Under the pieces are notes generated by a model. The model made no database searches. It was not told where the DNA came from and saw nothing but the letters and a program-made list of their open reading frames with translations. Shown piece after piece: positions 1-64,000 of a DNA stretch of 64,000 nucleotides. The DNA is from Dipodascopsis uninucleata var. uninucleata (Eukaryota; Ascomycota; Lipomycetes; Lipomycetales; Lipomycetaceae), in contig JAJLTO010000007.1 in NCBI GenBank assembly GCA_030568195.1, positions 1 to 64,000 of the forward strand. The letters are read 5' to 3'. Both the position numbers and the translations under genes were made by a program. Each line of letters begins with the position of its first letter. Position 1 is the stretch's first letter.

Positions 1-128
1 CTATGTAACCCTATGTAACCCTATGTAACCCTATGTAACCCTATGTAACCCTATGTAACCCTATGTAACCCTATGTAACCCTATGTAACCCTATGTAACC
101 CTATGTAACCCTATGTAACCCTATGTAA
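1..128. repeat. Telomere, 10-bp repeat CTATGTAACC (left chromosome end)
   Basis: Twelve perfect tandem copies of CTATGTAACC fill bases 1-120, followed by CTATGTAA before unique sequence begins. The C-rich strand reads 5' to 3' from the end inward, so the G-rich strand GGTTACATAG runs outward, as at a left chromosome end. The perfect regularity points to a telomerase copying a precise template. Longer regular repeats of this kind are typical of some yeasts, unlike the TTAGGG of most filamentous fungi. The true end may extend beyond the assembled copies. Confidence 0.95.
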
Positions 129-807
129 AACCCGTAGAAGATATATCGACTTGTGGCTTATAATCCAGGCAGATCACAGAAGGCGCTAGCACTATTCTTT
201 AAAATATTGACAGCTTAATTCATGAAGTAGTAGAAACTGATTAACTGATCACTGGCACACTCACTTCCTAGTAAGTGCTATTATATTAAAAGAGTATTAA
301 TTTCATTTTCTAGCCTTGAGAACAGTAGTAAGCTTTATAGTCCCTAAAGCTTACTAGTGGAAATCTGTAATTTGATTTTATGTCATTTTAATTCCAACAA
401 ATAGAATGGAGTACCATTTGATCGCTAAAAAGCTCAAATCTACGTCTTACTGATTTTAAAGAATCCTATGCTTCTGGGTCTGAATATTACCTTCTAGCTA
501 CTAAATTAGCGACTCACATTGATCGATAACATCTTAAATGAAGAGCCAATCGTAGACTTTCTGCAAACATTCCCTGAAAATATTCATGATAGCAATGAAC
601 TCAATTTATGCTTAACATAGAGCAATAGATCTTCATATTGAGGGCCATACATAGTAAAGTAGATTAGCTCTTCGATCATATAGTTAGTTGGCTTGCCTTA
701 CAACCGAATAGCCCTTCATCCAGTACATATGACCTCCTCCTCACATTAGATGCTACAAGAATTAGATATTTCATTTGTTTATGAAAGACTATTGCTTGAA
801 TTTCTAT

Positions 808-817
808 GCGGAACCGC
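808..817. promoter_or_regulatory. GCGGAACCGC palindrome upstream of the BVMO
   Basis: A perfect 10-bp inverted repeat containing CGG-N2-CCG. The same sequence occurs at 861-870 (opposite orientation), 9571-9580 and 9598-9607, so all copies found lie upstream of two genes in the same small cluster. Inverted CGG triplets are the usual half-sites of Zn2Cys6 dimers, and a Zn2Cys6 gene sits between the two enzyme genes. The link to that regulator is inferred. Confidence 0.45.
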
Positions 818-860
818 TTAACTACAATAAGTAAGGTTTATGATTCCTACGCGGATCGCT

Positions 861-870
861 GCGGTTCCGC
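861..870. promoter_or_regulatory. GCGGTTCCGC palindrome upstream of the BVMO
   Basis: Reverse complement of the element at 808-817. The related half-palindrome GCGGATCGC lies directly before it at 851-859, giving a compact pair of possible Zn2Cys6 sites about 515 bp before the BVMO start. Confidence 0.45.
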
Positions 871-1384
871 AGCATAATATTACAAATATTGTATTCACGC
901 GTCATCATATGAGCGGTGCGGGGTGGTGGGGTAATAGTGCGGATTTCATGGTCCCGTGCGGCTTAATAATTAAAGTATACCTAAAATAGTGCACTGAACT
1001 TTAAACGGGTACGCGATACCTTATTCGCTTCAACCAAGCCCTCCTATTATTATCATATTTCCAATACTTTTGCGGATCCGGCTTGATATCTCAAAAACAG
1101 GAGAAAAATTAGTTGAAGAGACTGGAAACACAGAAACATCTACTCCATAACCTGGTGTAACGTAAGAGGAGAATGGTGAGGAGAACGTAATGGTGAGGAG
1201 ATAGCAGGTACTCGACTTCTATACTTAAAGAGCCCATATACGATCTATTATTCTCTCTTTACTCAGAGGCGTCGATACTTCATTCACCGGAAAGTAATAT
1301 CGCTAAATCAAGATTACATAGTCAGCAACCGTTGCTAATTAAGCTTATCTTAAATATTACATTTGATTATCAATCGAATTAAAA

Positions 1385-3043
1385 ATGAAAGCAGAGCTCA
1401 AAGAATTCGCTACCAGACGTGGAACGACTGGTCCATATGCCGACAATTTAGACGTTGACGTTTTGATTGTTGGATCTGGATTTGGAGGCGTTTTTTGCTT
1501 GCATGAGCTTCGAAAGCGTGGATTCAAAGCAGTGATTTATGAAGCCGGCAACGATCTCGGCGGAACTTGGCGTTGGAATTGTTATCCAGGAGCAAATGTC
1601 GATTCAGAAGTTCCAGCGTATGAACTTTCAATTCCTGAGGTATGGAAAGACTGGACTTGGTCCACTAACTACCCCAACTATGAAGAATTGAGGAGTTATT
1701 TCGATCACTTGGATAAGGTCTTGGATATTAAGAAGGACTGTGCCTTTGACAGTGTTGTTGTTGGTGCTCAATTCAGCGAGCCCGAAGGTAAATGGTATGT
1801 CACGACTGAAGATGGCCGTGTTGCAAAGAGCAAGTACTTGATTGTCGCTGCTGGATTTGCGGCTAAGCGCTACATCCCAGACTTTAAGGGAATTGATTCA
1901 TTTAAAGGAGTAATTCATCATTCTTCTTTCTGGCCAGATGAAACTGTAGATGTCAAAGGAAAGCGATGTGCTGTAATTGGTACCGGTGCTTCAGGTGTCC
2001 AGATTGCACAAGCATGGGGACCAGTTGCAGGATCGGTTTCTGTTCTCCAGCGAACCCCTAATCTTGCTATCCCTATGGGCAAGAGGAGCTTGACTGCTAA
2101 AGAACAGAATGATTCTAAGGCATTCTATCCCGAATTGTTTGCTTACCGTGAGAAATGTTTTGGAGGTTTCTTATACAGTTTGGATGAAAAAAATACGTTT
2201 GACGACAGTCCCGAAGAAAGGGAAGCTCACTTCGAGAAATTGTGGCATCAGGGCGGATTTGCTTATTGGGTAGGAAACTATAAGGATATGCTTCTAGACG
2301 CCGAGGCGAATCGTGAGGCTTATAATTTCTGGGCTAAGAAGGTTCGCGCTAGAATTCAGGATCCCGTTAAACGTGATCTCTTGGCTCCACTTGAACCACC
2401 TCATCCGTTTGGTGTTAAGCGTCCCTGTCTCGAAAACAACTATTATGAGCAGTTCAATAGACCAAACGTTGACGTCATTGATCTTAACACAGCTGGAATT
2501 GCAGAAATTACTCCTACTGGTATCTTATTCACTGATGGTTCTCACCGTGAGTTTGATATTATTGCAGTGGCTACTGGTTTTGACATCACAACTGGTGGTA
2601 TGACAAGTATGGGACTGCGTAGTATTCATGGAACTACCATTCAGGACGAATGGAAAGCCGCTGCCAATACTTACCTCGGAACTACTGTCAGTGGTTATCC
2701 TAACATGTTCCATTTGTATGGACCACATGGACCTACGCTATTGAGCAATGGCCCTACAAGTATTGAAGTCCAAGGTCGCTGGATCGTGGATTGTATCAGG
2801 AAGATCGAGAAAGAAGGTTTAAAATATATTAATCCTACTCTAGAGGCTAGTAAGGCGTGGAAGAGAAGAATAAACGAGCTGTCTGACAAAACGTTGTTTC
2901 CTACTACCAGATCTACCTATATGGGTGGTAATGTTCCTGGAAAAGCTTTTGAGCCGGTGAATTACTCTGGCGGTATCCCCGATTATGCGCGCGAGATCAG
3001 AGATGCGCTCGATGACTGGACAGGATTTACTAAGGTTAAGTAA
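1385..3043 (+). CDS. Baeyer-Villiger flavin monooxygenase (cyclohexanone monooxygenase type)
   Basis: A 552-residue single-exon protein. An FAD-binding Rossmann motif GSGFGG lies at residues 30-35 and the NADPH-binding motif GTGASG at 199-204. Between them FKGVIHHSSFWP (173-184) matches the Baeyer-Villiger fingerprint FxGxxxHxxxWP exactly. Such enzymes insert one oxygen of O2 next to a ketone carbonyl, giving an ester or lactone, using NADPH. Length and motif order are normal for type I enzymes, with no signal peptide, so it is probably cytosolic. The start follows an A-rich context (AAAAATG). It is the first gene after the telomere and converges with the Zn2Cys6 gene downstream. With the esterase at 8008-9412 it could form a two-step ketone breakdown route. 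The substrate cannot be told from sequence; cyclic or aryl ketones are candidates. Confidence 0.92.
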   Translation: MKAELKEFATRRGTTGPYADNLDVDVLIVGSGFGGVFCLHELRKRGFKAVIYEAGNDLGGTWRWNCYPGANVDSEVPAYELSIPEVWKDWTWSTNYPNYEELRSYFDHLDKVLDIKKDCAFDSVVVGAQFSEPEGKWYVTTEDGRVAKSKYLIVAAGFAAKRYIPDFKGIDSFKGVIHHSSFWPDETVDVKGKRCAVIGTGASGVQIAQAWGPVAGSVSVLQRTPNLAIPMGKRSLTAKEQNDSKAFYPELFAYREKCFGGFLYSLDEKNTFDDSPEEREAHFEKLWHQGGFAYWVGNYKDMLLDAEANREAYNFWAKKVRARIQDPVKRDLLAPLEPPHPFGVKRPCLENNYYEQFNRPNVDVIDLNTAGIAEITPTGILFTDGSHREFDIIAVATGFDITTGGMTSMGLRSIHGTTIQDEWKAAANTYLGTTVSGYPNMFHLYGPHGPTLLSNGPTSIEVQGRWIVDCIRKIEKEGLKYINPTLEASKAWKRRINELSDKTLFPTTRSTYMGGNVPGKAFEPVNYSGGIPDYAREIRDALDDWTGFTKVK

Positions 3044-3681
3044 AAGCTTACTATCTCTGAGAGATAGTGCTTGTAGCTTACCGCCATTAGCAGGGTGTTT
3101 ACATATTGAAACATCTATTTTTGGGAAGTTTTGATTTTTTTCGCACGTTTCCATGTTTACTGAAAAAAAAAAAAAAAATTTCCAGCTGTTAGATGTTGCG
3201 ACTCAGCGATTTGTTTTGTCTAGTTCTGAAATATAATCTTCTCAGTATCATAGATTCTTCCCAGTTTTAAAGTGACCATTATAGTAACACTTTTGTTCCA
3301 CATGTATCTTTAGAAATATTTTCCATATTATTCGAAAGCATCGAAGATATCACGAAACAATAATTAGGAATTTGACGCTAAGAGAAGAACATGGCTTGCC
3401 GTAGCACATGACTTCTTAATATATAAATATATATACCTAACATTTATGATCATTTCATCGATAAATCAAATAATCGAAACAATTGCAAATAGCTTATACA
3501 AATCAACTGATTTACATAACTCATTAAATTAACGAGTGTTAATATACCAAATCTTAATACAATATGGATATAGATATAAAATGTTTATTGGAGCGCTTAA
3601 ATTGCTATTTTAGTATTGATAGTTTTACGATAATTATATAAGATGGCTGTTCGCGGATATATAAACGGTGATGTATATCAG
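3044..3681. other. Gap between convergent genes
   Basis: The shared 3' region of the BVMO and the Zn2Cys6 regulator. It is AT-rich, with a 15-16 nt A run near 3163 and several AT-rich stretches suitable for 3' end formation. No gene is seen. Confidence 0.7.
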
Positions 3682-6600
3682 TCAATATATAGGGGTAGCC
3701 AAGTTAAGTGACTGAGTATAAATATTACTCTTTTCTCTGAGAGAAGTCAGCAGAGCAGTAGCAGCCAAATGTGCTATGTCTGATTTCTTACCAAGGTACC
3801 ATAACGCTTGAATGCAGTATTCACACCTATCACGACGCTCTTCAATTTCAGTGGACTTGGAAGATATATCAGGCAGTGAATCTAGAAGAATATAGCCTGC
3901 TTTACCAAAAGATCGAATGAGAATTACAGTCCACGGCTCAGTTAACAAAGCAACCCGATTCAATGCAAAATGAAACTCAGAAGCCTGAGAAAATGTAGAG
4001 GTATCGCTAGGGCAAGAGCACTTTGCTAACTCCGATATAGCATAGGCATTTTGCTTCCGAAGTTCAGAACTCAGCAGTGACGATTGACGGAGCTTACGAT
4101 GTGACTTAAGACCCAAATCTTCTTTATCGATTTCATCGAGTATGTCAGCCAGTAAAAGTCCAGCTAGATGCCAGTGACCTGCTAAAACAATATACCAAGA
4201 TTGTATTCTAGGCGGCAATGAATGGTGATTGCTGATACAATCTCCGAAAAATTGACCATATGCCTTGTTCCAATGTCTGTAAACTTCGAACGATTCTTGA
4301 ATAGTATGCTCAATTATATGTGGCGTGGCTCTTTTATATGTGAGTTCCTGCAGACGAGTGACTTTTCGGAATAGCATAACTTTAATAGGTGCGGCATCAC
4401 AGAGCGTGGCTGCTGCTTGATCGTATGGACATGGCCAGCGAGGTATATGGATACCTTGACGAAGATTCTCCTGTTGCTTAAATAACAACACACCCCACAA
4501 ACTATTATCACTCTGTCTTTGCAAAGAGGATTCAGACCCTTCACTATAGCTTTCGTTATCAAATTTATTTGGACTTTGGTGCGCAATATTAGTAGTGGTG
4601 GACAAATAATCAATGTCACAGTCTTCATCTGGCACTACCAGGGGCCGTCTGTTCATCGCAGAAGATACAGTGTCAAACATGACACAAAGCCAGAATAAAA
4701 GGTTAAATGTCTTCCGATCTTCCAAGCATAGTGGATCCGTTCGAGTAGAAATCAAAATCGGATCATCATTAGTCATAACTCCTGAGTCTCGTAGATTCCT
4801 TGCTCGCTGCATTCTTAGTTTTTCCAGCTTTCGACTGCTGGAGAATATCTGTCGAAGAGCTGTTTCCAGAAATACTGGTGGACCCTCCAACTCAAAAAAC
4901 TGATCCAAGTCACTCATTGTCATACTGCTTTGCTCTTTAGAGTTAGAACTTGAATTTGATGATGCTGAGCAATTCTCAAATAGATCTGGTGAAAATCCAG
5001 TATCAGACTCAACTGAAGACTTTCTACAGGATTGCTTTGAATAAAATTGGCTTTTAGCCTTCAAAATCTGTACCTGCCGACTTATATCCTGTGGTCTCTG
5101 CGTTAACGAAAAAATGATATGGGCGAACACTACCCGAAAAGATTCGATACCGGCTGTATTCTGCAGCTCTTGCCGTGCTTGATTCCATAACGTCTCCTGA
5201 ATAAGCCGATCAAATTCCATATTTATGGAAGATAGAGGATCGCTGTCAGAATCCAGAGTAGCAGAACTGTCAATTGATTGTGAACAGTCTCCAGTATTCG
5301 AAGATATGCTCTCTGAAATATTGGAATCCTTGAAGGTAGGAAATTGAGAGACACTTCGATGACTAGATTGTGCCCATTGAGTAGCAAAAGCCAAAATTGC
5401 TAGATGCAGAGATTTTGAAACAGCAATATCTTCAGACTGTGTTAGAGGTCTTCCCCTTAATACAGAAGATACTCTGTCCAAACGACACACTCTCGCAAAT
5501 ATTCGATTCGACCAGTTGTGGCCCCATTCTCCCGTTTGCAACTCCTTAGACATAGGTCCTGCATTTACGAAAACAGATATGTCAGCGCTATATGGGCAAT
5601 TTCGTTCTGTTAACCAACAGGAAAAGGCATTTTCCACACTGTCATGATATATGCGAAGTAGTCCATGTGTAAGAAATGACTTATTTGTAGAGAATGACAA
5701 GTCATGCTGAGCTTCAACAAATTTTAATCCATATGGAGCCACATTTCGATGCGGCATATTCCGTCGATTATGACGGTAGCTATATCGCAGAGAGGGATCT
5801 AGGAAGCGGAGCCCAGGTTAGAAATCAAAAAACTTTCCTTGATAATTAAGGGAAAAAACTATGACATACCATCCTGGTTGTTACTATCTGCATCTTGGCT
5901 TGTATTACATGCATTAGACATATTGCGAAAGTCAAGTGATTCTTCATCCAGACTAGAATACTGAAGACAACCAAAAGCAGAATTTTCAAGGTTCAGCGAA
6001 GCTGCCTCCATTGATTCATCATACGAGTCATATTGATCAATAGAAGTGCCACTATTCCTATCATCACTATTACTGTCATTATCTTTAGTAATATCATTAC
6101 TGCTAGTGCTATTATGCAGTAGCTGTTGTTGCAGAAGCAGGTTACTGTGATTGATAGATTCTTCATTGCCCTGACTTAAACAATTTATGCTATCTGATTT
6201 TTCTGCGTATAGCGACTCCGTCGTATAAAGACCATCAAATAATGGCGGTGAAAACGAACATTCATTGAACAGCGTTGCTGGTGATAGAGATATAACATGG
6301 CTTCCGGTATCTAACGATTCTGAGGAGACTTCAACATGCCCTCTTGCCGAACCTTCGCGTTGTTTGCGATTTACTCCGTTACCATTGCTTTGCCGACTGC
6401 GACCTTTTAGCTTTTTAGCTTCTACAGTCTCCCTTTTTCTGCGAAATATCTCTTTTTGTGACCGTCGTAGCCATTCTATTGTACAATCTTTGCCAGTCTT
6501 TGTGCAATTAGTACAATGGACTACGGGGCTGACCATGTTCCAAGTTTGTCTATCTAATCCAGTATTCGCAACCTTAGCTCTTTGTTGTTATTTTGGCATA

Positions 6601-6870
6601 AAATCGAAGCTACAACGCTTCGACAGCAAGAGAAAATAAAATTAATAACATACCTATCACTGACGATCCATCAGTTACAGCTTCACGACTACCTTCTGCT
6701 GGAGATACTGCACTATTAGAGCTCCATAATTCATTTAGCAATGTTACATCGCAAGCACGCTTTCCCTTGCGACATTGATCACAGCTACGATGCTGTCTTC
6801 GGTTTGTTTTGAAGCTGCTACCCGCTTCCACCGAACCAATCCAATGTGTTGAATGCACCATAATCTTCAT
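3682..6870 (-). CDS. Zn2Cys6 fungal transcription factor, three exons
   Basis: Joining 6870-6654, 6553-5870 and 5798-3682 gives one 1005-residue protein. Intron 1 (100 nt) has donor GTATGT and acceptor TTAG. Intron 2 (71 nt) has GTATGT, a CTAAC branch site and CTAG. Phases agree at both junctions. The zinc cluster is CDQCRKGKRAC (Cys30, 33, 40) and CTNCTKTGKDC (Cys86, 89, 96), each C-x2-C-x6-C. A basic stretch and an Asn/Ser-rich acidic region follow. The third exon carries the conserved start of a regulatory region (YHDSVENAFSCWLTERNCPY) seen in fungal C6 factors. The loop between Cys40 and Cys86 is about 45 residues, far longer than the usual 5-12, and intron 1 falls in it. It is probably a nuclear, DNA-binding dimer. 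It lies between the BVMO and the esterase, so it may be their regulator; that is inferred. Confidence 0.85.
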
Positions 6871-8007
6871 ATCTCGCCTATAGTATTACTCTCAATGAAA
6901 TGAAAACCAGGAACATTTTTCTCTCAACGACAATATAACTAACTGATGAATATTAATTGATTTTTGTTTTGTAGATGTTTCTACGTATATGGTTTTGCAT
7001 GCAGCCTGCGGGGAAACCCGCTGATGCGGGGAAAGAAACCCTTATATGACGTCGAGTTTGCTGAAGTAGATAGTCAACTTCTACAAATCAAATGCAAAGT
7101 ATAGCTGACAAACATGGATAATGAGGAGTTCACTTGGGTTTGATTACAGTCCCATCATGTCCTCTAACTAGTATTGAGGCTTAGTACCCCAAAACTCAAG
7201 CAGGATACAGAAGAAATAATATTAAACTGACAAAACATCCGAACTGCATACATGTAACGAGCAACGCAGCCTCAAATATCAATTAAAGCCATCAAATACA
7301 TAACTAAATATATACCGCCATCAAACGATATCGTTTACGGTGGAGGACTGCTGGTTTTATATACAATAATATGTACTATACTCCGCTCTTTGGGACGTAG
7401 AATATGTAATGTTATAAGTCTACTACTAACTAATTCATTCATTCATTATTACCAAAAAGCAACATCGAAATCAGAGGTATGTATATCTATTGCATGACAG
7501 AGATAATCGGCCACGCTTTACTGCATTCCGATCTATTTGATAAGTCATCTAAAATCTCCTTTCGTCCCCACAGTTTATAATTACTATTTTTTTCTCTTTT
7601 TTATGTTAACAATAATAGTGTCGGCGAATCGGAAACAACGCAGTACACATACTGGATAGATTATGGAATACTAAATTAACACGAAATGTGTGCAAAATAG
7701 AAGCAATGTTACAACTGAAATAAATAAACATGGCTATTCAGATAATGGCTTTCCACTGGTTAAAGCGTCATTTTAAAATTCAGGCCAAAAAAGTTTAATA
7801 ATGGTAAAGAGGAGAGAGTATAGAACATCCAAGGAAAAAAGATAGAAATATACAGCAAATCTTAATACAAAAAACATTAGCCAGCTTATAGCCCAAATTT
7901 CGCTCAAATCTCAGACTGATGCTTCTTCTGGTGTACTTGTTTCGTTTCAAATCCTTGCATTGCGGTTGCTACTTCTCACTTAACATTTAACGGTTTTACC
8001 CAAAATT
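6871..8007. other. Promoter of the Zn2Cys6 gene and 3' side of the esterase
   Basis: No gene is seen. About 140 bp upstream of the regulator lies the palindrome GCGGG-GAAA-CCCGC (7008-7021), followed by another GCGGGG at 7026-7031. The rest is AT-rich without clear structure. Confidence 0.65.
7008..7031. promoter_or_regulatory. GCGGG/CCCGC palindrome with a second GCGGGG
   Basis: A perfect 5-bp inverted repeat with a 4-nt spacer (7008-7021), then GCGGGG at 7026-7031. GCGGGG fits the SYGGGG core bound by the glucose repressors Mig1/CreA, so glucose control of the Zn2Cys6 gene is possible. The palindrome could equally be an autoregulatory site. This rests on sequence pattern only. Confidence 0.35.
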
Positions 8008-9412
8008 TCACTTGCCGATTGCCTTATATACGGTAGATTCAATATCCACCCATAAGCCAATTACCTTAGCATCTACAAATGGTAGTACCTGACTACATAT
8101 AAAGCCTCCAACACCCTTTTCTCGATCACACCACCACCAAAGATTCGCTAAGCCTGCCCATTGTCCAGTACCTGAGGATCTCCCAGTAGCACCACCTGTA
8201 AGCATGAAAGTCAATCCCCATCCCTGGGGAGCATTTCCAGACAACGGGTATACATCTGGGATAGCATTCGTAAGCTCAGGCTTAGCATCCGGAATGCCTT
8301 TACGGCCGAAGTTAGGAAAATTAGGAATTTGATTGCGAAACATTTCGTCTACAGTAGATTTCTTAAGTATCTGAGCTCCAGTAGCTGGAGACGTACCGTC
8401 ATTTAGCAAAGTAGAAATAATACCTATGAAATGAAAGCGTGAGAATAAGGCAATAAACTAAACAAAACAGTATTCTTAGAACTTACGACCATACTCTTGT
8501 GGTTTTGCAAAGCAACCAGCGCCTCCACTGTTGAAACAAGATTTAACTTCGCTACTCTCAATGATCAAAGGTCGACGCAGAAGATGATCATTTGGTTCCA
8601 TCTCTCCATTGGAATTACGATAATTCATATGAGCCAATTTTGACTTCATCTCTTCATTAGGAAACATCGAAATGTTTTTGATTCCTAGCGGCTTAAACAC
8701 GTTCTCCTGCAAGTAGTCATTGAGCGAGAGCTTAGTAGCCCGCTCAAGAAGAACACCAGCCCAGTCAATATTAATCTATTCGCCTCCGAAGTTAGTAAGA
8801 CAATACACGATGTGGAAATAAAAACAGGGAGAGAGAACATACACCGTATTCCCAAGACTCTCCAGGATGATGAACTAACGGCTGCATCATGTCGTATATG
8901 TGTCCAGAGAACTCATCATAGCCAATTGGCTTGCTATAGTCACGCAATTTGCTATTGAAAAAAGTATATCCAAATCCAGCAGTATGCGTAAGAAGCATCC
9001 TCAACGTAATTCTGTTTCTTTTTTCAACCAGTGTTCCATCTTCCTCCAGCACCTTGACTGCTTTCAGTTCAGGTGCTAGCTTTTCTACTTGATCTGCATC
9101 ATCCAAAACCAGAATACCTTGTTCAACAAGTTGCATACAAGCAATTCCAACAATCATCTTCGTGCAAGACGCAATCCAATATATATTTTCAAGCGTCATA
9201 GGCTCATCGCTTGAAACCCCTCTTTTCCCTGCTGCATGCGCAAAAAGCTCACCATCCTTCGATACAACTACGACTGTAGTTCCTGGGATCCCAGTGATTG
9301 AATCTGAACATGATTCCTCGGTCAGTGCTTTCAGCGTAGAAACTGTTTGAGCACTTAATGTAGCCATCTTTTCTTCGTTAACTTTACGCCTAATAGATTT
9401 TTTAATCCACAT
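8008..9412 (-). CDS. Beta-lactamase-fold serine hydrolase/esterase, three exons
   Basis: Exons 9412-8843, 8775-8487 and 8423-8008 join in phase to 424 residues. Introns are 67 nt (GTATGT, branch CTAAC, ATAG) and 63 nt (GTAAGT, ATAG). The SxxK motif SCTK at residues 82-85 gives the nucleophile Ser and its Lys partner. The conserved Tyr of WEYG (189) ends exon 1, and the third exon has the fungal family's GWGLTFML and TGQWAGLANLWWW blocks. This family (EstB/LovD-like, class C beta-lactamase fold) in fungi contains esterases and transesterases rather than antibiotic-degrading enzymes. A second ATG at 9367, giving 409 residues, is an equally good or better start; the longer form adds a short basic N-terminus. 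Two GCGGAACCGC palindromes lie 160-195 bp upstream. Hydrolysis of the ester made by the BVMO is an attractive but inferred role. Confidence 0.87.
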
Positions 9413-9538
9413 CCGATACGAATAATATCGTCGAAAAATCTCTTAAAGCCGGCTCATCAATGAACATATTTATAGCTGTACGACGGATTTTCATATCCCT
9501 CTTCGCAACTTTCATCGAAGTCACGTTTTAACTCCCAG

Positions 9539-9607
9539 CTGTGGGGAAATCCTTATGAAAATTTGATTCCGCGGAACCGCGAAATTAAATCTAATATGCG
9601 GAACCGC
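9539..9607. promoter_or_regulatory. Promoter site cluster of the esterase: GTGGGG, TTCCGCGGAA, two GCGGAACCGC
   Basis: CTGTGGGGAAATC (9539-9551) contains a Mig1/CreA-like GTGGGG core and recurs exactly at 24064-24076. TTCCGCGGAA (9567-9576) contains TCCGCGGA, the sequence known in yeast as the Pdr1/Pdr3 response element. It overlaps GCGGAACCGC (9571-9580), and a second GCGGAACCGC follows at 9598-9607. The same 10-mer is found upstream of the BVMO, which argues for common control. Confidence 0.5.
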
Positions 9608-9609
9608 TG

Positions 9610-9816
9610 CTAGTCATGTGAGCTGATCAGCTGACCTGCAAAAGTAATAATCAGATACACAACGGCCGGAAGGAAAGACAATGCAATAGCAGGCATGTAC
9701 AGAAAATCAGGAAATAAGCCGATGAAGAACATAAGAATGAGAGTAAGCCAAAGCTCCTGAGACTCCAAACAACTGTATGCTTCATTGTATATGGTCTGAC
9801 GTGTTAAGAGTCGCAA
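9610..9816 (-). pseudogene. Possible relic of a Pmp3/SNA-type small membrane protein
   Basis: An open frame without ATG reads SCLESQELWLTLILMFF, resembling the second membrane segment of the Pmp3/UPF0057 proteolipids (C..DLWLTLILT). In the next frame over, the sequence after it reads VHACYCIVF, where the family has HAFY. The split between two frames and the missing start suggest a decayed copy. The upstream part is not recognisable. This could be a coincidence of hydrophobic sequence. Confidence 0.3.
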
Positions 9817-12800
9817 TTCCTAAAATCTACCATTTGTAACCTTAAGAATACATTGGCTTTACTTCAGCCGTTTTAAAATTAAGGAGAGCAAAACGATCAA
9901 AGGTCGGTCGTCTTCTCTTTTTGTTGTCGCCGGTATCAATAGCTATGACTATAGCCACTATTTGTATCTCCTTAATTTTGCCTACGTAAGATCTTTACAA
10001 GGTAAAAAAATGCTATTCAACTAGGCCATTATAAATAATGATACTGGATCATACATATGAAAACAATAAAATTTGTTCTATTTAATGTTATAATGCGTAT
10101 TTTAACAACTAATATCTAGTCAATTCTATATTACTGTTCCATGCTCCCTGCAATAAATTGGAAGCCCACTATACGTTAACTTGTTTCGATCTGGTGCAAT
10201 ACAAACGTAATCGAACTGAATAAATATCGTCAATTTCTCTATCGCGTACTCGAAAATAGTCCGATAACTATAATCAATATACTCTTAGTAGTACCTAGGA
10301 AATTGCACTCGCATCACCCAAAGTCACCCTAAACTCTCAAGGCGGAACTAAAAAACTTCGAAACTGACGTTACTGTCTCTTCTGCGATGCTTGCGCCTTC
10401 ACCAGTTAGAATACCATCACCGCCGTTCTAAAAGTGTCAAATGTGTTCCATAACCCACTACTTTCCACAGTCAAATGCATAATGAGTTTGGCGCTCTGAA
10501 TTGTACTCAGACAATACATAACCGCAATGGCGTAAGCCCTTCGCTGCCCAATAATCTCTGATTCGGTACTAAAGATCGATGACATATAGACAGGGTAGAA
10601 ATGAAACTCTGAATAAGTTCCAGTTTGAACAAACAGCGCACTACACCAGAGTTTAAGATCCATGATAAAAATCTGCATCGGTTGTACATCTGCCTATAGT
10701 AGCAGGGACATAAGATGATGTAAACCTCATTTTTCTGTCCCTTGATGTGTCAAATCATGTCCATAAGTCTCAATAATATCCTGTTCACATGCTGGAAGAG
10801 CTGCAGTCCGGATGATGAGACTACCTCGCATGCATAAACCGATTTGTCTCATTCACTGCTCTAGTTTACGCTTGTATCTGAGCTAAGAGAAAAAACCCAC
10901 ATCTGATCCCAGTCATATGTGAAAGGCATGAAATAATACCCATTAACATTTTTAGTACAATGATCAGTGACAAGATCTTTCTACTTACAAAATTAGTGAT
11001 CACGATTATATCTGGGCCAATGTAGCACCACGAAGATATTCGATAACCTGTGCATCCAGCGAAAGCAGCGCAGGTGGCTTATCTCTAGCATCCTCCGTTA
11101 GATCAAAATATTGCCTATCTTGTCGTACAAAGTATTTGAATATGAACAATCGAATTCGTCGAATTAATTGCAGGTCGGCAAACGAAAGCAAAGCATTGTA
11201 AACTAAATATCTTACAGATTAGAGTACACCAAGAAGGAAGTGCTAAAGAGTAAATTCGAATGCGACTGAGCATATAATCATATGAATCTGGACCATCAAG
11301 GGATGCTTGCAAACAAGGAGCACACAAAATCTAGAAAGCGAGATAACTGAGACAACATATAGCGGTAAACATGGAGCCAACGAACAATAACTATGCTCAT
11401 TCTTATTTAGAAATTCAATTTAATCAATTCCCTCGTTGATTTCGGAATTACTTCTTCAGGCTCCGACTGCTGGATTACGATAATCATAGGATTAGAATGC
11501 TCAAATCCTTGTATTCTGAAGGAATTTGCCTATTGTTCAGATTGCGTCTCTCAAGCAACTATAACACACTTAACGGAGATATCCAAGGGTCCAGTTCGAA
11601 ATCGGAATTATATTGGGCAAATTGTGGACGATTTAAAAAGCTTGATCGTTTGAGATCGAAAAATGAGTAGTAATCGCCTACTTTCCTCATCAGTTTCGAG
11701 TACAAGCCAGTTTCAAGGATCGTTCCATGCAACATCATAGCAGTTTTTTCTTTATTGTTACTAGACGATAAATCAGAGGCAAAGATGATAGATTGACTAT
11801 TTCAAGTATTTAATGCATACAATCTCACTCTGAAGTATCTAGCGCTGAAGTGGCCCGTCTAAGTAGGACAATCTTAGAATTTGATAACAGCACGCATAAT
11901 ATCTACACGTTGCTTCTTCCAGAAAAATAAAAATTCGCGTTCTACAGCATGCTCTTGTAAACCTAGAGGCAGCTTTCAATGAATCTAATGCATTTGCCTG
12001 CTTTGCCTGCTTTGCCGGCCGCGTTACCATTGCTAACACGTCGATTGGCTTTACTCGGCAATCGAAAATCTCAAAGATTCCTACCGACAGATCAATCTGC
12101 TATGGCACTTCCAGCATCTCATCCTTCTCTCATGTCTGAGAAGCCATTGCTAGTGCAGTATATGTATCACGCCGTTTTTTGGACTTGATACTGCTGACTA
12201 CCTTTGATTCTACCTTCACTCGAGACGCTATTTTCAATTTTAGCGCTAATGACAAGATTGGCTCAGATACTATTAACTCCAAATGCTACGATTTGGTTTT
12301 AAAGCTAGATATCGCTCACTTCTTCAGTAATATTTCGAGTCAAGAGCAATGACGGCAAATCCAATTCATCTATGGAACTATGTTGAGCCGATTTATGATG
12401 GATGATAGTCCATTTGGGTTGGTTGACAATACTTTGAAAGAGACTATATTTGTCGTAATTTTCCATAAAGATATGCTCTTAAGCTGAGGCACAACTTGCG
12501 GAAATTGAGATACGTTTGAGCAGCTCTCAAGCAAATCACGGCGGCGAGGGTCATCAAGCGGTGCTAGAAACAAAACTTTGCATCAAAGCTGTCATTTTGT
12601 TTGATTAAGCGGCACCTCATTTAGTATCAAACTAAAGATTTCCTATTATTATCATAAATACACTTATTTATGTAAACAACTAATTATATTCCAAATTATG
12701 GTCCTTGAATTCAAAGCTCATAACATGTCACATACATACAAAATGCTACCTGTATCAGCTCGCAATCTAAAAGGTTAGCTACACGTGTATTCTGCCATAA

Positions 12801-13797
12801 TCGATGCGATAGCCAGCTTTCAAGATCGTGGAGAGACCTTACCCATATGACTTTGATCAAGCACACCGTTTGCTCGTATACTAAATGAACATCGCACTAA
12901 CACTATTGCAAAGTCGTGATAAGGTTATCTGGCCACTGAAAGATTTTGCCAATGAGTAGCATGAAGCTATAGACTAGCAGAATACTAGTCAACTGATTCG
13001 CCCATTTAGTGCTCATAAAATCTGCCCGAAATTTAACCATTTGAAATGCTACACTAATTTATAGGGTAAGATGTTAATTTTACCGAAAGAATACTGAGAG
13101 ATGGCGATTGTAACCCAGAGAGATCAGCCAGGGACATTAACTTAAGCATAATGCAAGAACTTCGATACATGTGGTGGTTAATTTAAGCCCACATCGACTT
13201 GATGCATTAATTGTGCAACAACGTGCATAGTTCAATGCACAATTCTCACCATTTGTTATATTTCTGTTGATATTAAAGATACAACGTCAATGAAAGAATA
13301 TAGAAACATAATATTAAATTACTTCCGATACCATTTCCGCTATGATATATGTAGTATTTGACTGTCAAGTATGTATAAAGTACACAGCCTATATCTCTAT
13401 CTACATAACCTTAACGGATTTTAAGTCCACAACCCTATATAAATCTGGTCTTATCTACCCTTAACCGTTGAGGTACTGGAAAGGTCCTAAACTTAAAATT
13501 AAATTTTTGATGTTTTTAAAGTTGAGAATGCAGCATCAAGCTTTTAGTAATTAATCGTCTGTCATACTTGCTCTTGTTAGTCTCTGCTACTGTCCTGTAA
13601 ACGAAACCAGTACTTATGTGTCTCTAGCTGGTCATCAGGTGAAGAACTATCATTAATTTACTCTTTATCAGCTTGCTCCACAGCTTTTCCTACATCTTTT
13701 CCTATAGTCTTTTCTGTACTCCTAAAAATTTTAACCCTATGAAAAATCGGCCAAGTTACATTCTTCACCTCGCTAATTTATCTTACTAATATCTGCT
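9817..13797. other. 4-kb gene-poor tract with decayed coding pieces
   Basis: No intact gene. Protein-like frames occur on the minus strand at 10406-11330 (separate entry). A short TTTGCCTGC duplication lies at about 11993-12012, and an 8-bp inverted repeat ATTGTGCA/TGCACAAT at 13210-13243. The last 200 bp should hold the promoter of the acyltransferase gene at 13798. Confidence 0.6.
10406..11327 (-). pseudogene. Decayed coding sequence, family not recognised
   Basis: Three neighbouring minus-strand frames look protein-like, but no single frame or simple splice joins them. 11327-11115 includes DSYDYMLSRIRIYSLALPSW. 11191-11006 includes RQDRQYFDLTEDARDKPPAL. 10678-10406 includes DLKLWCSALFVQTGTYSEF. 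The order is co-linear, and a GTAAGT follows the middle piece. This could be a disrupted regulator or transporter gene, or a multi-intron gene whose splicing I cannot resolve. I do not recognise the family. Confidence 0.3.
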
Positions 13798-15180
13798 ATG
13801 TCACAAGTCTACGAATTCAGTGCGCTTGATCGATTTGAATTTAACTGTGATAACATTATTAAAGTAGCTTTGATATTCTCGGGATCTCTCGATGAAAGGA
13901 AGCTTTACGACAGTCTCTGGGTATTGATAAGCGAGAAATTCAAAGTCTTTGGTGGCCATTTAACTCAACTACCGAGCGGAAATTATCAAGTTATTATTCC
14001 AGAAAAATTTGATGAAGCTTCAAAGCCTTTTAACTGGACTTTTGTAGATCACTCAAGCAAGTCCTTTTCGGAATATTTCGATGGAGATAATGAAGTATCT
14101 GTTGCAGATGATATTAAGATACTACCAGCTCGCAGCTTCCCTCAGCTCTTTGGAAAGATTACGGAGACTGGGCGTAAAACGTATTTAAATAGATCTAGAT
14201 CTTTCTTATCAATTTATATTACAAAACTTAGCGACGTCACTGCGATACAGGTAGTAGTATCGCATATGATATGCGATGCTGGTGGGCTCAAACTCCTGCT
14301 AAGTTCGTGGCAGGAGCAACTTAATGGAAAGCCCGTTGAAGAACTGCATAATAAGATATGTATCCCAAGTATTGAGGATGTTGGCTCAAAATATATAAAT
14401 TTTGAAACTTTTAATTTTCGGAAAAAACTCGTTCTAGGATCAAAATTAGTTTGGTCATATTTATTTAACGGCAGACCGTCTTCACGAAGACTTTTTTTAT
14501 CTCATTCCTTTGTTGAGGCACTAAGGCAAAAGGTGATTAACTCACTGGAACTGCATGTGCTCAATATCAGCCGTTATGATATACTATTTGCAATATCAAT
14601 ACTACTTTGTGTAGCTGGTCAAGCTACAGACTGTCTTATGTGCGCAACTTCAGTATTTGACCTTCGACGTCGTATAAGCAACAACGACCGTTTTCCACAC
14701 AATTTTTACTTACCACTACCAAACCTAATTTATTCTAGTGATGTGAAGTCAATGTCATTTGCTGATCTAGTGGCCTTTTTCAAGAAATTCCGGAAACAGT
14801 TTATTGACGATCCGAACGACTTCATCAGAATAGTCAATTATCAGGAATCACTGAAACCAGTACCAAGTTGGATATACCCTTTTGACGTTAGTTGTTCTAT
14901 AACAGACTGGGGTAGTTTTAATTTTCTTTCTCTGGACTTTTCTAATGCTGCTGAGACTGGCACTAATAGTGACTCCCCGCTTACGGGTAGGATAAAGATA
15001 TTTCAACCTCTCACTGATTTTGTGGGAGCAACTTATTATAGCATATTTATGCTTAACAATGGACCGTTTGATTGCGATGGAGTAGTATTGTACCATACTA
15101 TGCCACAATCAAACTGGCGTCGCGCTGAATCAACTTTAGGAGATATAGCGGCATACATTAGATCTTTGGGTGGCCATTGA
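13798..15180 (+). CDS. BAHD-like acyltransferase
   Basis: A 460-residue single-exon protein. SHMICDAGG carries the HxxxD motif (His156, Asp160), the catalytic signature of CoA-dependent acyltransferases of the BAHD/condensation superfamily. The block CSITDWGSFNFLSLDF (about 366-381) sits where plant enzymes have DFGWG and fungal ones have an SxW...LDFG variant. The N-terminal FSALDRF is also typical. Such enzymes move an acyl group from acyl-CoA to an alcohol or amine, and fungal members acylate alcohols, trichothecenes and other metabolites. No signal peptide is seen. Length is normal for the family. It starts at an ATG after a 4-kb gap and converges with the aldo/keto reductase downstream. 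The acyl acceptor is unknown; alcohol O-acetyltransferase is the other label this could receive. Confidence 0.75.
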   Translation: MSQVYEFSALDRFEFNCDNIIKVALIFSGSLDERKLYDSLWVLISEKFKVFGGHLTQLPSGNYQVIIPEKFDEASKPFNWTFVDHSSKSFSEYFDGDNEVSVADDIKILPARSFPQLFGKITETGRKTYLNRSRSFLSIYITKLSDVTAIQVVVSHMICDAGGLKLLLSSWQEQLNGKPVEELHNKICIPSIEDVGSKYINFETFNFRKKLVLGSKLVWSYLFNGRPSSRRLFLSHSFVEALRQKVINSLELHVLNISRYDILFAISILLCVAGQATDCLMCATSVFDLRRRISNNDRFPHNFYLPLPNLIYSSDVKSMSFADLVAFFKKFRKQFIDDPNDFIRIVNYQESLKPVPSWIYPFDVSCSITDWGSFNFLSLDFSNAAETGTNSDSPLTGRIKIFQPLTDFVGATYYSIFMLNNGPFDCDGVVLYHTMPQSNWRRAESTLGDIAAYIRSLGGH

Positions 15181-15841
15181 TCATGGTTAATATAGAGAAT
15201 TTTGGTAATTGGTTTTACCTAGAATTTCACTGTGACCTTTAATATATTTTAATATATGTCTTGTAATATAGAGTCAGCAACAATGAGTAGTTGATTCTAA
15301 GAGAGCAGATGAGAAGCTTTGAGGGGAATAAGTAAAACGGATTTATTTCTTATTGATAATTTACAATTAACTGTTTGTATCTACGATGAAAATTGAATAA
15401 TTTTACATCTCTGGATAGTCGTTCCACCAGACCAAAGAGTAAAATTATATCTTTCCTCTGTAGTTTTAAAATCCTTGAAATCGCTGTCTATTTTTCTACT
15501 TTCTCTTCTCTTTCATTAGCGTTTAAAAACACTGGCATAATTTCTTACATGCTTCTTGCTCAGTTTGGCTAAATTGACTGTTAAACTATGCTATTGATAT
15601 TATTCATTCTCTCCTAATAGAAAATGTTGATAGATGCGAGCCGAAAGAGATTCTGCATTATATTCTTGAACGCGTCATTTATATCTCTAGAATCACTAAA
15701 CCATCATGCATCTCACCTGCTAGGGATGTAAGGTACCTCTCCATTGAGCATTCTACATTTTGGCAATAAACCGGCTTTTGAACATAACTTAGAGTGATTC
15801 TCTATTAAACTCCTATATCTAAGTATATTACTGCCAGCGCC
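15181..15841. other. Gap between convergent genes
   Basis: AT-rich 3' flanks of the acyltransferase and the aldo/keto reductase. No gene or notable repeat is seen. Confidence 0.7.
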
Positions 15842-16957
15842 TTAATATGACACTTCACGAGGAATATATGGCTCATCTATGTACGCCATTTCTTTATCAG
15901 TAAGCTCAAACTTTACCGCTCTAACTGCATCTTCGATTCTCTCTATAGTTCCTAACCCGGTTATTGGATATGTCCCCTTCTTCAAACACCATGCCAAAGC
16001 AACAATTGCCATTTTAACTCCTCGTTTCTCAGCTACTGCGGCAACTCGAGACACAAGCTCTTCATCAACAGCATTTTGCTTTTCTCTGACTAGACTTTGC
16101 AAGAATCTGTCTGTCTTCTCACGTTTGCTTCCTCTTTCTGTCCAACTACGTGCTAATACTCCTCTGGCTAGCGGACTCCAAGGTAGAATTCCCACATTAC
16201 TGTCTCGACAGAATGGAATCATTTCTCTCTCTTCTTCACGATAGAGTATATTATAGTAGTTCTGCATTGAAATGAATTTATGCCAACCATTAGACTCGGC
16301 TATATATTGTAGCTTTTGGAATTCCCAAGCTGCCATAGAACTGGCTCCTAGATATCGCACTTGGCCACTCTCAACAACGTCATTCAGGGCTTTCATTATT
16401 TCCTTTGGATTAACATCTCTATCTAAACGATGGATCTGAAGAACGTCAATATATGTTCCCAAGCGTTTAACGCACTCAGCCACAGCACTGAAGATGTGCT
16501 TTCTTGATAATCCAACTCGATTAATAAGGTGCCGTTCCTCTTTGTTCCTCATGTCAGTAATGGGAGATTGGCTAACCGGATCCAGAGCGTAATAAATTTT
16601 GGACAATATGACAACCTGTTCTCGAGGAATGTTATACTTCTTAAGCGCTTTTCCAATAATTTCCTCCGATACCCCATTCGAATAAGCATCTGCCTGTTAT
16701 TTCCATTCGGCTCAGTATCTAGCAATTCTAATAATTTCAAACATTTGGACTCTTACAGTATCCCAAGTATTGATGCCCATTTTAAATGCGTATTCTAGCA
16801 AGGGTAGAGCTTCGTCCTCTTCCAAAACCCACTCCTGCCACTTGGATGACCCATAACTGGCCGCTCCAAGTATGATCTTAGATACGTAAAGGCCAGAATC
16901 CCCTACTCTGCATTTCAGATCATTGTCAGTAAAGGCTGTTTGTGTCGTTATTTGCAT
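15842..16957 (-). CDS. Aldo/keto reductase, two exons
   Basis: Exons 16957-16757 and 16693-15842 join in phase 0 across a 63-nt intron (GTAAGA...ACAG) to give 350 residues. The junction restores the family block WDTADAYSNGVSEE, which is broken in either exon frame alone. The catalytic tetrad is visible: Asp66, Tyr71, Lys99 in LSKIYY and His155 in VLQIHR. The C-terminal half has the NADPH-binding blocks (PWSPLARGVL and TGLGTIERIEDAV). It resembles the AKR9-type aryl-alcohol dehydrogenases and versiconal reductases of fungi, which reduce aldehydes or ketones with NADPH in the cytosol. The substrate is unknown. It lies between the acyltransferase and a permease, so a reduce-then-acylate pair is conceivable. 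Confidence 0.88.
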
Positions 16958-17852
16958 ATTCGACTTGCCTTGTATATTCCATCCTATTTATTAAGTTTGT
17001 AGATGGGGTTTGACACTAATTTAGTTAAAGACTAGTATGTACTCTGATAACAAAGCTTATACTATAAAATTGCGCGCTGTTTCTACTGATTTTAGAGACC
17101 AATATATTGTTCTGTCTAGGTCTACAATTTCGTAACTAAGCAAAATCAGCAATACCTTGAGGTCAAGGATTTGATGTGATTATATATGAAAATCACAATT
17201 ATTGCGCATAATTCACACTCCCTCAAGCTGATCTTGTGTACAAATTGTTCTGGGCTGGCCGCATTTGGCGTGAATCAACAACTATAAATGACGTCATCAT
17301 TTTTCTCTTGCGAGCTGCGGGGTGCCTACCCATATTAGAATCTAAACAGGTTTTTTATATGACGTTCCAGCAACCAGAATTTATCTTATATGTACGCATA
17401 TATCATATATTCTTGTTTCTTGAGTGGAGTCAAGTCACCTTGCGACGTTGCCAAGCCAATTGCCATTAAATGTAAATTAAATTATTCCCGCCACTAATGG
17501 TTTATCAGTCTCAAGCCCTAAGGACCAATGCTCTACGCCTAAAAGGAATATTTGTTATTTAGTTATTCTCGGGTGCCCTGCCTATAGATGGTGACAACTT
17601 TAGGCATTGTATCTAAGTATATTACGCTTACGGTATAATGTGAAAAGATAATAAAGTTTCAGTAATGAAGTTTAAAATTATTGACATTCAAAAACGAATC
17701 ATGTGTATAAATGTACAGACAGGCACTTCTAAAGAACGCGCGCAAAATAATTCTATTTTTATTATGTTAGAAATGAAAGAAATAACTAGTTATTGTATTT
17801 ATAAACTACCGGTTGTCTAGGGTCTATAAGCCATCGATCAAGATAAAGACGG
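16958..17852. other. Gap upstream of the aldo/keto reductase
   Basis: Promoter of the aldo/keto reductase and 3' flank of the permease. An open frame at 17236-17469 lacks an ATG start and shows no family resemblance. No gene is called. Confidence 0.65.
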
Positions 17853-19385
17853 TCAGATAGAGTATCTAAAAGTTCTATTTTCTATATCGGTCAGATCATC
17901 AAAGGCATGGAGATGGCTCTCATCATCTGATTGTAGAGCCTCCATTCTATATTTTAAGTTTATTCGGTTTCTTCTGATAATTGAAAACCTGGCTGCTATG
18001 AGAAAGAGGAGGAATATGAAGTACAGGAATAGATGCATCGTAAATGCCCTTGTGTATCGAGGCGCATCGCTACTCTGGAATATTTGAGGAGCAATCATGT
18101 TACCGACTCCCCAGGATAGAAATGTAATCGTGAGAGTGACCGACTTTTTCGTTTGACCAGCAACATTACGTGATATCAAAGAAAATATTAAATTGCCCTG
18201 AGCCAAGAAGAACTGCATACAATAAAACGCAAGTAAGAGACCTATTCGTGTAGATTCTGTCGGAGTGACTCTCATTACCATGACTGTTCCGAAAATTGAT
18301 GGCAATGTCCAGATGAACATGACAATTGAAGTGTCTTCAAGATATGTGGCCACAGTTGCAGAACCAACCATAATAATAATCGTAATGACTCCCTGAATTA
18401 TATTTAAAAGTTGCGTGTTCAAGTCAGAAAACCCAAAGGAGTTGACAATAATATTAGAGAAAATAGTAAGGCCACCTATAATAAGCGTCGACGTAAATTG
18501 CAGCAACGCATAAAGTAAAACCAGAGGGTCTAGCAAAGCTTCTTTCAGCTGATAGATTTTGACGTTCTTATTTCCGATTCCAGTCTGATTGGCACGTACA
18601 CGCTCAACAAGTAAAACCTTCTCTTCTTCAGAAAAGCACTTCGCTGTTATCGGTGAGTCAGGTAAATACCAGCCTATGAACACTGCCCAAACTGTAGTTG
18701 CAATTCCAAGAACTAGAAATAGCAATTGCCACGGTTTTATGACGCCGTCCGTGTAATGACTTACCCCGTAAGCAACCAGACCACCTACCATGAGCTGTAC
18801 GCCTGTCATACCATACCAAATCGAGGTGAGAACTGCCTGCTCATCCCTTGTGTACCACATTGCGGTGAGAATGATAAATATGGGCTGCACGCAGGATTCG
18901 AAGATTCCTAGCAGAAATCTGATAACCATTAGGCCCGCAAAATTGCTTGATGCTGCCGAGCAAGTGATGACAATGCCCCAGCAAAACACATTTACAGCAA
19001 GGTATTTGGCGACAGGCAGCTTTTGAATTAAAAAATTCGTAGGATATTCTCCCACGAGAATACCTATATATACTATTGTACCGAGCCAAGAATACTGGTC
19101 TCCAACCAGATGTGCGTCTTCTTTGATTCCCATAATTGACGAAAACCCCAATGTGCCTTTATCAAGCGACTGGCAGAAATATGTACCGAGCATTATAGTT
19201 AAGATTCTCTTATTCACCTTCCAGAATAACTCTTTATTCGTTTTCTTATCGATAACAATGTCATGATTGAGATATCTCGCTAATTCTCTATCAACAACCT
19301 CTCCTGAAGATGACCCATGTTCCAATTCTTGAAAGGAAGGACGCTTGCCAATATCTACACCAGTACTCTGTGAGCTAGAATCCAT
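17853..19385 (-). CDS. MFS anion permease, allantoate (Dal5) type
   Basis: A 510-residue single-exon protein with about 12 hydrophobic segments and cytosolic ends. The LDKGTLGFSSIMGIKEDAHL block after the first segment and the GIFESCVQP stretch in segment four are typical of the Dal5/TNA1 anion:cation symporter family, as is the late SSDAPRYTRAF loop. Members import allantoate, ureidosuccinate, nicotinate, small peptides or sulfonates through the plasma membrane with protons. Length is normal, and the start is an ATG at 19385. A decayed relative lies 1.1 kb upstream at 20530-21520 on the same strand. Which anion is carried cannot be read from the sequence. Confidence 0.88.
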   Translation of the reverse strand: MDSSSQSTGVDIGKRPSFQELEHGSSSGEVVDRELARYLNHDIVIDKKTNKELFWKVNKRILTIMLGTYFCQSLDKGTLGFSSIMGIKEDAHLVGDQYSWLGTIVYIGILVGEYPTNFLIQKLPVAKYLAVNVFCWGIVITCSAASSNFAGLMVIRFLLGIFESCVQPIFIILTAMWYTRDEQAVLTSIWYGMTGVQLMVGGLVAYGVSHYTDGVIKPWQLLFLVLGIATTVWAVFIGWYLPDSPITAKCFSEEEKVLLVERVRANQTGIGNKNVKIYQLKEALLDPLVLLYALLQFTSTLIIGGLTIFSNIIVNSFGFSDLNTQLLNIIQGVITIIIMVGSATVATYLEDTSIVMFIWTLPSIFGTVMVMRVTPTESTRIGLLLAFYCMQFFLAQGNLIFSLISRNVAGQTKKSVTLTITFLSWGVGNMIAPQIFQSSDAPRYTRAFTMHLFLYFIFLLFLIAARFSIIRRNRINLKYRMEALQSDDESHLHAFDDLTDIENRTFRYSI

Positions 19386-20529
19386 GGTGTTTCGTCTTGT
19401 TTTGATTGAAGACCTCTGATATTACGACTCGCTGGTCTTTATCTACGTTACAATCTCCAATCTCCAATCTGCAGCCTATTTAATGGCTTATAACAACAGA
19501 ATGGAGTTTTCTCCGTTAATCAATAATTTGAGCCGCATGGCTTATGGTATCTTATGGTACACTAGGGCGTGGGGGATAACATCACACACACTCACTATTA
19601 TTCAGCTGGCTGGCTCTTCACAATGAGCATCTATTTCTGACTAAGATAACTGTCATTCGATATGGGGAATAGATGCCTCGAGAGCGCAGAACATCAATGA
19701 GATCTAACGTAAATTAGGCAACAGGAGATATATAATGAATAAGATACCTTATGAGTCTAAATACTTAAAAAATCAAGCATGGTGCCAAATAATAATTTGA
19801 ACTCGACGGGCTAAAGAAATTGAAGAAATCTTTACCAATACTGATATAGTAGTAATTTCATAATTTAGCCGTATTGTGGCATATGGACTTGATAGAAAAG
19901 TAAGATATGATGTCTTCTACTCTGTATTAGTTTATACACTGGCCTCACTTTATTGTTAGCTAGCTTAAGTTGGGCACTATCGATGACTAATGAACTTGGT
20001 GACTCTAACGAAAAGCAATACTTCTTTCAGTTTTTCCAATGGCTTTATGCAGTCAAAGTTTAGCCAAGCTATATATTTCAAATAATTATTCTTTACTATC
20101 AACATATAGTATAAAGCAAAGCACCAACCATGCAAGACAAGTAAATAACTAGGTAATGAGTCTATTTGTTGACATGTTGAATTTTCGACTGAACTACATC
20201 TTATTGAATTTCTATGGTCGAATAAGTTAAAAGATAGAACTCCCTTTAAAAGTAAGTGGGTAAGATTTTCCAAACATTAAATGTAATTCTTGTCGACTTT
20301 TCTTTGGAGAGATATAAAAGCTTTACAGTTGATAAGCTAGGATATCTGTTACTATTTGATAGTTTCCGTAATCCTATTCTTCATTTTATATTCTAAAAAA
20401 GATTTACATGGTCAAAGGGTTATCCATCAGCTATAAGGTGTATCTTGTCGATATTCGTTCGAGATTTTCCAAGATTAATATTTTACTTCTAAGATAATAG
20501 CTGCTTCAATTGTGTTACATATAAACCTC
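19386..20529. other. Gap upstream of the permease
   Basis: No gene is seen. It holds the promoter of the permease and AT-rich sequence leading into the decayed permease copy. An open frame at 19977-20273 has no family resemblance. Confidence 0.6.
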
Positions 20530-21520
20530 TGGTGGTAATAAACAAGACATAGCAGAAACAAAATAATCACAGATGAAAAATAATTCATTAGTATATCTTG
20601 GTTCATCTTTAGGCGAATACATCTGAGATACTGCTGCATTCGCTCCAGCCCATACGATAAAACTCATAATTTAGGTTGTTGTCCTCTCAGCAGATCCCGA
20701 AACATTATTCAAAATAAGAGTTATTCAAAATAAGAGTTAACTGAATCACCGATTGGCCACGTAAAGAGCGTGAGATAATATGTAATCAGCAAACCAACTC
20801 TGTTATGCTCGCTTGGAGAGTGACTCTCATCACGATCATGTAGCCAACAGTAGAGATCTTTCCAATACCCACTAAGCTATCTATCGTCTGATCTGTCTCC
20901 TGCGCTAATAAACACCGTCCTGACGAGAAATACAATGCATGCCCTGTGCTATGTTTAGAAGCTGTGTCTAAGGAGCTTGAAATCCAAACGAAATAATAAG
21001 CACAATGTTCCTGCATTAATATCAGCAGCCATATCAAGAAATCTGTCGTGCTCTCGCGAACTTGATACCACTTCATTTTTCTATTTGGCTACGCTCCTAT
21101 TCGACGCGTGTACGAGCAATCAAAAGCTTCTTCGTCTCCTGAGAAAAGTTCTTTGCCTTAACAGGACTATCCCGCACTAGGTCATCGAACGTCGCTGAAA
21201 CTACCACTGAAACAAACCTAGAATAAGGAAGAATAGTTGCCGGTCTTTCATAGCAGTTCCTTTATAATGCGTAGCACCATACGAAAGTAATCCACCAAAT
21301 TATAAATGATTGTCACTATATCACAACATAATGCTCAATTAACTTACAAGGCTTAACATGCGCCAATCTTCATAGACCAACAAAGTTACTGTGCTTTTCT
21401 TGCGTACCATATCTGCGTCATATTCACAAACGCAGAAAGAATGACTGCCTCGAACAATCTCAGTATTACACTCGTCACAGCTAAACCCGTACTTAGTCCA
21501 AACCGGAGAACTAGTCAATC
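20530..21520 (-). pseudogene. Decayed Dal5-type permease, related to the gene at 17853-19385
   Basis: Pieces in shifting frames follow the intact permease in order. LRLFEAVILSAFVNM near 21440-21480 matches GIFESCVQPIFIILT. GGLLSYGATHYKGTAM near 21230-21300 matches GGLVAYGVSHYTDGVI, and QLFFLILG follows. DSPVKAKNFSQETKKLL near 21120-21175 matches DSPITAKCFSEEEKVLL. YMIVMRVTLQAS near 20810-20850 matches TVMVMRVTPTES. NVSGSAERTTT and SPKDEPRYTNELF near 20580-20700 match NVAGQTKKSVT and SSDAPRYTRAF. Stops and frame changes between the pieces, and a lost N-terminal part, show it is non-functional. A 16-bp tandem duplication (20705-20736) lies inside it. Divergence from the intact gene is substantial, so this is an old duplicate or an ortholog of another family member. 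Confidence 0.8.
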
Positions 21521-24475
21521 AATCATCAATACTTTAACAATGATTAACTCAGAATTTATTATGGCGACTATAGTTCTATGGACAAACGACTCGACTTTAC
21601 TCAGAGCTTATTCCAGGAGGTGAAGGTACCGGCGGCGGACTATGCCCGAGAGTCCTTAAATTAAAGTTAAGGTTATTTGAGAGTGGGGAAATTGAGGGGT
21701 AGACAGCCAGAAACCATTTGAGACTTATTTTCATCCACTCATCGTTCAATATCGGCTTCTCAAAAGTCATGTTCTTACGCGCTTTTCGGATTTTTAGTCT
21801 ACGTCTTAAACAACTGCTAGGGCCTGTCACAGGATTTGAAATATATAACTGTTAATGATAGTTAATGCTTCTTTTACTTTTATCGTATCCGAAATATTTT
21901 TGAATCGGCACCTTTGTCGGTGTCGAACATGACGTAAACACAACTTAAAGAACATGGGCTATTAATGCTTATGCAATGCTTACTGGATTTGCGAGATTCA
22001 CAAGCGCCAACATATATCCTCAATTGCCACTAATTCTACCACTGTTCCAAAAGTCACGCCTGAAAGTCCATAAAATATGTAAGCTGCAAGACGCTCAAAG
22101 TTTTACGAATACGCTAATCGGTAGGCCAGGTCGATCTATTAGCTACGATAAGTATATCAGTGGACTACTACAGCTGAACTCTGACGCTAATATTACAGCG
22201 ATTTGCTGATCCTCGAGGAGTTTTACGCTAAATACTATGAATATGAGGACATAATGCACTAGAAAAACGATGGGTTTTAACGAATTCCATCGCGTGCCAC
22301 AGAAATCATAGAACACGCCCGATCAGATTGCATAGCAGCAGCAGATGCTGCTATTCCTTATTATCATTCTTCGGAGAACATGATTATTGCATATTCTATT
22401 GGGACTTGTGCTGTCGCAGGATATCGTATTTACTCTAAAAAGAAAAAGGATTTTCATTGCTCCCAAGTCCGATGCAGTGCTAATAAGAGAAAAGGCAGGA
22501 ACGATATGGTCACTGAAGAGCGTTGTTGTACATGCCACAGTCAACAATGCTGGCCTGTTTATAGTCGTATAAAAATATGTGTTCGTGCTTTAATTAGAAT
22601 GTCATACATCAAAGTAGTCTTTCTCTTGCACTATTCTGTGTTAGTTGTGAAAGAGTAGATAGCTAAGAAGAATGCGTTACATAGATGATCATATTATGAT
22701 ATCTGGGATTTCAATTTTTACTGAACACTTTGTGAGCAACATATAGTTAAACGCTAGACAGCCTCTTTTTTCGCATGAGATATTGGATCTGGAGTTTTTA
22801 TTCTAGAAACAGAAAAATCTGACGTCCGACGATTTCTCAACGAAATTCAGCTTATTGCTGTATTTTTTCTTCTCGTACCGTGTATGCGTTACTGTGGCAG
22901 CCATATATTATATCTTGAATGCGAGACGTAGATACTTCTGCTGCTCACCTAACAGGTGATTTATTAGAGTTCTTCTGTTCTGAGAAATAAGTCTGGAGTT
23001 GATAATTATAACAATGTGGATGAATTGGATCTATTGGATCTATTGTGTACTATGGACATTGCTGTAGGATCTAAGAATCTCTACCTAGAATAACACGATT
23101 TAATTTTCACAATTGAGTTTGATTCGTACATCTAATGTAGATATGTTATAACATGGTTTTTATTCGTTATTATTTATCAGCGCTTGATTGCTATGCTTGA
23201 AGTTTCTCGCGCTATTGAACCATGCATATTGTTAATAGCTATAGCCATCCCATGAGAATTTTAATATTTTGCCTACTGGCAGTTGTTAGTCGCGTCTATA
23301 TGAATCTAACTACTTTTTATAATTCAATATGTGCTATTGGTCTTTGATCGTATTCGAGGCTGTTTAGTATTTATGATGATGTCCATAAGAATAACAAGTT
23401 CGCCTAACCAACAATGGAGATATACATCGTATGAACTATAGAGAAGAGTCTCTGTAAGTCTTAATTTCACAAATATTACTATAAAGAGATATTTTAATGG
23501 ACATATTAGCCATAGTAATAACTTGCGGAACTTTGTAGTCAGTAATATTTGTACCACCAATAAATGATAACAATAGGAACAAAGATTTACTTCCATTGTA
23601 CCTTGAATAAGAAATCTTGCTCAAACACAATGTGAAGTTCGAGAAAAAGATATTTGGTGATTCATAAAACAAATCACAAATATTAAGAGTAAAATCGCCT
23701 ATTATCATTCTCTTGTATTATTTTTCCCACTTTGCATTGAAGTTATGTCGTTTCAAGCTTATGCATCATTCAGCGACAAAAAGTTGACGATATATTTTCT
23801 CTGTTGTCATCAGTAACTGCTCTCATCTTCTCTAACATCTATAACTACGTATGCACAATTCTATATGCTATTCTCGTCTTGAATCCTATGTATAGCTGTA
23901 AGAGAGAATCGATAGGTGCACGACCTCAAATTGCGAATATACTTCAAAACGTAATAAGCCATTCAATTCTCTTTTGGAAATATATAATTCCTCTTTCCTA
24001 TTTAATTATACTCCACACTCATCCCACATACGGAGCCTTGTAAGATCTTTATGTGGCGTCCCTCTGTGGGGAAATCTCTACCCTACTTAATCTTATGACG
24101 AACGAATCCAATGCTTATTTTATATATTCATGGTTTAGCCTATTTCATTGTAATGTAATTCCACTATGCTGACAGCCAGCTGAAAGCACTTAAACCTATA
24201 AGTACAAAGTTGTGGTAATCTGTGTACTGTCATCGAAACGAAGTCAGCCCACATGAGCCTCCCACATTTCTAAATACTCTTTGTTAAGCTTAAGAGGCAG
24301 ATTTAGACTTTTTAGACTCATGACCCCGGATCTTTGGACGCGAAAACAAACGTGTTTATACTAGAGATAGGTTCTTATAATATTACGAACCATCCACTGC
24401 ATTATAAAGACTGTCACTTGCACTCATGTGTCATAAAATATTTGCACATTTACTAATTCCCACAAAGCTACAAAG
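21521..24475. other. 3-kb tract without a recognised gene
   Basis: Several open frames of 60-92 codons lie here (for example 22380-22658 + and 23436-23708 -), but none resembles a family and neighbouring frames are equally open, as expected by chance in AT-rich DNA. A minus frame at 21597-21830 contains EKPILNDEWMKISLKWFLAV, which may be a coding remnant. CTGTGGGGAAATC at 24064-24076 recurs from the esterase promoter. Confidence 0.55.
24064..24076. promoter_or_regulatory. Possible Mig1/CreA-type GTGGGG site upstream of the sugar porter
   Basis: The 13-mer CTGTGGGGAAATC, identical to 9539-9551, lies 400 bp before the sugar porter. GTGGGG fits the SYGGGG core of glucose-repressor sites, which would make sense before a sugar-uptake gene. 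It is short, so chance cannot be excluded. Confidence 0.3.
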
Positions 24476-26011
24476 ATGTCACTCATTGAGAAGTTGTTAC
24501 CGAAGGAAGATCATTTTGCGGCGCTAATGCTCTATGGCATGGTCTTCTCTACATGCTTTAATGGCTATGATGCTGGAATCATGAGCGTCATCTTGGCAGA
24601 TGAGCAGTTCATTAAATACTATAATATCGATTCTAATAGATCTGGTATTGTAGCCACTATTCCTTGGGCATCTACGGGTTTAGCACAGCTCTTCGTAGGA
24701 GGTACATTGGCTGGTGCCGTAGGTAGACTTTGGGCACTTAGAATTGCATTATGCACTATGATTATCGGTATCGTCGTGCAAGTAGTCCCCAATACATTCG
24801 GCGTTCTAGTTTTTGGTCGTCTGCTTACAGGCCTTGGTTTTGGATGTGTCTACATAGCAAGCACTCTTTATGTTGCTGAGTGTGCACCCACTCGCCTACG
24901 AGGTAGCTTTGTTGGAACTGTTACACAGTTTGGTTACCAGTTGGGCACTCTAATTGCATTTTGGTCCGGTTACGGAATGTCATTTCATAAGCATCCAACT
25001 AATATTGCTTGGAGAGTTTCAAATGTTATTCAAATTCCGATCGGTATAATCTTCATCATCATTTCTTTCTTTTACATTGAAAGTCCTCGCTGGTTGTTGG
25101 AAAAATACCCCGATGATACTGATCGAGTTCTTCGCACTCTTTCGCGACTCAGGTCCGGAACTCCCAATGACGAGAGAATTCAAGCTGAGTTTCATGAGCT
25201 ATATGCATCTTATAAATATAGAAAGGAACATGCTGTTCCCGGTTATTTAGGTATTCTAAAATCCCCTGCTTTGAGGAAACGTCTGCTTTATGGCCTTTAT
25301 GCTACTGGTCTACAGCAAGTTGGTGGCATTGCAGCGGTAACCATGTATGCTGTTCTTATCTATGAATCTCTTGGATGGAACTCTGGTAGTCAGAGCCTTG
25401 CAATCAACGGAATTCAGAGTGTGTTACAGCTATTTATAGTTTTAGTAAACACATTCACCGTCGACAAATATGGCCGAAGGGCTATTCTTATGGCAGGATT
25501 TGCAATTCAATCATTGGCTCTACTGGTTCTTTCAATACTGTGCACGCGCTTTGCGGACAATCAGAGTAAGCCAGCTGCTGTAGTTGAAGTGGCAATGCTC
25601 TTCATCGTTGGACTAACGTACTGCTGGTCAAATGGACCAGTGGCGCCAGCTATTGCCTCGGAGATTTTCCCGCAGCATGTACGGGAGAAAGCATTTGCTT
25701 TGTCTTTACTTGGACAAACCGGCTGTCTACTAGCGCTCACTCAGCCATGGCCCACTTTTCATGACGAAGTTGGTCAAAAGAGCTATTGGTTACTGTTCTC
25801 TTTGAATGTTGCTGCTGGAATTTCTGTATACTTCATCCTTCCAGAGACAAATAACATCTCATTGGAACGTATGGAGCAGATCTTTGGTCATCTGGATTAT
25901 GTTACTGCTGGCGAAATCGAACAAGAGAAAAATGAAATTAATCATCTTGAAAAAGGCAGTGCAGAGTCTATAGGTGATGTTCAAATTAGAGAAAAGGATC
26001 TAAGCGTATGA
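24476..26011 (+). CDS. Sugar porter, major facilitator superfamily
   Basis: A 511-residue single-exon protein with about 12 membrane segments. Sugar-porter signatures are present: NGYDAGIMSVIL in segment one (about 29-40), the loop GRLLTGLGFG (114-123), AECAPTRLRGSFVG (135-147), ESPRWLLEK (202-210) after segment six, DKYGRR after segment eight, and PETNNISLERMEQIF (about 456-470) after segment twelve. It should import a sugar or polyol across the plasma membrane, with protons or by diffusion. The first-loop motif is only GR, where many members have GRR/K. It is followed 660 bp downstream by a GH127 arabinofuranosidase on the same strand, so an L-arabinose-containing sugar or released L-arabinose is a reasonable cargo, by inference. 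Confidence 0.9.
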   Translation: MSLIEKLLPKEDHFAALMLYGMVFSTCFNGYDAGIMSVILADEQFIKYYNIDSNRSGIVATIPWASTGLAQLFVGGTLAGAVGRLWALRIALCTMIIGIVVQVVPNTFGVLVFGRLLTGLGFGCVYIASTLYVAECAPTRLRGSFVGTVTQFGYQLGTLIAFWSGYGMSFHKHPTNIAWRVSNVIQIPIGIIFIIISFFYIESPRWLLEKYPDDTDRVLRTLSRLRSGTPNDERIQAEFHELYASYKYRKEHAVPGYLGILKSPALRKRLLYGLYATGLQQVGGIAAVTMYAVLIYESLGWNSGSQSLAINGIQSVLQLFIVLVNTFTVDKYGRRAILMAGFAIQSLALLVLSILCTRFADNQSKPAAVVEVAMLFIVGLTYCWSNGPVAPAIASEIFPQHVREKAFALSLLGQTGCLLALTQPWPTFHDEVGQKSYWLLFSLNVAAGISVYFILPETNNISLERMEQIFGHLDYVTAGEIEQEKNEINHLEKGSAESIGDVQIREKDLSV

Positions 26012-26673
26012 TTTTAATATTTTCTTTTCGAGTCTTTAGACCTCTGGGTCGAATTTTTGTATATGCAGTAATACATGTTTTTAAGTAATTTTAAACAATT
26101 TAGCAATTTATCTATATATAACTAGTGAGAATGACTTCATAGTATTCTACAGTCGCTGATATGTTAAACAAACTGCTGTAAAATAGCAGAATGTAAACTG
26201 ATATGCACGATAATACTTTCTAAACATGTCCTACATGACAATACCGTATGTTGTAAAAGCAATTATGATGTCAATGATGCCATATAGAATGGCATTATAT
26301 GCAAATAGCGCATTGTGGAACTAGTTGTATAAATTAAAGTTTACCCTGTTCCATATCGGAGATGATGTGGGATGCTCTTGTGCAAAGGACTTGAACGTCA
26401 AGTTCATGGAATAACAGTTACCGGCCATCTAACACCAATATTGCGGCTATATTATTGAGAACGAGTACACAGTCCAAATCAAGTAGCTATTATCTGCTAC
26501 CAGAGGACGTAGGCATTCTGAGCCAAGTATATAATATAGAAATATGAACCTTGAAATATATCTTTTACTTAAGAACTACCTTGGTACCAGATCAATACAC
26601 GTCAACAGTTCCGCGAAAATCATAATAATCGCATATACACTATAGAAAGCAAGCTTATTGGTAGAAAAAGAAA
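26012..26673. other. Gap between sugar porter and GH127 gene
   Basis: The 3' flank of the porter and promoter of the GH127 gene. AT-rich, with no gene and no clear repeat. Confidence 0.65.
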
Positions 26674-28769
26674 ATGTCATATCCTCAAATTTCATATTCA
26701 AATACCTATTTCGTCGAGGGTAGTTTCTGGGGACGACTCCGTAGAGTTGTGAAAGAGAATACTGTTAGCACTCAGCTTGCCATGCTCAAAAAAACTGGTC
26801 GATATGACGTTTTCAAATTGCAATGGCACTCGGTGTATGCTGACGAACCAACAGTTTGGCCAGTACCAAATAATCTTTTCTGGGATTCAGATGTAGCTAA
26901 GTGGATTGAAGAGGCGTGCTATTTTCTGTCTGAAGAATATGACGAAACGATAGGTAGCGCAGTTGAAGAACTGGTAGCAATGATCCGCGGTGCTCAGCAG
27001 CCAGATGGATATATCAATTCTCATTTTACTGTAGTGGAACCAGAAAAGCGTTTTAGTAATTTAAGGGATTTACATGAGCTTTATAATGCAGGTCACCTTA
27101 TTGAAGCAGCGATTATACATCACAAGGTGTTCAAGAACAATGACTTGCTGGATCCGATCTTAAAGTATATTGATCTTATAGAACAGAAAATAGGACCAGC
27201 AGGAATTAAAGGATATCCAGGCCATCCAGAGATAGAACTCGCATTGTTACGACTTTACGATACTATTACACATGATCCAAAACACTTGGCATTAGCGAAG
27301 TATTTTATCTCGGAGAGAGGTACAAATAATGGCGAATTCTACACTTGTGAAGCAGAGAGCCGTGGCGACAGACCGCATGAGCTACAACATTATTACCCAA
27401 GTCCAAAGTCCTATTGGTATCAGCAAGCACATAAACCTATATTGGAGCAAGAAACAATTGAAGGCCATTCGGTGCGTGCTATGTATCTACTTACAGCAGT
27501 TGCTGATTTAGTACGTCTCGATAAGTCTGCTATGGATGAAGGCTACTGGGAAGCTTGTACTAGGCTTTGGAATAATATGGTGGGGCAAAAAATGTCAATA
27601 ACAGGCGGAATTGGTGCCATTAAGAAATGGGAAGGATTTGGAATTAACTATTTCCTACCTAATTCTACTGATGAAGGAGGTTGCTATAACGAAACATGCG
27701 CGGCCATAGGCGTCGTCATGCTTGCAGATCGAATGCTTCGTGTTGATAGAAACGCTGAATATGCAGATGTCGCCGAAATCTCTCTGTTCAATGCTCTCTT
27801 AACAGGAATGTCACTTGACGGTAAGGCATTTACATATGTAAATCAGCTAGGTTCATCGGATAGTGATCCCTCTGAGAGATACGAATGGTTTGAGTGTGCA
27901 TGCTGCCCTCCTAATGTATCTCGTAATATGGGTTTCTTAGCAGGGTATGTGTGGTGGGGCGAAGACTCCGATCAAACTTCTGAGATTGTTATTAATCATT
28001 TTGTACATGCAACTCTGACATACAAATCTAAACAAACTGGCATTTCTCATAAACTGTCGCAGAAGACCGAGTGGCCCTGGAAAGGTGATATTGAGTTTAC
28101 TCTTGAATCTGATGGTGTCAATCTAGCGGATTTGTGGATTCGTATACCATCCTGGGCTATCTCAGAGACGATAGTGACTCTCGGGAGCTCCAAATTTAAA
28201 GTCACTGAAGCTAATCCATTTGGAGCATCTCTCAAAAAAGGCTATCTTCACATAACAGGAAGCTCTCTAAAGAGATATGATACCAAGCTGGCTCTCACTA
28301 TTCCTATGGCTCCTAGATTACTCACAACACATCCTTTTACCCGTGAGGATGTTCTTGTCGTAGCCCGAGGTCCTCTCATTTATTGTGTCGAAGATGTCGA
28401 TCACCCATGGGTTACAGATCATTTTAAGGTAAGAATACTTATTCAGTATATGTCGTTAATACAGATCCGAGTCAATGCTAACTTTGCAAGTCCCTTGGCT
28501 TAATTGAATCTGCTACCTTTGAAGAAGAGATTCAGAATGACGGCGTTATATTCCTGAAGTCAAAGAATACAGGTGTTCTTGTAGAGCCTGAATTGGAAGA
28601 ATGGCAGAAGAATACGAGCTCTATGTGGAGCAATGAAATGACTCTAAAAGCAAGACAGCAACGCTCTCGGTTTCCGCGTGTTGACTTACGATTCATTCCA
28701 TATTTTTACAGGGCTAACAGAGGAGGAAAAGGGCACATGCGCGTACCATTGATCCGCGTCTATGAGTAG
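26674..28769 (+). CDS. GH127 beta-L-arabinofuranosidase, two exons
   Basis: Exons 26674-28428 and 28491-28769 join in phase 0 across a 62-nt intron with GTAAGA, a perfect GCTAAC branch site and CAAG, giving 677 residues. Without the splice the protein would stop at once after the junction. GH127 enzymes, characterised from HypBA1 of Bifidobacterium, remove terminal beta-L-arabinofuranose and use a Zn-bound cysteine nucleophile. The matching residues are visible: Glu340 and Cys342 in YNETCA, and the Cys410-Cys411 pair in FECACCPPN. The C-terminal strand-rich part follows, ending in RVPLIRVYE. There is no signal peptide, so it probably acts inside the cell on an imported sugar. The porter upstream and the regulator downstream support an arabinoside-use cluster. 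The intron shows it has been in a eukaryotic lineage for some time. Confidence 0.92.
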
Positions 28770-29622
28770 TAAACCCGGGCTATCACATTAATCTCTACTC
28801 TGTTTATAGAAAAAAATTTTGATTTAGTTTATAGATATTAGAAATGACCATCTGAAGATTCAAATGCTTTCATGATAAAATATTTAGCAAATAGCAGTTG
28901 AGTGTTCTAAGAAACTTCAGTTATGTGGTTGGCAAGACTGTAGTAGACGTTCGACAGGAACTGAATCCATCATTATTGTAGCATTTTTCATTGTTAGTAC
29001 ATTAGATCCACGCAAAACAGCAAGGTTATGTTGTGACACCAATAACTCGATTGACCTTTAATATTAACAAACAATTAGGCAACTAGGTATACTTCGCCTT
29101 GTAAGTGTATTCCACATCGATATCGTCTACACACTCTGTTATTGAGAGGGTCTGGGTAAAAACCTGACAATATTAGCTCGTGGCTTTTAAGCATCCTTTA
29201 AAATTTTAGGCTAAATATTCTACCCCTACTTCCCCACACCCCAACTTTACACAGATACTTGGACTATAACGACTACTTACATGTTTCACTATTGGATCAT
29301 ACAAACGATTTAATGGTATTTCAACTGATATTAAAAGTATTATAGAATTAAAGAGGACTCGTGAAGGTAAAGAAGGGTCAGTAGAAAAGTATTGTCGTGA
29401 AAAATTCGCGAAAATAGACCAGCTATCAGACCTTACTCTCAGAGCGGCATTTGACATGGAGTATATTATTACACTAAGAAACGTCACTACAATGCTATAA
29501 ACAAGAGTAGATCAGTAATTGATATAAATTAGTTGATAGATAATCGTTCTATTCGTTCTACTACAGCTTCTCGATAAATAGAATGAAATTTACGTCATCT
29601 GAATGATAGTAACTGCACCAAC
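28770..29622. other. Gap before the C2H2/Zn2Cys6 regulator
   Basis: The 3' flank of GH127 and promoter of the regulator. A minus frame at 29206-29487 has no family resemblance. No gene is called. Confidence 0.65.
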
Positions 29623-32600
29623 ATGACTGAAAATCATGCGAACAATTCATCGTCGGAATTGACACCACCCCTCATTTCTACTCATACTGAATCACGGTCT
29701 GATACGAATTGTCCCGCAAATAGCTCAGATGAATTAGTATCGACGAACGAAAATACCACATCCAAACCTGGCAGTAAGAAACCATCTCTGACTAAAGCAT
29801 TGTCAATTTGTTCTACCTGCCAGAAAGCTTTCAGACGACCCGAACATCTCAGACGACACGCTAGGACTCATCTTCCAATCAAGCCATTTCCTTGCTCAAT
29901 ATGCGGAAAAGCCTTTGCACGAACAGATATCTTGCACAGACATGAGCAAAATCACACGAAGCGGCATCAGGAGCAACTACTTGCTGCGTTTAGAGCCTGC
30001 TTGTCATGTGCACGATCTCGAGTGAAGTGCAGTGGAGGCAGTCCTTGCTCTCGCTGTACCAAGTGTTCAACTCAATGTCAATACCCATCGTCGGATGGAA
30101 AGCAAGCACTGGATTCGGCTGATATGGATAATAGTGCTGTTAGCATAGCACGAGAAGGTGGACCAGCCGCCAACAACTTATCTAACTCTTCGCCTGGAGT
30201 CCAGCGCACAATGAGTGCTACTTTGGAGAAAAATGATATTTTCGCAAATGGACAAGATGTTGGATTATCACAATCACGTAAAAGGTCGATAGATACTATT
30301 CAGCATGATAATATTGTTACAGATACAATTGCTACGGAGCAATCACCTACTGCGACGAGTGCATATTATACTCAGCCTTCAGATGGTCATGGTATCGAAG
30401 TGGAATCTATCAACTGGCTACCACTTCATGTATTGACATCATCTCAACAAGACATTAATTTTGACAGCGATAGCTATTTAGCGTCGCTAATTTCAGATTG
30501 GTTCCCTTCAGAAATGCAAAATACGGCCACTATTGTTGTTGAAGCATCAGGAAATCCCGCTCAGGTGCAGCATTTGTCGCCTACTGAATATCCAGTTGAT
30601 CTAGCTAACGTGGATAATTCAAGCATCATAGCAGATAGTAGTTCGTCACCAGCGCTCACTGTATCTGCAACAGATGTGAGTGATTCATCATTTGGTTCAC
30701 TCTATGTAGATGGTGCCGCCATCAGACGAACTGCTCATAGAAAGGTAAAGCGACCAAAAGTTAAAATATTAGATTGTAATTCTTCTATGGATCACACGCA
30801 ATCAGAGAATGAGAGTTCCCTGCTGTTCTGTTTTCCAGACAATGTCCTTATGGAATCTGAATTACAAAGTAATGAATATTGCGAATGGATAGGATCCTCG
30901 GTATACAAGAGCGCAGTGCAACAGTTTGAAAATCTCTGTTGCAGCTCTATCGGACTTTTCAGGCCATTTCGTTCAACGACTTTTCCATCACTCGAAAATT
31001 TTAACATTTGCATTTCTCTATACTTCAGTAACTTCAATATCGCATTTCCTGTCGTGCATAGGTACACATTCGATAATGCGCGCTCGCTGTGGCTTATTTC
31101 ACTTGCACTCGCTGCAACTGGTTCTGCTTTCCTTACAGTACCTGAGCAAATGCAATTCTACGAAGCATTTCAAGAATTCCTTAGACGTGCAATAATATAT
31201 GTGATAGAATATGGCGATTATGATCATTTAGAGTTTTCTCAAGTTCTCTTCCTTAGCATGGTTGGTTTATCGCAAGGACAGAAGGTATTGAGATCAAAAT
31301 CAGGTCCATCTCAGACACTTCTGTACAACTTGTTACTCAGAGACGACTTTCCGGATTCTAATGAAATGTCTGTTTCGTCTTTCGTTAAAGACAAGAAGCA
31401 AACATGGATGAGATGGATCAGGCAAGAGACCAAAAGGCGTCTATTATATTGTTCTTGGATAGTTGATAGTCTTCTCGCTCTCCAATCGAATATATCACCA
31501 CAAATGATGGGAGTTGTTTTGGAAGTTCAATTGCCTTGTTTGGATGCTCTCTGGGATGCTTCTAATGAGGAAACGTGGGAGCGACTTTTCCAAGTGCAGG
31601 AGCCAATGCCATCTCTTAATAAGGCATTACAGTCGTTATACCTTCAGAATAAGCTATTAATTGGTTTTTCCGAACTTTCACATATGATTCTTGTATATGG
31701 TATATGCGAAAGAACACAACAAATAGGAAAGCACTTGCAGCTGCCAATGGCAAGATGGATTCCTACTGGTTCTAGCAATAAAATGAGGAGTGTAGCTGAA
31801 GATCCGCCTAACTGGCTGCCTTCGGATCCATTGTACTCTCGATGGCGAAATAGTGCACTCGATTGTCTTGATGTAATACATTGGTATGCTAACAGTATAA
31901 CTGCTAAGGGATCGGGCCTTGAGCAACCTCTTATTCTACATCTTCATTTATCTCGAGTTCTTTTATTGTCTCCTTTGCATGAGATACTTGACCTTATTGG
32001 GCATCTCTTGTCAGACAAGTTTTCTGGAGAGCGTGAATATTTTTTCGCAGCTCGCTCTTCGAGACAAGTTCTTCGAGTAATATGGAGATGGCTGTACCAG
32101 GACCAGCACAAAGCACGACTTTGTCTGATACACGCTGGCGTTATATTTTGGCATGTTCGCAGGTATTCAATTTGTAGTTTCTTTGAGCCGGCGGCTTTGT
32201 TCCTCGCCAGTGCCGTTCTATGGACTTATAGCTGTTATAACACGACAGGTTCTGGACCAACTATACTAAATCAAAGAGAAAAGAACGTCACGAATACAGT
32301 TTCCGTAAGTACAAATATACTTAACAAACGATTGGATATATTTAGCTAATTTCGATGTTTCTCGACACGTACTTTAATTATAGGAGAGCATAGACGATGT
32401 AGAAACCTTAGTAGATGCTCCTTCCTTTATTCATTTGGATAGGCCATGCGACGATGAAATTGTTCAGATATTCGTACGGCGCGGACACACGATGCAGGGT
32501 CATATATCTGGTGTTGGGAATATATGCTCACCTGGGGCACCCGCTCGCATTCTGAAAGAAGGCATAAGACTGCTTGATTCTGTCGGCTGGGAATGGGGTA

Positions 32601-32650
32601 TTAGTAGAGAGTATCGGAAGGTAATGCTTGATCTGGCTGAAATCGATTGA
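29623..32650 (+). CDS. Transcription factor with two C2H2 fingers and a Zn2Cys6 cluster, two exons
   Basis: Exons 29623-32304 and 32384-32650 join in phase 0 across a 79-nt intron (GTAAGT...ATAG), giving 982 residues. Two C2H2 fingers lie at residues 63-83 and 91-111 (C-x2-C-x12-H-x3-H). A Zn2Cys6 cluster follows at once (Cys126, 129, 136, 142, 145, 152, with an extra Cys148). A Ser/Thr-rich linker leads to a fungal regulatory domain of the PF04082 type from about residue 450 (SLYFSNFNIAFPVVHRYTF). This C2H2-plus-C6 architecture is an established fungal class of nuclear regulators. The second exon supplies the C-terminal end (ILKEGIRLLDSVGWEWG). It is the third + strand gene in a row after a sugar porter and GH127, so control of arabinoside use is likely but unproven. 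Confidence 0.88.
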
Positions 32651-34620
32651 GCATCATATAGGCTGAATATTTGGAATATCATTGTAGTATATTGCAATTT
32701 CATACCCAAATTCTCTGTTTTTCTTTAATAGAAATCCTGGATAATAATGTATGTCTAAAACAAGCCATACTTAGATTTATTTTTATGTTCCAATGTTGTT
32801 ATACGCAGCTCTGCCTTGGTCTATTATTCTATGGTCTAGTATGCAGTGTAGAATTTTTCTCTGTTTAGCAGTTTCAAAACTCTGATCTGTCTGCCAAGAT
32901 TCATGTAGGTCAATTTAGTTTCTGTTATGCTTAAATCCATCTTAGAGCACTTTATTCACCCTAGCCGCGACCATTGTCGTCTGGAATAGCTATGGTGGTC
33001 ATGTCTCTACGCGACTTTGTAGCATAGAAGTCGTGCATCAGGAGAGCAAGCAAGCCGTCAATGATCAGTCATCTGGATTATTATGTATAAATGAACTGTA
33101 TCGTGGAGCACCTGTAAGTGATCGCCAGATGCTTAATTAGAACGCTGGCTTTAGAGATTATTCTGTACGTAGTGAATAACTATGTCAAATGCGAAGGCAT
33201 AGCATTAGTAATATGCTGACTGATGGCTTGCTAACCATCTCCGTATTTCGCCCTCCTATGCGTAGATTTATCTCTCATTCTGATAAGGCTAAGATAGATT
33301 ATTCATCTACGCGGATATATCAGCGCTTAACCTGCAACTATTCATAGTTGCTTGATACAGCTCAATCAAATGGAGCTGTGATAATGATTAAGATCCCCTT
33401 GAGAACACCATCAAAGTAAGCTCGTAGCTAGTGACTCTGATCGAGTAGTGAACCATTAATGAAGCAACATACTAACCGAGTATTAAGAATACTTAGCCTT
33501 TCGGTCCTATACAGCTTCATATTCGTCTTACAATAGTTCTTAATAGACTAATTGTGATTGAATGGTACAATACGAATGCAATCGAGATCGAAACCACATT
33601 GTTCGTTTCAGTCTGATTAACGTCTACAAATAATTCAAAGTATAAGACGAGGGGTAAGTTGAACAAGAAATGGAAGTCTACATTACTAGTGTACTAGATA
33701 TAACACTTCGACCATGGCCAAACAGACGTTCTCCGAGACGAGACGGAGTAAGATATAATATACCAGCTGCTGAAAATATAGCTGACACGGCTTAGCATAA
33801 AACTCACTTCCAAATAAGCTGTTATAATGTACAGTCCTACCAACGTTCTCACATCGTGACCCAGCTCAATCTCAATGCACGAAACTTACATCCTTCTACA
33901 TATCAATTTCAACAATATTTAATGGAAATATGTTTAATATTTCGTTATTATGGGCAGATTACTAGAAGTCGCTCTGCGTAATGAATTTCATCGAGCTTTA
34001 TAATGCTTGCTCAAGCAGCCTGTCCCTCGGTAAAACTCAACCTCTCATCCATAGTTTTTACTTAAACCTCTCCTTTACGTTTAGTCATATTTAAGTGTGT
34101 TCGACATCCTATTATATTATTTCCTAACTCAGCTACTACGAGGATGGAAAAAAGCTTCAAACTGTTGACCACGGCGAGTTTTATTATTTACGAACTGCGT
34201 CAGATGGTGGATGAAAATCCAATATCCGATCTTTCGAAACCTGCATTATGCTTTTTATTGCCTTAGCTTGTCTTCTCAATAATGGTTTTAATATCTCCTC
34301 TTTAGAAAAATACCAAGGACTACACTCCATTATTCTATAAAACATTTCGCCAATTTCGCCATAAACTGAAGATAGTATCAGAACTCAAAGAACTATCTAG
34401 ATATTAATAGTCACCAAACGTATTCATCCTAAATCACTTAAAACTAAACTAATATTTGATCAAATAAGCTAATCAATAAATAAACTGTTACCAATAACGT
34501 AGTACATCCTCTTACAAGGCCAAAAAAACTGAGTAGAAAAAATTGTCGACTATGAATACAGAAGAAACAATACCAAATGATAACTACACTGAACTTATAA
34601 CAGTTAAATATCTTATTCAT
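32651..34620. other. 2-kb tract without a recognised gene
   Basis: No convincing coding sequence on either strand. One unremarkable minus stretch near 32985-33090 stays open for about 35 codons. The right end is the 3' flank of the flavin monooxygenase. Confidence 0.6.
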
Positions 34621-36480
34621 CTATGCTGGAGAGTAGGATCCCTTAGACTTTTGCATCTCAATTGTGTACCTCTCTCCAAACTTTCCCAGTTGTTCTGCAA
34701 CTATCTGAAGAGCAACAATTTTAGAGTTGAATCTAGAAAGAGGAAATGGTCCAACCATGAAATATACTCCAGGAATTCCACAGTCTCGATAGCAGGAGTT
34801 CAATTCAGATTCCTCATCTAATCCCCAGATCTGTTTAAGAGATTTTGTCGCATTATCTCCTAATGTTTCAGCACATGACTCTTCGAAACCACAAACTCCT
34901 GTAGCGAATATAACAACATCGGCATTAAGGGATGAACCATCTTTAAATACAACAGATGTCTCAGTAAAATGATCTATTTCGCTTCCCTGAATCTTAATAT
35001 CGCCATTGACAATCCGCTTTGAAGCACCAGAATCAAAATAGTATCCTCCATTTCGTTGCATCGACAAATACAAATGTCCCGAACCGTGAGGTCCAGACCA
35101 GGTTTTAAAGCCAGCTTTGTTTAAACCGTCAAGAAGGTCTTTATCCATATCAGCAATAACAGGTATTAGATTTTTAAGATAGGCTACTGCAACGCTCTTA
35201 GGGACTGTCTCAGTAATAAAATCTGCATCTTCAAGAGGTGGACCATTGTCACAGTACAAGCCTTTGTTCAAGGTATCAATTCCATTTTCCAAAGACATAA
35301 CAAATGTACGAGAACGCTGGAGTAATGTCACGTTGGCGCCATTGTTGGCAAGATCAACTGAAATATCATGGCCAGAAGAGCCAGATCCGACTACGAGAGC
35401 CGTTTTGCCTTTATATGGCGCACTAGACTTATGGCTGAAAGCATGCATGATGATATTTTTGAATTTCTCCTGACCTGGGAAAGGAGCTGGCATTTTAGGC
35501 TTGCCGCCTCCTAAACCAGTAGCCATGACAATATGAGAGACTTTGAACTGATAAGGTGTAACACCATTACGCAACACTGTAACATTCCATATTTTCCTGT
35601 CCTTATCGTAGAAGGTTTCATTCTTAGCAACGTAGCTTGATGACCAAACATTAATTCCCATAATGAGCGCGTAAGACTCAAGCCAATTGCCAAGTCTACC
35701 AGCTGAGAGATACTTTGGAAAAGACGTTGGATATTGAAGATAAGCGAGATTGGCACCCCATATAGAGTCTTGGAGAGCAAGAGAAGGGTATCTACTTCTC
35801 CAATTGTCACCTACACGACTGTTCTTATCAATGACAAGATTGCGCACGCCTAATGCATTCAAGCGAGCAGCTATATTAAGACCATTGTGACCACTTCCAA
35901 CAACCAGAACAGTCGGTTTGGGATTTTCGACTTCTTCTTGACGTTGCTGGTCATAGGTTTTGGCATGATTGTGCCCACCTTCTGGTCTGTTTTCTAAGAT
36001 GTGTTCTGGATGGCCATGAATGCGATCGATGGTAGTCAGAACAACAAAGGCTTTCCACTCTCCACTAGATACTTTAACGAGCCTAGCTACTCCAACCGCA
36101 GATCCAAGCTTAATATTAAAGCGAAACTTGACATTGATAAATGTATGGCCTGGAAATGGTTGCCTAATACTTGGCTCTCCGTCGATCTCCGTGTCACTGG
36201 CGCCAGTGATAGCAAGTCGATCCGTCGCCGCCTGGAATATATTAGCCTTAGTTATTGCACGGTAGTCGTTAGTGAATGCAATTATATCACGCCAACAACC
36301 GCCTTCGCAAAACAACTTCTCATAGGCGGCAGCGTTTGAAGACGAGACTGCGTTGTCGAAGGCAGTAATCCATTTATTAGAATTCTCCCTGATATGTTCC
36401 TTATTTGTTAGCTCTGATTCCGTAAAGAAATCCTGAGGAATCTTATATTCAGGATTACTGGCGTATCCAACTACCACCAT
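34621..36480 (-). CDS. Flavin-containing monooxygenase with NTF2-like N-terminal domain
   Basis: Started at the first ATG (36480), the protein has 619 residues; the frame stays open a little further upstream but without an ATG. Residues about 25-165 look like a SnoaL/NTF2-type domain (KWITAFDNAVSSSNAAAYEKL, then a long beta-rich part). The FAD motif GSGHNG follows at 195-200. The FMO middle region has HIVMATGLGG. The NADPH motif GSGSSG lies at 365-370 and the conserved VIFATG near the end. The arrangement matches the fungal branch related to YUCCA and indole-pyruvate monooxygenases, which oxygenate soft nucleophiles or alpha-keto acids. It is probably cytosolic. Large gene-free tracts flank it on both sides, giving no cluster context. 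The substrate is unknown. Confidence 0.88.
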   Translation of the reverse strand: MVVVGYASNPEYKIPQDFFTESELTNKEHIRENSNKWITAFDNAVSSSNAAAYEKLFCEGGCWRDIIAFTNDYRAITKANIFQAATDRLAITGASDTEIDGEPSIRQPFPGHTFINVKFRFNIKLGSAVGVARLVKVSSGEWKAFVVLTTIDRIHGHPEHILENRPEGGHNHAKTYDQQRQEEVENPKPTVLVVGSGHNGLNIAARLNALGVRNLVIDKNSRVGDNWRSRYPSLALQDSIWGANLAYLQYPTSFPKYLSAGRLGNWLESYALIMGINVWSSSYVAKNETFYDKDRKIWNVTVLRNGVTPYQFKVSHIVMATGLGGGKPKMPAPFPGQEKFKNIIMHAFSHKSSAPYKGKTALVVGSGSSGHDISVDLANNGANVTLLQRSRTFVMSLENGIDTLNKGLYCDNGPPLEDADFITETVPKSVAVAYLKNLIPVIADMDKDLLDGLNKAGFKTWSGPHGSGHLYLSMQRNGGYYFDSGASKRIVNGDIKIQGSEIDHFTETSVVFKDGSSLNADVVIFATGVCGFEESCAETLGDNATKSLKQIWGLDEESELNSCYRDCGIPGVYFMVGPFPLSRFNSKIVALQIVAEQLGKFGERYTIEMQKSKGSYSPA

Positions 36481-39400
36481 AGTGACTTCGAGTATGTAAG
36501 ATTTCAATGACAAGGAATATGCAGTTGCAGATAATGAATACTCATTCAATACTTAGAATATATGCTTGTTTCTAAAAAAATTATGTCATTGAAGTACTTC
36601 CTGACATGAAAGACGCTGGCCATTCCTATAGCTCTATAAAATGCACAAGATAGAAGCATATGACATGAACTTTTCATTAAATGAATACAGGCTTCTAAAA
36701 CCAGTCTATGCCAAGCTATAACTTTTTATTCCCATTAATTAGGAGAACACGATGTTCAGAGAAAGAATCCTTGGATCTCTGATATAGTGGACAATAGTTT
36801 AGCTCAATTCGAATTAACAGTAACATAAAACTAAATTTTAAGTTGGCGCAATTTTAAGCTGTCATAATGGCCTCATATAATCCCAATCACAATTGCTAGA
36901 CTTTCTCCTTTAAGTAGGCAAGCACCGAACAGCGCTCCACTCATAACTGGAGAAACTTTATGGTCAAAATATTGAATAGAATAATATTAAAATGTTCGCT
37001 TGAGAACGTCTACAAAAGACGGTGTGGCTCATACATAACGTCCGAGAAATACAACAAAAGAAGATCAGGTTCCTAGTCACATGTCCTATTATAGCGGGCA
37101 GGACCATTTACATTATGATTGACGGTAGCTGTAGGCAATGTGCACGGGAAAGTGCATGATTGTAATCTCTGGTAACTAAGTATATCGTAGTAGCTCATCT
37201 TTATTACAGAGATAAAGGTAATGGGTGACTAGGGGGGACAAGTCAAGTAGTTTGTACTCATTGCTTTCATCTGTATATCATTAACAGAATCGCGGAGGCT
37301 AATCTTTGTTATCATACAGAAAAGATGTGTTCAGAAGCATCTATGACAAATTGCCAAAGAAATTTATAGGTGTAATTGTGCTCTGGTACAAGCTGCCTAT
37401 CAGAGTTGCTTCAGTAGACAGCGTTTAACTCCATCCTTGAGACTGAAGCTTGCAGGTTTATTTTTACAAATAGAGTTACACTCCAACCTCGTGATTACGT
37501 AGAGGACCAAATGCCTTCATCTGTGTCTCAGTGTCTTCCATTCCTTTCTACCGATTGTCGAGTATATAGAGACTCAAACAGTATAGGCTGTACATTGACT
37601 ATAGACGACCCTTTTACTAATAGGTTTTGTCATGGAATGGCGACCATGTCTGTTATCTGTTGTATTTTCTATCGTACACATTCATAATAATGTCGTCCGA
37701 CTGAAATTTAATAGTTCCCGAGTCATCTCCAGCATCTCAATAGTCCTTGAAGACAGAGAGACATTTCTGTTACGATGACGCTGCACACTGCAGCAGGAGC
37801 CATCGTTGATCCCATCAGCTACAAGTCATATCGTGAGTGCAGTCAACCAATATGTTACCAGAGTTTTAATGTAATTGATATCTATCATCTGATATCAGGT
37901 TTTTTTAAGAATGAATGTTGACAAGTATACGGTGTGACTGTTCTTGCTGCGCTTCGTTGATTTTAAAAAAACCAGAACATATCTATGAGGAGAAACTACA
38001 GCAGACCTTTAAATTTGAAAACTTCAGATTCTCGTAGTTCTCATCCCTGGTAGGTTAACTCATCGGTAGAGGCATGATTTACAACAAAGTTATGCTATTA
38101 TACGCAGCTATTTGGACAATATAATGACTATTCAGATTACAGGAAAAGCATCCAAGATGTCTGAGGAAATGAACTTTTCATAATTCCTAGATGATTCATA
38201 CTTGTACAACAGATTTGGCCACTTAAATTCAGTATTAATCAAAAGGTGGCCGTAATAACCAAATCCTGTTCGGGTAAGCTATTTTAACCTGATCCGTATG
38301 GCCGTAGCCAGTAACGTCACTTCTAGGTTTCTTGCTGTTGTGCAGTCATAATTCCATATTTCTATTCTATTCGCTAGTTATATGTTATAGTTCACATAAA
38401 ACCAGGATTGGTGATAATATATGCAGTCTTTACGATATTAGATGCTTTTATGTCTTCTCATCGAAACCAGAGAAGGGCTAACAAGTTACGAACATCTAGG
38501 AGTCCTGAAGGAATAATAGCTAGAGCGCATTGACAACCGCTATTAGTAGGAAGCTAAGATTACTTAGGACTCTGAGCTAATGCCTATACTTGTTAAGAGA
38601 AAGCGACGATTATTGGAACCAAAAATGAAGTTATTATATTGAAGCGCACGTAGTCAATATTCACTCTGATTGAGATCTGTCTAGTAGAGGAGAATATAAC
38701 CAATGCCGTTTCTGATAATTCTTCGGTTTAGGGCTATATCCTCAGGACCATATTAGATGTAGAAACGTGGGGTATTCAATTTTGTTAGTTCTAGCACAAT
38801 ACGTACGGTCTGCACTGTGGAAGCTCATCTGATAAGACAAGAATGTTTACTTACATCCTTTTAAAATGTCATGGTCTCTTTAGATGAAATATTGAGTCAT
38901 AAGACCATATAATATAATATAATATGCTAAACTCATAAGAAATTAGAGTTCAAATGGAATAATACTACATCAGCAATTGTGCGCTACATGTGTGGGTATA
39001 TCCTAGTCCATAAACTTGCTAACAGGTATATGTTCTAAATATTACCTAATTCCTTTGGGTCTGAGACAGTTCATAAATATAGGTAATATTGTTACTTCTG
39101 TGAGCATTGCTGATTCTTATTGTATAGCTGTTGTAGAGAAAGGAGATAGCGACGATATTTTTGGAAGTACCACAATTTCAGAACTGAGACTGCTTGAATA
39201 GAAGCGGTCGACGAGTAGACTGAAATTATTAGTGGAAGATGAACTCTCTCCTGAAGACCGTAAACTAAACTTGCAAGGAATGTTAAAACACTGTTAGATT
39301 AGTTTATTCTAGGAAGGCTAAGATGAATTTCATAATAAAGGGGGATGGCAGTTGGCTGCTCCAGAAAAATCAAGTGGATGCGCATTAATAAGGACATATG

Positions 39401-40895
39401 GTAAGGTTCTCGTCGCTATACTTAAACAAGAATTTAGACAAAGTTGGGGAGCGGGAAAAGTTTGCCAGCGAGTTAGCAGAATGATGAAATAAGACAGGTG
39501 GATAAGAAGGAAATGGATATGAAGAATTATCCATACACTTCTGAATCAATGTTTCGGCCTATGCTTTATAGTGCTAGTATGATATTGTGGGCGAGCGAAT
39601 TTTCAGAGATGGAAGACGATCACATTGCACGAAAGAATCTGAACATGGCCTGTAAAGAGAATTGGCGGTTCACTTGTAAAGTAAGCTATAGTGATGATCA
39701 ACTTCACTCGCGTCTTTCGCGCTTGAATGTGTGTCTCAGACTTCTAGCTTCTTGACGCGAAACACAGACCATCATTGTTCCGTGGACCGCACAATAATCA
39801 TAGACTATTAATATCAGAAAATATCATAATTTCGCGTCAATCACGGCGGCCGTTGTTAGCCAATGCTTGTACATTAATGTGCTATGCTAATGGTATGGTT
39901 CCTGTGCTTGAATGCAGGTAAGGTCAGCTGTCAACATACGTGATTTGAAGATTGAGTGACGAAAGGTAGCAGCACTTGCTGTCGCGATGCCGGTGCCTTA
40001 ATCGACCATGTTAAAGCTTAAATTTTCTAAACGAAAGACGCCTAGTCCGTATACTATGAATGAGCCATTTTTCTTGAATGACAAACGGGAAAGCACTACG
40101 GCTAAGCTTCGTTAAGCTACAGTACGTGCTCGGCGAAGATTTTACTAAGACACGAGTTAAATATCGAGTCAGAAGTTCCGCCTTTCCACTTGCCAGAAGA
40201 TTGACGTTAACTTTTCACTAATGTACACTCAATAAAGCCCCAAATTACAACAGCACATTTATATAAGAGTATGTTATCTACATAGATAGATTTAGTAGTT
40301 TGTTTTGTTAAACGTACAATCTCTAATACTAAGCTCATCATTTATGGATTATTTAAATTTAGATTAGAGAGCGACCGAGAAACACAAATGGCCAAGAAAA
40401 CTTTATTACACAAAGATGGCTGAAGTTAATGAGAACGCCATATTGCACTTATATTATTGATATCCATGCAAAAACGTTTCCCATTATTTTTTCGCTAATT
40501 ATATCGTCTTCCCTACTATTATGTGTAACTAGCTATCTACATCTCCTTTGTTTACGGATCTTAGCTCAGTTCAAACTGATAGCTATTTTCTATTTTCTAA
40601 CTGCTATCTTTCTTTTTCCTTTTCATCCTAAATTTCGTCACTATTGGTTCTAGTAACTTTACTGTCTTTCCCAGTTTCAAAATCTCTTAGTTTCGTAAAA
40701 AAATCCAAACGAAGTTATTTCGATACCTTGCGTCATTTATTACAGCTGAAGTTACTTTGTATATGATGGTTCTGAGAAAAGTCGCGATATATGAAGAATC
40801 GTATAAAGTCGCCCCATGAGCGTCGAAAACATTTCCACTGCTTGTCTCGTTAACTATCTACCAAGCAACAGTTTTAATGATCAATTTTGCTCATC
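36481..40895. other. 4.4-kb tract without a recognised gene
   Basis: The longest gap in the window. On + strand two frames, 39016-39201 and 39498-39755, look slightly protein-like (the second contains EDDHIARKNLNMACKENWRF) but lack any family match. A run of TATAA units lies near 38910-38926. The 500 bp before 40896 are pyrimidine-rich, as in many yeast promoters. Confidence 0.55.
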
Positions 40896-42527
40896 ATGTC
40901 TGATTATATTAAGCAACCAGACATTATAGCTGTTTATGACGTTACGCATGAACATAGTAGAAGGCAGTCTTCTGACTCAGAGCTTGCGTTGCTGGAGGTA
41001 AAGCCTCTACCACAAAAGCGACCCTGGTACAGGTTCTTCGACGAATACGAATATCAAGATCTCTACGATAGAAATGGTCTGTCACACAAATGGTATCACT
41101 GGTTCGATGAGAACGATACTCCTGAGGAGCGCCGTTATCTTATAAAACTAGATTTACTCCTGACATTCTATTGTTTTGTGAGCTACTGGGTTAAAAATCT
41201 TGATCAGTCCAACATAAGTAATGCCTATGCCTCTGGTATGAAAGAGGATCTTAATCTCATTGGTAATTCTCTTACACATCTCACTGTTATTTATAGTGTT
41301 GGTGTGGTCGTAGCTCATTTTCCGATGATATATCTCTTTCCTAAATTAAGAATGGATTGGCTCCTCCCAGCACTGGATATAATCTGGGGACTTTTTACAT
41401 TAGCACAATATCGCGCAAAGAGCAAGGCAGAGCTTATGGTCTTCAGATTTTTCGTTGGTCTTTGCGAAGGTCCATTTTTCCCTGGAGTCCATTACGTTCT
41501 GGGAGCTTGGTTCAAATCTCACGAAATCCAACGAAGAGGTGGTATATTTTACATGGGATTGGCTCTTGGATCTATGACTTCAGGACTGCTTCAGGGTGCC
41601 GTCTATAACAGCCTTAATGGTGTCGGAGGCTTAGCTGGTTGGCGGTGGATGTTCATATTTGATGCTGTTATTACTATTCCTATTGGTATCTTAGGATTTC
41701 TTGTTTGGCCCGGTACTCCGGATAAAATGCATTCTATTTTCTTCACCGAGAAGGATCGTCAAATTGCTCTTGTTAGACAAAAGAAATATGGTTACCGTGG
41801 ACCTAAAGGATTCTCTTGGCCCGTGTTTAAGAAAGCTCTCACTAGCTGGCACCTTCCTGTTTTGGCATTTTGGGATGTGCTCTTTTTTAACTCAGGGGGA
41901 CAAGCCGGTAGTGGATTTATACTTTGGTTGAAGGCATCTGGAAAATACTCAACTTCTAAGATGAATGATCTTTCTTCTATTCCACCTGCGCTACTCTTTG
42001 TTTGGCTCATTATTATTTGTTTTGGTGCAGATATCTTCCGAAGTCGCTGGTTTTTCCTCTGCTTTTCTCAATTTATAAATTGGATTGGCTGTGTTATTCT
42101 AGCTATCTGGTTTGTTCCAGATGCAGCGAAATGGTTCGCTTTTATGACCCAATATTTCTCATGGGCCATGTCTAGTGTACTCTATGGTTGGATGAACAGT
42201 ATCTTGAAGTTCGATGATGAATATAGATCTATTGTGCTCTTGACGGTAGACTTGATTGCTAATCAGTCAACAATTTGGACTCCATTGATTTTCTGGAAAA
42301 CGTCCGAAGCTCCAAGATACCGACACGGTTATATTTTTGTTTCATGCACTTCAGGACTCATAATACCATGGACTATTGTAGTCCTCTACTTTTACAAGAA
42401 GCAAGAAAAGCAATATTACTTTAAGCGATTAAATGAGTACGAAGAACGTCTCCGAGAAAAAGACCAAAACGATAGTAATGGTGCTAATACAACTTACGAA
42501 ACAGAGAAGCATGATTATCGTATTTAA
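40896..42527 (+). CDS. MFS permease, pantothenate/vitamin H (Fen2/Vht1/Seo1) type
   Basis: A 543-residue single-exon protein from the ATG at 40896; three codons upstream in frame are open but start with TTG. It begins with a cytosolic stretch containing PWYRFFDEYEYQDLYDRNG and WYHWFDENDTPEERR, followed by YWVKNLDQSNISNAYASGM in and after the first membrane segment. That block is diagnostic for the Fen2/Vht1/Seo1 branch of the Dal5 superfamily. RFFVGLCEGPFFPGVHY in segment four and TSEAPRYRHGY in the last loop also fit. About 12 membrane segments are expected, in the plasma membrane, with proton-driven uptake of a small organic acid (pantothenate, biotin, nicotinate or a related compound). The exact substrate is unresolved. 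Confidence 0.88.
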   Translation: MSDYIKQPDIIAVYDVTHEHSRRQSSDSELALLEVKPLPQKRPWYRFFDEYEYQDLYDRNGLSHKWYHWFDENDTPEERRYLIKLDLLLTFYCFVSYWVKNLDQSNISNAYASGMKEDLNLIGNSLTHLTVIYSVGVVVAHFPMIYLFPKLRMDWLLPALDIIWGLFTLAQYRAKSKAELMVFRFFVGLCEGPFFPGVHYVLGAWFKSHEIQRRGGIFYMGLALGSMTSGLLQGAVYNSLNGVGGLAGWRWMFIFDAVITIPIGILGFLVWPGTPDKMHSIFFTEKDRQIALVRQKKYGYRGPKGFSWPVFKKALTSWHLPVLAFWDVLFFNSGGQAGSGFILWLKASGKYSTSKMNDLSSIPPALLFVWLIIICFGADIFRSRWFFLCFSQFINWIGCVILAIWFVPDAAKWFAFMTQYFSWAMSSVLYGWMNSILKFDDEYRSIVLLTVDLIANQSTIWTPLIFWKTSEAPRYRHGYIFVSCTSGLIIPWTIVVLYFYKKQEKQYYFKRLNEYEERLREKDQNDSNGANTTYETEKHDYRI

Positions 42528-43179
42528 ATTGTTTGAGATTCATTAGTCTATTTAATAAGGGGAAATATAATAATAAAATTTCTGTATAATGAAAATCTAG
42601 TAATAAAATTCGTATTATCTTTAGAACTTTAGATTGAGGCATTATTGAAAGGAAAAAATAACAATATCTCTACTTTGCTAGTGTTCTTGCCTCGAACTAC
42701 TAGTATATTTGAATTCTGAAGATTAAATACAATAAACTTTCGCTTAGCAAAAATGACTCGGAAAATTAAACTTTCTTTTTCTGAGTATAACTTCCTGATT
42801 ATCCGTCCACTGAATGACAGGACGATCTTCTCATTTTATAAACAACTATAAAGAATAAAGAAATAGATTAGAGTGTTGCAGCTGCATAGCAAGTCATCCA
42901 TAAGTTTGTGGATCCTAAAAGTATGTTTACAATATAAGAAGTATCGTAATTTAACTACTATATGAGTTGCTATAAGATAAAATGTAAAATATAGTGAGAA
43001 CTAATGAATATCCTAATTAGATTAAACTACTTGATCTATAATTTAGAGTTTCTATCTGCACCTTTTCTGTGGTTTGCGTTGCTCGTCTATCACGGCTCTC
43101 CCTGAAGTTACCACTTAATCTATGAACTGATAACTAAAAGACCCTTCTTCGTTTCTTTATATCAGAAAGGGCTTTTATG
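42528..43179. other. Gap after the vitamin-type permease
   Basis: AT-rich 3' flank. No gene is seen. It leads into the short-chain dehydrogenase fragment. Confidence 0.6.
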
Positions 43180-43341
43180 AGTTTACAGTACGAACATTCT
43201 GTTCTCCGCTTGTAATTTTCGAAGGCCTTGTAGAGTATTTAGGATCTCTTGCACCGTCTATCACAGCTGTCTCTTCCATCTTAGACGGCTGCTTCACAAT
43301 GTCAAGTCCAATCCCTCTGGATGATCCTATAATAATGTAGA
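43180..43341 (-). pseudogene. Fragment of a short-chain dehydrogenase/reductase
   Basis: The minus strand reads YIIIGSSRGIGLDIVKQ followed by VIDGARDP. The first part is the N-terminal NAD(P)-binding block of the classical SDR fold (TGxxxGIG; here GSSRGIG with the preceding Thr replaced by Ile), and the GARDP element is common in fungal members after strand two. The frame ends soon after, and no catalytic YxxxK is found downstream. No ATG directly precedes it. It is therefore a remnant of roughly the first 50 residues. Confidence 0.65.
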
Positions 43342-44848
43342 ATATGATCTTACGCAGTTTATCTTACGCTTCTTTATTTCTTTTCTTCTTTCTGGCCAGA
43401 CCGTTGTACTATCTTCAACAGACAACAGATATGAATAGAAACCGAATGTTACATGATATGACAGCTTCTGGTATGCTTAATTGATCTTCGAACATAATAA
43501 TCCTATTCCGATCCGCCCTCTACATCCTTTTATTCCTTCGGTTTATTCTGTCATCTGAATTAGCGACTTCTGAATGCGATTCATTTATTCTAGTAACTTA
43601 GCCAATTTCCTCAGTATTTTCTGCAATCAAAGGCTAGATAATCTAGAAACAACGATGTCTTCATAGTAAGCAACTATCTCAGGACACTCTTCTGTAGCTT
43701 CAGATTGTGCTTTGAAAGTGCGAACAATCAGCCCCTGCTGGCAATCATACAGCGGACTGAAGTAGGAAAGCTTTACACTCTATTACTCTGCTGCGCGTTC
43801 ATTTCCTGGGACTCAGATATTCATTAGTATTTTTTCTATGTATGAAAAGAAAGGAGTTAATGAACGTGTGCAGCATTATTGGACTAATTAGTATGTGGAG
43901 AGCAATTGATGTTCCATGCTATTAAACTTTATACGGTATGGCCCGAGCTACTGACGTCTAGAGACGCTGCAAATCCAATATCCGTCACATACAGATATAT
44001 TCTATGATTTTATCTTAGATCAATAATTTACTAGTTTTAAATCTTCAACTAATGCCATGCTTTCCGATATATTCAAATACGTTAGAAATAATACGTAAAC
44101 TTGCTTCATATAGTCCCTTTTCGCTGCTCATTATTACTAGCAATTAGGTTAAATCTACTGCAGGATATGATATAGAAACAAAGCTTCTGTCCTACCTTTG
44201 CAGTTGCGGTATATTGTTTTGCCGCCACTGCTTGCTGAAACTTGGACCCGAGCAAGAACGAGTTATCTACTAGCCACTTCCAGATAACCTGTTGGGACTT
44301 CATTTATCATAATGAGCTTTGTTATGTTTGTTACCTAGGTCTTCTGCCTTGGAGTTGCATAGGGTTATCAACCTCCTTTCGTTATGCACTTAGGAAGCGC
44401 ATTATTGTTCGTAAATTTAATTTGTAGCTATGAGTCGAAGCTGGTCATGATGATCCGTAATGATCATGCACGTATAAATTTGAGCATATTCATGTATATT
44501 TGAATATATGTGAGCATACCTGACGACTTTTGAGGCACATTCACCAGAAAATACTGTTCATATCCTATTAAAACACATAAATACCAGGTATTTCAGCTAT
44601 TATAAATATCTTTTGCTCCTCGCTAGCATGGCTCCTGGCCCTTACAGCCTGAGTGAGCAATGAAGATCAATTATGTACAAACTATATAATAAGGAAGAGA
44701 AGCTGACATCATTTGAAATCTTTAATGAGAGCAACCCTTTTCTGAGCTCATTCGGTTTTGCTTATTAAAACTTGGACTATAATCACGAGACTTCCCATAT
44801 CGATAATGCAAAAATACAGGGTAAATTGGGTTTTGCGAATTACTCATT
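43342..44848. other. Gap upstream of the bZIP gene
   Basis: No gene is recognised. Frames at 44106-44303 (-) and 44242-44427 (+) are short and without family resemblance. Confidence 0.55.
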
Positions 44849-44857
44849 ATGAGTCAT
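44841..44857. promoter_or_regulatory. AP-1/Gcn4-type palindrome TACTCATTATGAGTCAT
   Basis: Bases 44849-44857 read ATGAGTCAT, the optimal Gcn4 (and AP-1) site ATGASTCAT. A second half-site, TACTCAT, lies just before it in opposite orientation, making a near-perfect inverted repeat. It is 54 bp upstream of a TATAAATA and about 210 bp upstream of the open bZIP frame. Autoregulation through such sites is known for Gcn4-like factors of filamentous fungi (CPC1/CpcA). The same role here is inferred. Confidence 0.6.
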
Positions 44858-44910
44858 TTCCAATCATATTCGTCAAAAAAGAAAACTTTAAAGCAGGTAA
44901 TTTGAGAACG

Positions 44911-44918
44911 GTATAAAT
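44911..44918 (+). promoter_or_regulatory. TATA box TATAAATA upstream of the bZIP gene
   Basis: A consensus TATA element lies downstream of the Gcn4-type site and on the bZIP gene side. It implies transcription starts around 44950-45000. That would make the ATG inside the Gcn4-type site (44849) part of the promoter rather than a start codon. Confidence 0.45.
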
Positions 44919-45067
44919 AGTTTCTATTATTACCATATAATCGTGTTTCTAACAATGCCCGAATTATTATTTATTAAATATCTTCCTTGGTTTGGAAGAA
45001 GCATAGCAATAGTGCCAGTTAAATTTGGCGCCGGTGTAATTTAGAAATTCCGGCGCTCTTGTAGTAG

Positions 45068-45637
45068 TCGGTTTCAATTTCTGAAGAATGGGATCTAGAC
45101 GCGCTCTTACTGAATTTACCCCCAGACAAGCTACCATTTTCTGGTTCTGCGGTTTGCTCTCTCGATCAACCATTTCCGGACGATGATTATGATGGCTCGT
45201 CATTGCATTCTAATCAATTAACAAATGTGCACGATCATAGCGTCAATTGCACCGTTACTGTTCCTATCGATCATCACACGGGAGGCTCTTTAACATCAGT
45301 GGTATCTTCAAGTTCTGACAGTCAGTCGCAATCACATTTTGATGATTTAGAACTGGTGAGAAAGCGTATTGAAAAGCGAAAGCGAAGGTCTTATCCGAAT
45401 CAAACACAGGATAAGTCCTGCCTAACTTTGGATCAAGTGGATCAGCAGGCAGCTAAGCGCATGAAAAATACCCTGGCAGCTCGAAAGTATCGCCAGAAAC
45501 GCGAAGAAGAAATAGAAATACTTGATCGACGTGTTAAAGAGCTCGAAGAAAAACTTTCAATGTCTAAAGTTGAGGTTCAGTGGTGGAAAATGGAGGCAGA
45601 ACGATGGCAGAGATTAGCGGAAAAGCATATGGGCTAG
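45068..45637 (+). CDS. bZIP transcription factor, Gcn4/CPC1-like; 5' end unresolved
   Basis: The frame is open from 45068 to the stop at 45637 (about 189 residues). The C-terminus is a bZIP: the basic region KRMKNTLAARKYRQKR has the N-x7-R contact pattern, and a leucine zipper ILDRRVKELEEKL follows. The N-terminal part EEWDLDALLLNLPPDKL and FPDDDYDGS is acidic and hydrophobic, like an activation domain, so this region is coding. No ATG lies in frame before the basic region, and TAG TAG precedes 45068. A first exon ending with an acceptor near 45064-45067 is therefore likely. One phase-compatible option starts at 44955 (MPELLF) with a weak GTGCCA donor; another starts at 44849 with GTAATT. I cannot choose between them, and a broken start is also possible. 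The family controls amino-acid or stress genes. Confidence 0.75.
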   Translation, partial: SVSISEEWDLDALLLNLPPDKLPFSGSAVCSLDQPFPDDDYDGSSLHSNQLTNVHDHSVNCTVTVPIDHHTGGSLTSVVSSSSDSQSQSHFDDLELVRKRIEKRKRRSYPNQTQDKSCLTLDQVDQQAAKRMKNTLAARKYRQKREEEIEILDRRVKELEEKLSMSKVEVQWWKMEAERWQRLAEKHMG

Positions 45638-46502
45638 CATGTGCGGTAGAAGTGTGCTTGAATGGTGATATTGATATTGTAATGCAGTTTCTAGACGTGT
45701 AATTTTCAAATGGATTTGATAGATTAGAGACTATATATTTATTATTGACTCTTATTTTTTTATTATTATATATATACTATATATACTGGCGTAGAAGCAC
45801 GTAGTAGTTTTAATTTATAGCCATTTATTTCTATATAAAGGGCCTGCTATGGCAACTTCATCGTCAATACGCCGCTGTGAACTCTCGGTGTTTATTCTGT
45901 GTACATTTCTCTCTAACTGTTCTAGTGCTTTTAGGGGTGCGAATTTAGATCTTTATTTGAATATTATTTGTTCCCATTGACTGGCGAAGTTTGCAATAGT
46001 CATTTCAGTTAGAACTTGTGAAGAGAAGGCTTCAGATTAATGCTATATTTATGTCCTTTGCTCTCTATAGATGCTTTCGCCTTCGCTCACCGAATCTCTC
46101 GTCATAAAGAACAGGTTTATACATTGTTTCAAAACTGAACCAGAGTTTACTTGCCTGCTGCAATTGCAGCCTATGTCGTTTACGGTGACGTGCAGAAGTA
46201 GGAGTCATTTTGTACGACCCTTACTATTTACGGATAGTAGTATATTACGGCTGAGCTCCAGCATTCACCTTGTATACTGCTGAGACTGTTGCTGATCCCT
46301 ACAGTTACCATATCAGAATTGTACAATTAAGAAGCAATGGATATTTTTTATGACTAAAAGTTATATGATATAAACTCATTTCTCATTATTCTTTCCATAT
46401 ATAGAACTATTATTAGATGAACGTTGGTCATTGAGATCACATGAGTGAATTCACAAACGAAATCAAGAACAAATGATAGCCATCATATCGATGCCTTGAT
46501 AA
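45638..46502. other. Gap between convergent genes
   Basis: The 3' flanks of the bZIP gene and the FMN reductase, with TA-rich low-complexity sequence near 45755-45787. No gene is seen. Confidence 0.65.
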
Positions 46503-47111
46503 TTATTTCTCGAGTAGAGCGACCATGTCGTTAAATCCTTTGATGATATCAGCTTTCTTGTCACTCCACGGAGCACTCTCTGAAGAAGAGTCAAGACCAA
46601 GTGGTTCGCCCTTGGTAGCCTTGATAGCAAATGCCATATCGGGAAAAGCCAATCCGACTATACTGCTGTCATCGGCGAGTTTCATCTTTATCGCTGAAAG
46701 AACTTCATGAAGCTGTTTTGCACATGATTGGCCTCCCTTATTTGAGTAACTGACGATCATGGCTGGCTTGTCACGCCATTCAAAGGACAGATAGTCAATG
46801 GCGTTCTTTAAGGAAGCTGGATATCCATAGTTGTACTCAGGCGTAACGAAAATAAAAGCCGCGTAGGATTGGATCTCCTTTGACCAGAGCTTAGTCAACG
46901 GAAATTTGTACTGCTCTTCGGAGCTGATCATAGCTGGAATACCAGGCTCATTGTACAAGGGAAGGTTCCACTCAGCAAGATCAATTGTCATTAAATTGGC
47001 ATCTGCGTTTCCTTGCTTGATTGTGTCTTTAACGAACTCGGCCACCTCTGGACATGTTCGTGGTATACGCTGGCTACACACGACAATTCCAATCTTGGAT
47101 AAAGCAGTCAT
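46503..47111 (-). CDS. NADPH-dependent FMN reductase, flavodoxin-like
   Basis: A 202-residue single-exon protein starting at an ATG. It has the flavodoxin-like fold of the NADPH-dependent FMN reductase family (PF03358 type). An N-terminal strand and phosphate loop KIGIVVCSQRIPR (residues 6-18) lead to the FMN-contacting block TPEYNYGYPASLKNAID (90-106), and SYSNKGGQSC (121-130) follows. Relatives include yeast Lot6-type quinone reductases, which use NAD(P)H to reduce flavin or quinones in the cytosol. Length is typical. It sits alone between large gaps. It could supply reduced flavin or protect against quinones; neither can be decided here. Confidence 0.9.
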   Translation of the reverse strand: MTALSKIGIVVCSQRIPRTCPEVAEFVKDTIKQGNADANLMTIDLAEWNLPLYNEPGIPAMISSEEQYKFPLTKLWSKEIQSYAAFIFVTPEYNYGYPASLKNAIDYLSFEWRDKPAMIVSYSNKGGQSCAKQLHEVLSAIKMKLADDSSIVGLAFPDMAFAIKATKGEPLGLDSSSESAPWSDKKADIIKGFNDMVALLEK

Positions 47112-48167
47112 TTTCTATTATAATATCACGCAATTCAATTATAATATAATCCTGGAGTCAGTTATTGGCTGAGAGTATGCCATCCTGACTATGGCAATAT
47201 ATATCTACGCCTTTTATATCATTGTGCTAGAACGGAGTTCTCGGTGTAAAGTAGTTCTAAAAGACTAAAAATTTCATGACTACCATGCTTACATTTTGCT
47301 GATAAATCTGATTATAAAATACTGCGGAAATTATTAAATCCAGAGAACAATCTATTATTTACATGATTGTAGCGCATTCAAATGTTTGGTGTTTACACAT
47401 TGCAAATGAAGTCTATTCCACTTCGTTTTTGTAATAACTGCTTATTATTGCTTATAAACGCACATTTAATCAGCGATTGGTAATAATATTACTAATTTTG
47501 GATACACAGAGGAACAACTAGCGCACTTATTTTCCCGGAATTCGCTATTTTCCGGATCCGAGAAGGTTATAGTAGTATTGCTAATCTTACAAAGCAGTCC
47601 TTTATTAGTGCTCCAGGATACTAGATGAACAATAGCTGCTCATATTCATATAATAGCTGGTCGTTTGTCAGTGCAAGTGACAACCAAGCGACGAATCATA
47701 TTTATTTTGTAGCAGCGACCTCCTACAGCTAGCTACAGCTAGCTTCATCAAGCGTCACTTCAAAATAGGAATAAAGAATGTCAATGAGCATTTACATCAT
47801 TGTTGGTGACTGGCTGTCATTTTTTTTTACTTAGGTACCATCGTAAGTCTACTTAGCAAGTTCATCTTTTCCATATATTGCAGTCTTAACAGGCTACTGC
47901 TTTTCAACGCTTCCGAGTATACCCTAAAACGCAATACGAGAAGCTAGACATATACACATATAAAGCGCATTTGCTGTGTCAACTCCAGATAACATAATGG
48001 TCATGCTTGCTAGTATAGCAATGAGTTTTATTACACCTATCTATAACATGTTCAGGTAGCTGAAGATCCCGCGAACCACAGTCACTCAAACTCAGACCTC
48101 TCAGAACGAAATTCGAGTTAAGCTGCTAGAATACAGTAATGAGTGACAAAAATGATTTGTGACAATA
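47112..48167. other. Gap upstream of the FMN reductase
   Basis: No gene is seen. It contains CGGATCCG (47553-47560), similar to the CGG-N2-CCG elements near the telomere, and a 10-bp tandem pair CTACAGCTAG (47723-47742). The sequence is AT-rich until about 48.15 kb, where GC content rises. Confidence 0.6.
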
Positions 48168-49029
48168 CTACCAGCCCCCTAATTGTCTGAGCACTACATT
48201 TGGTAAGGTGTACCCGTCATTCTTAGCGTCTTTGTGTTGCACTGGAGAACCATCGCCAGTAGCAAGGCCCACCAGGGCTACCGCAAGACGATCGGACGGA
48301 CTCAAGTAATTAGGAAGTAGTTTAAGAAATGGAATCAGTACAGGATATGCATATCGCTGAACCGCTGGTCGTGTCTTGTAAAATCGGATGGGATACACGC
48401 CGGCAGGTCGTGCATTGTACACAGACAAGCCTGAGAAGGACTTGCTATTGGCAAGTGCCAGAAGGTCCTTTTCCGCGCGTCCTTTCACCCTGCCAAATAG
48501 TGTCCACGCCTTTTCTGACTGGTCCGCTCTGCGCATCTATAGTTAGCTGACAAATCCAAGGCTTCTTATAAACAAATAAATTGAACACGACAAAAGAGAC
48601 TTCGTACCCTTCGCCAGACACGTAGACAAAATTGAACTTGTTGGAAAGATCGCCGAACGCTCTGGCTGCAGCGATCGGGGAATCATAGGTGATCCGCTCG
48701 TATTCTCTAGAAAAGCACGGTCAGCATACGTCTACTGCACTGCGATGTGTGCCAGGTCATGCGCTCACTTACTCCTTAGAGACCTCGCTCTGACTGATGC
48801 CCTGCGCCCAAATGCATCCGTGAGCTCCTTTCAGCTTCTCCAGCAGCGCGTCGGGGTACGTAGTGAAGTCTTCATGAATGATCAGCTCTGACTTTTCCTT
48901 TCCTTCGAACGGGATATCAAGTGGCCGGCGAGCCAAGATCGACACCTTGGTGATCTGGGGTTGCGCGAGACTGAACTTCAGCACCGCGTACCCCACCGAT
49001 CCAGAGGCACCCGTTAAAATAAGATGCAT
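48168..49029 (-). CDS. HTATIP2/TIP30-like NAD(P)-binding reductase, three exons
   Basis: Exons 49029-48773, 48706-48608 and 48528-48168 join in phase to 238 residues. Introns are 66 nt (GTAAGT...CTAG) and 79 nt (GTACGA, branch CTAAC, GCAG). The second acceptor is the one that restores SGEGADQSEKAWTLFGRVKG, as in the family. The N-terminal GASGSVG (7-13) is the dinucleotide-binding loop of an atypical short-chain dehydrogenase. YVSGEG and the Lys-rich block after it are characteristic of the HTATIP2 (CC3/TIP30) group. The reaction in fungi is not established. The gene is clearly GC-richer than most of the window and is divergent from the ABC transporter 2.2 kb away. Confidence 0.85.
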
Positions 49030-51235
49030 AGCTACGCCAATGTCTCGCTAGAATGTGTTTTTCTGCTAGCAACTCTCTCGCTGCAGGCTCTACTCCGTGC
49101 TCTGACGACGGGATCCCAGATAAGTGCCCAAAAAGACTACCCGAAGCTTTTGGTTTATATGTTTGCGTACATTCCAGAGCCCGTCTTGTGACTCCAGGTA
49201 TTATTATTATATCCACTTGGGTAAGTCCGTCCGCACCCTATCTTGGGACTTGCAAACGCAAAAGGCTGGCTACTGCTCGTTTGGGCAGCTCGACCGCTGC
49301 CCGCAGAGTCGTGTGCAGCACGGCTCATATGCTCAGCCGTGCGACTTAATTAATGGCTCTCGCACAATTGGGTTTTGTGCGGCTGGGGCAGCGCGCAGTG
49401 CAGTTTCAGCAGCACGTGAGAGAGCAAAGAGACTTAGAGACGGGCAGCAGCTATAAGCGAAGCTGTGAAGATAATTACTACGGGGTCTTTTACGCCTGTC
49501 GCAAGAGACATCAGGCGTCTGCCGTGGATGTGCACCACGCACACGCAAGGCGCGCTGCGCAGCATTATGTATTCGCTAGAGCCACCCCTGTAGAGAGCCC
49601 AGTGATGACCGAAGCGCTTAGCAGCTGAACGGGACGAAAACGCGAATCCCGCTGCGACGCTGCCAGTCGGACGTGCCAACTCAGGCTGGAGCGCTGAAAC
49701 TCGACTTTGCCGTCGCAGAGTAAATATCACGAAAAGTCTGATACATTCGGAACTGGCCAGCGCTGCTTGAGTCCGCTTCCGTAGAGCTTAGGTAAGCGAG
49801 CGCCCCACTGCTTAATATTGGTACCGTGCTGGCCATTCTCGCGCGATACAGGCAGGCTCGTTACGCGGCTTAAGCCCACCGTGTGGCTGAAGAGTACCAC
49901 AAGCGAATAACCTGGCCCAGTCGTGCCCTTAAAAGAAGCAATACGAATAGTGCAGCTGCTCGATTTGCGCCAGTTCAGCGATCACTGAGTACCTGTAGTG
50001 ATTAACTCGTAATTACAAATCCAAGGCTCCCCTAGAGCAAGGGCACGACAAGTGGCTTCCTTTCCACCGCTAGCCCTCCGCGCTATTCTGCTGTATTTTC
50101 TCTGTTTCCGCCGGCCCTTTATCGAGCAGACAGGCCATTAATATTCTGTGCGACCAGGGACAAGCGTCCACGGTAAAGATGTTCGTACGTCTTTACATCA
50201 CATAAGGCATATCTGCATACAATCAAGAGCACGAACGCGCCATATGTGGTAAGCATTAGATCAGGCCTCCCAGAAAAAGGCTGCTCGCGAGACGTAAACA
50301 GATGCCCTACAGTAAATCTAATATCACCTATCCCGTAGGCTGCAAGCTTCCACAGTCTTCCTAGCCGCTGCTGTCAGTCACCTAGTAGTGCGTAGACAAA
50401 CCGGAAGACTCATTGTTGTGCGCTCCTGCCATATGCCAAGCTGTTCTCAGCAATAGCCACCTTTACTCGGCCGAGACAAGGGAAAAAAGCGCAAAACTTT
50501 GTCTGGGTAGCGAAGCTGCGCGTAAACCCTACGTAATATTACCAAGCGCACTCTCATTTATCAGAATAATCCAGGCATAAACTCCAGTTCGTAAATCCGG
50601 GAAGCGCCCTCTAAGCGAGAGACAAGCAGAGTCGCTGTTTGCTGGTGCTTTGGCGGACAAAAGTTGCTCCTCTAGAAGAAATTCGGCCCTCACGTCGTTG
50701 TTTCCTACCTAAGGTAAACCGGCATGTCTAGCACATCTCCATACTCGCACGTCAAAGGCGCACCCAATTCCGGCGTAACTCTACAACGAGCTCCGGCTTA
50801 TGTAATGAGAGGAAAAACTGGGCCAGGAATTTGTGCGCAGGTTCCACGCTGCACGTGTGCTAATTTTGGTACACCTATCCCAGTGCGGCCGCTGTTAAGT
50901 ACCTCCAGAAGCTTATCTCCGATGACGTAACTTATTATTGAGACCACTATGTATGCAGCAGAGCCCTAGCTGTGGTGCAGTGAGCAGGTACTTGTGGCGG
51001 TGACGTTCAAGCCACTGCGCTTGGGTAGGGCTTGTTTCACAGCACAATCGTGCGCTAGTGTTGATTATATAATTTATTCCGAAAACGCTGATCTACGAGT
51101 AGAGCAAGCTAGCGATTACCTTTTTTTTTCACCTTGAGCGGTTCCTATAAGTACGCCTGTATCTGACATATGTCCCTATTCTGCGAGATAGCAGTTCAAA
51201 GTAATTGATCCCAGTAGTCTGGCCCTTTTACTAAT
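49030..51235. other. GC-rich 2.2-kb region between divergent genes
   Basis: Two sampled 60-base lines are about 55% and 67% GC, against roughly 35-45% in other gaps. Overlapping open frames on both strands follow from the high GC and show no conserved protein. Palindromes include GCTGCGCAGC (49554-49563), CTCGGCCGAG (50466-50475) and GCGGCCGC (50885-50892). The last two contain inverted CGG-CCG triplets that a Zn2Cys6 factor could bind. It should hold the ABC pump promoter and may carry a non-coding transcript, but nothing shows one. Confidence 0.55.
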
Positions 51236-54200
51236 ATGACAGAAAACAACATAGATGTCGAGGCTTTGACGCAAGATTCTGTCGAGGCTTCGCGACAGAA
51301 TGAGCTCCACAAAATAGTTACCACGTCGTTAGATAATCTTGCCCACTTGGTCAAGACTCTCTCTGGCCGCTCGGCTTCGAATGCTGACAATGGTCTCACG
51401 GAAGATGATTTCAAACTAGAGCGCGTCTTGCGTCAGCAAATTCGCCAGCGCGAGAAGGCGCACATTAAGACTAGATCTATTGGCGTCATGTTTCGTGACC
51501 TGACCGTCCAAGGTGTCGACATGTCTACTCAGACACTGCTCACTTTTGGCGATATCCTGAAGGGACCTTTCAATTCTAAGGGAAAGCAGAAGAAGGGCCT
51601 TCGCAACATTATCCAGAATTTCAATGGTATAGTGGTGAGTGGTGAGATGCTTCTAGTTCTTGGTCGTCCCGGATCGGGTTGTTCCTCTCTTCTGCGTACC
51701 CTTGCTGCTGAGACCGAGGGTTTCCGTGACGTCCAAGGTACTATATCATATGACGGCGTGGACCAAGCCACCATGAAGCGCAGGTACCGTGGAGATCTTA
51801 TTTACAGCGAGGAAACCGATGTGCACTTTCCGCTTCTCAATGTTGATCAGACGCTTTCATTCGCCGCTGCAATCAAGGCACCGGCTGTTCGTGCTGGCAA
51901 CATTTCGCGATCGCAATATGTCAAAGACGTGCGAGATCTTTTAGCTACGGTTTTCGGTCTTACCCACACTTACAGTACCTTTGTTGGTGATGATTACGTT
52001 CGTGGTGTATCCGGTGGTGAGCGAAAGCGTGTTTCAATTGCTGAGGTTATTGCTAGTCGTGCCCAGCTTGTGAGCTGGGATAACTCAACGCGAGGTCTCG
52101 ATGCCTCGACAGCTCTCGAGTATGCGCAGGCTATTCGAGCCAACACAAATCTTTTGAAAAATACCGCTATTGTTGCCTTGTACCAGGCGGGTGAGAACAT
52201 CTACGATCTCTTTGACAAGGTCACTGTGCTGTACTTTGGTAGACAAATTTATTTTGGTCCAGTCAGCAAAGCGAAAGCTTTCTTTGAGGAAATGGGATAT
52301 GCATGCCCGCCTCGGCAAACCACCGCCGAGTTTCTAATAGCTATTACCGATCCTTCTAGCAGATATGTGAAACCGGGCTATGAGAATCGGGTTCCTCTTA
52401 CTGCGGAGGAATTCGAGAGCTACTGGAGACAATCTCAAATGTTTCATGACCTGCTGGAGGAGATTGACCATTATGATCAGGAGAACTCTAAGGAAGCCAC
52501 TTTAAGTGCCATAAATGAATCTATTGACCAAGAGCGATCTGATCGATTCAAACGTTTCCAGTCTCCTTATACATCATCCTTTTTCACACAGCTAAAATTG
52601 CTCATTATACGTGGTTTCCAGAGACAGAAGGGTGATCGAGCATATCTCATGTCCTCTTTGTTTGCTGCCGTTGTTCAGTCCTTGATTACGGGTTCTCTCT
52701 TCTATAAGATTCCTCAGACTTTCGAGGGTTCCTTCTCGCGTGGCGGTGTTCTCTTCTTTGCTCTTCTTTTTTATACTCTTAATTCAGTGGCAGAGATGTC
52801 TTTGAATTTTCCTCAACGAGAAATTATAGCGAAACAAAAGCGTTATTCATTTTACCATCCAGGAGTAGAAGCCCTGGCTTCTGTTATAACCAGGTTGCCT
52901 ATTAATATGATTTCGATTACAATATTTTCTATTGTCTTGTATTTCCTGACTGACATGAAGCAGACCGCTGGCCAGTTCTTCATTTTCCTGTTGTTTGTAC
53001 AGCTTTGTGCCTTTTCGTCGTATTCATTGTTTTCTATGATCTCATCTCTGTGCCCTTCACTTCCGGTCGCAAATGCAGTCGCCGGTGTTGTGATTATGGT
53101 TGTGTTTATCTATGGTGGCTATTTGATTCCTCGTCCATCTATGCATCCTTGGTTCAAGTGGCTTTCATGGCTGAATCCAATTGCTTATTCATTTGAGTCA
53201 CTCATTTCCAATGAATTTCATGGTCGTGATATGGATTGTTCAACTGTTTTGGTACCGCAGGGTCCTGAGTACGAAAATGTTTCTCTTGATTACAAAGTCT
53301 GTGCCTATACAGGTAGTAGGCCAGCATCATCCTACATCTTGGGCGACAATTATATATATGATAACTTCAAGTTCACTTTTAGTCATGTTTGGAGAAATTT
53401 CGGTATCGTTATTGGTTTATCGTTATTCTTCGTGTTTATGTATATGACAGGAACTGAATTTATCAGAACAATAAAAGCAAAGGGCGACGTCCTGGTGTTT
53501 CTCACTGAGAAGGCTGCGGCTGAAAATCGTGGCGAGGTGGTCTCTGAAGACACAAATAACAGTGATTCTGAAAAATCCAACGATCAAAAGCAGCCTGCTT
53601 TTATGACTATGGATCAAATGAATGCTGTAGTGAAAGTTCCTACAGAGATGAATTCTAGTATGAAGATGAATGAGACATTCATCTGGAGGCATGTAAACTA
53701 TACTGTTACTCTTGAGACTGGTGACGATAGACAGCTTCTTGCTGATATCCAGGGATATACAAAGCCTGGAACATTGACTGCTTTGGTTGGTGAATCTGGT
53801 GCAGGAAAGACAACTTTGTTGAATACTCTGGCTCAACGTATTAACGTTGGAGTTATTACCGGCGATATGGCTGTCGATGGCAAGCCACTCAACTCCAGTT
53901 TCAAGAGGCGAACTGGTTACGTCCAGCAGCAGGATATTCATATGGCAGAGTCAACTGTTCGTGAAGCTTTGGAATTTTCAGCAGTACTGCGTCAGCCGTC
54001 GTCTGTTCCCAAGGAGGAGAAGATTGCTTACGTTGATACTGTGATTAAGATGCTAGGAATGGAAGAATACGCTGATGCTGTTGTTGGTCAGTTGGGTGAA
54101 GGTTTGAACGTCGAACAGCGCAAGAAACTTTCAGTTGGTGTTGAGCTGGCCGCTAGACCATCTTTATTGCTCTTTTTGGATGAGCCAACATCAGGTTTGG

Positions 54201-55615
54201 ATTCACAGTCTGCGTGGGCTATTGTTCAACTTTTGCGAAAGCTCGCAAATGCTGGTCAGGCTATTATGTGCACTATTCATCAGCCTTCTGCAACTCTCTT
54301 TGAGGAGTTTGACAAGCTTTTATTATTGAAGAAGGGAGGTAAAACTGTATATTTCGGTGACATCGGGCATAACTCTGAAGTCGTCGTCAAATATTTTGAA
54401 TCACATGGTGCTCCAAAATGTCTTTCTAGTGAAAATCCAGCAGAGTATATCCTTAATTGTATAGGTGCTGGTGCTACTGCTGTTACTGACCGAGACTGGT
54501 ATGATGTTTGGACAGGATCTGACGAATTCAAGAGAGTATCCGAGGAGATTGACAATATGTATGACGAACTCTCTGCTTTGCCTTCGCGGGACGTTGACAA
54601 TCAGCTTACTAGCACTTTCGCTGTCGGATGGTTTACCCAGTTTGAATATGTTGCTATACGCCAATATAGAATGTACTGGCGTTCTCCATCTTATATTATG
54701 GCTAAGCTGATGCTTTTAATTGTTGGTGGATTGTTCGTTGGATTCTCGTTCTGGGATAATAAGAGGACACTTGCTGGTGTTCAGAACACACTGTTCAGTG
54801 TTTTCTTACCTGTTGTTCTTGGTGTTCCTCTGATTAATCAGATTCAGCCGGTGGTGATGGACGTTCGACGCTTATATGAATCTCGCGAAAGTGCTTCTAA
54901 TACGTATCACTGGAGTACTATGATGCTAGGTCTCCTTTTTGCTGAGATCCCTTATAATGTGACATTCTCAACTATTTTCTATAACTGTTACTATTGGACT
55001 GTTAACTTTGATAGATCCACAAGGGTTGCAGGATATTATTATTTTACTTATTGTATCATCTATACTCTCTTTTATACTTCTCTGGCTATTGCCATTACAA
55101 CCTTTACACCTAACGCTGCAGTAGCAAACATTGCGACTTCGCTTCTGATCAGTATGGTACTTTCATTTGCTGGTATTTTCCAGCCTATGAGTCTCATTCC
55201 TCACTTCTGGAAGTTCATGTACCGAGTTTCACCTATTACTTACTTTATTCAGTCTCTTTTGGGTAACGTCTTACATGATCGTGAAGTCAGATGCGCTGAC
55301 TCTGAATTCAGTATTTTTGACCCTCCTCCAGGAAATACCTGCTATGAATATGCTGGCTTGTTCGCTTCCCAGGCTGGTGCCTATATTAACAACCCCAATG
55401 CTACATCACAGTGCCAGTATTGCAAATGGACTGTGGGTGACCAGTATCTGGAATCGGTAAATATTGATTATAGCGATACAAGGTGGCGTAATGTCGGTCT
55501 CGAATTTGTCTATATTGTTTTTAATATTGCCTTTGCGTTTTTCGGTTTCTATATATTTAGGGTGTATGGCTGGGGTTTTATCACAAAACTAAAGAAGGCT
55601 CTAAAGAGAAACTAA
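51236..55615 (+). CDS. PDR-type ABC multidrug transporter (full length)
   Basis: A 1459-residue single-exon protein with reverse (NBD-TMD)2 order, as in Pdr5/Cdr1. NBD1 has the degenerate Walker A GRPGSGCSS (143-151, Cys in place of Lys), signature VSGGERKRVS (258-267) and Walker B LVSWDN (278-283). NBD2 has the canonical Walker A GESGAGKTT (852-860), an altered signature (LNVEQRKKLSVG) and LDEPTSGLD around 980-990. This asymmetry is a hallmark of the fungal PDR group. Six membrane segments follow each NBD, and the large Cys-containing outer loops lie near residues 670-700 and 1345-1400. The protein exports drugs and lipids at the plasma membrane using ATP. GC content falls from about 60% at the 5' end to about 40% at the 3' end. 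Confidence 0.95.
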   Translation: MTENNIDVEALTQDSVEASRQNELHKIVTTSLDNLAHLVKTLSGRSASNADNGLTEDDFKLERVLRQQIRQREKAHIKTRSIGVMFRDLTVQGVDMSTQTLLTFGDILKGPFNSKGKQKKGLRNIIQNFNGIVVSGEMLLVLGRPGSGCSSLLRTLAAETEGFRDVQGTISYDGVDQATMKRRYRGDLIYSEETDVHFPLLNVDQTLSFAAAIKAPAVRAGNISRSQYVKDVRDLLATVFGLTHTYSTFVGDDYVRGVSGGERKRVSIAEVIASRAQLVSWDNSTRGLDASTALEYAQAIRANTNLLKNTAIVALYQAGENIYDLFDKVTVLYFGRQIYFGPVSKAKAFFEEMGYACPPRQTTAEFLIAITDPSSRYVKPGYENRVPLTAEEFESYWRQSQMFHDLLEEIDHYDQENSKEATLSAINESIDQERSDRFKRFQSPYTSSFFTQLKLLIIRGFQRQKGDRAYLMSSLFAAVVQSLITGSLFYKIPQTFEGSFSRGGVLFFALLFYTLNSVAEMSLNFPQREIIAKQKRYSFYHPGVEALASVITRLPINMISITIFSIVLYFLTDMKQTAGQFFIFLLFVQLCAFSSYSLFSMISSLCPSLPVANAVAGVVIMVVFIYGGYLIPRPSMHPWFKWLSWLNPIAYSFESLISNEFHGRDMDCSTVLVPQGPEYENVSLDYKVCAYTGSRPASSYILGDNYIYDNFKFTFSHVWRNFGIVIGLSLFFVFMYMTGTEFIRTIKAKGDVLVFLTEKAAAENRGEVVSEDTNNSDSEKSNDQKQPAFMTMDQMNAVVKVPTEMNSSMKMNETFIWRHVNYTVTLETGDDRQLLADIQGYTKPGTLTALVGESGAGKTTLLNTLAQRINVGVITGDMAVDGKPLNSSFKRRTGYVQQQDIHMAESTVREALEFSAVLRQPSSVPKEEKIAYVDTVIKMLGMEEYADAVVGQLGEGLNVEQRKKLSVGVELAARPSLLLFLDEPTSGLDSQSAWAIVQLLRKLANAGQAIMCTIHQPSATLFEEFDKLLLLKKGGKTVYFGDIGHNSEVVVKYFESHGAPKCLSSENPAEYILNCIGAGATAVTDRDWYDVWTGSDEFKRVSEEIDNMYDELSALPSRDVDNQLTSTFAVGWFTQFEYVAIRQYRMYWRSPSYIMAKLMLLIVGGLFVGFSFWDNKRTLAGVQNTLFSVFLPVVLGVPLINQIQPVVMDVRRLYESRESASNTYHWSTMMLGLLFAEIPYNVTFSTIFYNCYYWTVNFDRSTRVAGYYYFTYCIIYTLFYTSLAIAITTFTPNAAVANIATSLLISMVLSFAGIFQPMSLIPHFWKFMYRVSPITYFIQSLLGNVLHDREVRCADSEFSIFDPPPGNTCYEYAGLFASQAGAYINNPNATSQCQYCKWTVGDQYLESVNIDYSDTRWRNVGLEFVYIVFNIAFAFFGFYIFRVYGWGFITKLKKALKRN

Positions 55616-56680
55616 ATTTGTAATTAATTTTTATTATAAGATAACTAAAGGGTTTTTGGCTATTGCTATCATCGTCTGTACAAATAAATCTCGACTCTGA
55701 ATAAATATTATAGTGGCGTTTTAGAATAGAGTTATATATGTGCTGCTCATTCAATTGGTGACCTAAACGTAAGAGTCCGAATATTAGTAGTATATTACTT
55801 ACGATATCGGTGTTTGATGTAGAGCGATTATATTCAATAGGGATGGGGTAATTATAGTTGAGGATTATCAGTAAACAAGATTTAGCCTACCGGTAGCTAG
55901 TCTAGTCATAACAATGTCTACAAGTGCTCATTTGTCTTCAATTTCACATTTACAATAATACGGAGAAAGCTCGGTGACTTTCTCAGTTATGACCATTTCT
56001 TGTAGAACTTGTGTAAACGCCGCTGCAGTGATTATGATCTTTCGATAAATTTAATGGATTTAGAATCAAAGGCACATGTTCCAAGTAAATGGTACGACAT
56101 CTTTCTGGTTAGACCTCGGAATATCTGAGAAATTTATATGAACGTGTTTAAAATAAGATTAGCCGTAACTTTTCAATATACATGATATATTATATATAAA
56201 TGGGCATGTATTAAAATTATATTGCGGCTGGGCAGTTTGTTAAATTGAAATACAAAACTTACTTCAGTTTTCGCACATATTGTACTGTACCATATCAAAT
56301 TTTGTTCATCGGTAATTGTACAAAGAGCGACTAACGTCATTCTAGCCCTCGACAAGAATAAGCTCCGACCATGATATTTCTCTGCGCATAGTGTTCTATC
56401 ATTCAGTTGTGCTACATTAATAAAATGTTGGGGGGGATAATATCCGCGCACCCTTCTCCGCTGTTCGGAAAAGCTCATCGGATTAGCTATTACGTGAACT
56501 TCTTGCACTACATCAATATGGTACACAAACAAGCGTCAGTTTTCACGTAATCAGAATCGAACTAGGTTGTGATTCCAGTCATGTATATACTCACTAGCTT
56601 CATTTTACTTCTACTTAAAAAAAAATTTCAAGATATAATTAACTGACTCAGTTCAGTTAAAAAAAAATCGTAAATGGAAT
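55616..56680. other. Gap between the ABC gene and the tRNA
   Basis: No protein gene is seen. A minus frame at 56173-56532 (119 codons) shows no family resemblance. It includes the 3' flank of the ABC gene and, next to the tRNA, its terminator. Confidence 0.6.
56659..56667 (-). terminator. RNA polymerase III terminator of the tRNA-Ile gene
   Basis: Nine A on the given strand are a T9 run on the minus strand, 13 nt past the tRNA 3' end. Runs of T stop RNA polymerase III. Confidence 0.8.
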
Positions 56681-56754
56681 TGGTCTTACGCGGGATCGAA
56701 CCGCGGATCCTCGCGTTATTAGCACGATGCCTTAACCAACTGGGCCATAAGACC
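56681..56754 (-). tRNA. tI(AAU): tRNA-Ile, anticodon AAU, no intron
   Basis: On the minus strand the 74-nt sequence begins GGTCTTATGGCCCAG and ends TAAGACCA, giving a 7-bp acceptor stem and discriminator A. The D-arm AGTTGGTTAAGG contains an A box, and the anticodon loop CTAATAA places AAT at 34-36. The T-arm GGTTCGATCC contains a B box. It closely resembles yeast tRNA-Ile(AAU). The wobble A is expected to become inosine. Confidence 0.95.
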
Positions 56755-57643
56755 ATTTACATTTCACATTGTAGGTATTACGCTATATGAAGTTTAGTAT
56801 CACGTGATATAAAGTAATATATTGTAACGACTAAATAGTGCGTAGTTAATGTACAAATCGCGGCATATGCGCCCACTTAGTGACGAGATTCTAAAGATGA
56901 CGTATTAGAAGGAGTGATAGCCAGATAGGTTCATTCCATGAGTTGCAAGCAATGCAGATATAGTAAGTGATACATAACCCTCACCAGGGACCGAAGGATG
57001 TCATCACTGAGCCTACGTGACACAATTAAGAAAAGGCACAGCCTACAACAATACATATAGTTACCAGCGCAGTGTCAGATGTAAATCCTCTTAATGTTGA
57101 TTTCTATACAAGTATGCGCTGTTCAGCCGCTTCATCGCTATAATATTCCTCAGCTTCACGAATACTATGCTAATTATGATCTTCTCACGTGCTTGTGTTA
57201 ATTACTTAACTGGCATACTCATTACATAATATTAAACATATGACGCCGTAAAGTTACAAATAGTAGGAGTCACTGTATAAGGAAATTGGCATGCCTTAGC
57301 GTACCTATTTCTGGCCGTAACGCGTAAGCAACCTCCTACAAACATGGCGCAGTAAACGTAACCTCTACTACCCTAATACACAAGTAGCGGTGCAGAAGCT
57401 TAGTGTAAATGACCTTTCCATGCCAGAAAAATCCTGACGATCTAAGCAATTCTTATATTTCTTGTACCGAACTTGTTAAGATCTCTATTATTAAAATCGG
57501 AGTCCGAATTATATCATATCTTCTGGAGAGGGTCTCATTTATTAAAGTAAGTGGTAATCTGTTCATAGTCGTATACGATGTAAGGAAATCGATATCACGA
57601 TTATTGAGAGTGTCTGATACTGTTAAATGGAGAATCCATATTG
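56755..57643. other. Gap between tRNA and membrane protein gene
   Basis: No certain gene. A frame at 57409-57765 lacks an ATG and runs into the next gene in another phase. GTAAGT at 57547 and TTTACAG ending at 57668 could bound an intron of the next gene, but no phase-matching first exon was found. Confidence 0.5.
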
Positions 57644-58804
57644 ATGCTGACCTATGTTGTATTTACAGTTATGAATTCGTTCGCATTTATTGCTGGATGT
57701 GTTCACGAGGTGGCCTACAGAGCCTGCTCTGGAGTCATGTCACGAAATGCTGTATCCACTGCTGATTCGCCAGAACAAATAAATGTGGAGCTCGATATGT
57801 CAGGTTGGCAGATAGGCATACTATTCACTACGGTTTGTGGTTATATTATCATAGCCTTCCTTGCTACATACGTCACGTTCGTCGTTCAGTGTTTAGCAGC
57901 GGTTGAGGATCTTGATGAACAGCCGTACGTCCGATTGAATAATTCTTCTACGGATAATATTCATGATAGTATTAATAAGCCAGTTAATGATGGTGCTGAG
58001 CCAGCTGATGTCGTTGAAGAGACTCAGCAAAATGAAAGGAGATATGTCACTGCGAATGTTAGCGGAACTTTACGATTTCTTCGAAGAAACTATGGGAAAA
58101 AGGCAGTGTTCCGCGGCATGTCTATTTATTTGGTCATGAATATTATTCAAGGACTTGTTGTCTTCTTCTTGTCAGTTTTGTTCTCCTCACCACTGAAAGA
58201 GATCATATCTGTGATAGTTGGTGCTATTGTGGTGGCTCCATTTAGTATGATAGTGACGCACGCAGTAATCAGCAAACCTTCTTCAACTTCTTATATTAAT
58301 CGTTTACGTTCTTATGGATGGCAAGCAGGAAAATTGACTGTTCCTATAGTCATCCTCGAATCCATATGTAGTGCTGTTTTTGGCGCTTTGTTTCAGCTAG
58401 TTTCTACTCTCAATATTCGAAGTACTGAGAGTACTCATGGGGCTCTTTATCTTTTCTCGATCATTATTGTTGGTTTGTCTGGTATTCTTTTCTTTTTTTT
58501 GTGCTTTTTACCAGTTGTTATGGTGAGGGTCCGAATGCAGGCTTCGTTGCTTCCTGAAGATGATGAGCAAGTTTTACCTTTTAACAGACTTTCGTACGGT
58601 TCTTTCAGTAACATCAAGGAAGCAGTTTTATATGTTCCAACTGCGCTAAAAGATTTAACACGAGATGAAAAGCGTCGTTTCAGAAAAGTTGTCACTCATA
58701 TGCTTATGTTTTGTTCTGCTATATCCCTAGTTTTTATTATAGTTCTGGTTATTGAAATTGTTTTATTTCAGGGTACTAGATCTAAACTTCCACAACAGCC
58801 ATAA
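57644..58804 (+). CDS. Fungal multi-pass membrane protein of unknown function
   Basis: 386 residues from the ATG at 57644; a second ATG at 57671 gives 377, and one at MSRNAVSTADSP gives about 354. A membrane segment lies at about residues 54-80 (IGILFTTVCGYIIIAFLATYV). An acidic, Asn/Glu-rich cytosolic stretch with a VRLNNSSTDN region follows. Then come four or five more hydrophobic segments (about 155-180, 185-210, 235-260, 275-300 and a last one near 360). The layout resembles a family of fungal integral membrane proteins often labelled ubiquitin carrier/conjugating protein by old annotation error. No ubiquitin-transfer cysteine motif is seen. No function is known to me. It converges with the NCS1 permease gene. 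Confidence 0.72.
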   Translation: MLTYVVFTVMNSFAFIAGCVHEVAYRACSGVMSRNAVSTADSPEQINVELDMSGWQIGILFTTVCGYIIIAFLATYVTFVVQCLAAVEDLDEQPYVRLNNSSTDNIHDSINKPVNDGAEPADVVEETQQNERRYVTANVSGTLRFLRRNYGKKAVFRGMSIYLVMNIIQGLVVFFLSVLFSSPLKEIISVIVGAIVVAPFSMIVTHAVISKPSSTSYINRLRSYGWQAGKLTVPIVILESICSAVFGALFQLVSTLNIRSTESTHGALYLFSIIIVGLSGILFFFLCFLPVVMVRVRMQASLLPEDDEQVLPFNRLSYGSFSNIKEAVLYVPTALKDLTRDEKRRFRKVVTHMLMFCSAISLVFIIVLVIEIVLFQGTRSKLPQQP

Positions 58805-59130
58805 AATGGTGGCCGGTGGAGAATGATCTTTGGTAGATGTATTGTATTAGTTTCGCGTTGGTGTTTTTTCTGGTAAATGGACTTTAAAAGACGTTTACTA
58901 GGTACTTATTGACAGTCGTATTAGCGTATGATTTAGTAGATGATGTATCTGATAAGGCACTGACGACAACATATTCGATTTCATTCAAATTTGATAATTC
59001 TCTTACTCTTTTGTACTTCAAGGGATCAATCACAAGAATCATCATCATTATCTCAATCTTTATTAATACAGATTTTAAGAAATACAATAAAACACAAAAC
59101 AATAATATTCACAGAAATTAATTTTATTCT
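58805..59130. other. Short gap between convergent genes
   Basis: A 326-bp AT-rich 3' flank of two convergent membrane-protein genes. Nothing else is seen. Confidence 0.75.
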
Positions 59131-60789
59131 TCAGAATTGCTTCTCGTCTATAATAGCCTCTTCAGACACACTCTCAGTCTTACCTTCCTCATATCCCTGA
59201 AGTGATTCTGCATGAGAATAGATAATATCACCGGAAACAGTCTCTTCAAGGAGAGTTGGTTTATGAGGAAAGATAAGATTGAGTACAAAATAGACGATGA
59301 TTGCAGAACCGAAACCGTAAAAGTAATTAATCTGGTATAAATGAATGATGTTGGCTGACAGCTTCAGGCTAGGAGTGATCGCATGAGCCAAACCTGGTAA
59401 ATTAGGTACCAACCCAACTAGGAAAGTGACGATTGATCGCCAATTGATACCGTGAGCATACCTGTAGATACCGCGTGGACGATACAATGCTGGAACATCA
59501 ATCTTGCGTCTCTTAACCAGCCAGTAATCGCATGCAATAATACCAGCAATTGGAGCTAAGAAAGTAGACAATCCAGACATAAAAGTTAAGAGCTGATTAG
59601 CAGAATTTTCAATCTTCCAAGGTTGCATAACCCATCCACCGATTATAGTCGTAATAATAGCACCTCTTCTGATGTTAAGATATTTAGGAAACAACGATGT
59701 CCAGTCGTTGGCTGCAGGAATAACATTTGCAGATAAGTTGGTACCTATCTGTCCAATAGCCCAGGATAAACCAACAAAAAAGGCAGCAGTGCGGCCCTTT
59801 GATCCCGTCCATTTCGATGCCAATTGAGTAGGATCCCAGATATATGAACCATATAGAACCTTTCCAGCAGAAGTAGCAAGAATAGACATCATACACAAGA
59901 AAATTGTGATAACAGGAATAAACACCACTTGCCAGTACTGGCCTTTAGGAGATCTCATATACCGCGTGAAATCAGGAATATTCGTAGCCATTGTTGCCCA
60001 CCCACCAGCACTAGACATCATGTATGAGAGAATGAGCCACCTTCTAGCAGACCCGTGAACCTTGGGCTGTTGATTCCAGATGTCACCGGAACCAGAAGCC
60101 AAATGGCACAAACCGGCAGCCATACCAATAGCGCAAGCGGAAACGACAACTGCCTTAAACAAGAAGAAGTATCTAAGTTTGTGAGGAGGGACACAAAGAA
60201 CTGGTAACTGAATGAGCCAGTAAATCAAATGAGATACCATCTGTTGAGTTGTCAATCCAATAGATTCTGGAATATGATTTGGAATATTATTATACGACGG
60301 CCAAATCGATGCAATGCATAGCCCCACAGCGAGGGCACCAGAGAAAGTCTGGATAGCGTGCCAAAAGAGAGCAGTAATAAGGCGAACAACTACCACAAAT
60401 TTCGCAAAGTGATAACCAAAACTTGAGCGAGCAGCAATTGGATATGGTATGTGCAAATTAGAGCCAATTGCACCGTTGAATACCATAGGAACAGCAATAA
60501 CTAGCATACCAAAAAGTGAGCAAATAATAGCTTCCTTGTAAGTCAGACCATTGACAATAATAGAGGCGGGAGCCTCCCACCTCTGCATACTAAGAGTGTC
60601 AGAAAACCAGAAGCCAAGAATAGTGAATGACGTCCAGGTGCGTCGCTCTGGTGGAGTAACATCACTGTCCTTATTAGTCCATTCTCCTGGCGGAGCAAAT
60701 GACGATTCTTCTTTAGGAATAACCCAAGCAGACCTTGAAGTGGCCTTAGTCTTCACGTTTCGAACAAGTCGCTCTCTTAAGGTAAACAT
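59131..60789 (-). CDS. NCS1 nucleobase/allantoin-type permease (Fur-like)
   Basis: A 552-residue single-exon protein, ATG at 60789, with about 12 membrane segments. The N-terminal block NKDSDVTPPERRTW (39-52) followed by WFSDTLSMQRW is the NCS1 entry signature. ARSSFGYHFAKFVVVVR (120-136) and FWHAIQTFSGA match the substrate region of segments three and four in the Fur branch. The loop NIPDFTRYMRSPKGQYW and the late CDYWLVKRRKIDVPALY stretch are also diagnostic. Fur-type members carry uracil, allantoin, uridine, thiamine or related compounds into the cell with protons. The exact cargo cannot be assigned. The C-terminal tail is acidic with several Lys, as in permeases removed by ubiquitin-dependent endocytosis. 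Confidence 0.9.
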   Translation of the reverse strand: MFTLRERLVRNVKTKATSRSAWVIPKEESSFAPPGEWTNKDSDVTPPERRTWTSFTILGFWFSDTLSMQRWEAPASIIVNGLTYKEAIICSLFGMLVIAVPMVFNGAIGSNLHIPYPIAARSSFGYHFAKFVVVVRLITALFWHAIQTFSGALAVGLCIASIWPSYNNIPNHIPESIGLTTQQMVSHLIYWLIQLPVLCVPPHKLRYFFLFKAVVVSACAIGMAAGLCHLASGSGDIWNQQPKVHGSARRWLILSYMMSSAGGWATMATNIPDFTRYMRSPKGQYWQVVFIPVITIFLCMMSILATSAGKVLYGSYIWDPTQLASKWTGSKGRTAAFFVGLSWAIGQIGTNLSANVIPAANDWTSLFPKYLNIRRGAIITTIIGGWVMQPWKIENSANQLLTFMSGLSTFLAPIAGIIACDYWLVKRRKIDVPALYRPRGIYRYAHGINWRSIVTFLVGLVPNLPGLAHAITPSLKLSANIIHLYQINYFYGFGSAIIVYFVLNLIFPHKPTLLEETVSGDIIYSHAESLQGYEEGKTESVSEEAIIDEKQF

Positions 60790-62552
60790 TTCGTATTACT
60801 ACCTACTTTATTTTTTTTTCAGTGATTGTTCGTGATTGCGTGTCTATGGTCGATTTCTATAGAACTTTGAATATCCACTCAATAGTGTTAGATAGTGCTG
60901 GTTGTCAACGGAGAGAAAAGAAACATAAAGCGCCAAAGAGCGTCAGGAGATACACTTATATCTTATATGTTTACTTCTTTTCATGATTATCCTAAGCTAG
61001 CAACTCTTAAAATATTGTGGTGCTTTATAAAAACTTTCTGATGAGTCTAAACTTAATATTGTATCTACAATTTTCTATTCTCGTTCCTAGAACTAAAGCA
61101 AGCTAAAATCCTATTTCCCTGTGCTCGCGGATGACTTGAGTCTTACTTTAAGAGAGACAGTTCTCGACAAGACAACTAGAATGGAGTCTTCTATCATTTC
61201 AATCGCACAAAATTTAGAGACCATTCAGCTACATTCAAAAAATCCAAGTTCATCTAGTCTCTTTTAAACATAACAGCTAGATTGGGAATGTAATGGTGCA
61301 GAAGCTGGACATTAGTTTCGAATAGCAGTTGAATGTATATATCGAATATGCGAGCACCAGTCCTGACTGCCAAGACATCTACGATATATGGCTGAGATTC
61401 TATTAAGAAATCATGTAGCTTTCAGTACATATCACCAGATGTATGCACTGTCTGTTCCGAGATAGAAGCGAAACCCTCTCTCTGGCAGTGTATTCGCATG
61501 TTAGAATCTGAGCCCCTTGGGAACAGAGGTTAAACGAAACGCCACCTTCCATCTGGAATACTTGGCTTATCTTTATTATTGCCCTGCAGGCTTTAGTTAC
61601 ACTCCAAATCATATATTGGCTTGAAAATCAGGTAATCAACTAGAACTGTGGCTTTCTTAATTGTCTAAAAGACCAAAAGCTTATGTCCATACCTCTATTG
61701 TTACTGTCAGGCAAGTTGACCTTTCGTACGAGATCATCAACAACTTATCAGATACGACAGCTACCCATTCGCTCCTAGCAAATTGGATTCCGAATAAGAA
61801 CTAGATGGATAAAATATCCCGATAAGGCTGAAAGACTCTATTAGACTCTCCGGAATTCTGATAAAGATATTTTCAACTGATAAAGCGATAAGAGACGTTT
61901 GCGCTTGGGCAACGTTGTAATTCTCAAATATAGAAAGCGCAAAAACATTTTTCCTGTTACCATACATAAATTTCTCTATTTTTCGAGCCACAGACAGGTA
62001 TTCAACTCTAACTATAGAGGACCCCATAGCTTGCCTAATTTCATAGAGACGTAAGACTTGCTTAGTGTCAATAGGCCCTTTTTTAGTCCTAGAGGCGTTT
62101 CCTGTTTGTGGCAATGAGCCCTGTATGACATACGGCAGTGGAGGCCTATATATGAACCTTGTATATTGGCTGAACCTTACTCTTCCGTATTGTAATCGAG
62201 TATAGAATGCTTATATTTCATCAAATTACATTATAACTTGACAAACTGTGTAGCTAGTGACTCAGTCACCGAGATATAGTTTATCTTGCAGCTTTAAAAC
62301 AGACTATTATCGCACTGCAATGGGAGTCTGATAGGATTACGTGATCTGGGGGGGAGGGTCAAGTAGAGAGTCCTAATTCATTAGTGACGTCTGCATCTCT
62401 CTCATAGTTAATATCACACCATATGCCGTGTAGTCGTCGAAAACAAATGAGACAGAAGTAGTTTATTGGATAGGTATAGAGTGACACGCAACAAAAGCTT
62501 TTATAAATACACTTAATGAAATTAGAAGCTAGTAGTGCAAGCTCTACGCTAT
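60790..62552. other. 1.8-kb gap with possible coding remnants
   Basis: No intact gene. Two minus frames look protein-like: 62114-61761 (117 codons, with KQVLRLYEIRQAMGSSIVR and ARKIEKFMYGN) and 61612-61403 (VTKACRAIIKISQVF). Both lack an ATG start and do not join simply. They could be the remains of a regulator gene, but I do not recognise the family. A G8 run lies at about 62349. Confidence 0.5.
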
Positions 62553-64000
62553 TCAGACAATATCTCTAAGATACGTCATATTAGATTTCACCATGTTACT
62601 TCTAGCAATATTGATCTCTTCTACTATCGCAACTGCCATTCCTCCCATGTGGTGCGCGTTTACATGACAATGAAGAAGCCACACACCTGGATTGTCGGCG
62701 ATGAATCGCATAACAATATGACCGTTTGCAGAGTAGTCAAAGACGTCGCGCAGAGGTGCTTTAGAGAAGCTGTAGTTACTCTTTATGGCATCTTCCACAG
62801 TACCATAGGGGAATGTAGTGTTACGTGATGAGGATATCACATAGAAAGAGTGTCCGTGGAGATGAATTGGGTGAGGAGGGCCGTTCTTTGCATTATTGAT
62901 AATAATGTCAACAACATCTCCATATTTCAGTTGACTGCCAATTACTGCTGGGTGATTGATTAGTTCGTCTCCTGTGCGAAACAACAACGGTGTCTCGAAC
63001 TCCATTATTTCTGGCATTGTAGCATTATTTTCCATTAGTGTCCACTTGGAGCCTTCCAAATTTGTCGTCCGTAGCAAGATGGTATGATTCGCTGGTCCTT
63101 GTGGAGGTCTGTACCTCTTATCATATGGCTCAGCGATGGCAGGGTTGAAAGATCTGTAATCTTTAGATAGAAGGGCTCCTCCAATGTTTTGATATCTTTC
63201 TGTAACGATTTCGGTTTCTTCATCTAGATCTGTATCTTCTCCGTCATATGAAAGAAATGAGACCCCTTCTAAAACTTGTGCTAGTGAATCAGAAGCAAAT
63301 CTCATGGGATATACGCCCTGTTCCTTGTCTGTCTTCACCAGAATAAGATATCGAGTACCGAGAGGAGCATTGAGTTGATGCACGAGCTGAGGATTAATGA
63401 AGGCTCCTTCAACTGCGATTACGTACATTTCATGACTATCAATCGTAAAAGCAAATGGCAAATCACCACCCATGTTTGATAAGGCGAAAAGCATCCAACT
63501 ACTTCCATTGGTATGTATCACTTCGCGATCGCTCTGTGTTAATTGGCATTGCTTAGAATAGCCAGGAGTCTCTAGAGACTCATGATCTATTCCTGGAGAA
63601 TAATTTGAAGTGTTCATGCAACCCATCGTGTCAAACTCGCCTTTAAATCGTTCTAGTCTAGCAGGACCTTGCGCTTCGGATATTTCCTCTTTTGAAGGGC
63701 AAGTAACCCGCCCTTTTCCATTGACCAGAATGCTCTGCGAGCAAGTAGGATCAATCCCCAGAGCATCCTGTCGAGCGGCAATGAACCCTGACGTCCACTT
63801 TGACCATTCATTTACGTTTACAAAAATAGGAGATCGCTCTAAGCTCCTAAAAAGCTCAATCTCCGTCGCATTTGCAGTAATTTGTTCATACGGTCTAGGT
63901 CTACCATACGAGGGTCTAATGTATATTGACCCGCGTATTCCATCTTGGTAGTAAGATCTAGAGTGAGCATGATACCAAAACAGTCCATATTGGCCCTCTG
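62553..64000 (-). CDS. Multicopper oxidase (ascomycete laccase-like), cut by the window end
   Basis: The frame runs from the stop at 62553 to the window edge, so the N-terminus lies beyond base 64000; about 482 residues are visible. All visible copper motifs are intact. WYHAHSR near 63960 is the HxH pair of the trinuclear site. HPIHLHGHSF near 62860 comes later. HCHVNAHHMGGM near 62650 supplies the Cys-His bridge, and Met ten residues after the Cys can be the axial ligand of type 1 copper. Many Asn-x-Ser/Thr sites (NTS, NMT, NAT, NYS, NTT) fit a secreted glycoprotein. These enzymes oxidise phenols or metal ions and reduce O2 to water. It resembles conidial-pigment laccases (Abr2-like) more than Fet3, since no C-terminal membrane anchor is present. 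An intron beyond the edge is possible. Confidence 0.9.
   Translation of the reverse strand, partial: EGQYGLFWYHAHSRSYYQDGIRGSIYIRPSYGRPRPYEQITANATEIELFRSLERSPIFVNVNEWSKWTSGFIAARQDALGIDPTCSQSILVNGKGRVTCPSKEEISEAQGPARLERFKGEFDTMGCMNTSNYSPGIDHESLETPGYSKQCQLTQSDREVIHTNGSSWMLFALSNMGGDLPFAFTIDSHEMYVIAVEGAFINPQLVHQLNAPLGTRYLILVKTDKEQGVYPMRFASDSLAQVLEGVSFLSYDGEDTDLDEETEIVTERYQNIGGALLSKDYRSFNPAIAEPYDKRYRPPQGPANHTILLRTTNLEGSKWTLMENNATMPEIMEFETPLLFRTGDELINHPAVIGSQLKYGDVVDIIINNAKNGPPHPIHLHGHSFYVISSSRNTTFPYGTVEDAIKSNYSFSKAPLRDVFDYSANGHIVMRFIADNPGVWLLHCHVNAHHMGGMAVAIVEEINIARSNMVKSNMTYLRDIV

Follow-up and report, generated by a model that had tools for sequence, protein, structure and literature searches.

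The closest described counterpart of the locus considered here is the alc gene cluster of Aspergillus nidulans, in which TGCGG repeats accompany alcohol and aldehyde dehydrogenase genes and the gene of their regulator, AlcR, a textbook ethanol switch of fungi. In excerpts from the literature, the half-site of AlcR is given as TGCGG (PMC12941744), the protein is said to bind DNA as a monomer (PMC5559640, PMC4360782), and a basic stretch ahead of its zinc cluster participates in binding (PMC4360782). According to similar excerpts, AlcR stimulates its own expression and is used as an expression tool (PMC10526403), targets 62 genes on ethanol (PMC8844935) and is cited as a regulator that is poorly conserved in filamentous ascomycetes (PMC3998117). 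Acetaldehyde and 2-butanone induce the alc genes (PMC5371717), and ketones are known inducers (PMC5371717, PMC1794588). This ketone response is termed gratuitous or non-physiological in passages, including one from PMC5371717, that give no reason for the term. A literature search for AlcR together with Baeyer-Villiger chemistry found one paper, a review of aflatoxin in whose passages alcR appears only in a table (PMC7150809). Here, we describe a Baeyer-Villiger monooxygenase (BVMO) gene, a Zn2Cys6 regulator gene and an esterase gene that are neighbours beside a chromosome end in the genome of Dipodascopsis uninucleata (16,219,245 bases), where an AlcR-type activator probably runs a local, telomere-adjacent BVMO-esterase ketone pathway as well as its own gene.

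Genes at the Chromosome End

The window, i.e., the whole stretch of 64,000 nucleotides that was analysed, starts at the first base of its contig (C7) and contains the following features.

1-128, no strand: telomere repeat array, unit CTATGTAACC, listed on at least eight contigs
807-818, no strand: inverted (T/A)GCGG pair with N2 spacer, TGCGGAACCGCT, BVMO promoter (motif search)
860-871, no strand: inverted (T/A)GCGG pair with N2 spacer, TGCGGTTCCGCA, BVMO promoter (motif search)
912-961, plus: four direct-repeat half-sites at 912, 917, 938 and 957, BVMO promoter (motif search)
1071-1080, plus: TGCGG half-site inside TGCGGATCCG, the CGGATCCG of the initial annotation, BVMO promoter (motif search)
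1385-3043, plus: type I BVMO, 552 aa, intronless (Pfam FMO-like, BVMO fingerprint, 6y48)
3682-6870, minus: AlcR-like Zn2Cys6 regulator, three exons, 1005 or 994 aa (AlcR match)
7007-7029, no strand: three half-sites TGCGG-N6-CCGCT-GA-TGCGG, proposed autoregulatory site, regulator promoter (motif search)
8008-9367, minus: beta-lactamase-fold esterase/transesterase, three exons, 409 aa (Pfam, SCTK, LovD-type relatives)
9570-9581, no strand: palindrome CGCGGAACCGCG, core shared with the others, flanks C/G instead of T/A, esterase promoter
9597-9608, no strand: inverted half-site pair with N2 spacer, TGCGGAACCGCT, esterase promoter (motif search)

The repeat array common to several contig ends identifies the end of C7 as a telomere, as the initial annotation had proposed. 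Among the genome-wide matches listed, the 10-bp repeat lies right at the beginning of C7, C9 and C11 and at the end of C12, the four contigs for which its position relative to the contig end is known.

Both enzyme assignments of that annotation hold. The BVMO is a single intact frame with the Rossmann motifs GSGFGG and GTGASG and the fingerprint FxGxxxHxxxW[P/D], present as FKGVIHHSSFWP. Over 551 residues, i.e., nearly full length, this enzyme, known by its sequence, is 69.5% identical to the solved BVMO 6y48, which we take to be an Aspergillus flavus enzyme acting on methyl ketones; a search for literature linking 6y48 with Baeyer-Villiger monooxygenase found none. A recent transfer of the gene from bacteria was considered and rejected, as the bacterial relatives are 42-48% identical (best 80 of 223 prokaryotic relatives) compared with 69.5% for 6y48. 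The esterase gene (exons 9367-8843, 8775-8487 and 8423-8008) matches PF00144 in exon 1 (E 1e-20) and carries the SxxK motif as SCTK at residue 67. Its product belongs to the class C beta-lactamase-fold esterases/transesterases and is predicted to catalyse hydrolysis or acyl transfer; the best solved relatives, LovD-type transesterases, share its fold family and SxxK motif at only moderate similarity (best E 3.6e-41).

Two esterase copies were found in the genome, each no more than about 5 kb away from a BVMO gene. The second pair, on contig C23, also has an aldehyde dehydrogenase in its neighbourhood and supports the pairing of the two enzymes; no palindrome was found at this pair, and neither of its two promoters has an inverted half-site pair. 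Next to related bacterial BVMOs, the stretches examined (80 loci, 56 of them 11 kb or longer) contained no match to this esterase at E<=1e-3, with the BVMO control recovered in 80 of 80, and two weak matches at E<=10; by a crude motif count, alpha/beta-hydrolase-like frames occur in 12 of the 56 longer loci. Linkage of the regulator to an alcohol dehydrogenase, the mark of an alc regulon, is not seen at our locus, where its neighbours are the BVMO and the esterase, and neither an alcohol nor an aldehyde dehydrogenase was found among the window proteins scanned. The proposed targets differ from the alcohol and aldehyde dehydrogenases of Aspergillus, as do the repeated inverted N2 palindrome and the telomere-adjacent position from the alc cluster; the adjacency of the regulator gene to its proposed targets is common to both.

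An AlcR-Like Regulator

The Zn2Cys6 gene lies between the two enzyme genes, as had been noted, with exons at 6870-6654, 6553 (or 6520)-5870 and 5798-3682. Exon 1 alone stays below the Pfam Zn_clus cut-off (15.9 of 21 bits). When the DNA-binding domain of the regulator was searched against the PDB, AlcR was the sole convincing match (E 1.8e-7), the next fungal factor being LAC9 (E 1.5); conversely, the AlcR domain searched against the genome retrieved this gene alone at E<=1 (E 1.2e-6), and no paralogue was found in the genome search. Across the two halves of the zinc cluster and the basic stretch ahead of it, 17 of 27 and 10 of 21 aligned residues are identical to AlcR, two of the 17 falling in a probable cloning tag of the solved AlcR protein, and the RRQ of the preceding basic stretch is aligned and identical. 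On this sequence evidence the regulator is AlcR-like, the comparison covering the DNA-binding domain. Its cluster reads CX2CX6C-X34 or X45-CX2CX6C. The initial annotation regarded the long loop as unusual; at 34-45 residues it is indeed much longer than the 16 of AlcR, but a long loop in itself fits the kinship with AlcR.

Half-Sites in the Three Promoters

The palindromic 10-mer GCGGAACCGC occurs at 808 (plus), 861 (minus), 9571 (plus) and 9598 (plus), compared with a mean of 0.02 in shuffled windows. These coordinates had been given correctly, and the claim that the 10-mer occurs only ahead of the BVMO and esterase genes extends to the whole genome, in which the same four copies are the only ones and none lies in an unrelated promoter (reversed-pattern control 6). 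The wider pattern GCGGNNCCGC has 41 matches genome-wide (reversed control 33), and the four at the locus are the only ones with an AA/TT middle; the 8-mer core CGGAACCG occurs 108 times in the genome (reversed control 275) and is not in itself a rare sequence. The related CGGATCCG reported at 1073 ahead of the BVMO is likewise real, although there is nothing unusual about CGGNNCCG itself, with 6 copies in the window vs 2.47 expected and a count of 6 reached by 6 of 100 shuffles.

Inverted (T/A)GCGG pairs make up three of the four palindromes; the copy at 9571 has C/G flanks. What all three promoters have in common is repeats of the (T/A)GCGG half-site in varied spacing and orientation: inverted with N2 twice at the BVMO and with N2 at the esterase, inverted with N6 and everted with N2 at the regulator, and direct repeats as well. 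WGCGGNNCCGCW occurs 16 times genome-wide, 3 of them at the locus, and shows no genome-wide enrichment over the reversed control (16); TGCGG triples number 14 (control 6), with one at the locus. Inverted half-site pairs with a spacer of 0-10 are present in all three cluster promoters, compared with six in 209.5 kb of background and one in 11 other window promoters, a selection of genes. The background comprised 45 loci picked for related CG-rich sites, with the centre masked and L010 and L011 overlapping, and also took in L052, L053, 12.6 kb of C23 and positions 9701-64000 of the window; any locus that overlapped with the cluster, with C23 or with the window was excluded.

Within 600 bp, half-sites number nine at the BVMO, four at the regulator and two at the esterase. 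The nine at the BVMO lie within about 270 bp (807-1075), where 0.62 are expected; none of 5000 dinucleotide shuffles of 800-1090 and 0.2% of 1845 background windows of 600 bp reach this number, and rearranged-motif controls occur 2-4 times in 130-1384. By count the esterase promoter is unremarkable (34% of shuffles reach two) and the three-site cluster of the regulator modest (3.3% of shuffles reach three). This cluster lies 137 bp ahead of the regulator's start, so that autoregulation through 7007-7029 is predicted, as in AlcR, which also has half-sites in its own promoter. The 16-mer ahead of the regulator has one exact match in the genome and four more at two mismatches; its uniqueness is uninformative because any 16-mer is rare. 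The half-sites at 912, 917, 938, 957 and 1071 and the cluster at 7007-7029 are additions to the initial annotation.

Alternative Readings of the Locus

Subtelomeres evolve fast, and background sequence reaches 10 half-sites per 600 bp and, in a locus of 56% GC, 8 in 272 bp. That the sites are a product of chance or of GC-rich subtelomeric sequence without function is nevertheless highly improbable, given a GC content of 42.6% in 800-1090, the failure of every shuffle to reach nine half-sites and the absence of the 10-mer from the rest of the genome. The initial annotation saw in the three genes one ketone-use regulon with CGG-N2-CCG as the operator of its regulator; in this version, an ordinary Gal4-type dimer would recognise a fixed site. 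The regulon part stands insofar as the sites are specific to the locus and placed as a local regulon needs. The four identical CGG-AA-CCG palindromes in two promoters would suit such a dimer, but we consider it unlikely, as the regulator's domain is AlcR-like and AlcR is described as a monomeric binder in passages from PMC5559640 and PMC4360782. Moreover, CGG-N2-CCG is absent from the regulator promoter, where the half-sites are spaced otherwise, and five further half-sites of the BVMO promoter (912, 917, 938, 957 and 1071) lie outside N2 pairs; the varied (T/A)GCGG repeats common to the three promoters would take the place of the operator. Leu3-type sites (CCGGNNCCGG) also contain CGG-N2-CCG, whereas those at our locus are flanked by G and C and not CCGG; everted CGG half-sites are read by Leu3, according to a title cited within PMC5559640.

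The palindrome might instead be read by another Zn2Cys6 protein, the AlcR-like gene being a bystander or controlling other genes. The genome has 67 Zn_clus matches, and one palindrome copy is overlapped by TTCCGCGGAA (9567-9576), which resembles a pleiotropic drug resistance element. This, too, we hold to be improbable, because the 10-mers are found nowhere in the genome outside the promoters of the two genes flanking the regulator and fit the half-site of AlcR, its nearest characterised relative. A tentative but real possibility is that the regulon exists and serves something other than ketone use: a larger molecule would be tailored or detoxified by the BVMO together with the transesterase-like protein. 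LovD-type transesterases are the best solved relatives of the esterase, and Baeyer-Villiger steps are known in secondary metabolism, as stated in an aflatoxin review (PMC7150809). Against this reading, no synthase-type biosynthetic gene was found among 10 further window proteins scanned, and the second BVMO-esterase pair has an aldehyde dehydrogenase nearby.

A Putative Ketone-Use Circuit

Since the BVMO, the esterase and the regulator all carry AlcR-type sites, one small self-amplifying circuit for ketone use is suggested. GCGGAACCGC would represent two facing AlcR-type half-sites with two bases between them. Once an inducer is present, which may be a ketone or a product (for instance, an aldehyde), the regulator would bind the clustered (T/A)GCGG half-sites and switch on the BVMO, which would convert ketone and oxygen to an ester or lactone, and the esterase, which would split the ester into alcohol and acid; switching on its own gene would add positive feedback. 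The identities of the genes, the positions and rarity of the sites and the kinship between the DNA-binding domain and that of AlcR are observed here; binding, activation, the inducer and this direction of metabolism are inferred.

An AlcR-type regulator between a BVMO and an esterase gene would provide a natural setting with a ketone as the substrate, and the locus makes the ligand question of AlcR testable. It offers a compact, possibly ketone-inducible promoter set and a contrast inside one genome, with one BVMO-esterase pair that has the regulator and palindromes and one that lacks them. A more speculative and rather doubtful extension is that some regulators of the AlcR type are true ketone sensors of BVMO-esterase pathways, or that the type descends from such sensors. 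If so, the 'gratuitous' response of the alc genes of Aspergillus to 2-butanone would be due to a ligand that is ancestral or parallel, and a ketone would be a real substrate here; oxidation and hydrolysis of butanone would give the compounds that feed the alc pathway, ethanol and acetate.

Genes of the Telomere-Adjacent Cluster

The left end of the contig carries a telomere followed by genes for a type I Baeyer-Villiger monooxygenase (BVMO), a Zn2Cys6 regulator and an esterase.

1-128, left end: telomere, 10-bp unit TTACATAGGG
1385-3043, + strand: type I BVMO, intact, 552 aa, fingerprint FKGVIHHSSFWP
6870-3682, - strand: Zn2Cys6 regulator, 3 exons, 994 or 1005 aa
7007-7029: regulator promoter, TGCGG-N6-CCGCT-GA-TGCGG, 137 bp upstream of the ATG
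9367-8008, - strand: esterase/transesterase of beta-lactamase fold, 409 aa, 3 exons, SCTK motif

The BVMO shares 69.5% identity with the solved BVMO 6y48 and 42-48% with its prokaryotic relatives (best 80), while LovD-type proteins are the closest solved relatives of the esterase. Introns are short, with GTATGT donors, traits that together with the small genome would suit an ascomycete, perhaps a yeast; the first intron of the regulator sits inside the zinc-cluster loop, exon 1 by itself scores 15.9 bits against Pfam Zn_clus (cut-off 21 bits), and the two protein lengths hinge on one splice acceptor. No telomere-titled paper was among the literature matches listed for the telomere unit. The adjoining stretch of about 4 kb beside the esterase (9610-13776) has no long open frame in the ORF lists and holds three (T/A)GCGG sites at 12497-12612.

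Elsewhere in the window, the gene at 29587-32349 encodes a regulator in which C2H2 fingers precede a Zn2Cys6 cluster and a fungal transcription factor domain; it adjoins genes for a sugar transporter and for a GH127 arabinofuranosidase. In the flavin-binding monooxygenase-like gene at 34621-36552, the FMO match begins only at about residue 190-250, and a search for the BVMO fingerprint found none.

Kinship of the Regulator With AlcR

A search of all PDB sequences with residues 1-132 of the spliced regulator matched AlcR from the Aspergillus nidulans ethanol regulon (1f4s, 1f5e, 2alc, 3alc) across both halves of the zinc cluster (E 1.8e-7), the next-best fungal factor being LAC9 (E 1.5). Of the aligned residues, 17 of 27 and 10 of 21 are identical, although two of the 17 are probably cloning tag. 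The RRQ stretch that precedes the first cysteine is among the identities. Conversely, the AlcR pieces from this alignment retrieve the regulator gene alone at E<=1 from a genome with 67 Zn_clus matches at E<=0.001, and no paralogue of the regulator was found in the genome at E<=1.

Published accounts of AlcR give TGCGG as its half-site and acetaldehyde as inducer (PMC12941744), describe monomeric DNA binding (PMC5559640, PMC4360782) and state that it enhances its own expression (PMC10526403). On ethanol, it is reported to occupy the alcR, alcA, alcM and alcS promoters and 58 more genes (PMC8844935), and other papers name acetaldehyde and the non-physiological 2-butanone as inducers of the alc genes (PMC5371717, PMC1794588, PMC10878826). 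Within the filamentous ascomycetes, AlcR is named as one of the regulators that are poorly conserved (PMC3998117).

Candidate Operator Sites

The initial annotation placed the palindrome GCGGAACCGC at 808, 861 (reverse), 9571 and 9598; all four copies were recovered (dinucleotide-shuffle mean for the window, 0.02), and the genome-wide count that it proposed (16.2 Mb, 25 contigs) returned these four only, against six for the reversed control. The degenerate GCGGNNCCGC has 41 genomic sites (reversed control, 33), among which an AA/TT middle occurs only in the four locus copies. The 8-mer core CGGAACCG is common (108 vs 275 for its reversed control), so what stands out is the complete 10-mer and the way its copies cluster. 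With random flanks at about 20% G or C, the remaining 104 cores should yield about four further copies, and none is present; a mild genome-wide avoidance of GCGGAACCGC outside the locus is possible.

The degenerate form of the AlcR half-site is (T/A)GCGG. On an AlcR-type reading, GCGGAACCGC would consist of two GCGG half-sites facing each other, and all but one of the four copies form a perfect (T/A)GCGG pair. Nine half-sites lie at 807-1075 in the BVMO promoter, four of them in two inverted N2 pairs and the other five standing singly or as direct repeats, where 0.62 are expected from the density (2.13 per kb) of a 209.5-kb background drawn mostly from loci chosen for related CG-rich sites. 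None of 5000 shuffles of this region reached nine, and the rearranged controls WCGGG, WGGCG and WGGGC occur 3, 2 and 4 times in 130-1384. The densest 272 bp of the background has eight half-sites, in a locus of 56% GC, and at least nine occur in 0.2% of 1845 overlapping 600-bp background windows (maximum 10). By count alone, the regulator promoter is modest (3.3% of shuffles), and the esterase promoter, where one copy is a T/A pair and the other has C/G flanks, is not significant (34%).

Pair structure is the stronger test of these sites than half-site count. Inverted pairs with a spacer of 0-10 number six in the 209.5-kb background and occur in all three cluster promoters, in one of 11 other, hand-picked window promoters and in neither promoter of a second BVMO-esterase pair on contig C23. 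Genome-wide, WGCGGNNCCGCW is not enriched (16 vs 16 for the reversed control), with three of the 16 at the locus. A perfect palindrome, TTCCGCGGAA (9567-9576), overlaps one candidate operator copy; it resembles a pleiotropic drug resistance element.

A Second BVMO-Esterase Pair

Genome searches with each window enzyme led to a second neighbourhood, C23:11441-24000 (loci L055, L051, L059, L062 and L064).

C23, frame end 12074: aldehyde dehydrogenase, PF00171
C23:12803-14764, three pieces: BVMO-like gene, fingerprint FKGHRVHSANW, final P/D missing
C23:18138-16766, stop-to-stop flanks included: esterase, PF00144, 74% identical to the window esterase
C23:21559-18908: oligopeptide transporter (OPT), PF03169

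The BVMO-like protein is 31% identical to the window BVMO in the longest match. Both esterase genes found thus adjoin a BVMO despite the far divergence of the two BVMOs, which supports a working enzyme pair. Weaker BVMO matches on C12, C21 and C7:35299 are flavin monooxygenase-like, and the fingerprint is absent from the stretches examined there. Since the C23 promoters lack the palindrome and the AlcR-like gene is single-copy, the sites appear tied to the regulator and not to BVMO promoters generally.

Proposed Circuit

The three genes lie together beside the telomere, and the regulator is kin to AlcR. Most likely, they form a ketone-induced BVMO-esterase-regulator circuit. A ketone would enter a cell that already contains the regulator at a low level; the ketone, or an aldehyde product, would activate the regulator, which would then bind the half-site clusters and raise BVMO, esterase and its own expression jointly, and the ester would be cleaved to alcohol and acid. 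Speculatively, conversion of butanone via ethyl acetate to ethanol and acetate would link this circuit to the known physiology of AlcR.
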